Source of the DNA: an uncultured Lachnospiraceae bacterium
GTDB lineage: Bacteria > Bacillota > Clostridia > Lachnospirales > Lachnospiraceae
Assembly (NCBI GenBank): GCA_902794825.1
Contig: CADBIU010000022.1
Location: 1 to 33,298 of the forward strand
Direction: 5' to 3'
Length of the DNA stretch: 33,298 bases
Made by a program: the position numbers and the translations under genes. Each line of letters begins with the position of its first letter. Position 1 is the stretch's first letter. This document shows, in pieces, positions 1 to 33,298 of the stretch. The notes beneath the pieces were generated by a model. It made no database searches. It was given only the letters and a program-made list of their open reading frames with translations, and was not told the DNA's origin.

Positions 1-108
1 TTACTATGATATTTTTTTCTCTTCTTTTCCCCAGTTATCTCCGATCCAGACGCTCAGCGGGAGTGTCATTTTGAGGATCAACGGGAGTGGGAAGGGACAA
101 ATCTGCAA

Positions 109-1095
109 TTATTCATACTCTACAGTTGCCGGCGGCTTAGGCGTGAAATCGTAAAGAACACGATTTATGCCGGGGACCTCTGTGATGATACGCTGAACGA
201 GGTGGTCGATCAGCTCGTCAGGCAGGTGCTCGACGGTGACTTCCATGACATCGGTGGTGTTGATGGCACGGATGATGCAAGGCCAGTCGAAGGTGCGCTT
301 GCCGTTCTTGACGCCGGTGGACTTGAAGTCCGGAACGACGGTGAAGTACTGCCATACTTTGCCCTCGAGACCGTTCTTGGCGAACTCTTCGCGAAGGATC
401 GCGTCGGATTCGCGGACTGCTTCGAGTCTGTCGCGGGTGATCGCGCCGGGGCAGCGTACGCCGAGGCCGGGGCCCGGGAAGGGCTGGCGGTCAACCATGC
501 TGGCGGGAAGGCCGAGCTCTCTGCCAACCATACGGACTTCGTCCTTGAAGAGGATCTTGACGGGCTCAACGAGCTCGAAACGGGAAGCGATGTCTTCCGG
601 AAGGCCGCCTGCGTTGTGGTGCGCCTTGATGCCGGCTTCGCTCTCGAGAATGTCGGGCCAGATGGTTCCCTGTGCCAGGAACTTCACGCCGTCGAGCTTT
701 CTGGCTTCGTCAGCGAATACGTCGATGAACTCCTCGCCGATGATGTGTCTCTTCTCTTCGGGATCGGAGACGCCTGCGAGTTTGTCAAGGAAGCGGTCTA
801 CCGCGTCGACATAGATGAGGTTCGCGTTCATCTCGTCGCGGAAAACTCTGATGACCTGCTCGGGCTCGCCTTTGCGAAGAAGGCCGTGGTTTACGTGAAC
901 GGAAATCAGCTGCTTGCCGACTGCCTTGATCAGAAGCGCTGCTACTACAGAGGAATCAACACCTCCGGACAGTGCCAGCAGTACCTTGTTATCGCCGATC
1001 TGCGCGCGGAGCTCTTTAACCTGCTCCTCAATGAATGCCTGCGCGAGAGCGGGAGTCGTGATTCTTTCCATATTTTCGGGTCTTCTCTCTGTCAT
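109..1095 (-). CDS. guaA: GMP synthase ATP-pyrophosphatase subunit lacking the glutaminase domain
   Basis: Converts XMP to GMP by ATP-dependent amination in de novo purine synthesis, acting in the cytoplasm. The 328-residue protein has the PP-loop SGGVDSS near residue 45, the RQPFPGPGLGVRCPG signature of the GMP synthase C-terminal half, and a C-terminus ending KPPATVEYE as in GuaA. The N-terminal class I glutamine amidotransferase domain of the usual ~515-residue bacterial enzyme is absent, so this resembles the two-subunit form known from archaea. It would need a separate glutaminase partner or free ammonia. The ATG at 1095 is chosen because AGGAGG lies just upstream; a longer reading to 1131 has no better site. 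It is the last gene of a minus-strand group, 211 bp downstream of the M32 peptidase. No glutaminase gene is visible in the window. Confidence 0.93.
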   Translation of the reverse strand: MTERRPENMERITTPALAQAFIEEQVKELRAQIGDNKVLLALSGGVDSSVVAALLIKAVGKQLISVHVNHGLLRKGEPEQVIRVFRDEMNANLIYVDAVDRFLDKLAGVSDPEEKRHIIGEEFIDVFADEARKLDGVKFLAQGTIWPDILESEAGIKAHHNAGGLPEDIASRFELVEPVKILFKDEVRMVGRELGLPASMVDRQPFPGPGLGVRCPGAITRDRLEAVRESDAILREEFAKNGLEGKVWQYFTVVPDFKSTGVKNGKRTFDWPCIIRAINTTDVMEVTVEHLPDELIDHLVQRIITEVPGINRVLYDFTPKPPATVEYE

Positions 1096-1177
1096 TGATT
1101 CCTCCTGTATCAGAATTAATCTTCTTATCAACTATATTGCAACATTTTAACCGCTCCGGGGGCTTCGCACAATTCAA

Positions 1178-1192
1178 AATATTGACAATATT
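1178..1192. promoter_or_regulatory. Perfect 7-1-7 dyad upstream of the GMP synthase gene
   Basis: AATATTG-A-CAATATT is a perfect inverted repeat in the 211-bp gap before the GMP synthase gene, about 80 bp upstream of its start. It could be an operator for a dimeric regulator, but no matching family was recognised. The gap also holds two imperfect copies of a GGGATCACAGC-type sequence near 1258 and 1302, close to the end of the M32 gene. No guanine-riboswitch-like structure was seen. Confidence 0.25.
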
Positions 1193-1306
1193 ACCCCTCT
1201 GAAACAGCCATTAACTGACAGATTTTGCAGTACCGGTAAGATTGTGCGCCCGGTTCCGGGATCACAGCTCCCCTATCACTGGCAGTTTATGTTCCCGGCC
1301 TCGGGA

Positions 1307-2782
1307 TCACAGCCCGTAGAGTTCGGAATATTTTGCCTCCAGATAGTCCAGGAAGTCTACAGGAGTGAACTTGCGCCCGGTGATGTCTTTGATCCATTCC
1401 TTGGGTGAGAGTCTGTCTGCTCTGTCAAAAACATGCCCGATCATCCAGTTATTGAGCGGCGCAAAGTTTCCTTCGCGGATCGCGGCGTTTACGTCCACCT
1501 CTTCCTTGAGCCGGTTGTAGTACATGGCGTTGTAGAAGTTGCCGATGGCGTAGGTCGGGAAATATCCGAAGCCGGAAGTCCAGTGCACATCCTGCAGGGC
1601 TCCCTCTCTGTCGGAAGAAGGGCACACGCCCAGGTATTCCTGATATTTCCTGTTCCAGAGTGCAGGAATATCTTCCACCTTGATCTCGCTCGCGAAGAGC
1701 GCTTTCTCGATCTCATAGCGGATGATGATGTGGAAGGTGTAGGTGAACTCGTCCGCCTCAGTGCGGATCAGCGAAGGGCTGACCGCGTTCGGGAACACCT
1801 CGCAGACCTTGGGATATACAAAGTGCACGAAAGCTTCCGACCGGCCGATCCTGTTCTCATAGAAGCGGGAGACCGACTCGTGCATGCCCAATGTTTTGCC
1901 GCCTATGATGAAGTGGTCGTGGTTCTCCTGGGGCTGGTTCTGGTCGAACAGCGCGTGCCCGCCCTCGTGAATGGTCGAATACATCGAGGACAGGAACCTT
2001 GTCGGATAATAATGCGTCGTAATGCGGGTGTCGAATCGTCCCATTCCCGCCGTGAAGGGATGCTCTGAGGTCGTAAAGGCGCCGCGGTTGAAATTGAAGC
2101 CCATCTGTGTGAGGAGCCATTTTACCATCTTCGCCTGCTGCTCGTCCTCCACGCGCCGGCTCAGGAAGTCCGTGCGGATCTTCTTGGGGCTCTTGCGGAT
2201 TTTCTCCAGCAGCGGGATCAGGCGCTCTTTGCAGGCCCCGAAGGTCTCGTCCAGCACATCCGAAGTCATGCCCCTCTCATAATCGTCCAGCAGTGTATCA
2301 TAAGCAGTCTTGCCCGCAGCGTCCGCGCCGCGCAGCTCGATCATGCGCCGGTTTGTGTCCGCCACTTCTTTCAGGGAAGGCGCAAAAAGACTGTAGTCGC
2401 CGGCTTCCCTCGCCTTGCTCCAGTTCACGAAAGCGCGGTTGAAAGTCAGCATGAACTCGTGCTGAAGTTCAGGCGTCACGTTTTTGCTCTGCAGGTAGTT
2501 TCTGTGCAGCTGCTCCGCCATCACGCGGTCAAGCTCCTCCAGCTCACTTCTGCGCTCGTACAGGTACTCCGCCGCCTCGATAAAAGCGGGATCTTTGATC
2601 AGCTTATAGGACTGATTGTTGAGAAAAGCCCAGACTTCGCCCTGCTCCTCCATCGCGTCGATGGGGCAGATCGTCTCCTGGTCGTAGCTCAGGACGTTGA
2701 CCGCGTGGTCGTATTTCTCGGCGAGCGCCAGGGTCTGTTTTACATGCTGCAGTTTCTGTTCCAGTGTTGTGTTTTGTGTCAT
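1307..2782 (-). CDS. Carboxypeptidase M32 (thermostable carboxypeptidase 1 family)
   Basis: Zinc-dependent metallocarboxypeptidase that removes C-terminal residues from peptides, probably in the cytoplasm since no signal peptide is seen. The 491-residue length is normal for the family. The zinc motif HEGGH (HExxH) is at residues 272-276. It is followed by the M32 signatures MHESVSRFYENRIGRS, RTEADEFTYTFHIIIRYE and DVHWTSGFGYFPTYAIGN, so the active site looks complete. The start at 2782 has an AGGAG-type site a few bases upstream. It begins 20 bp after the DUF89-GNAT gene ends, which suggests co-transcription with that gene and the MBL gene. Confidence 0.93.
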   Translation of the reverse strand: MTQNTTLEQKLQHVKQTLALAEKYDHAVNVLSYDQETICPIDAMEEQGEVWAFLNNQSYKLIKDPAFIEAAEYLYERRSELEELDRVMAEQLHRNYLQSKNVTPELQHEFMLTFNRAFVNWSKAREAGDYSLFAPSLKEVADTNRRMIELRGADAAGKTAYDTLLDDYERGMTSDVLDETFGACKERLIPLLEKIRKSPKKIRTDFLSRRVEDEQQAKMVKWLLTQMGFNFNRGAFTTSEHPFTAGMGRFDTRITTHYYPTRFLSSMYSTIHEGGHALFDQNQPQENHDHFIIGGKTLGMHESVSRFYENRIGRSEAFVHFVYPKVCEVFPNAVSPSLIRTEADEFTYTFHIIIRYEIEKALFASEIKVEDIPALWNRKYQEYLGVCPSSDREGALQDVHWTSGFGYFPTYAIGNFYNAMYYNRLKEEVDVNAAIREGNFAPLNNWMIGHVFDRADRLSPKEWIKDITGRKFTPVDFLDYLEAKYSELYGL

Positions 2783-2802
2783 TATGTCGTCTCCTTATCT
2801 GT

Positions 2803-4247
2803 TCAGCCCTCCAGCGGCTTAACCATCTCATGCCAGCTCCCACCGCCCCACGTGGAATCCGAGATTCCCAAATCCGTAAAGCCGAGCTTCTCGTACAGCC
2901 CGACTTTCTCCTCGTGCGCCGTCAGGACCATGCGGTGCTTTCCCTTCACCTGGCTCCAAATACCATAGAGCTTCATAAGCTCCCTCGCAAGTCCCTGACC
3001 TCGATACTCGGGCAAAATATCGAGTCCCAGAAGGTACACAGTCTGCGCCGCAGGATCATTGAGCGACAGATCTGTAAAGAATTCGTCCTTAAAGCGCGCC
3101 TCATCTGAGGAAATCCCGCACAGGAACCCGGCGACTTTCCCGGTCCCGCGGTCCACCGCCACGAGAAACTGCTCCGGGATCTTCTCAACGAATCTGCACA
3201 TGATCTCCATCGGCTTAGCCTCTTCCGGCGGAAAGCAGATTCTGTCCATCTCTCCGGCCTGCGTGCCCTCCTCGGGGAGGATCTGTCTGAAGCGATAGCG
3301 CTTGAGGAGTGCCTCATCCGCATATACATTAAACAGGATCTCCGGATCCTCATAGGCCAGAATCCCCGTGAACTGCGGCACCTTGAAGCGGTCCATGAAC
3401 AGCATGCACTTGCACATGAAGATGAAGAAAATGTTATACCCGCAGCCGTAAAGCGTCTCGTAGTTGGCCTGCCCCTTGGCAATGACCACATCGGCATGGG
3501 CGATCGTCTCCCGCGCCTCCCGTGACAAAATACGGAGCACCGTCCCGTCAGTCGCCGTACCGTTACCTATGCAGCGCCCCAGTTTAGTGAGGCCGACCTG
3601 CTCCGCGTCCTCCAGTGTCGCGTCGTTGGCGACCGGCCCTCCTCTTACGATCACGGTGATCGACAGATCCGGGTTCATGCGGAGAAACTGGCGGAGCAAT
3701 ATTTTGTCCATTACAATTTCGCCGCAGTTGTCGGTGATAAGGGCCAAGGTGCGCGCTGTCCCCGCTTGCTCTCGCAGCTGCTCCAATGTGTCCGCGTCAA
3801 CTGTGATATCCGGCGCGCGGTCGATCAGCTCCATGAGCTTGCTCTCCTCGACCTTGTCCAGCGCGGCAAAATCGATGAAATTTCCCATCATCGCGTACTG
3901 CACAGCGCTCTTAAATCGATGAAATTTCCCATCATCGCGTACTGCACAGCGCTCTTAAGCGGATCCGCCGAGGCTTCGACCCGCTTTTCCAGCTCCGGCT
4001 CGATCTCCAGCATCAGCGCGTTAAAATGACGTTTGATCTGCGCGTAATCCATCTCTCCCTCGCCAAACAGGCGCTTTCTGAGCGCCTTGACCTCGTAGAA
4101 AACCTCCGGTCCGGTGGGCACCGCTCCTGTTTGGTCCGTGATCCTGACCAGAGTCTCCCGGTACTCCCTGACCAGTTCCTCCGGAGCATCCTCCGGATAG
4201 TTATTAATGTGCTTGTTCAGCATACAATCTTTACATGTGCTGTTCAT
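2803..4247 (-). pseudogene. DUF89 (ARMT1-like phosphatase) fused to a GNAT acetyltransferase, frameshifted by a 44-bp tandem duplication
   Basis: The 5' part (4247 down to about 3900) encodes the DUF89 N-terminus with CKDC near the start. The 3' part (3903 down to 2803) carries on in another frame with the DUF89 motifs TDNCGEIVMD, NDAT and AKGQANYETL, then a GNAT domain with LDILPEYRGQGLARELM and LYEKLGFTDLG. Both frames cross the peptide QYAMMGNFID because a 44-bp unit is repeated in tandem at 3869-3956. Removing one copy leaves 1401 bp, an exact 467-codon frame. DUF89 proteins are metal-dependent damage-control phosphatases; GNAT domains transfer acetyl groups. The start overlaps the MBL stop as TAATG, indicating translational coupling. 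The gene is broken as read, although slippage could restore it, and an assembly error is possible. Confidence 0.85.
3869..3956. repeat. Perfect 44-bp tandem duplication inside the DUF89-GNAT gene
   Basis: Copy 1 is 3869-3912 and copy 2 is 3913-3956, identical throughout. The unit length is 3n+2, so the second copy shifts the frame. Two further matching bases after copy 2 are compatible with slippage, microhomology repair, or an uncollapsed contig overlap. Confidence 0.97.
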
Positions 4248-5377
4248 TATTTCCTCTTATATCCGGTAATCATCGTCATAACAAAGCATGCCACCGTACC
4301 CCATGCAAAAAATCTATGCCATTTCATGTAGTCTCTCCTCTTCTTTTGTGCCGATTTGGCGGTTTCTGAACTCTTTATTGATTGTGCTGTTGCGGGTGAT
4401 GAATTCTTAGAAGCTTCTGTGTTTTTTGCCGGCTCTGAATCCTGTGACTGATCCACTTTCTCACGAACACTCCACACGATCCTATCAATTCCAGTGCGGA
4501 TCCTGATCTCATCTCCGCTGTGTACATAGTGCAGCTGATTTCCCATCAGCTTCTTCATGGCGTTGTAAGGCTCGACGCCTGTGCAGTGGCCGGTATAGAA
4601 CACTGTTTTATACTGCCTCAAAGCCAGCGCCGTGTCGATGATCATGTTGATGTCCTCGTCCGAGTAGTTGTGCTTCTTCATCATGTGGAAGCCGCTGATC
4701 ACAAAGTCCGGTTCTTCACCAAAGAGCTCACAATACCTGTCCATGATATTGAAAATTCCGTGATGGGCGCAGCCTGAGAGCAGCACTTTTTTGACACCCT
4801 CGCTGATCACGAGGCACTGCTCGTGGGCGAAGTCATCCTGAACAAATCCTTCTTCCGTTTTCTTCTTCAGGCGCTGATTGGTGGATGGTATGACGTGTTC
4901 ACTTCCGATTCCGGAGAAAAGGGACAGTTCTTCGTCAATATGGTAGATTCCGTCTGCTGCCTTGGTTTTCTCACCGGCTTCCGGTTTGGCTTCCAGGCTG
5001 GCTTCCGCGCTCACCTTAACCACCTGCGGCAGCTCCTGTATCTCTTTCGCGAGCCCGATATAATGCGGCTCACCGGCCTTATCCATAGAGTAATACTCTC
5101 CAAAGGCCGCTTCCGGAACATAAATCTTCGCAGTCGGATTGATCTTTGCAAACGGAAGGATCCCGCCGCCATGATCGTAATGTCCGTGGCTGAGCACGAC
5201 TGTATCCACCTGAGTCAGGTCGATACCAAGTTTCTCTGCATTCTCGAGCAGCAGATCCGTCTGTCCGGTGTCCATAAGAAGCTTGTGTTTCTCCGTCTCA
5301 ATATAAAAGCACAGTCCGTGCTCGACTCCGCAGCCCGAGGTGCCTTCTGTGTTTTCGACAAGGTTAATTATGCGCAT
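4247..5377 (-). CDS. MBL-fold metallohydrolase with C-terminal membrane anchor
   Basis: Metallo-beta-lactamase-fold hydrolase of 376 residues from the chosen start. It contains the metal motif SHGHYDHGGG, then CAHHGIFN and YTGHCTGVEPYNAMKKL, an arrangement typical of the MBL branch related to dihydropterin/RFA-P synthase-like proteins. The substrate cannot be told from sequence. After the catalytic domain comes a Ser/Lys/Ala-rich linker (about residues 310-350) and a C-terminal hydrophobic segment FFAWGTVACFVMTMITG followed by YKRK, which suggests tail anchoring with the enzyme on the cytoplasmic side. The start at 5377 is preferred over 5404 because GAAGGAGGTACC lies directly upstream. The stop overlaps the DUF89 start (TAATG). 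Confidence 0.88.
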   Translation of the reverse strand: MRIINLVENTEGTSGCGVEHGLCFYIETEKHKLLMDTGQTDLLLENAEKLGIDLTQVDTVVLSHGHYDHGGGILPFAKINPTAKIYVPEAAFGEYYSMDKAGEPHYIGLAKEIQELPQVVKVSAEASLEAKPEAGEKTKAADGIYHIDEELSLFSGIGSEHVIPSTNQRLKKKTEEGFVQDDFAHEQCLVISEGVKKVLLSGCAHHGIFNIMDRYCELFGEEPDFVISGFHMMKKHNYSDEDINMIIDTALALRQYKTVFYTGHCTGVEPYNAMKKLMGNQLHYVHSGDEIRIRTGIDRIVWSVREKVDQSQDSEPAKNTEASKNSSPATAQSIKSSETAKSAQKKRRDYMKWHRFFAWGTVACFVMTMITGYKRK

Positions 5378-5540
5378 TGGTACCTCCTTCTGATCTTCTT
5401 CCATGTAGCAACTGTGAGGCTCTTTTCGCCTGTAATTACCTACTAATCAAGTGCAAATCAATAGTATCAAAACGGCGGAAGGGGTGCAAGGGGAGGGTGT
5501 CGGGGTACCTAAGTGGCAGAAATGTCTCAATTCGAGTTTT

Positions 5541-5872
5541 TTGCCATTTGAGTGCCCCTGGAGCATCTCCAGCGCCACTCAAATGGCAGAAAGCCCAGAA
5601 TTCAAGCAAATTGCCGCCGAAGTGCCCCTGGAGTTCCTCCAGCGCCACTCAAACGGCAGAAAGCCTTGAAATCAAGCAAATTGCCGCCGAAGTGCCCCTG
5701 GAGTTCCTCCAGCGCCACTCAAACGGCAGAAAGCCTTGAAATCAAGCAAATTGCCGCTGAAGTGCCCCTGGACAACCTCCAGCGGCACTCAAACGGCAGA
5801 AGACAAGCAAATCAAGCAAATTGCCGCTGAAGTGCCCCTGGACAACCTCCAGCGGCACTCAAACGGCAGCAA
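5541..5872 (+). repeat. Hairpin array 1: five hairpins at exactly 70-bp spacing
   Basis: 27-bp imperfect palindromes of the type GTGCC(C/G)CTGGAGnnnCTCCAGCG(G/C)CAC start at 5552, 5622, 5692, 5762 and 5832. Each linker of about 43 bp is conserved and has its own dyad (CGGCA near the left, TTGCCG near the right, with CTTGAAATCAAG between). Partial copies extend left to about 5510. The array lies between divergent genes: the minus-strand MBL gene and the plus-strand Rpn-like gene. A period of 70 is not a multiple of 3, so short reading frames here are incidental. Copies 1-3 carry two stem mismatches and copies 4-5 one. Confidence 0.95.
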
Positions 5873-5892
5873 ATCCCTAAATCATTCCAAAA

Positions 5893-5953
5893 CCTCCAAA
5901 CCGGTTGAACAACTATAAGAAAAGATATTTGGCGTCATTATGTGATGCCTGTT
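5893..5953. repeat. Shared array-adjacent motif, copy 1
   Basis: About 55 bp closely similar to 10331-10387, both lying to the right of a hairpin array. The core reads GGTTGAACAACTATAAGAAAAG, containing GTTG-AA-CAAC, followed by GGCGTCA...TGATGCC, a 7-bp stem with one G-U wobble. It precedes the Rpn-like gene by about 230 bp. It may be a promoter, an RNA element or the end of a mobile element; the sequence does not decide. Confidence 0.75.
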
Positions 5954-5982
5954 CTTTTCCTGTATGCCGCCAGTGAAGCGCC

Positions 5983-6011
5983 TTGACTTTTGCCTGTTAC
6001 GAGACTATGTT
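5983..6011 (+). promoter_or_regulatory. Candidate sigma-70-type promoter for the Rpn-like gene
   Basis: TTGACT at 5983-5988, a 17-bp spacer, and TATGTT at 6006-6011. It lies about 170 bp upstream of the start at 6182, leaving a sizeable untranslated leader in which nothing else was recognised. Confidence 0.5.
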
Positions 6012-6181
6012 ATTTCTATCGGAGCAGTTTCTATGCTCCACAGCAGAAAATTCACTTCTTACATCCTATCTGATATTTCCTGCTGACAACAACCATTCAC
6101 ATCAGGCAGGGAATACCGGATTTGCATGTATTTGACATGTCGACTCCCTGTCTGCCACACATCCAAGTCAGGAGGTACGGC

Positions 6182-7177
6182 ATGAGTTTCAACAATCAGT
6201 ATTTTGACACCGTCGATGGTTCTTCTAACAGGAGTTCTTCCCTTTCCAAGTGGGAAAACCTGACGATAAAGGACCGCTTTCTATTTGCCAAGGTAATGGG
6301 ACAGAAGGAAAACTGTCTTCCCCTTCTGCAAAGGCTTTTCCCCGAACTCCAGATTACAGATATCCGATACGTCGAAGCAGAAAAGACTGTAGAAGGATCC
6401 ATTGACTCTAAGGCAGTCCGTCTCGATGTTTACGTGAGGGATTCTGACCAGCGCGCTTTTACGCTGGAAATGCAGGTATATGACAAAGGGAACCTTCCCA
6501 TGCGAAGCCGTTACTATGGCTCAATGATGGATGAAAACCTGCTCAGCACCGGGCAGGATTACGACGAAATCATGCCGGCTTACGTCATCTTCATCTGTCC
6601 CTTTGACCTGTTCGGGAAAGGACTTCATCGCTATACTTTCATGAACTTCTGTAAAGAGGATTTCTCCATTCCGTTAGGAGATGGTTCTGCCAAAATATTC
6701 CTCAACACGAAGGGGACTGCAGACGATGTGTCAAAAGAAGTTCTGGCATTCTTAAATTATGTTAATGGAATTGCTGCACCTGATGACGAATACGTTTCGC
6801 TGCTCGATCAGGCTGTAAAAAGGGCCAGAAAGAATGCTGTATGGAGGCGTGAATTCATGAATTACGAGATGGAAATGAGATACGAGAGGAAAATGGCAAG
6901 AAAGGAAGGCCTCGCAGAAGGTCGTGCGGAAGGTCGTGCGGAAGGTCGTGCAGAAGGTCGTGCAGAAGGTCGTGCAGAAGGTCGTGCAGAAGGTGAACAG
7001 CTTAAACTGATTCAAATTGTTGCAAAAAAAGTCCTGAAAGGAAAGAGTCTTTCAGTGATTGCATCTGAACTGGAAGAAACAGAGGACTCAATCAAGCCGA
7101 TTTACGATTCACTGGTTTCAACCCCCGGAGCAGGTCCGGAAGAGATACTTGATCACTTACAGAAAGAGTTATGTTAA
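6182..7177 (+). CDS. Rpn-family PD-(D/E)XK nuclease / putative transposase
   Basis: 331-residue protein of the Rpn (recombination-promoting nuclease) / PDDEXK_2 family, often annotated as a transposase. The N-terminal domain has LTIKDRFLFAKVMG, then VRLDVYV and LEMQVYD, giving the D...ExQ form of the nuclease core, followed by RSRYYGSMMDENLLSTGQDY and FICPFDLFGKG. A helical, highly charged C-terminal part contains seven EGRA-type repeats (about residues 242-272) encoded by 12-bp DNA repeats, typical of the family. Family members cut DNA and promote RecA-independent recombination in Escherichia coli. The start at 6182 is preferred because AGGAGG is 6 bp upstream; a longer frame from 6122 has no site. 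It follows hairpin array 1 and the shared motif. Confidence 0.88.
   Translation: MSFNNQYFDTVDGSSNRSSSLSKWENLTIKDRFLFAKVMGQKENCLPLLQRLFPELQITDIRYVEAEKTVEGSIDSKAVRLDVYVRDSDQRAFTLEMQVYDKGNLPMRSRYYGSMMDENLLSTGQDYDEIMPAYVIFICPFDLFGKGLHRYTFMNFCKEDFSIPLGDGSAKIFLNTKGTADDVSKEVLAFLNYVNGIAAPDDEYVSLLDQAVKRARKNAVWRREFMNYEMEMRYERKMARKEGLAEGRAEGRAEGRAEGRAEGRAEGRAEGEQLKLIQIVAKKVLKGKSLSVIASELEETEDSIKPIYDSLVSTPGAGPEEILDHLQKELC
6917..6993 (+). repeat. 12-bp coding tandem repeat (EGRA units)
   Basis: The unit GAAGGTCGTGC(A/G) is repeated about six to seven times without interruption inside the Rpn-like gene. The length is a multiple of 3, so copy-number changes would add or remove AEGR units without breaking the frame. 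Confidence 0.93.
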
Positions 7178-7225
7178 TGGCCCGTTGTACAGGCCGCTGC
7201 CAATTGGATCAAGGGAGATGTCCAA

Positions 7226-8068
7226 ATGAGTACCTACGATCTCAAGCGACTTGAAGTCGCCATCCAATACATCCGGCGCATGTCAGACGGCAAGAACCCC
7301 GTCACCAACAGACCTGCCCCGGAAAACGAAGTCCTGAACAACATGAACGTCCATCGCTGCCTGAAGTTCATCGACGAAGTGCTGACCGACGTCCACAAAA
7401 GCGGCGGAACCGTCGGCATGATCTCGCAGCGCGCCCTCAAACAATCTGTCTCCGAGATCTTCCCTTACGATGCACTGGCGCAGTACCGGTATCTGCAGGA
7501 CCAGCAGATTTCCTACTTCCTGAAACAGCTCGAAGAATACCTGCCGGAAGGTCAAAAAATACCCGTCCCCGCCACAACGATCACCTTATGGATGCGAGAA
7601 AACGGGTACCTGGAGAAAAAAGTGCTCAACGATACCGGCAAAGAAAACTCAGTTCCCACCAGGAAAGGCGAGAACCTTGGGCTCTATATGGAGAAAGCCG
7701 GCGCCTATCCCAACGAGTACTACCGCGTATTTTATAATGAGTCAGCGCAACGCTTTATCATCGATAACTTCCGCCGTATTCTGACCGAATCCGAGGAGAT
7801 CCGTGAGCGAAACCGCAGAGAGAAGAAAAAAGATGCTCCGCCGCGCAGCGCGCGGCAGAGTGCAGGCAATACTAAGCAGAGCAGTGCTCCAAGCAGACAA
7901 GGAACCAGCAATGTTACCGATTCTGGAAATCCTGACAACATATCTCAGGCACTCATGCAACACAACTTCAAGCCTTCGGAGTCTGCTCCTGTGGAAGACC
8001 TCCCTCAGGAATACTACGACATGCTCAGCGAAGGGTGGGCTCCCTCGGATGACGGGGTACCGTGGTAA
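7226..8068 (+). CDS. Conserved-looking hypothetical protein
   Basis: 280 residues, not recognised. Residues 1-190 look like a compact, mainly helical domain (conspicuous stretches RLEVAIQYIRRMSDGKNP and FFLKQLEEYLPEG-like segments). It is followed by a basic Ser/Gln/Arg-rich linker (about 195-245) and a short acidic C-terminal tail ending PSDDGVPW. No signal peptide or membrane segment is seen. The start at 7226 has AAGGGAG eight bases upstream. It lies 48 bp after the Rpn-like gene on the same strand, so the two are probably co-transcribed. It ends at a strong convergent terminator. The function is unknown. Confidence 0.8.
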   Translation: MSTYDLKRLEVAIQYIRRMSDGKNPVTNRPAPENEVLNNMNVHRCLKFIDEVLTDVHKSGGTVGMISQRALKQSVSEIFPYDALAQYRYLQDQQISYFLKQLEEYLPEGQKIPVPATTITLWMRENGYLEKKVLNDTGKENSVPTRKGENLGLYMEKAGAYPNEYYRVFYNESAQRFIIDNFRRILTESEEIRERNRREKKKDAPPRSARQSAGNTKQSSAPSRQGTSNVTDSGNPDNISQALMQHNFKPSESAPVEDLPQEYYDMLSEGWAPSDDGVPW

Positions 8069-8083
8069 AGAAAATGGCATATG

Positions 8084-8120
8084 AAAAGCCGCCGCACCTC
8101 CAAGGTACGGCGGCTTTAAT
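8084..8120. terminator. Bidirectional rho-independent terminator
   Basis: Perfect 10-bp stem AAAGCCGCCG / CGGCGGCTTT at 8085-8094 and 8108-8117, with A and T runs at the ends. It lies between the convergent hypothetical gene (ending 8068) and DUF362 gene (ending 8150). Confidence 0.85.
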
Positions 8121-8149
8121 CATTCCGCTAAACAATCTTTCTCAGTCTC

Positions 8150-9154
8150 TCATCCCACAAACGGCACCACGTGCGTCACCGCATCTGCGGGCTGGATTCT
8201 GCACTCGCCGTTGTCCAGGTCGATCAGGACATATTTGTTGTTGCCCATGCCGAGTTCCTTCATGTAGCTGAGCTGGCGATGGCCGTGCCTGGTCTCGATT
8301 CTCTCCACCAGATCGTGGTGATCTTCTTCCTTGAGAGCATAGACGAGGTCTACGCTGGCTGTGTCCACCGCGCAGATATCCAGGGATGCAACGATTCCGA
8401 TGTTGGGCGTCACGACAGGTGCTGCCGCCACGCCTTCACAGTCGCAGGAAACGGACATGTTGCGCAGCACATTGATGTACGCGATACTTCCGGCAAAATA
8501 GTCAATGGTCGCCTTTGTCGACTCCGAAATACGCTCCATCAGCTCTTCCGTGCGGATGCCCCACTGATTTCCGGAATCAGCTGTATGGATCCATTTTTTG
8601 CCCTCTTTGCCGTCCGCGCAGCCGATGCCGATGTTCTTGTTGGAGCCACCAAAGCCGCCCTGAACATGGCCCTTGAAGTGGGTCAGCGCAAGGAAAGAAT
8701 CATAAGTCGGAAGAGATTTGCCGACAGACATCTCGGTGAACCACTTGCCGCCTTTGACGGGAAGAGTCGTCGTTCCAAACTCATCCGTGATATCCACATC
8801 GGCAAAAGTCCAGCCGTTCACTTCCAGCGTCTTGCGGTGCTTCTCGGTTGTGTCGCGGTCGCCCTCGTAGTAAGTATTTGTCTCGATGATCGTCGCATCG
8901 TCAAAAATGCCCAGTTCTTTCTCGAACAAATTCTTCACCCAGGGTCTGGGAATGATGTTCGGTCCGTGCTGCTCGCCGGTGTGGAGCTTGATCGCTACTT
9001 TGCCATGCAGTACGCCGCACACCTTCTTGTAGATCTTCTGAAGCCCTGCCGCGGAAAGATCTCTTGTAAAGTAGACGATGGACTCGCATCCGGTCCTGTT
9101 CTCATAAGGGACATAGTATTCGCCGCCCTTACCGGCTGTCATTCTCACTGCCAT
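8150..9154 (-). CDS. DUF362 domain-containing protein
   Basis: 334-residue protein matching the DUF362 family, recognisable from VAIKLHTGEQHGPNIIPRPWV, the conserved LTHFKGHVQGGFGGSNKNIGIG segment and the DICAVDTASVDLVYAL region. Longer family members carry C-terminal 4Fe-4S clusters; this one has no CxxCxxC motif and is the short form. The biochemical role of the family is poorly known. No signal peptide is seen. The start at 9154 follows AGGAGGGAACT. It is downstream of the cupin gene on the same strand, separated by a 30-bp tandem repeat block, and probably shares its transcript. Confidence 0.88.
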   Translation of the reverse strand: MAVRMTAGKGGEYYVPYENRTGCESIVYFTRDLSAAGLQKIYKKVCGVLHGKVAIKLHTGEQHGPNIIPRPWVKNLFEKELGIFDDATIIETNTYYEGDRDTTEKHRKTLEVNGWTFADVDITDEFGTTTLPVKGGKWFTEMSVGKSLPTYDSFLALTHFKGHVQGGFGGSNKNIGIGCADGKEGKKWIHTADSGNQWGIRTEELMERISESTKATIDYFAGSIAYINVLRNMSVSCDCEGVAAAPVVTPNIGIVASLDICAVDTASVDLVYALKEEDHHDLVERIETRHGHRQLSYMKELGMGNNKYVLIDLDNGECRIQPADAVTHVVPFVG

Positions 9155-9190
9155 AGTTCCCTCCTGTTTTGGTCAAAAGATCGATCGGCC

Positions 9191-9310
9191 CGACTCCCTC
9201 TGTCAGGAGCAGGAAGTATCTGGCTCCGCTTGTTGGGAGCAGGTGGTTACTGGCTCCGCTCGGCGGGAGCAGGTGGTTACTGGCTCCGCTCGGCGGGAGC
9301 AGGAAGTTCT
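9191..9310. repeat. 30-bp tandem repeat between the cupin and DUF362 genes
   Basis: Four consecutive 30-bp units begin at 9191, 9221, 9251 and 9281. Units 2-4 are nearly identical (TGGCTCCGCTCGGCGGGAGC core) and unit 1 is diverged. Each unit can form a short hairpin (GCTCC / GGGAGC). The block fills most of the gap between the cupin stop and the DUF362 ribosome binding site, so it would be a series of intercistronic hairpins in the transcript. Confidence 0.93.
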
Positions 9311-9660
9311 CAAGCGTAGACGATAACTGCCACCAACTCTACGACTTCGTCAGTCTTGTTAGCAATGCCGTGGCCCTGTCCTGTAGGGCAGATTGTCACG
9401 TCGCCCGCTTTCACAATGCGGATCACATTGTTGTCGTTGTACTCTGCGGTACCCTTCATAATGTAGAATAATTCCGCATCCTTCTCATGAATATGATAAC
9501 CGATGCTGCAGCCGGGGTTCAACGTTATTTTGGCAAACAGTCTGCCCTTTTCGTTGAGTTCTGCCGGTCCTGTAATAAAGTTTGTGATCTGTACAGTTCC
9601 CTCACCATCGCGCATATGTTCGCGGTATTCCACCTGACATTCGTGTTCTGTTCTGATCAT
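9310..9660 (-). CDS. Single-domain cupin protein
   Basis: 116-residue small beta-barrel protein. The first cupin motif GCSIGYHIHEKDAELFYIMKG gives the usual two His and one Glu metal ligands. The second motif AGDVTICPTGQGHG supplies the third His. Cupins of this size bind a metal or small ligand and may be enzymes or sensors; the substrate is unknown. The start at 9660 has AGGAG about 7 bp upstream. It is the first gene of a likely cupin-DUF362 pair. Confidence 0.9.
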   Translation of the reverse strand: MIRTEHECQVEYREHMRDGEGTVQITNFITGPAELNEKGRLFAKITLNPGCSIGYHIHEKDAELFYIMKGTAEYNDNNVIRIVKAGDVTICPTGQGHGIANKTDEVVELVAVIVYA

Positions 9661-9732
9661 GATAGTTCTCCTTTTTTCTGCTTTCTTAGTTTAAGCAGGT
9701 CTGTACATTGTTAACTTGTTTCGAATACGGGT

Positions 9733-9761
9733 ATTATACTACATTGACGCAAGTGATGAAA
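9733..9761 (-). promoter_or_regulatory. Candidate -10 region for the cupin-DUF362 pair
   Basis: A perfect TATAAT on the minus strand at 9733-9738, about 73 bp upstream of the cupin start. The -35 region at 17-18 bp spacing is poor, so the assignment is tentative. Confidence 0.35.
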
Positions 9762-9810
9762 TATGAAAGCCTTTCTGGTCAGGTGGGTGAGTTTGTAGGC
9801 TGTTCTGCCG

Positions 9811-10166
9811 CTGTAGTGCCCTTGGAACTATTCCAAGGGCACTTTGGCGGCAATTTATTTGATTTATGGGCTTTCTGACGGTTGAGTGCCCCTGGAGTTC
9901 CTCCAGCGGCACTTCCGCGGCAATTTGCTTGATTTCTGGCCTTTCTGCCAGTTAAGTGCCGCTGGAACCCCTCCAGCGGCACTTCCGCGGCAATTTGCTT
10001 GATTCCTGGCCTTTCTGCCAGTTAAGTGCCGCTGGAACCCCTCCAGCGGCACTTCCGTGGCAATTTGTTTGATTTCTGGCCTTTCTGACAGTTGAGTGCC
10101 GCTGGAGCTCCTCCAAGGGCACTCAACCAGCAATAAACTGGCACTCAACTGGCAATAAACTGACAC
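9811..10166 (-). repeat. Hairpin array 2: five hairpins at 70-bp spacing, inverted relative to arrays 1 and 3
   Basis: 27-bp palindromes start at 9816, 9886, 9956, 10026 and 10096. The first is a perfect 12-bp stem with loop CTA, in a different stem sequence (GTGCCCTTGGAA / TTCCAAGGGCAC). The third and fourth are perfect GTGCCGCTGGA stems. Linkers match those of array 1 when reverse-complemented. At the right end a 22-bp unit (GGCACTCAACyrGCAATAAACT) is repeated at 10118 and 10140, with a decayed third copy. The array lies between the divergent cupin and PD-(D/E)XK-like genes. Confidence 0.95.
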
Positions 10167-10330
10167 TCAGCCGACACACAACCTTCACCCAACCGGCAGA
10201 AGGCAAACAACCCCAACAAACCTCTTGTTTTTATTATCAGAGAGTGCTATCTTTGTCTCATGTTTCATGCCCCATCGGGCACGAACCACTTCTTTAAGAA
10301 TCTGAAATTCATTGCGATTTCCGCAAAGTC

Positions 10331-10387
10331 CCAAAACGGTTGAGCAACTATAAGAAAAGTCTTTTGGCATCAATTTTGTGATGCCTG
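10331..10387. repeat. Shared array-adjacent motif, copy 2
   Basis: Copy of the motif at 5893-5953. It contains GTTG-AG-CAAC, the identical stretch AACTATAAGAAAAG, and a perfect 7-bp stem GGCATCA...TGATGCC. The right arm of the stem overlaps the GTG/ATG start region of the PD-(D/E)XK-like gene at 10378-10383, so a structure here could affect initiation. Confidence 0.75.
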
Positions 10388-11442
10388 ATTTATCATTTCA
10401 AAAGGGGGGAAGGCCTATTACTATTAATGAATTATTGAATGAGCAGGAAACACTGCGGCAGATCCGGAAGTATCATATACAGAAGCTATTCGCCTGGAAT
10501 AATCCGCCGGGAATTCTTTTGTGCCACAAACATGGAAATTGGATCCGGTGGCAAAAAAGAGAACTGAAGAACGGTCATCCCATCACGACAGATCTTCGCA
10601 AAACTGAAACCGAACTCGCCGAAAAGCTGGCCGTCAATCTGTATCGAATTATCTGCATCCAAACCATTCAGAAGCAGATAAATGATATTGAAAAGCTGAT
10701 CAGAAACCGATACTCCAATCGGCAGAGCAAGCTGGATGATATTGCACAAGAAGAACCGTCTCAGTCGGAACCTGAAGACTTGGCAAAAAATAGTCCGGGC
10801 GCCACTATTTTGGCAGAAGGTGCGATTCGCAAGCTTTTTTACAGAGTTCGGAATTGCCCCGGCGAACCGGCAGATTTCTTCCATGTAGATTCGCCTTACA
10901 GGCCTCTCATTATTCATTTTCTCCGAAATGAATATGCCGATATTATTGATTGGTATAATGGAGATTTTCCACAGAACCAGGAACATCCGGAGAACTTACT
11001 GTATGAAGTGAAACTCGGATATAAAGTGCGTTCCAAATCCGAAGTGTTGATCGCTGACCGCTTGTATGATGAAGGGATTCTGTTTCATTACGAGGAGCTG
11101 CTTTACCTGACCGAAAGTGATCCTTATCCTGACTTTTACATTCCATTTTCGCTTGTGAAGAAATATATCTGGGAGCATTTCGGAGCAATGGATAAAAACA
11201 ACTACTTCCATCGCACCAAAGGAAGAATTCTTAATTACATGGATGATAAGTGGTTTCCGGGGATCAATATGGTTGCAACCTATGAGACAAAAGCTAATCC
11301 ATTAGAAGCAACGCAGGTTGATCAAAAGGTGAGCATGTTAAAAACCAAGTATCGACTTGCATTCCCTGATCTGCCACCGGATGAGTCTTTTAATATGTAT
11401 GATCTTGCGGATTATGCTAAGCTCTGCGGGGTGGAAGATTAA
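10378..11442 (+). CDS. Putative PD-(D/E)XK-type nuclease, hypothetical
   Basis: 354 residues. Residues 1-150 are charged and mainly helical. From about residue 217 the pattern RSKSEVLIADRL, YPDFYI, YIWEHFGAMD and later an ET in TYETKANP resembles PD-(D/E)XK nuclease-like domains found in Firmicutes, with SE, PDF, E-H-G and a downstream Lys as likely active-site positions. No membrane segment or signal peptide is seen. The start is uncertain: GTG at 10378 or ATG at 10381, with no good ribosome binding site upstream; the only G-rich stretch is inside the frame. The gene is flanked by hairpin arrays 2 and 3 in opposite orientation. The nuclease role is an inference from motif spacing. Confidence 0.65.
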   Translation: MMPDLSFQKGGRPITINELLNEQETLRQIRKYHIQKLFAWNNPPGILLCHKHGNWIRWQKRELKNGHPITTDLRKTETELAEKLAVNLYRIICIQTIQKQINDIEKLIRNRYSNRQSKLDDIAQEEPSQSEPEDLAKNSPGATILAEGAIRKLFYRVRNCPGEPADFFHVDSPYRPLIIHFLRNEYADIIDWYNGDFPQNQEHPENLLYEVKLGYKVRSKSEVLIADRLYDEGILFHYEELLYLTESDPYPDFYIPFSLVKKYIWEHFGAMDKNNYFHRTKGRILNYMDDKWFPGINMVATYETKANPLEATQVDQKVSMLKTKYRLAFPDLPPDESFNMYDLADYAKLCGVED

Positions 11443-11489
11443 AGGTTATTTAGTTTCTTGTCCTGTATGGTGCCGGATGAGTGCCCTGG

Positions 11490-11825
11490 ATTCTTGTGAC
11501 GGTTGAGTGCCCCTGGAGATGCTCCAGTGGCACTCAAATGGCAGAATCGTCTCAATTCTTGTTTATTGCCGTTGATGTGCCCTTGGAGTTCCTCCAGCGG
11601 CACTCTAATGGCGGAATTGTCTCTTTTCTTGTTTATTGCCGTTGATGTGCCGCTGGAGATGCTCCAGCGGCACTCTAATGGCGGAATTGTCTCTTTTCTT
11701 GTTTATTGCCGTTGATGTGCCGCTGGAGATGCTCCAGTGGCACTCAAATGGCAGAATCGTCTCAATTCTTGTTTATTGACGTTGATGTGCCCCTGGAGGT
11801 ACTCCAGCGGCACTCAACCGGCGGT
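11490..11825 (+). repeat. Hairpin array 3: five hairpins at 70-bp spacing
   Basis: 27-bp palindromes start at 11507, 11577, 11647, 11717 and 11787. The copy at 11647 is a perfect 12-bp stem with loop ATG. Linkers form their own subfamily (GGCGGAATTGTCTC...GTTTATTGCCGTTGAT) in the same orientation as array 1. A decayed half-copy precedes at about 11480. It lies between convergent stops (PD-(D/E)XK-like gene at 11442, lipoprotein at 11829) and would be in both 3' untranslated regions. No other terminator is visible there. Confidence 0.95.
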
Positions 11826-11828
11826 TAA

Positions 11829-13424
11829 TCACTCGCCAGGTTTTGCCGGCGGCTCACTATTATCTCCGTCAGGCTTAGCGGGCGGCTCACTGCCGTCGCC
11901 GCCAGGGCCAGCGCTGCCGCTTCCGCTTCCGGGTTTTTCAGGAGGTGTTCCGCCGCCATGTCCGCTGCCGCTATGGTCGCCATGGCCGCCGGAAGAAGCA
12001 GTCTCCACCACGATCGCTTCTCCTTCAGAAGCAGTACCTTCCGCATACTCCTCGCCATTCACATACAGCTTGTGACCATTTAGGTTAATGCTGCCTGCGC
12101 TGCAGGTAAGGCTTGTGATATAGCTGTCGCCGGTCAGCGTCCAGGTGGATCCGTCCTCGATCTCCACATAGATATCGCCGCCTGCGCCGTCAGAATTGAT
12201 CGCTCCGCTGAAGCTGCTGTTGTCCTTCAGATACAGGTTCAGTGAGGAAATCTCATCTACGATCATGTCGCCGTCAATGTTTTGGCCCGAAGCATTCATC
12301 GTCACATGGCCGCCGTTGCTGCCTTCGCTCCCCCAGCCTGCTGCCGCCGCGCGCAGGAAAACGCCTTCCGAATCTTCGTTGACAATAGTCGCTCCGGTCA
12401 GATCGATCGTTGCCGTCGTATTGTTGACGAAGAAAATATCCCCGTTGAGGTTCGTGAGCGTCCCTCCGTTCATGGCAAAAGAAGCAAGCCCCTCGTCCGC
12501 GTCGCCCGACATGGACTGGTAGATCATGACTGCCTGATACCACTCGGACTTGTCACTGTTCTTCTTGACGTTGCTGGCTGTCAGGTTCACGTTGTTGAGG
12601 GTAACTGAATTTTGGCCTTCTACTACGACGCCCTGTGACGCCGTGGATTCCATCTCCGCATCACTCACAGTGATGTCCGCTGTGGAGTAAATGACCGGCG
12701 AACCTGTTCCTTCTGTCGTATAGCTGCCGCCGGTCACATTGACGGTTCCGCCGCCCCTATCGGAGCGGATCGCCGCGGAGCTGTTGCCCGTAGTATGTAT
12801 CAGCAGGTTGCTGGCGTTCATCGTGCCGCCTCCGGTGGTCATCAGTCCGCCTGAGCAGTTGCCTGTGGTCTCAATCACGGAGTCGGAAATATTGACCGTC
12901 GTGCCCTCGCCGTAGCTGAACACACCGTTGGCGTGCTTGCCATCGGTATTAACAGTGATCTCGCTGAGCGTCAGCGTCGCCCCGTTGGTGGCAAAAACAG
13001 CCGCATTCGCGCCATAAAAATCTGCCTCGTCGCCTTCCGCGTCGCCGGTCTTGACCACTGCGATATTGGAATAGGATGCTTCTTCGCCGTCCGCTGTGAT
13101 CGCGTGCTCCTCGTCAGTATTGTTCTCAATTGTCTCAGTAATCTCGATTTCCTCTGCTGAGGGAATCTTTGTGGTTGTTGAACCGGCTGTTGTGTCGGCC
13201 TGCGCTTCGCTGTCCTGTGCCGCGTCAGTCTGCACTGCTTCGGTTTCCGCTGTATCAGTCTGTGCTGCACTGTCCTGAGCAGCGTCAGTCTGCGCCTGAG
13301 TCTCTGCTTCTGTCTCTACTGCAGCGGTTGTTGCTGATGTCGCCGCGCCTGTCGTCCCGCATCCGCCGAGCACCAGGCTCATGATCATCAGACTTGCTGC
13401 CATCATTGCTGTTGTCTTCTTCAT
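11829..13424 (-). CDS. Secreted lipoprotein with predicted beta-helix domain
   Basis: 531 residues. The N-terminus MKKTTAMMAASLMIMSLVLGGC is a lipoprotein signal with lipobox LGGC and Cys22 as lipidation site, placing the protein on the outer face of the membrane. Residues 25-100 are a repetitive Ala/Gln/Asp/Thr linker. Residues 100-470 consist of short repeats of the type VNVTGGSY / VTLNNVNLTAS, typical of right-handed parallel beta-helices in pectate-lyase-like or adhesin proteins. The C-terminus is Gly/Pro/His-rich (HGDHSGSGHGGG, then two EPPAKP repeats). The start at 13424 has AGGAAAG upstream. No catalytic residues were recognised; ligand or carbohydrate binding is only a guess. Confidence 0.85.
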   Translation of the reverse strand: MKKTTAMMAASLMIMSLVLGGCGTTGAATSATTAAVETEAETQAQTDAAQDSAAQTDTAETEAVQTDAAQDSEAQADTTAGSTTTKIPSAEEIEITETIENNTDEEHAITADGEEASYSNIAVVKTGDAEGDEADFYGANAAVFATNGATLTLSEITVNTDGKHANGVFSYGEGTTVNISDSVIETTGNCSGGLMTTGGGTMNASNLLIHTTGNSSAAIRSDRGGGTVNVTGGSYTTEGTGSPVIYSTADITVSDAEMESTASQGVVVEGQNSVTLNNVNLTASNVKKNSDKSEWYQAVMIYQSMSGDADEGLASFAMNGGTLTNLNGDIFFVNNTTATIDLTGATIVNEDSEGVFLRAAAAGWGSEGSNGGHVTMNASGQNIDGDMIVDEISSLNLYLKDNSSFSGAINSDGAGGDIYVEIEDGSTWTLTGDSYITSLTCSAGSINLNGHKLYVNGEEYAEGTASEGEAIVVETASSGGHGDHSGSGHGGGTPPEKPGSGSGSAGPGGDGSEPPAKPDGDNSEPPAKPGE

Positions 13425-13501
13425 GTTGTCTTTCCTTTCTATACTTGTGCCATTTCATTGGAACTGTTGTTTCCTTGGTATGTAAGAATCATATCCCCAC
13501 T

Positions 13502-13519
13502 AACTTAGGCGAACCTTAG
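13502..13519. promoter_or_regulatory. Possible DtxR/IdeR-like operator upstream of the lipoprotein
   Basis: AACTTAGGCGAACCTTAG, about 80 bp upstream of the lipoprotein start, matches 14 of 18 positions of the remembered DtxR consensus on the minus strand. It would suggest iron or manganese regulation. The match is by eye only. Confidence 0.3.
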
Positions 13520-13540
13520 AAATGGCAAAATATAGAAAAA

Positions 13541-15676
13541 TTATAAAAGAAAACCGGCTGCAAGCAGCAGCATCAGTGCCCAGAGGGCTCCGTTCGCGCT
13601 GTCGCCGGTGTTGTTGGAACGGGAATGCTTGGAAAGTTTAGAGGGCTTGGAAGGCTCAGAAGGTTTGGTAGGTTCTTTGTATTCATTCGTGAACACAATC
13701 TCTTCCACTTCTTTTCCATCCTTCAGATACTTTCTGCTCGCCTGCAGAGAATTCTCTCCTTCTGTGACATCATAGATGATCTGGTATGTCGAGCCGTCAT
13801 AGGTGTAATTACTGTTGCTTCCCGCAGTTTCAACGACCCTGTAGATATACTGTCCGGGTGCGTTGAATGTAATTATTCCAATCTCTGTCTCGCCTTCACC
13901 AGTGACTGTGACCGTCTTGCTGCTGCCAGACGATCCTTCGGGCATCGGCATCTCATCCAGTCCCGCGGTGTTGGATACAGGAGTGAGCGTGAAGTAGAAA
14001 GTCTCAGTTTCGACGGGCTTGTCACCTGTGATCACCTTCTTGACCGGCGGATCATGTTTGGCCGGAGCATAGGTATTCTTGATCGTGTATGTGATACCTT
14101 TCTCTTCTTCGGTCTTTGTGATCTCTCCGTAGTAGGCGTTGACCTTTTCCTCCTCTACCGTGTAGACGATCGCATTTCCGCCTTTACCGTCAACAATCTT
14201 GTTGACGTCAAGGTTCTCAAATGTATGTTTCCAGCTGTTCTTTTCGTTCAGGGCTGTCTCTTCGACTGCCTCTCCATCCGCATAAAGCGTGACGAGGAGT
14301 TCTGCCGGCCGGGCGCCCGTCGTGTTATCGTTGTCTTCCCAGACCTTGGAAACTGTCACCTCGGTCTTATGGACCTCATGCTTGTTGTTGATGATGATCT
14401 TGTTCGTGTCATCGATCTCTTTGATCTCCGCTTCATATTCCGGAACCGGCTCTACCTCTTTGACACTGTACTTGATCTCTTTTCCGTGCGGGCTGTACTT
14501 GTCAAGTTCTGTCCATGTGTAGGTCCAGCCTTCCTCTGCCGTGAGGGTGACAGGTTCACGGACCGCGGTGTCTCCGTTATAGAGCTGTACCTGGATGCTC
14601 TCCGGTCTCAGCGCATCCTGGTCATTCGCGTCGTCCCACACTTTGTCCACTGTGACGCTTGTCTGCTCAGGTGTGTAGCTGTTCGTGATCTGGATCTCGA
14701 TCTCCTTTTCCTCAGCTTTTATAGTATCATAGGCCGCGCTGTAATCACCTGTTGTGATCTTCTCTTCCGCAACGCTGTATACTGCCTTGTGCTGGACGCC
14801 TTCCTCATCGGTCACATAGATCGGGAGGCTGGTGAAGGTGTGTTCATACCTGTCGGTATCCCTGTCGATCTCGATATCCTGGGACGTTATTTCGTCTTTG
14901 CCGTCAAGGAGCTTGACCGTGATCGTCTCAGGTCTCTTCCCGTCCTGGTCGCCGGCGTCTTCCCACACCTTGATGACCTTCAGGCTTGTCACATCCTGGG
15001 TATTGGTGATGGTAAAGCCGGCAGTCATGCTTCCTCCGATGGTATCTGCCTTTCTGTAGCCGGGAATTGCGCCAGCTTCATCAACAGTGTAGTTAATCTC
15101 ACTTCCGTCTTTAAACTTGTAGACTCCCGTCCAGGTATGGGTCCAGCTTCCACTCCCGCTGATTGAAACAGGATCTCCGGATGCAGTGCCGCCGGCATAG
15201 AGCTGCACTGAGATCGAATCGGGACGTGTGCTGTTCATGTTATCGAAATCTTCCCAGGCTTTTGTAACCGTAATATCCCGGACTTCAGGCGTGTGAGTGT
15301 TCGTGATCTCGAAGCCGTCTTCAACACTGCCCTGCACATCAAGTTTGTATGTGCCGGGTCCATCTGTTCCTGTAATGACAGCTGTCTTCGTTTCCTCGAC
15401 AGAATAGCTGATTTCCTTACCCTTTTCGTAAGCTGTCAGTCCTTTAAATGTGTAGATCCAGGTATTACCTGTTTCATCTTCTTCATCTGCATTTTCTGCC
15501 GTAAGTGTCTGTGTTTTTTCGACTACAGTTTTTTCCTCAGAATCAGTGTCCTCCGGATCTGCCTCAACAGTACCTTTCAGTTTCACCTGAATGCTTTCCG
15601 GTCTGACTCCGTCCTGGTTAGTACCGTCAGCCCAGATCTTGGTAACGGGAACTTTCAGCTCCTGGAGCAGGCCGCA
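13541..15676 (-). pseudogene. CnaB-domain surface protein lacking its 5' end and membrane-retention tail
   Basis: An open frame of 711 codons made of about six CnaB (collagen adhesin B-type) domains with the usual isopeptide pattern: Lys in VTKxW, Glu in YxVxE and Asn in ITNTHTP. A Spy0128-like domain (KHDPPVKKVITGDKPVETET) follows. It begins inside a CnaB domain (ELKVPVTKIWADGTNQDG) directly after a TAA at 15677-15679. There is no signal peptide and no start with a ribosome binding site; the first candidate is GTG at 15586. The C-terminus has SNNTGDSANGALWALMLLLAAGFLL but lacks the RRKK tail of the other adhesins. It is probably an inactive fragment, possibly a sequence reservoir for recombination with its paralogues. 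Confidence 0.8.
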
Positions 15677-15784
15677 TTAAAATATCAATTTTTTCATGAT
15701 TTAATTTATTCTATATACCGTCTATTGTCATTCAATATTTCGTCAGAATTTAAGTTGATTGTAAGTTTTGTGTGCTAACCTGTC

Positions 15785-15790
15785 TATAAT
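15785..15790 (+). promoter_or_regulatory. Candidate -10 box of the serine recombinase gene
   Basis: Perfect TATAAT 45 bp upstream of the ATG at 15835, in an AT-rich stretch (15680-15800). No -35 hexamer sits at ideal spacing; TTGTAA is 20 bp upstream. Confidence 0.4.
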
Positions 15791-15834
15791 GCTTCTTATT
15801 ACTTACATCATTGAAAGGAGTAGCACCAACAGAC

Positions 15835-16470
15835 ATGGGAAGCATTTATTGTTACATTCGCGTCAGTTCCAGGGATCAGCATGAGGACCGCCAGCTGATC
15901 ATCATGAACGAGTATGGAATCCCCAAACGGAACTTTTATGTCGACAAACAGAGCGGCAAAGATTTCGACCGGCCAAAATATAAAAAGCTTGTCCGTAAAC
16001 TCAAAAAGGACGATCTTCTCTATATCAAGAGTATCGACCGACTTGGCCGGAACTACACCGAGATCCTTGAACAGTGGCGATATCTGACCAAAGAAAAGGG
16101 CGTAGATATCTGTGTCATTGACATGCCGCTGCTTGACACGCGTCGCGGCAAAGATCTTGTCGGGACTTTCTTAAGTGACGTTGTTCTTCAGGTTCTGTCT
16201 TTTGTCGCGGAGAACGAAAGGCAGAACATACGGCAGCGCCAGGCGGAAGGGATTGCCGCCGCCAAGGCCAAAGGCGTCAGGTTCGGAAGGCCGGAGAATC
16301 CTCTTCCCGAAAACTTCGACGAAATCTTTATGCAATGGAAAAATGGTACAATCAGCGGCAAGAAAGCCGCGAGCCTTCTGGGAATGTCCCCTTCCACTTT
16401 CCTGTACAAGGCCAAAAGAATGAGCCAGAATGGCAAATCTCCGCACCTCCCATCTGAGTCAAACCTCTAA
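15835..16470 (+). CDS. Small serine recombinase (resolvase/invertase family)
   Basis: 211-residue site-specific recombinase. The catalytic Ser lies in YIRVSSRDQ (residues 5-13). DFDRPKYKKL, SIDRLGRNY and the long helix region VLSFVAENERQNIRQRQAEGIAAAKAKG with GRPE are classical for the resolvase/invertase group. The C-terminus ISGKKAASLLGMSPSTFLYKAKR is the DNA-binding helix-turn-helix. The length fits Hin/Tn3-type enzymes. The ATG at 15835 has AAAGGAG upstream at a long 14-bp spacing; a TTG at 15811 is the alternative and has no site. It sits between the truncated CnaB gene and the shared terminator block of the giant adhesin, suggesting a role in, or a relic of, rearrangements here. No recombination sites were identified. 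Confidence 0.9.
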   Translation: MGSIYCYIRVSSRDQHEDRQLIIMNEYGIPKRNFYVDKQSGKDFDRPKYKKLVRKLKKDDLLYIKSIDRLGRNYTEILEQWRYLTKEKGVDICVIDMPLLDTRRGKDLVGTFLSDVVLQVLSFVAENERQNIRQRQAEGIAAAKAKGVRFGRPENPLPENFDEIFMQWKNGTISGKKAASLLGMSPSTFLYKAKRMSQNGKSPHLPSESNL

Positions 16471-16580
16471 ATAACAAAGAAAATCGGCTGCAGCATACGC
16501 TGCAGCCGATTTTCTTATTGGGAGAGTTTACGTAAGATGAACTCAGTAAACCTTAGTCATGGATCCGATCAGTGTCGATC
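16468..16580. repeat. Duplicated terminator block, copy A
   Basis: About 110 bp nearly identical to 29182-29283, in the same orientation. It starts exactly at the recombinase stop codon (CTAAATAACAAAG) and runs into the adhesin stop region. It continues into similar adhesin 3' coding sequence. The differences are in the hairpin loop and a few single bases. Confidence 0.9.
16477..16516. terminator. Rho-independent terminator, perfect 18-bp stem
   Basis: AAGAAAATCGGCTGCAGC and its exact complement flank the loop ATAC. It is symmetrical with A and T runs on both sides, so it can end the recombinase transcript and the giant adhesin transcript, which converge here. Confidence 0.9.
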
Positions 16581-19500
16581 AGACCTTTTTTCTGCGTTTG
16601 TACCATACGGTTCCGCCGAGCGCGCCGCCTGCCATCAGCAGAAGCAGTGCCCAGAGAGCTCCGTTGGTGCTGTCGCCTGTCTTGCTCGATCTTCCGGACT
16701 TGGAAGATTTGTGAGATTCCTCGTAGTTGTTGACAAATGTCGCCTTTTCGGTCTCTTTGCCATCTACACTCCAAGTGATCTTCGCGCTGATCGTTCCATC
16801 GCCCTCATCATGAAGAGCTACAGTCGCGGTGAATGTCCTGCTGTCATAAGTCACTCCCTTCTTAGGGAATAAAGGCTTCTCTTCATTCACGGTGTAAGTC
16901 TTGACTGCATCTGTTTCTCCGTTTGCAAATACAGTCTCGTCTACCGCGATCGCAGCAAATGTTACATCACCCGTTGCATCGTTCTTAACCTTTTCAATCA
17001 GTTTTCCGTCCTGATCATACAGGCAGAAGGTAAACATACCATCCTCAAGTTTTCCGCCATTATAGAGCTTCTGTGCCTTGATCTGAATATCTCCCTTAGC
17101 CTTGTATTCATTCCGGAATACAAATTCCATTTCCTGTGCGCTTGTATCAACGCTGATCTTGCCGGCCTGATCATCGGTCAGTACAACATGGATCGGGAAC
17201 TCGGTCTTGTCATAAATATAACCGGGCTTTCCTTCGTCAACTTCACGCACCGTGTAGTTGCGCTCTACGCTCTCGGCATAGCCTTCCTCAGTCTTAAACT
17301 CATCCTGAGTGTAGGTCAGAGGCTCGAATGTGAACACACCGTTCTCATCGTTCTGAACAGTCTGCAATACTTTGCCTTCTTCATCTACAAGTTCTGCAGA
17401 GAACTGTCCTGCAGCAAGCTTCCTGCCTGTCAGCTCTTTTTTGGCTGTGATCGGCAGCTCGCCCGCAGACGCGTAGTCGTTAACAAATGTCTGGTTCTCC
17501 AGCTCGCTGTATACAGTAACAACGTCAAGAGTTCCATCACCATTATCCGTGAAGAAGACATTGATCTTCATTACGCTTTCTGAATAGGTAACGCCTCCCA
17601 GTTTCTCCTCCGGGATCTCCTCTTCGATCGTGTACTGAATCGGAAGTTTGTCCTTGTCCTCAGAGAGCTTGTAACCGATAGCCGTGAAGACCGCTTTGCC
17701 TTCAGCGTCGTTCGGGACCTTCTCAATGACTTCACCCTTGGAATCCTTGAGAATGAAATTGAACTCACCCTCTTTGAGCTTGCGTCCATTCAGCTGCTTG
17801 AAAGCCTCAAACGTAGCCGTACCTTCAGCATCATAGACATTTGTGATTATGAGGCCCTTATCTGTCTCATATTCCACAGCAGCACTGAGCTTGTTATCCT
17901 CATCCTTCGTAACATGGACGATCACCGTGTGCTCCGTCACATCATAAGTGACACCGCCAAGGCCTTCATCGACCTCAGTGATCGTGTATTCATAATCACC
18001 GGCTTTCTTGAACGTCATGGGGCTGAATTTACCGGTCGGGCTGTCTTTCGTAACAGTAACGGTATTATCTTCCGGAACCGGCGCGCCCTCAGTCTCTGCT
18101 GTCAGAGTAAACTTGAAGCTGTCATCTGTTGTCCATTCGCGGCCTTTCAGTACCTTTGTAACTTCGAGCTGCTGAGTAATAGGCGTGAATACGTTGGTCA
18201 CGGTCAGAGAAGATGCATTTGAATACTTGCACTCAGCCTTCAGTTTGCCTGTTGCCGCATCCTCTGTCACGATAACTTCAACAGGTTTCTCTGTGGTATC
18301 ATATCTGACGCCATCCAGATCTTTCTTGGTTTCCTTGATCGTGTAATGGTAATTTCCTTTCTTAAGGAATTCTATCGTGCCGAATTTGCCCGTAGGTTCA
18401 TTCTTGGTTACAGTTACTGTCTCTCCTCCGGCTTCCGGCATGGGATCATCATCTGTATTGGCAAGAACAAACTCGAAGGAATCATCAGTCTCCCAGTCAC
18501 GTCCTTTCAGTTCCTTAGTGACTTCGAGGGTGACTTCTACAGGTTCATAAGGAGTATTTGTTACTGTAAATCCATCCTCTACAGATCCCGTGATCACTCC
18601 GGCTGTATAACCATCAGCCTTTACTTCCTGAATTGTGTATACAATTTTCTTTCCGACTTCACCGTGTTTATACTCGGGAAGATCGGTGAATGTATGCTTC
18701 CACTCATTTTCTTCGCTAAGTTCGACTGTGTCTGCCACGTCACCGTACGCCATCAGCTTCACCGTAATGCTTTCCGGCATCAGCAGCGTGTTCTGTTCTT
18801 CCGTGCCATTCCATTTCTTTTCGACGGGAATATCAATTGTCGAAGGAGTATGCGTGTTGGTAACTACAAAACCGCTTGTCTTATCGCCGCTGTAAGAAAT
18901 TGCATATGTGCCGGGGCCATCTGTTCCGGTAATTGCATCAGATGTAGCCTCTTCCACAGTATAGGCAATCTCTGTACCGTGGTCTTTATTCTTGGGCAGA
19001 TCCGTGAAGCTGTCACTCCACTGGTTTTGGCTGCTAAGTACAGTGCTGTCTATTACCTCAGTGTCAACCTTCAGATTAATCGTGACGCTGGCAGGTTGTA
19101 CTCCATCCCGGTTATCATCATCAGCCCAAACCTTAGTTACAGGAATCTCGATCTTCTCAGGCGTATGCGTATTTGTCACGGTAAAGCCATTTTCAGCGTC
19201 TCCTGTGACAGATATTGCATACGTGCCGGGGCCGTCAGTTCCGGTGATTACATCAGTTGTGGCCTCTTCCACAGTATAGGCAATTGCAGTACCGTGGTTC
19301 TTATACTTGGGTAGGTTCGTGAAGCTGTCACTCCACTGATTTTTGCTGCTAAGTACAGTACTGTCTATTACCTCAGTGTCAGCCTTCAGATTGATCGTGA
19401 CGCTCTCAGGCTGGATTCCATCCCGGTCGTTATCGTCATTCCAAATCTTTCTGACAGGAATCTCAACTACTTCAGGTACATGTTTGTTGACGAGGGTTCC

Positions 19501-22500
19501 GCCATCCTCTACCCTGGTTTCCTCACAGGTATAATGATCAGGAACTGTTTCCTCTACTTCATAGACAATTTCAGCACGCTCGCCATTATCATTTGCCTGA
19601 TACCACGGCAGATCCTTGTAGCTGATGAGATACTTGCTGTCATCCTCTTCATCGACTGTGACTTCCGGAGTGTGCCCGGAGATTTCGCTGTTGTTGCCAT
19701 AGAGTTTGATCTTACCCTTGAATGCATCGGCAGTCAGGCGGTAACCGTCCTGATCATCCGCATCATCCCATTCCTTTGTTACTTCGACGTCTTTCATAAT
19801 AACGCCGACATCATGGTGAGGAGATGTGAAGTCCTGAACCACGATCTCTTCTGTCGGAGGCAGTGTAATGCCGTCGATCATAAAGCTGTTTTCAGGATCT
19901 TCTACTGCGTCAGAGTCATAGGTGTCACGGCTATTCTCCATGGCGTCTTTCAGTGTAAGCTCATACTTGTACAGACCGTCTTCATCTGCGCCGATTCTGT
20001 CATCGCTGAACACAACTTTGAAAGTGCCTTCCGGCAGTACATGGAAGCTGTATTCACCGTTTTCGTCAGTGATGTCGGTTTCCGGTCCCCTGTTGATGGT
20101 ATAGAGCTGATACTCACCGGAATCGTCCATCTTATAGAGTGTAACTGTTACACCTTCGAACAGTCTCTCACCCTTCTGATACAGACCGTCCTTATTGGCA
20201 TCCAGCCATGCGCGTCCGGAAAGGCTGCGGCTCACGACAAAGCTTCTCGCGAACACTTCCATTTCCTTCATGCTCAGGCTGTCATAGATCATGTCATTAG
20301 GCGTAGCGTTAATGAGGTCATAGGTCGCTCCCATTCTGGCTGTTGTCATGCCGGGGACGGTTCCGACAATTGCAAGTGCAGTGATATCTACTCCCTCCGG
20401 AAGGTTAACACTGCCGTCTTCATTGACTGTGATCTCTGTCCATCTTGTGCTGTCATTGATGTCACTGATCTTATGGTCCTTCTTGGTCCTGTCTTCCTCG
20501 TTGGTTGAATAGTACACTTTGGGCATCCCTTCGAAAGTGGAAAGGTCCAGTGTATAGGATGTCATCTCGACTCTGGCATCCTCATTTGCAAAGGTACTGT
20601 TGTTTGAGGCTGAAGGAACGTGCGAGACGATAACCGCATCTACACAGGGAGTCTCTGCATCGTTTCTGGTAGTCTTCGTAAAGCCAAAGGTTGCCATATC
20701 CCCTTCCGAACTCTGCTGGATGTCTACACAGTTCTGTTTAGCCTGATCCAGGATCGACAACGCAGACTGACGGCTGACTGCGATCGTGCAGCTGTCAATA
20801 TTATTATTTTCCGTCTTAATATCACGATGATCCTGAGTTGTATGGATCGTCGCCGGTGTCATAAACTGCTGATTGTTCTTGACGTCGTGATCCGTTCCAG
20901 GAGCCCCGATCGAGCATGCGTAATGAATGGGCGGAAGGGATGCCACACCCTGAAGGTACTCTTCTTTCGACCAGTCGATCTCTACATCATGAACGGTCAG
21001 TTCAAGTATTGTATTCCCGACACTGTCAGTGGAAACCGCAATATCATACTGTCCGCCTTCTGTAAATGCGTCCCCCCCCACAACAGTGCCTGATGATTTT
21101 CCGTGGGTAGCCGGAGGCGTATAGGTTCCATCATAGACACAGGTGCCATCAATATAGTTCAGTCCCTTGGGAATCGTTACATTGATCAAAACATCTGTTT
21201 TTAGGACAGTTTCCTGTCCGGCTTCCAGCTGTAGGTTCGGAATCTCAATTGTAGGGAAGATCACAAAATCGGCATAGCGCTGGTCAAGATCCATGCTATA
21301 AGCAGCATCATTTACGGGTCCCGGCTCCAGACTTCCGTTCGGCCCCTGTTCAACTTGGATAATGATGGACGAAGTATGAGGGACAACCAAGCAAGAGTCA
21401 CCATATTTTCTGTCTGCCGGAATTCCTCCTCCCGCAAATCCAGATTCATCATAATAGGATTTTTCGTAATCGAGAGAAGCCGTATTTACAGATCCATCAT
21501 GTAATTTCCACTGTTTATACAAGTAAGCTTTTTCCGGATATGCAGTTGTTCGCACCCCACTTTCATCTTCATAGCAAGCTCCGAGTTCACCCGGTCCTGC
21601 ATAGTGACTGGGGAACTTGCCAGCTTTAAAATATGCATTAATCTGGTCGTCAGTAACACTGCCAACATCAATTCCGAGATCATCTGCGACCATGTTCTTG
21701 ACCTCAGAAACTCTCCATGCATAGGAGCAGTGAGTGACCATATAGACGCCATTCGATTCAGCCGTCGTCTTACATTGGCCGTCAACATATATTCCTGCCA
21801 CTATTCTGTTTTTGTAACTCGGGTTGGTTACTGCTCTGTATTCAAGCAAAACACCGATACAGGCTACACCATCAGGTATTGCCTCAAGCGATGCGTAATA
21901 CACCAGGTCATCCGGAGTTGTGATTTTCATCTCTTCGTCATCTGTCCATCCAGAGCCGTCTGGCTTAGCAGCAAAATAAATATTTACCAAGCCTTTATCA
22001 GCTGCTTCGCTCATCTCATTGACTGAATAATATACTACGCTTTCAGGGTTGAAAAATTCATCGTCAAATTTTAACAGCTCATCTCCGACTGCCATTCGGG
22101 CATCCAGTTCCGGATTATCGACATGTTCAATTAAGGATGCAATGCGCAATCCGCTTCCCTTGACTGTCCAGTCTTTACCATTCAGCGCACAGCCGGGTGT
22201 CAGAGATTCATCTTTAGCACTTTTATACGGACGATAGCTAATAAAGCTTTCTATCCTTCCGGGGCTATTTACATGCAATGTCTCTTTTATTCTGTCATTT
22301 GTTGTTACAGTCTGTGCACTATTGTCATTTACTCCGTCCCCAACTGTCTGCCCGCTGAAACCGGTGCACTGAATATTGACATCCTTAACTGTCCAGGTAA
22401 AATCACCTTCTGCTAGTCCCAGATCTTCCAGAATATACTCGCCTGTTTTATTATTGTTAAATGGCTGTACTACCCAAAGCTGTGCGCATGTAAAGCTGAA

Positions 22501-24951
22501 CTGGGGCTGCTCCCAAAAGTTTGAATATGCAGCAGGATCATAAAGATTGTTGTTTATTTGCTCTATAGTACGCCAGGGATTATGGTCCGTATCAATGACA
22601 AAATCATTCACCTCAAGGCTGATGCGGTTCCCGTTCTGCGTGCTGGTCCATTCACCTGCCGGCCCTGTCATTGCGTAGTCATATGTTGGATTACTGTTAG
22701 CCGGGTGAGTACCCCCATTCATCCAATACCACGCTACTTCTCTTCCTGAATACGCCTCAACTTTGCCTGCATTAAACTTATTCACGCCCACTGCCCAAGC
22801 AAGAGGCTGATAGTCTTCTGTCAGATCTGCATACGTCTTTACATCTTGATCTGAGGTTACGCCTTTAAAACTAACATCCAGTGTTACATCAATTGTGATT
22901 GGTTTTGTGGGATCAGGGAACTCGATACCCTTCAGCCCTTTGCCCGAATCAGGTCGGCGCATACGAAGTGTCACTCCGAAACACGCATCACGTCCATCAA
23001 CCTGCCCTGCATCCCTGTTCAAGGCATTCTCCGTGCCTGTCGAAAAATCATACACTTTATGTACTTTATCGTATGCGCCCGCCCTAAGATCCGCGTCAAT
23101 CCACGGAAATGCTGAGACGAGAATCGGATCCGGAACGACTGATGCTGCCTCCTTACCTTCATTCGAAGCATTCTGGTGATGCTCATTGGTGCATTTTTCG
23201 GCGCCATACACCATTTCATAATTGTCTGCAGCCATGTCACTCAGCTCTGCGTCTTTTCCGGGGACTTCATTTCCTACCAGCCACAAAGTGAAACGGGGCT
23301 GCACTGTGCCTTCGTTCTTCATCTGCAGAACGCGGTAAGAAGCTGTGACGCTGTTCATGCCGGCACCGATGGGAGTGTCATCTTCACCACCGCTCTTCCA
23401 CATGAAATCTCCACGCATAACCTGCCATTTCTGGCCATCTGCATCTACATTCTCGATGATTTTATAGTTTGCATCGGTTGACATAAGCCATGCCATGCTG
23501 CCTTCATTGAACATGATCTCTTGATCTGTTCCGGGGATCATTAACTCAAACCCGACACGCCCCTGTTTGTAAACGCGGTAAGCGCCGTCAGGGTAGGTTT
23601 CGGACTGGAAAGTCAGATCATAGGTTACCGTATCAAATGTACGGACAACCCCATTATGGGGGCCGGTATCATATCCAGGGCCATCTTCCGAATCCCACCC
23701 ACCAGCAGAAGCTCCGGCTGTCACGATGTCGGGAGAACCGTCAACAACTTCCGTGATTTCGAGGTTCTTGATAAACGCAACATCTTTACCTGTGGAATCA
23801 TCTCCGACCAGGGAGTCATCAAAGGTCTCAAACTCGACCGTCTCCCCGCTGGTGGGAGTAAGTACAGTAACGGTTCCGCCTTCATCTTCTACATACGCTT
23901 CATATATCACAGTATACGTTGCCTGAGCTCTCGTATGTCCCTGGCTGTCCTTGCTATAAGCGCGCAGTATATTGGGCTGCGTAAAGTCTCTGCTTGAGTC
24001 GAAATAATCAGGTGTATCGTTTTCACATTCTACACTCTTGATCCTGACCTTGACGGGCAGTCTGGTCACGGCATCGTACTCCGGGGACACTGTCACATCG
24101 TCCAGGATATTGTACTCAGTATCCATTCGGATAACCGTAGTCTCTCCACTGGAATCAATCACATACTCATCGCTATGCTTCGGCGTAATTGTAACTGTAT
24201 CAGAAGCCTTCTCCACTTCTTCATAGGTCGCCACAGCGCGGTATACCTGATCCCAGTTTGTTTCATCATAAGCAAAGCTGTAAGATGATTCATTCGCGCC
24301 GTCAATATCTGTCCAGGCGCTCTCATCGTCAGCGTTCTCATTGCGTTTCTGCCACTGCCAGGTCACGTTCTCGGGATTGAAGTCTGCATTTTCGCTTTCG
24401 GCTGTTGCAGAAAGAGTCACTTCATCCTTATACGCATATTCCGTTGCTGCCGGATCTGTGTCTGCTGTGACAGTGATATCCTCTGCAGCGACAGCCCTGT
24501 TTCCGCCCTTTTCTACAGGATCGCTACCTTTGGCGTTAGCATCTGTGGTGTTAGGATCTGTAGCATTAGGATCCGTGGTGTTCTGGCCATCAGCCGGAAT
24601 ATTCTCATCCCTATTATTCACAGGATCCTGGCCAACAGTCTGAGAATCTGTGCCCTCGTTTCCTGAAGGTGTCTGATCGCCGGCGTCAGTTCTGTTCTGT
24701 GTATTGTCGCCCGATGCATCAGTCCCTTTTCCTTCATCAGACCCTGTTCCCTGGTCCTCTGTGCCCTGCCCGGTCTGATCCTCCTGGCCTTTCTGACCCT
24801 CCTGGCCCTCGTTCTGCGGTTCCGTAACGGTAGTAATTGTTTCATCAGTACCGTTCGTCGGAATATCTGCAGCCAGAGCCTGGAAAGGCGTAAGCGTAGC
24901 CAGCATGACCACAAGCATGATCAGGCTGATCATTTTCCTACATCTTTTCAC
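16579..24951 (-). CDS. Giant multidomain surface adhesin with sortase-like tail
   Basis: 2790 residues, cell-surface. It has a signal peptide (MKRCRKMISLIMLVVMLATLTPFQALAA), a low-complexity Gln/Gly/Asp/Thr linker (about 30-150), an Ig-like segment (150-260), and a large head region of unknown fold (260-1570). Then follow an SdrD-B-like domain (about 1575-1690, GRAWLDANKDGLYQKGE), four CnaB domains (about 1715-2130) and five Spy0128/FctA-like pilin domains (about 2135-2740). CnaB domains show Lys, Glu and Asn at isopeptide positions. The tail SSKTGDSTNGALWALLLLMAGGALGG plus YKRRKK resembles a sortase signal without the proline. The start is GTG at 24951, aligned with the ATG of the paralogue remnant at 26349 and preceded by GGAAGGGAGAG. 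Attachment to host or biofilm partners is inferred. Confidence 0.92.
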   Translation of the reverse strand: MKRCRKMISLIMLVVMLATLTPFQALAADIPTNGTDETITTVTEPQNEGQEGQKGQEDQTGQGTEDQGTGSDEGKGTDASGDNTQNRTDAGDQTPSGNEGTDSQTVGQDPVNNRDENIPADGQNTTDPNATDPNTTDANAKGSDPVEKGGNRAVAAEDITVTADTDPAATEYAYKDEVTLSATAESENADFNPENVTWQWQKRNENADDESAWTDIDGANESSYSFAYDETNWDQVYRAVATYEEVEKASDTVTITPKHSDEYVIDSSGETTVIRMDTEYNILDDVTVSPEYDAVTRLPVKVRIKSVECENDTPDYFDSSRDFTQPNILRAYSKDSQGHTRAQATYTVIYEAYVEDEGGTVTVLTPTSGETVEFETFDDSLVGDDSTGKDVAFIKNLEITEVVDGSPDIVTAGASAGGWDSEDGPGYDTGPHNGVVRTFDTVTYDLTFQSETYPDGAYRVYKQGRVGFELMIPGTDQEIMFNEGSMAWLMSTDANYKIIENVDADGQKWQVMRGDFMWKSGGEDDTPIGAGMNSVTASYRVLQMKNEGTVQPRFTLWLVGNEVPGKDAELSDMAADNYEMVYGAEKCTNEHHQNASNEGKEAASVVPDPILVSAFPWIDADLRAGAYDKVHKVYDFSTGTENALNRDAGQVDGRDACFGVTLRMRRPDSGKGLKGIEFPDPTKPITIDVTLDVSFKGVTSDQDVKTYADLTEDYQPLAWAVGVNKFNAGKVEAYSGREVAWYWMNGGTHPANSNPTYDYAMTGPAGEWTSTQNGNRISLEVNDFVIDTDHNPWRTIEQINNNLYDPAAYSNFWEQPQFSFTCAQLWVVQPFNNNKTGEYILEDLGLAEGDFTWTVKDVNIQCTGFSGQTVGDGVNDNSAQTVTTNDRIKETLHVNSPGRIESFISYRPYKSAKDESLTPGCALNGKDWTVKGSGLRIASLIEHVDNPELDARMAVGDELLKFDDEFFNPESVVYYSVNEMSEAADKGLVNIYFAAKPDGSGWTDDEEMKITTPDDLVYYASLEAIPDGVACIGVLLEYRAVTNPSYKNRIVAGIYVDGQCKTTAESNGVYMVTHCSYAWRVSEVKNMVADDLGIDVGSVTDDQINAYFKAGKFPSHYAGPGELGACYEDESGVRTTAYPEKAYLYKQWKLHDGSVNTASLDYEKSYYDESGFAGGGIPADRKYGDSCLVVPHTSSIIIQVEQGPNGSLEPGPVNDAAYSMDLDQRYADFVIFPTIEIPNLQLEAGQETVLKTDVLINVTIPKGLNYIDGTCVYDGTYTPPATHGKSSGTVVGGDAFTEGGQYDIAVSTDSVGNTILELTVHDVEIDWSKEEYLQGVASLPPIHYACSIGAPGTDHDVKNNQQFMTPATIHTTQDHRDIKTENNNIDSCTIAVSRQSALSILDQAKQNCVDIQQSSEGDMATFGFTKTTRNDAETPCVDAVIVSHVPSASNNSTFANEDARVEMTSYTLDLSTFEGMPKVYYSTNEEDRTKKDHKISDINDSTRWTEITVNEDGSVNLPEGVDITALAIVGTVPGMTTARMGATYDLINATPNDMIYDSLSMKEMEVFARSFVVSRSLSGRAWLDANKDGLYQKGERLFEGVTVTLYKMDDSGEYQLYTINRGPETDITDENGEYSFHVLPEGTFKVVFSDDRIGADEDGLYKYELTLKDAMENSRDTYDSDAVEDPENSFMIDGITLPPTEEIVVQDFTSPHHDVGVIMKDVEVTKEWDDADDQDGYRLTADAFKGKIKLYGNNSEISGHTPEVTVDEEDDSKYLISYKDLPWYQANDNGERAEIVYEVEETVPDHYTCEETRVEDGGTLVNKHVPEVVEIPVRKIWNDDNDRDGIQPESVTINLKADTEVIDSTVLSSKNQWSDSFTNLPKYKNHGTAIAYTVEEATTDVITGTDGPGTYAISVTGDAENGFTVTNTHTPEKIEIPVTKVWADDDNRDGVQPASVTINLKVDTEVIDSTVLSSQNQWSDSFTDLPKNKDHGTEIAYTVEEATSDAITGTDGPGTYAISYSGDKTSGFVVTNTHTPSTIDIPVEKKWNGTEEQNTLLMPESITVKLMAYGDVADTVELSEENEWKHTFTDLPEYKHGEVGKKIVYTIQEVKADGYTAGVITGSVEDGFTVTNTPYEPVEVTLEVTKELKGRDWETDDSFEFVLANTDDDPMPEAGGETVTVTKNEPTGKFGTIEFLKKGNYHYTIKETKKDLDGVRYDTTEKPVEVIVTEDAATGKLKAECKYSNASSLTVTNVFTPITQQLEVTKVLKGREWTTDDSFKFTLTAETEGAPVPEDNTVTVTKDSPTGKFSPMTFKKAGDYEYTITEVDEGLGGVTYDVTEHTVIVHVTKDEDNKLSAAVEYETDKGLIITNVYDAEGTATFEAFKQLNGRKLKEGEFNFILKDSKGEVIEKVPNDAEGKAVFTAIGYKLSEDKDKLPIQYTIEEEIPEEKLGGVTYSESVMKINVFFTDNGDGTLDVVTVYSELENQTFVNDYASAGELPITAKKELTGRKLAAGQFSAELVDEEGKVLQTVQNDENGVFTFEPLTYTQDEFKTEEGYAESVERNYTVREVDEGKPGYIYDKTEFPIHVVLTDDQAGKISVDTSAQEMEFVFRNEYKAKGDIQIKAQKLYNGGKLEDGMFTFCLYDQDGKLIEKVKNDATGDVTFAAIAVDETVFANGETDAVKTYTVNEEKPLFPKKGVTYDSRTFTATVALHDEGDGTISAKITWSVDGKETEKATFVNNYEESHKSSKSGRSSKTGDSTNGALWALLLLMAGGALGGTVWYKRRKKV
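19000..19470 (-). repeat. 315-bp (105-residue) coding repeat of CnaB domains
   Basis: Two neighbouring CnaB domains of the giant adhesin are close to identical over long DNA stretches. For example, the block CTGCTAAGTACAGT recurs at 19031 and 19346. Both encode TEVIDSTVLSS(K/Q)NQWSDSFT and TGTDGPGTYAIS. The last motif also appears in the truncated CnaB gene near 15350. Recent duplication or gene conversion is likely. Confidence 0.8.
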
Positions 24952-25009
24952 GATTCTCTCCCTTCCTCTTAATTACAAGATTTGTTTAATGAGGTTATCT
25001 ATAACGGCG

Positions 25010-25046
25010 CTCCGCGCCAAAACTGCCTTGTGCAGTATTGTTTTTG
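25010..25046 (-). promoter_or_regulatory. Two-hairpin leader upstream of the giant adhesin
   Basis: Reading along the minus strand: ACTGC...GCAGT, then TTTT, then GGCGC-GGA-GCGCC, followed downstream by ATAGATAA. The same layout with different stem bases occurs at 26401-26436 before the adhesin remnant. It may be an attenuator, operator or RNA element controlling adhesin expression. Confidence 0.55.
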
Positions 25047-25095
25047 ACAACAAGTGAGATTACTGTTACATAGTCCTGCTCCAATCCCTATTCGG

Positions 25096-25542
25096 CTATC
25101 TGAACCATGGGATTGTGGACGACGAGTCTGCCTTCTTTCTGGCTTCGATCGCCTCGTCGCGGCTTTCATAGGTCCCCAGATAGATGATTTTTTTCTTAAA
25201 TCCTATGGACACGGTGTATTTCCCGCTCTTCCGCTTGTAGACGCCTTTACAGCCGCTCTTGTTGTCAACTCTCCTCTTTCTTCCTTCCAGCCACTCGACG
25301 CAGGTCCCGTCGACAAGTTCAAGGCGTTCCAGCAGATTTTGCTGACTTTCTTCCTTCAGGCAGCCGCAACTCTTTTTGTTTCCGCTGATCAGACTTGGAT
25401 ACAAAACATTGATCTCGCTCCCGCAATCACAGCGGCACCTCCACACTTCTGCCCCGCCATTTTCGTCTGACTCAGAAACAGCATATAAAGCAACAAGTTT
25501 TCCATACCTGTTGCCTTTGATGTCTTCTTTCTTTTTCCGCAT
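25096..25542 (-). CDS. AP2-domain DNA-binding protein with Cys-rich N-terminus
   Basis: 148 residues. The N-terminal half contains WRCRCDCGSEINV and KSCGCL, a likely zinc-binding element seen in many bacterial AP2 proteins. The C-terminal half is an AP2-like domain (GCKGVYKRKSGKYTVSIGF, YLGTYESRDEAIEARKKA). Bacterial AP2 proteins are often linked to mobile or phage DNA and bind DNA; the role here is unknown. The start at 25542 has only a weak AGGGA upstream. It lies alone between the giant adhesin and the adhesin remnant, on the same strand as both. A recombination-related or regulatory role is conceivable but not shown. Confidence 0.8.
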   Translation of the reverse strand: MRKKKEDIKGNRYGKLVALYAVSESDENGGAEVWRCRCDCGSEINVLYPSLISGNKKSCGCLKEESQQNLLERLELVDGTCVEWLEGRKRRVDNKSGCKGVYKRKSGKYTVSIGFKKKIIYLGTYESRDEAIEARKKADSSSTIPWFR

Positions 25543-25816
25543 GGCTCACGTTCCCTGGCTGCTCTGTCAAGCGCAAAAACGTATACTTTATTATTGTTTT
25601 TTATATATTCTGATTTTTGAGGAATTTTACTGAAATGAGTTAGAATTCGCGAAAGTCTGGGCGAAAAACTTATCAGAAATGCGAAAATACGATTAAGTTA
25701 ATTAAAGATTCTTGACATATCGCATTTAAATGTTACGATTATTAAGTAACATTTAATATTTAGAAATGTATACTATTTTGTTTTCCTATATAATTTCATA
25801 GCGCAGCTAACAAAGA
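25543..25816. other. AT-rich intergenic region with an 11-bp dyad
   Basis: No gene seen. A perfect 11-bp inverted repeat (TTAAATGTTAC / GTAACATTTAA) lies at 25726-25736 and 25746-25756 with a 9-bp loop. It overlaps a possible plus-strand promoter (TTGACA at 25712). The half-site AAATGTTACGA recurs inverted at about 26775-26785. The region lies upstream of the AP2 gene and could hold its operator. Confidence 0.5.
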
Positions 25817-25852
25817 GGACTTCCAAGCCATGGCCGGGAAGTCCTCTTTTAT
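25811..25852. terminator. Bidirectional terminator overlapping the adhesin-remnant stop
   Basis: AAAGAGGACTTCC and GGAAGTCCTCTTT form a 13-bp stem around an ~11-bp loop, with T runs on both strands. The TAA of the remnant at 25849-25851 lies in its right flank. Confidence 0.8.
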
Positions 25853-26349
25853 CTGCTGTGACCTGTTTTGATGATCAATAACTGTTCTGACCTCATTCCA
25901 TCACTGACAATGAATGTATAGGAATCAACATTGTCAAGCAGATTTCCGCCGGCAGCTTTCTCTTCCTGCGCGACTGTCTCTTCTTCGGGTTCGACCTCAG
26001 CCGCGACCGTCTCCGTGTCGGCTGCATCCGGCTCTTCAACCGGAGCAGCGTCCGTGTTGCTTTCCGCTGCGACTTCAGCAGCAGCATCTTCGGCAGTTGC
26101 TTCTGCTTTCTCCTCAGCAGCGCCCGAGGCAGAAGCCTCTTCTGTGGCAGTCTCTGCGACAGCCTCTGAAGGTGCCGATGCGTCTGTTACCGCTGCTTCC
26201 GGTTCCTCCTCCTGAGCTGCTTCGACAACTGTCGCCTGTGCAGGCGCAGCTTCTGTCGAGGTGTCAGCAGCAAGAGCCTGGAACGGAGTCAGGGTAGCCA
26301 GCATGGCCATCAGCACTAATACGCTGATCATTTTCCTGCATTTACGCAT
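25849..26349 (-). pseudogene. N-terminal remnant of a large adhesin
   Basis: 166 residues. It has a signal peptide nearly identical to that of the giant adhesin (MRKCRKMISVLVLMAMLATLTPFQALAA) and an Ala/Glu-rich linker like the one at the window-edge adhesin. It ends with SYTFIVSDGMRSEQLLIIKTGHSR. That ending looks like the beginning of an InlB/Flg_new-type domain (compare YKIYDKEDGNLLSTQIVKTGDTL in the other adhesin) cut inside the KTGDTL motif. The start at 26349 has AGGAGAG upstream. The rest of the gene is absent and a terminator follows at once. A functional short secreted protein cannot be excluded. Confidence 0.7.
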
Positions 26350-26379
26350 AACTCTCTCCTTTTCCTCTTTTTTGTGCAT

Positions 26380-26892
26380 TGTGTATTGTTTATCTATGGG
26401 GCGTATTACGCCAAAACTGCTTAAAGCAGCAGTGTTTTTATGATATTTTATGTTATGACCGTTACATTGACGCTCAAGGATTTCTGCCCGCTCCCCTCAG
26501 GAGAAAACGGCGTTCCATTCCGGCCTATTATTCAAAAAAGAGCTTTCCTTAACAGCACTCACGGATTCCTTCGTTCCCTTCATCCGGCCTTTCTATGGTA
26601 CAGATAATGTGCTCTGCCAGATCCGGACGCACTTTGGCTCATGATATTTTATAATTTTACCGTTACATTAACAATACCAAAATAGTCTTTTTTATATACT
26701 ATTTAGCCATACTATCTTCCACTTTCGAAGAAAATAAGTATGACTTGTTTAAATCATTAAATATTACTAACCTGTCGTAACATTTGCTCGTAAAAAGTCA
26801 ATATTTCTTTAAGAATTTTAGTACATTTTCGTTGCTTACCGCTGTTTTTCGGCCAATGTTTCGCGGCGCTCTGCCGCCATCTTTTCTGAAGT
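26380..26892. other. 513-bp non-coding region with adhesin leader and direct repeats
   Basis: No gene seen. It contains the two-hairpin leader of the remnant (26401-26436). A ~32-bp imperfect direct repeat (TGATATTTTAT...ACCGTTACATT) lies at 26440-26471 and 26642-26672. Between these copies is a GC-richer stretch that may be decayed coding sequence. GTTACATT-type motifs occur at 26461, 26662 and, inverted, 26777. Confidence 0.6.
26401..26436 (-). promoter_or_regulatory. Two-hairpin leader upstream of the adhesin remnant
   Basis: Minus strand: ACTGC...GCAGT, TTTT, GGCG-TAATA-CGCC, then ATAGATAA. It matches the leader at 25010-25046 in order and pairing, while the stem and loop bases differ. 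Such compensatory change supports a conserved structure. Confidence 0.55.
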
Positions 26893-26925
26893 AAAAAAAG
26901 AGTCAAAGGGGACTCCCCTTTGACT
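26893..26925 (-). terminator. Rho-independent terminator of the C11-like gene
   Basis: Perfect 11-bp stem AGTCAAAGGGG / CCCCTTTGACT with loop ACT, followed on the minus strand by seven T residues. It lies 16 bp past the stop. Confidence 0.9.
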
Positions 26926-26940
26926 ACTATTCCACTTCTC

Positions 26941-27969
26941 TCAATACCCGAACATCACTTCTCCCTCTCCATCCACATAGAATGTGACCGGATCCGTCAT
27001 GTAGTAGTCGCCGTAAATATCGTCGATACAGAACGAATACAGGTACTCGCCCTCGTACATCGGTGCATAATCGACCCTGAGTTTTCCTTCCACATCGAAT
27101 TCGTCGCCGACGTACACGCCCTCCTCGTCATTCCAGTCATAGCTGTAATATAAGGGGATAATCGTGTCGCCGGTGCCTATTTTGATAATATTCCTTGCCG
27201 CTGCGCCGCCGTCACCGATGCCGCTCCAGGCGCCTTCCACTGTTACTGCGCCGTCGAAGGTCTGCCGGATCCGCAGATTTGTCTCCTCGTCATTGAGCAG
27301 GATCGGCGAACTGTAAATAATGTAATCATCCGTCACGTCGACAATGTAGGTCGACAGGTTCTGCCCGTCGGGCAGTGACAGCCAGTATCCGTCAAAGGCG
27401 TCGGCAAAATATCCCTCGTCCCAGTCCGCCACTATGTCGTAGGTCTCTCCCAGCTCTATGTACTCGTCACCGTCAGCTGTCAGCGTGTATACATACGCCA
27501 TCACATCCGCCGTGTTCTCGTATCCCCGGTCATCCAGGACAAAATAGTACACGCCGTCGTCATCCACCTGGGGCTCCTCGTAGAAGGTGATATACGGACT
27601 CTCGCCCGTCGACTCGTGCTCATCCACATAGGACCAGTATTCGTCCGATTCGTCCTCCTCGTACTCGTAGTCGCCCTCCTCGTCCTCCGAATAGTCCGTA
27701 AGCCAGGACCAGAAGCCGTCCAGGAACCAGGTATCGTCGTCATATTCGTACTCTTCTCCCGCGCTGACATAGCCCTGCGTCTTCTTATCTACATAGGAAA
27801 GATAGTAAGGGCTCAGGCATACATTCTGGAAGGTCTTCAGCTCCTCCTCGCTCTGCACCTCCAGCGGATAGTAGATGGACAACCCTGAGGCGTTCGGGTG
27901 GTCCGAGCCGTGCACAGAATATACCACCGCATTCTTCAGAGCGGCCTGCGCCTCCGCGCTTCCGGACGC
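26941..27969 (-). pseudogene. Clostripain-like (peptidase C11) protein, 5'-truncated
   Basis: The frame begins with ALKNAVVYSVHGSDHPNASGLSIYYPLEVQ and SPYYLSYVD, which is the C-terminal end of the catalytic region of clostripain-family cysteine peptidases as I recall it. It continues with an acidic Tyr/Asp-rich domain of about 290 residues. The N-terminal part with signal peptide and the catalytic His and Cys is missing. The frame stops at TAA (27982-27984) inside a perfect palindrome at 27971-28027. The first possible start, GTG at 27927, has no ribosome binding site. It is therefore a 5'-deleted gene, or the palindrome marks an assembly join. The intact protein would be a secreted peptidase. 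Confidence 0.7.
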
Positions 27970-27970
27970 A

Positions 27971-28027
27971 TGATTGAAACCTTATCAAACCCCCAGCAGA
28001 GCTGGGGGTTTGATAAGGTTTCAATCA
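27971..28027. repeat. Perfect 57-bp palindrome (27-bp stem, 3-bp loop)
   Basis: Left arm 27971-27997, loop AGA, right arm 28001-28027; complementarity is complete. The inner part (AAACCCCCAGC / GCTGGGGGTTT) looks like a terminator, but the stem is more than twice the usual length. It lies exactly where the C11-like gene loses its 5' end and 31 bp before the NUDIX gene start. Confidence 0.95.
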
Positions 28028-28058
28028 AGCATTTTCAATCAGCATCTGAGGTCAACAA

Positions 28059-28685
28059 ATGAGCGAAAACAGAGAGATCAGTAAAAATATGAACAAGTCC
28101 GCGGCAGATCAGGATCTTGCCTGGGAAGAAGTGAGCGTTGAGCACATCGTGCAGGACAAGTGGATCGACTTCCGGAGGGCAGCTTACCGCTTCCCTGACG
28201 GCACTACTTTCTCCCCCTACTACAATTACAGCCGTCGGAGTTATGTCGTGATCGTGGCGTCCGACGAAGAGGACAACTATCTCTGTGTCCGGCAGTATCG
28301 GCACGGGATCAAACAGGTGACAACGGAGTTCGTGGCGGGCGGCATTGAGAGTTCAACAGGCCGCGAGTATATTACTGCAGAAGATGCGAAGACAACCCAT
28401 GAGGACGCGCTGACCGCTGCAAAGCGGGAGCTGGAGGAGGAAACCGGGTACACCAGCGATGAATGGGAGCACCTGATCACGATTCCCTCCGCCGCTACGG
28501 TTGCTGACAATTACGCCTATATTTTCAGGGCAAAAAATTGCCGCCGCACAGGTGAACAGCATACAGACAGCACGGAGTTCCTGCGCATGGTGAAGCACAG
28601 CGCGGAGGAAATTGAGGAATTGATCGCGTCAGGAGGATTCCAGCAGGCGATGCATGTCATGGCGTGGCTTCTGGCGCAGAGGTGA
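28059..28685 (+). CDS. NUDIX hydrolase, ADP-ribose pyrophosphatase-like
   Basis: 208 residues. The NUDIX box is seen as EDALTAAKRELEEETGYTSDE, giving the metal-binding REXXEE core. It is preceded by VTTEFVAGGIE, the usual loop of ADP-sugar pyrophosphatases. RQYRHGIKQ upstream also fits this group. It hydrolyses a nucleoside diphosphate linked to another group, probably ADP-ribose or a sugar nucleotide, in the cytoplasm. The start at 28059 has a weak GAGG about eight bases upstream. It is the only plus-strand gene in this part and is followed by a strong terminator. It is intact and seems unrelated to the adhesins. Confidence 0.9.
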   Translation: MSENREISKNMNKSAADQDLAWEEVSVEHIVQDKWIDFRRAAYRFPDGTTFSPYYNYSRRSYVVIVASDEEDNYLCVRQYRHGIKQVTTEFVAGGIESSTGREYITAEDAKTTHEDALTAAKRELEEETGYTSDEWEHLITIPSAATVADNYAYIFRAKNCRRTGEQHTDSTEFLRMVKHSAEEIEELIASGGFQQAMHVMAWLLAQR

Positions 28686-28797
28686 CGCGGAAGTGGCGCA
28701 GAGATAACTGAGAGACAGCGCAGAGGTGACGAAGAAGCGTCGCAGCAATGATACAGGAATTGCTGCCAAAACAGAAATTGTATAGCACCGGAACAAA

Positions 28798-28853
28798 AAA
28801 CCGGACCCGCAGTATGTCCAATGGGGGATCAGAACATACTGCGGGTCCGGTTT
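28798..28853. terminator. Long terminator after the NUDIX gene
   Basis: 20-bp perfect stem at 28798-28817 and 28834-28853 (AAACCGGACCCGCAGTATGT and complement) with a 16-bp loop. It can serve the NUDIX gene and the converging dehydrogenase remnant. Confidence 0.8.
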
Positions 28854-28903
28854 ACTTAGGGAAAACTGATAGCAAGAGGCCTACTCCCGCCGTTAGTTCA
28901 GTT

Positions 28904-29174
28904 TCATGCGAGTTTCTTGTACTCCTCGAGGATGACATTGTACATGCGGCTGCCTTCCGCAACGCCGGTGTACTTGACGATCGCTGCTTCTACGCCGTTC
29001 TCTGCGATGAACTTCTGGAGCGCGTCCTGCACGATCTCATAGCCCTTGATAGCCTGGCCATAATATCCTGCGATGGCGTGTCCGCAGTTGATGATGTAGA
29101 TCTTTCTCTGGAGATGCCATAATATCCTGCGATGGCGTGTCCGCAGTTGATGATGTAGATCTTTCTCTGGAGAT
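28904..29174 (-). pseudogene. Remnant of a mannitol-1-phosphate-dehydrogenase-like gene
   Basis: Reading one copy of the internal repeat, the frame gives RKIYIINCGHAIAGYYGQAIKGYEIVQDAL. This resembles the NTGHA segment in the middle of MtlD-type dehydrogenases. It then gives GVEAAIVKYTGVAEGS...YKKLA, which resembles the very end of MtlD. About 170 residues normally separate these parts, so an internal deletion is inferred. The 5' part is missing: the sequence changes to the duplicated terminator block at about 29180. A 59-bp tandem duplication (29057-29115 and 29116-29174) shifts the frame further. The family call is by motif memory only. Confidence 0.5.
29057..29174. repeat. Perfect 59-bp tandem duplication
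   Basis: Copies 29057-29115 and 29116-29174 are identical. The length is 3n+2, like the 44-bp duplication in the DUF89 gene. It directly adjoins the junction with the duplicated terminator block. Confidence 0.97.
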
Positions 29175-29181
29175 ACATCCT

Positions 29182-29283
29182 AAATAACAAAGAAAATCGG
29201 CTGCAGCATGAGCTGCAGCCGATTTTCTTATTGGGAGAGTTTACGTAAGATGAACTCAGTAAACCTTAGTTATGGATCTGATC
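29182..29283. repeat. Duplicated terminator block, copy B
   Basis: Direct repeat of 16468-16580, about 12.7 kb away in the same orientation. Its left edge adjoins the dehydrogenase remnant, and its right edge runs into the stop codon of the second adhesin. Confidence 0.9.
29190..29229. terminator. Rho-independent terminator of the second large adhesin
   Basis: 18-bp perfect stem identical to that at 16477-16516, with loop ATGA instead of ATAC. Confidence 0.9.
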
Positions 29284-32200
29284 AGTGCCGATCAGATTTT
29301 TTCCTGCGCCTGAACCAGATGGTTCCCGCGAGCGCTCCGCCTGCCAGCAGCAGGATCAGTGCCCACAGGGCTCCGTTCGCGCTGTCGCCGGTGTTGTTGG
29401 ATTTCTTATGCTTGGGCTTGTCCTCCTTAGGAGTCTCCGGCGGCGTATACTTGTTGGTGAACTTGATCTCCTCACGGCTCTTGTCTGCTTTCGCAGTCAG
29501 GGTTCCATCGCCGTTGTCGGTGACAGTTACCTTTACAGTGTAAGCTGTCTTGTCATAGGTAATGTTGCTCTGGCCGTCGTTGATCTCTGTCACGCCGTAG
29601 CTGAATACTTTCTCCGTCTCTCCGTCAAGGTCAGCAAGTTCATACTTGATTGCATCAAATTCGAAGTTTCCGTTCGCGTCGTTGGTCGCTTCAAGGACTT
29701 TATTGCCGCTCTCGTCTGACAGCACGAATTTGAACTGGCCAGCCTTCAGATCCTGGCCCTCGAGCACCTTCACGCCTCCGATGAATACTTCACCGTCTGC
29801 TTCAAGTATCACTTTCTGCCATTGGGCTGTCAGGACAGTATCTTTAACTCCCATTGTGAAGACCCTGTTTTGCAGAACGGATTCGCTGTCCGCCGGTGTA
29901 AGCGTCCAGCCGACAAAGGTATGTCCTTCCCATGTGGGGTCTTCAATATCCTTTGTCTCCTGGTAGTCCATAATGTACTCTGTAGTTTCCTCAGTTCCTC
30001 CCCAAGTACCGCCATTGGGATCCACGGTAAGCTTATATCTGTTGACCGCCCAAATGGCATAAAGATCATTCTCCGAGCGGTTATCAATTCCTGCTTCCTT
30101 ACCAGGCTGATACTTCACCGTGCCGTCACTTAGCTCGCTCCAGCCCTGGAATGTGTAGCCTTTCAGGGAAAAGGCAACGTCTTCCGCTGCGGCAATATTC
30201 AGTCCGCTGTTGTTGGCTTTAATGACCGTGGTTTCGCTGTTCTCCTTACCCGTACTCTCCGGATAATTGGAGTGATACGTTAACCTTGCATCTATGGGAG
30301 TTTTGTCATATACCGCAGTAAAAATACATTTACCATTACTGTCTGCAACGATAGAAACTGCACTGCCAGCTTTGTATATTGCGGGGCTGTCTGTCATCTG
30401 CCAGCCGATAAAGTAATATCCCTCATCAACTTTTTCCGGCGCACCGCGTAGAATCACCCCCGTTCCATCCCAACGCTTTGCGGAATCGTCATAAATTTTA
30501 CTGCCATCCCGGAAGGTCCCGTGATCCTTTGCGTCATACTCCACCTGAACACTCGCCATGCTGATCCATCTCGCTTTAAGACTTACATCCTTGATGAGCT
30601 GCGTATGTTCAAAATCAAAGGGTTTTCCTGCCTCAGCGCCGTCTGAATAGATCCATGTATCAAACACATAACCAACACGATCGTTTAATTTCGGAATATC
30701 CTGGGTCGGGAACAGTGTATCCTTTGTCTTTTCAAAGTCCTTGACTGCTGTGGTGCCATCTTCAAATGATCCGCCGTTAGGATCAAAAGTGACGGTTACC
30801 GTACCGCTCTTTCTCCAATAAGCCTCTCGGACCGTATTCAGAGCCGGCATGCTTTCGTTTTCATACGCCGGAAGCAGATTTCCGTTTTCATCTGTAACCT
30901 GGTTTCCTTCTACATCATACCATCCGAGGAAATCATATCCTTCCTTCTCGGGCACATGGTAGTAATCGGTAATGGGCGCACCATACTTGACCGGCGCCTG
31001 AGAAGAAAGCTCCACGTAGTTGGCAACATAGTTTGCGCTGCCCTCATGATCCTTGAATATTAAATCAAACCTTCTCCGCAGATAGTACCAGTTATAGACA
31101 AGTGCATAGTCTTTTCCGTCGATCGTCACATTCTGCTGGACAACGTCGGGGTAATTTGCTCCCGGTTTCGTGGGATTACGGACGTCCCCGCGAGGGTCAG
31201 CGTGAACCATATATTTCGTGGAGTTGGATGGGAGATAGCTGGTGTTTTTGGCACGAACTCTATCCTCGGTGCTCATAATTTCATAGAGATCATCATCTTC
31301 TATACTTTCCACCCAGGAGTTAAACTGCATATTGACCATACTCCTGGAATAGATCGCAGTGAAACTCCCTCCCAGATCCATCTCATCAATCCAGTAATAG
31401 GGAATTGATTTTCTTACCTGATTGGTATAGAATCCATAAATCAGCCTGCGAGGGCATGCCCATCCGTAGCAGAGCGCCTCCGGGTTCAGATTGTCACCGC
31501 GGACCTCCAGCACCGGTGTCTTATTGGCTACACTTTCTCCCAGCACAGCGTTAATTTTATAAGAACCGTGTCCTTGCGCATCGGCATAAATATCTCCTAT
31601 GTCTGTCTTGATATAAAACTCGACTGTCCCATCAGAGTCGGAATAGTTATCCCATTCCCACCGGAACTCATAGGTTTTCAGCCTGAAATACACATTGATC
31701 TCTGTAGAGCCGTTACCGGCAACTTCCTTTTCCGCAGACTTATAGAACTCATAATACTGAGGGACAGAAATATTGCCCGGCATGGAGTCTGCCTTCAGCA
31801 CCTTGGCAGTGGAACCTGTAAGAGCCTGATCGGTACCCGCACCATACCTTGACCAGATCGCCTTGCTCTCATCAAAGCTTCCGTTCTCGTCTACCGCATC
31901 GTGCGTTCCTGTGGGTCCATTGCTCAGGATCTCTGTCCAATAGATAATGTTGTAGGTAACTACCTGTGCCTCCCACTGGGCATAGATGGTTGTGTTTTTC
32001 GTCAGTTCATTTCCAAATTCAAACTCGCTGCCGGATCCGTCCTTTGCGGTATTCCAGCCAAGGAATTTATAACCGATTCTTACAGGATTTTCCGGAGCTA
32101 CTGTCACATCACCGGGGTACAGGTACTGGGGAGTCACAATACTGGCTCTGTTTACACTGCTGTCATTGACATCAAAAAGAAGGCTGTGCCCGTCCTCAAT

Positions 32201-33298
32201 CACAGGATACAAATCAATCGACCCGGCTGAGAGAATCTCCAGGTTCTTTGTAAGCTTTTTAAGATTTTGAGCATCCTCTTTCGTCAATGCCCATCCGGTG
32301 CACATCGAATCTGCGCCTACATCCACCGTTCTCTTATTGATTTCCGTAAGAGATACTTCCGTATTTCCCTCTACATATTCTCCTGAAATGGTGTCCACAA
32401 TCACATCGTCCTGTGTCACATCGTGAAAGCACACAGTATAGAGCTCACCATACCGCGGAAACACGTTTACTACCGTGTCGCTATTTGTATCTTCTACTCT
32501 TATAACTACACCGAATCCGTTGAAACGCTCATACGCACCATCGCTCTTGATATACCAGCCAAGAAAAGTCTGCCCTTTCTCCGGATCGGGCAGCTGTGGT
32601 TCTGCCAGAGTATCCCCTGTTTTTACAATTTGTGTAGAGAGTAGGTTGCCATCTTCTTTATCATATATTTTGTAGGTAATCCGTTCCAGCGCTTCGCCGT
32701 CATCTGAAGGATCTGTGCCGATAATGGCGTATATACTGAATTCATTCGCATAGAACGTAGCTTCGCCGCCTGTAAGACCGACAATATCTGTCACTTGCTC
32801 CGCAGCCATATTGTCATTGACATGGACCACCAGAAAATCACGTCCATCCACACTGCCGTCAGTTGCTTGCAATGTTACATGGACTTTCGAATGATCTGCC
32901 GGTTCGATTTCTTTGCCCTGCTCATTGTAGAAGGAAATATTGACCGCAGCAGCATCCACAACCTTCCGCAATGTGATCGCCTGAGCAGCCTCAATGACTA
33001 CCTCCTTGGACGCAGCAGTGACCACCATAGTTGTTCCATCCGGGAAAACGCCCTCCTCTGCCGATACAGAGACCGTAACACCGTTTCCAGCGGTATTTCT
33101 CGCTGAAAATGCAGGCATGGAGCCCGCTTCCGCTTCTATCGAGCCTTCTTTCAGTTCGGCTTTTTTCTCCTCCTGAACGGGATCAGCCGGCGTCTCAGTA
33201 CCGGGTTCTTCCGGAGCAGCAGTCTCCTGTGTGGACTGCGCGCTCTTTCCGGCGTCACTGTTTTCAGGATCTGCATCCTCAGCGACAGCCTCTGTAGA
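29282..33298 (-). CDS. Large surface adhesin, N-terminus beyond the window
   Basis: At least 1338 residues; the frame is open to the right edge, so the signal peptide and start are not seen. The visible N-terminal part is an Ala/Glu/Pro-rich linker like that of the remnant at 26349. Next come several InlB/Flg_new-type repeats (YKIYDKEDGN...KTGDTL...FLGWYI, GYKFLGWNTAKDGSG, VTFDPNGGSFEDGT, GHTFVGWTL) with unassigned segments between. Then follows a Spy0128-like pilin domain (EADGEVFIGGVKVLEGQDLKAG to FTNKY). The tail SNNTGDSANGALWALILLLAGGALAG plus WFRRRKK is a sortase-like anchor without proline. Listeria-Bacteroides-type repeats are common in adhesins. It shares its 3' end and terminator with the giant adhesin but has a different domain set. 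Confidence 0.92.
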   Translation of the reverse strand, partial: STEAVAEDADPENSDAGKSAQSTQETAAPEEPGTETPADPVQEEKKAELKEGSIEAEAGSMPAFSARNTAGNGVTVSVSAEEGVFPDGTTMVVTAASKEVVIEAAQAITLRKVVDAAAVNISFYNEQGKEIEPADHSKVHVTLQATDGSVDGRDFLVVHVNDNMAAEQVTDIVGLTGGEATFYANEFSIYAIIGTDPSDDGEALERITYKIYDKEDGNLLSTQIVKTGDTLAEPQLPDPEKGQTFLGWYIKSDGAYERFNGFGVVIRVEDTNSDTVVNVFPRYGELYTVCFHDVTQDDVIVDTISGEYVEGNTEVSLTEINKRTVDVGADSMCTGWALTKEDAQNLKKLTKNLEILSAGSIDLYPVIEDGHSLLFDVNDSSVNRASIVTPQYLYPGDVTVAPENPVRIGYKFLGWNTAKDGSGSEFEFGNELTKNTTIYAQWEAQVVTYNIIYWTEILSNGPTGTHDAVDENGSFDESKAIWSRYGAGTDQALTGSTAKVLKADSMPGNISVPQYYEFYKSAEKEVAGNGSTEINVYFRLKTYEFRWEWDNYSDSDGTVEFYIKTDIGDIYADAQGHGSYKINAVLGESVANKTPVLEVRGDNLNPEALCYGWACPRRLIYGFYTNQVRKSIPYYWIDEMDLGGSFTAIYSRSMVNMQFNSWVESIEDDDLYEIMSTEDRVRAKNTSYLPSNSTKYMVHADPRGDVRNPTKPGANYPDVVQQNVTIDGKDYALVYNWYYLRRRFDLIFKDHEGSANYVANYVELSSQAPVKYGAPITDYYHVPEKEGYDFLGWYDVEGNQVTDENGNLLPAYENESMPALNTVREAYWRKSGTVTVTFDPNGGSFEDGTTAVKDFEKTKDTLFPTQDIPKLNDRVGYVFDTWIYSDGAEAGKPFDFEHTQLIKDVSLKARWISMASVQVEYDAKDHGTFRDGSKIYDDSAKRWDGTGVILRGAPEKVDEGYYFIGWQMTDSPAIYKAGSAVSIVADSNGKCIFTAVYDKTPIDARLTYHSNYPESTGKENSETTVIKANNSGLNIAAAEDVAFSLKGYTFQGWSELSDGTVKYQPGKEAGIDNRSENDLYAIWAVNRYKLTVDPNGGTWGGTEETTEYIMDYQETKDIEDPTWEGHTFVGWTLTPADSESVLQNRVFTMGVKDTVLTAQWQKVILEADGEVFIGGVKVLEGQDLKAGQFKFVLSDESGNKVLEATNDANGNFEFDAIKYELADLDGETEKVFSYGVTEINDGQSNITYDKTAYTVKVTVTDNGDGTLTAKADKSREEIKFTNKYTPPETPKEDKPKHKKSNNTGDSANGALWALILLLAGGALAGTIWFRRRKKSDRH

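Follow-up and report, generated by a model that had tools for sequence, protein, structure and literature searches.

The window that we analysed is a 33,298-nt stretch of DNA from an uncultured Lachnospiraceae bacterium (GCA_902794825.1, contig CADBIU010000022.1, positions 1 to 33,298, forward strand). It contains three arrays (A1, A2, and A3; Table 1) that are very probably members of a palindromic, non-coding family of tandem repeats, which we detected in one genus of Lachnospiraceae only. We propose that this family is lineage-specific, vertically inherited, and variable in length, and that its arrays may act at the DNA level as a platform for a protein. We give this whole account a probability of about 0.5; the platform role on its own is tentative.

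Table 1. Arrays and neighbouring features, in positions of the window. Model R1 was built from A1, A2, and A3 plus other units from the same genome.
Feature	Position	Strand	Description	Basis
Array A1	5541..5870	+	five 49-bp palindromes, 70-bp pitch	scan, TRF, model R1 in register
Array A2	9804..10133	-	five units, 70-bp pitch; inverted relative to A1 and A3	R1 in register
Array A3	11496..11825	+	five units, 70-bp pitch	R1 in register
Degenerate half-units prolonging A2	10134..10203	-	...TGCCAGTTGAGTGCC arms repeated, partner arm absent	sequence, 22-nt direct repeats
Degenerate half-unit ahead of A3	11455..11495	+		sequence; direct-repeat family
Metallo-beta-lactamase-fold protein gene	4247..5404	-	neighbour of A1	PF00753, E 1.1e-14
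Rpn-family PD-(D/E)XK nuclease/putative transposase gene	6179..7177	+	neighbour of A1	PF12784, E 7.7e-14; TIGR01784, E 1.8e-32
Cupin gene	9310..9660	-	neighbour of A2	PF07883, E 1.1e-15
Gene between A2 and A3	10378..11442	+		no match in Pfam or NCBIfam
42-bp element, copy 1	5896..5937	+	just past A1, upstream of the Rpn gene
42-bp element, copy 2	10331..10372	+	upstream of the 10378-11442 gene	86% identical to 5896-5937

Structure of the arrays

The first-pass annotation had described three arrays of five palindromes each at an exact 70-bp pitch, and this was borne out by a palindrome scan (11-bp arms, at most 2 mismatches) and by TRF, which gave a period of 70 for each array. The scan placed the palindrome starts at 5551, 5621, 5691, 5761, and 5831 in A1; at 9815, 9885, 9955, 10025, and 10095 in A2; and at 11506, 11577, 11646, 11716, and 11786 in A3. 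Once the units are in register, all steps measure exactly 70 bp. (The second palindrome of A3 passes the scan only with a slightly shorter span.) The arrays are present where they had been reported, but the limits in Table 1 are corrected to whole units.

The units are indeed palindromic, but they are longer than the 27 bp first given: an outer arm (TTGCCG...CGGCAG) lengthens the 27-bp core to an imperfect palindrome of about 49 bp, with a linker of 20-21 bp. The module consists of an outer arm, a small internal bulge, an inner arm, and a tip of 3-5 nt, followed by the linker, and each array has the plan (P-L)4-P, with a palindrome at both ends. As had been noted, the linkers of one array resemble each other more closely than they resemble those of the other arrays, and units 2 and 3 of A1 are identical. 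A1 and A2 are inverted copies of each other over 342 nt, at 79% complementarity. Beside A2, the tract of half-units has a TRF period of 22/11 at 10118-10169. Single hairpins from the window fold strongly as DNA (z of -5.3 to -6.5 for three units). With up to 3 mismatches, the hairpin pattern matches the genome 29 times on the forward strand and 32 times on the reverse strand, versus 0 and 0 for a backwards-read control. The genomes that bear arrays are draft assemblies in about 110-340 contigs, and the three that are named below are metagenome-assembled. Near-identical 70-bp units can collapse in assembly, so exact copy numbers, including the fives in the window, are uncertain.

Genes beside the arrays

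A1 and A2 lie between divergent genes. A3 and three other arrays (C30, C40, and C43) lie between convergent genes, 3-97 bp past stop codons; A3 ends 3 bp from the stop-codon end of the gene at 11829-13424. The product of the 10378-11442 gene matches, at residues 200-321, the end of the candidate defence model PDC-S68 and, more weakly, of PDC-S69. A serine resolvase is also encoded in the window, 4 kb from A3. The 42-bp element upstream of two of these genes was considered as a fixed companion of the arrays and rejected, as the genome has only two copies of its 23-bp core at up to 3 mismatches.

An accessory or nuclease-linked setting had been suggested from the window, but other arrays lie beside genes for a dicarboxylate symporter, a PLP enzyme, a glycosyltransferase, an MscS channel, and ABC and PTS transporters, and the C13 array adjoins a cluster of 11 tRNA genes. 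Among 10 neighbours of six other loci in this genome, Pfam assigned a family to eight, none of them a nuclease, and gave no match for two. According to our home-made gene caller, nearly all of the 11 array places in the genome are intergenic; a single unit at C13:45720 lies within a called ORF, and 13 bp of the C56 array overlap an ORF end.

The arrays have no consistent orientation relative to genes. Within co-directional gene groups, linker polarity agrees with transcription in C56, is opposite to it in C60, L102/L120, and L103/L121, and is mixed in L106 and in orthologues of C60. This inconsistent orientation speaks against a directional terminator. On inspection, one strand of the linker is no more than moderately rich in T, and linker polarity is not aligned with the genes. 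The C30 array has a regular terminator alongside it.

Copy number and pitch in close relatives

The window's own genome (85% complete) contains 40 units of the family at 11 places. Five had been taken for a fixed number of units, and this did not survive comparison. Three closely related genomes together have 33 array places, with 1-9 units at each (counting units that score at least 25, with the L128 unit and two weak end units excluded; L123, L125, and L126 touch contig ends), and 10 of the 33 have five units, three of these being A1, A2, and A3. A striking local regularity such as three times five can thus be the mode of a variable distribution.

Flanking DNA identifies orthologues in G012 and/or G032 for the three window arrays and for C13, C30, C40, C43, C56, and C60, with flanks that align in pieces mostly 85-98% identical; C61 had no such orthologue in the loci that we compared. 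Where the arrays were found whole, the orthologues of A1, A2, and A3 in G012 have 8, 5, and 1 units, and those of C13 have 6/5 units in G000/G012. Counts in G000/G012/G032 are 3/4/4 for C30, 1/9/6 for C40, 3/6/2 for C43, 5/3/5 for C56, and 3/6/4 for C60. In the first of two flank-gene searches, on which this comparison is based, the C40 place was empty in G021 (whose neighbour protein is 97% identical) and had an ordinary terminator instead, while G024, G006, and G023 had other hairpins and no array.

The pitch is much steadier than the number. Over all 138 units in the three close genomes, the 104 spacings comprise 92 of 70, 11 of 71, and one of 69 (90/11/1 with the exclusions above); in the window's own genome, 28 of 29 are 70. 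The period is nearly fixed, and a pitch of 70-72 is conserved far beyond the window. Among the 28 arrays of at least two units, 24 have one polarity throughout (head to tail) and four are mixed.

Four pairs of orthologous arrays of equal length, one pair being identical, differ by 130 substitutions across 1184 aligned columns, without a single gap. Their flanks have 271 substitutions and 19 gaps (counting only sides under 25% divergence, from pairs that share lineages). At the ratio seen in the flanks, about 9 gaps would be expected in the arrays. Gene conversion between units could hold the pitch at 70 without selection.

Conservation of the stems

Within arrays, the stems differ 3-4 times less than the tips and linkers: across 68 interior units scoring at least 36, differences per site amount to 0.028 (inner stem), 0.034 (outer stem), 0.124 (tip), and 0.100 (linker). 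Covariation within the window's own family is weak, as only pair 18-32 exceeds shuffles at 0.01, and for A1 none of five measures is clearly above shuffles.

Between families, compensation is more apparent. We aligned 25 representatives from 9 genomes with MAFFT, and 79.8% of cells are paired (69.2 when shuffled). There are 79 two-sided changes, versus 34.4 in shuffles (sd 4.8; 0 of 500 reach 79) and at most 36 two-sided cells in slid controls, and they occur at 19 of 23 pairs. However, the model used to find these representatives includes the structure, which biases the set towards paired sequences; eight of them are from one genome, and the shuffles ignore relatedness. The set omits the arrays of G006 (whose matches are mostly partial, with no clear outer arm), the C99 arrays of G000, the G023 match, and further units of each array. 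TRF reports a tandem at 70-72 bp for 21 of the 25, the others being the G079, G077, G071c, and G024b rows.

Mismatched pairs bear on whether the symmetry is read in RNA. Across the 25 representatives there are 51 G.T and 44 A.C mismatches, so there is no G.T excess and strand-specific RNA pairing was rejected. In the window's own family (123 distinct of 135 units, scoring at least 30), and without the terminal pair, A.C exceeds G.T by 179 to 116, and a single pair accounts for 55 of the A.C cells. The family may therefore lean mildly towards pairing on the opposite strand. As neither type is consistently dominant, symmetry of the DNA is favoured over an RNA from one strand.

Range of the family

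R1 matches 11 of 62 genomes of the genus at E <= 1e-4 and, in an order-wide sample of 295 genomes, only the window's own; searches over more than 40 genomes used stricter filters, so weak matches were lost. The 51 genomes of the genus with no match at this threshold include G023 and G024, which have weaker ones. The putative role of the arrays is therefore not general in the genus. Scanning genome contigs for the exact pattern, with own-genome records possibly left out, gave 13 stretches in three MAGs (RUG13037, UBA6998, and SRR873608_bin.40), all Lachnospiraceae. A phage or mobile source was rejected, as 0 viral contigs have the exact pattern. Among open-licence papers, we found no recognisable earlier account of such arrays in this group.

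In the more distant congeners that R1 reaches, the pitch is 70-72 bp and the palindrome has the same layout. However, a 100-kb sample of G031 has other tandem arrays whose periods include 52, 61, and 63 bp, and samples picked without R1 have no 70-72-bp arrays (400 kb of G000, 293 kb of G014, 106 kb of G028, and 400 kb of the outgroup G057). The idea of 70-72 bp as a universal ruler is thus not upheld.

Proposed explanation

In our account, the module is a dyad-symmetric site of about 49 bp with a 20-21-nt linker of fixed polarity. The arrays mostly occupy orthologous intergenic places, which suggests vertical inheritance at fixed positions. Counts differ at those places and units within an array are alike, which points to local gain and loss of whole modules and homogenisation of neighbouring units, with unequal exchange or slippage as the likeliest mechanism. 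In the longer term the sequence appears to drift while the fold and the 70-72-bp pitch are kept, as seen in the genomes that R1 reaches, a search biased towards such units. Of the possible roles, the likeliest is at the DNA level: the regular symmetric sites, or hairpins extruded from them, might form a platform at gene boundaries for a protein that binds DNA or acts on its topology. By analogy with the BIME-2 arrays of E. coli, this candidate binder could be nucleoid-associated or gyrase-like. At 10.5 bp per turn, 70-72 bp is about 6.7-6.9 turns, so three 70-bp modules make 20 turns. A bolder version, which we consider unlikely, is an architectural DNA element, specific to the genus, whose geometry rather than sequence is under selection: a hairpin- or cruciform-reading protein or enzyme is predicted to recognise the dyad of about 49 bp at the 70-72-bp pitch, and species versions would have diverged with the fold kept by compensation.

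Alternative explanations

The arrays may instead be a neutral or selfish palindromic VNTR that arose by slippage from one dispersed palindrome, has no function, and merely inherited its pitch. We think that this is quite possible, though somewhat against the odds. Copy number at the same place ranges over 1-9 (as at C40), the neighbours are not fixed, most genomes of the genus have no match, the C40 place has a terminator or other hairpins in relatives, and other periods occur in G031. Against this, the stems are conserved within arrays, compensations between families are two-sided, and no gaps were found where about 9 were expected. The first-pass annotation had held that varying unit numbers and periods in relatives, or sites with no gene association, would reduce the arrays to an ordinary dispersed repeat; unit number does vary and gene association is absent, but the period is steady, so the reduction is only partial. 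RNA modules had also been suggested. Bidirectional terminators, 3'-end protectors, or multi-hairpin small RNAs would suit the strong hairpins, the arrays just past stop codons between convergent genes, the A.C surplus in the window's family if the RNA came from the opposite strand, and the tagged REPs, which PMC3733652 places mostly downstream of genes and plausibly transcribed. But G.T and A.C are balanced across families, A1 and A2 lie between divergent genes, polarity relative to transcription is inconsistent, C30 already has a terminator, and Rfam 15 gave 0 gathering-level matches on either strand of the window, so an RNA-level role is not favoured and we doubt it.

The remaining readings fare worse. 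A REP or BIME proper, moved as a non-autonomous element by a RAYT (Y1 tyrosine transposase), is improbable. The units are imperfect palindromes, extragenic, and dispersed over 11 places, and RAYT-length Y1 genes are present in the window's genome, G012, and G032. However, the consensus ends in TTGCCG and GGCAGAAA with no GTAG or CGTC tag, the arrays are mostly at orthologous places, and the unit profile had no match at E <= 1 in 19 loci of RAYT-length Y1 genes (99,260 bases from ten genomes that are incomplete, with several contigs ending near the gene and PF01797 matches fetched in part). Palindromes at these loci, where present, have other cores and spacings of 32-61 bp; a GACCTCTGGGGT core lies beside one of the three RAYT-length genes of the window's genome. 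Also, G031 (78% complete) has 71-bp arrays but no PF01797 match. Together with Rfam, these results agree with the earlier view that the arrays are not ordinary members of a class tested. That they are substrates, recognition sites, or regulatory arrays of the nuclease-like neighbours is more doubtful still: A1 and A2 are upstream of the Rpn and 10378-11442 genes, which share the 42-bp element found only there, and the latter gene is flanked by A2 and A3, but no nuclease appeared among the Pfam-matched neighbours elsewhere, and C13 is beside tRNA genes. Finally, repeats and spacers of about 50+20 bp at regular spacing recall a CRISPR or an integron. The linkers repeat each other rather than being unique, which refutes a CRISPR-like reading; Pfam gave neither a cas nor an integron-integrase family for 9 window proteins and 10 neighbours elsewhere, and no viral contig has the exact pattern.

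Comparison with known systems

At the minisatellite or VNTR loci of Mycobacterium such as MIRU, units of 50-100 bp stand in tandem at fixed intergenic places, and their copy number changes. The window's family is similar in these respects, but its unit is a long palindrome with compensatory changes between families, and its pitch stays at 70-72 over the diverged sequences that R1 reaches. BOX elements of Streptococcus are intergenic and structured, with three modules, distinct ends, and a tandem module of variable number. Our arrays are also intergenic, structured, and variable in module number, but their modules are all alike and a palindrome stands at both ends.

The REP literature, in the parts that we drew on, centres on tagged REPs of Proteobacteria, and the window's family is from Firmicutes. 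A Firmicutes family with a lasting fold and pitch and with sequence turnover would test selected architecture against debris. According to PMC3733652, REPs are 20-40 bp long, and most have an unpaired GTAG or CGTC tag at one end. PMC2817692 gives usually more than 100 copies per genome, alternating orientation in BIMEs, and strong binding of DNA gyrase by BIME-2. By these descriptions, the window's family differs in its untagged palindrome of about 49 bp, its mostly head-to-tail arrays, and its 40 copies. It resembles the BIMEs of E. coli, Xanthomonas, and Stenotrophomonas, as PMC2817692 presents them, in forming intergenic clusters of regular, imperfect palindromes that vary in length and preserve their palindromy.

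Palindromic arrays in the window and the rest of the genome

The window contains three arrays (A1, A2, and A3) of five palindromes each, and as the first-pass annotation had claimed, the step between palindromes is exactly 70 bp in all three. Reading inward, a unit consists of an outer arm (TTGCCG ... CGGCAG), a small internal bulge, the inner arm (AGTGCC.CTGGA ... TCCAG.GGCACT), and a 3-5-nt tip. The linker is polar (20-21 nt), and both ends of every array are palindromes. For three window units, folding of the hairpins as single-stranded DNA gave -15.6 to -19.8 kcal/mol (z of -5.3 to -6.5). No Rfam family matched the window at gathering level.

Using a pattern search and R1, a covariance model built from 39 units of this genome, we found further arrays on contigs C13, C30, C40, C43, C56, C60, and C61, or 40 units in 11 places with the window arrays included. 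Tandem Repeats Finder identified four additional arrays of other sequence in loci that were reached through weak R1 matches. Such arrays are few in this genome, as a 400-kb sample that was picked without R1 had none. Another dispersed hairpin (GAGCCCTTAGAGGTA..CTCTAAGGGCTC, with variants) adjoins arrays of other types at L110 (on C99 of this genome, G000), L109, L108, L107, and L128, which results in mosaic loci. The C99 copies of this hairpin form a tandem array of their own, with a period of 72 bp.

Arrays in the window and on other contigs, and the largest open reading frames of the window
Feature	Location	Strand	Period (bp)	Description
Array A1	5541-5870		70	five imperfect palindromes
Array A2	9804-10133		70	five imperfect palindromes; inverted relative to A1 and A3 by linker polarity
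Array A3	11496-11825		70	five imperfect palindromes
Array of other sequence	C13:48164-48501		71	Tandem Repeats Finder
Array of other sequence	C50		71	Tandem Repeats Finder
Two arrays of other sequence	C99		71 and 72	Tandem Repeats Finder
Large ORF	16579-24951	minus		adhesin-like by eye
Large ORF	29282-33298	minus		adhesin-like by eye

Inheritance and turnover

The close relatives G012 and G032 have most of these loci, and the flanks mostly align at 85-98% identity. Copy numbers at orthologous places (this genome, then G012 and G032 where found whole) are 5/8 for A1, 5/5 for A2, 5/1 for A3, 6/5 for C13, 3/4/4 for C30, 1/9/6 for C40, 3/6/2 for C43, 5/3/5 for C56, and 3/6/4 for C60; individual numbers are uncertain because short-read assembly can shrink such arrays. 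The proposal that every array has a fixed five units did not hold up: sizes range from 1 to 9 over 33 places (score of at least 25; 3 of the 33 touch contig ends), and 10 of these, including the window's three, have five. Three times five is the commonest array size occurring three times, and not a law. Units inside one array resemble mosaics of one another, a pattern that inter-unit exchange would produce. In the C40 locus, the hairpin of G021 is an ordinary terminator, and those of G024, G006, and G023 are of other kinds; none of the four genomes has an array there, so there was either a gain in the window's clade or a loss outside it.

Within the genus, R1 matches 11 of 62 genomes at E ≤ 1e-4 (this genome counted), and in an order-wide sample (295 genomes, 130 genera) this genome alone matches. 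An earlier search at E ≤ 0.01 had matched 8 of 61 genomes, all within the genus. Distant members (G031, G021, G066, G071, G081, G024, and G006) have arrays of different sequence with periods of 71-72. We conclude that the arrays are a lineage-specific palindromic tandem repeat family, which is inherited at fixed places while its copy number turns over.

Conservation of pitch and fold

Fold and pitch are conserved more than sequence. The pitch is 70 in 92 of the 104 spacings measured over the three closely related genomes, 71 in another 11, and 69 in one (for this genome alone, it is 70 in 28 of 29). Four equal-length pairs of orthologous arrays have 130 substitutions and no gaps in 1184 aligned columns (one pair is identical), while flanks with under 25% divergence have 271 substitutions and 19 gaps. 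By that ratio, the array pairs should have had about 9 gaps, in a test that is weakened by the choice of equal-length pairs and by homogenisation between units. Pitch differs between families, as G031 has other arrays at periods of 52, 61, and 63. (Its tandem arrays at L317:25-414, L317:19740-19999, and L314:15444-15767 have periods of 63 and 61 bp and up to 5-6 copies, and by eye, these also contain inverted repeats.)

Compared to their array consensus, 68 interior units have 0.028 differences per site in the inner stem and 0.034 in the outer stem, versus 0.068 in the bulge, 0.100 in the linker, and 0.124 in the tip. Within arrays, 116 one-sided changes were counted at consensus-paired positions, compared with 7 two-sided ones (a pair was restored in 5), so there is no quick arm-to-arm copying. 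In the own family as a whole, pairing was not above shuffles, except for pair 18-32. Across 25 representatives from 9 genomes (G031 supplies 8), aligned by MAFFT without structure, 79.8% of cells are paired versus a shuffled mean of 69.2, where R1 includes structure and so biases the selection toward paired sequences. Two-sided changes number 79 and affect 19 of 23 pairs, versus 34.4 (sd 4.8) in shuffles that take no account of relatedness; 0 of 500 shuffles reach 79, and slid controls give at most 36 two-sided cells. RNAalifold places 13 pairs in this alignment, all inside the two stems. Independently of structure, Tandem Repeats Finder assigns 21 of the 25 representatives to tandem arrays at 70-72 bp.

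DNA or RNA

If the arrays had RNA roles, with the hairpin made from one strand, G.U pairs would be expected to be tolerated and A.C pairs not. The 123 own-family units have 203 G.T cells, 87 of them at the terminal pair, and 182 A.C cells; excluding that pair, A.C (179, with 55 at one pair) exceeds G.T (116). In the 25 representatives, G.T (51, shuffled 65) and A.C (44, shuffled 59) are both under the shuffled values. These counts therefore do not clearly favor either strand; the own family may lean mildly to pairing on the opposite strand. Orientation to genes is also inconsistent. The genes on either side of an array may be convergent, divergent, or co-directional, and in co-directional groups, polarity matches transcription in C56 but is opposite in C60, L102/L120, and L103/L121, and is mixed in L106 and the C60 orthologues. 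Neighboring genes include an SDF symporter, a PLP enzyme, a glycosyltransferase, MscS, an ABC transporter, a phosphoesterase, a short-chain dehydrogenase, sorbitol PTS genes, and a tRNA cluster of 11 genes.

RNA roles are unlikely, and a DNA-level role, or none, fits better. We tentatively propose that the arrays are a DNA-level platform for a putative binding or topology protein (probability of roughly 0.35). They might just as well be a neutral repeat.

Other features of the window

A 42-bp element has copies at 5896-5937 and 10331-10372 (86% identical), upstream of two nuclease-like genes (the Rpn gene and the gene at 10378), and continues into an inverted repeat (GGCRTCA...TGATGCC). Its core has no further copy elsewhere in this genome; it is possibly a shared leader or operator. 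The protein of 10378-11442 has no match in Pfam or NCBIfam, but residues 200-321 match the candidate defence models PDC-S68 (E 1e-18) and, more weakly, PDC-S69; by eye, it looks PD-(D/E)XK-like. A 30-bp tandem repeat (GGAGCAGG..TGGCTCCGCTCGGCG, 3.4 copies, 9206-9308) lies in the gap that separates the DUF362 gene start from the cupin gene end, and recurs in G079 (L318:727-876, 5 copies). Two near-identical palindromes (AATCGGCTGCAGCAT..GCTGCAGCCGATT) at 16482-16511 and 29195-29224 each lie just beyond the stop codon of one of the two largest ORFs, and a 59-bp direct repeat occurs in two perfect copies (100% match) at 29057-29174.

Comparison with REP elements

This genome contains RAYT-length Y1 transposase genes, and at several loci in the genus (L294, L304, L305, and others), such genes have palindromes of their own on their flanks, such as GACCTCTGGGGTC; these loci are candidate REPtrons of Lachnospiraceae. 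The arrays themselves are very unlikely to be REPs or BIMEs (clusters of REP palindromes) moved by RAYTs. The unit profile did not match any of 19 loci around RAYT-length Y1 genes, and any palindromes at those loci differ in core and are more loosely spaced. Also, REPs and BIMEs are characterized by GTAG/CGTC tags, alternating orientation, and abundance (PMC3733652; PMC2817692), and the unit described here lacks all three.
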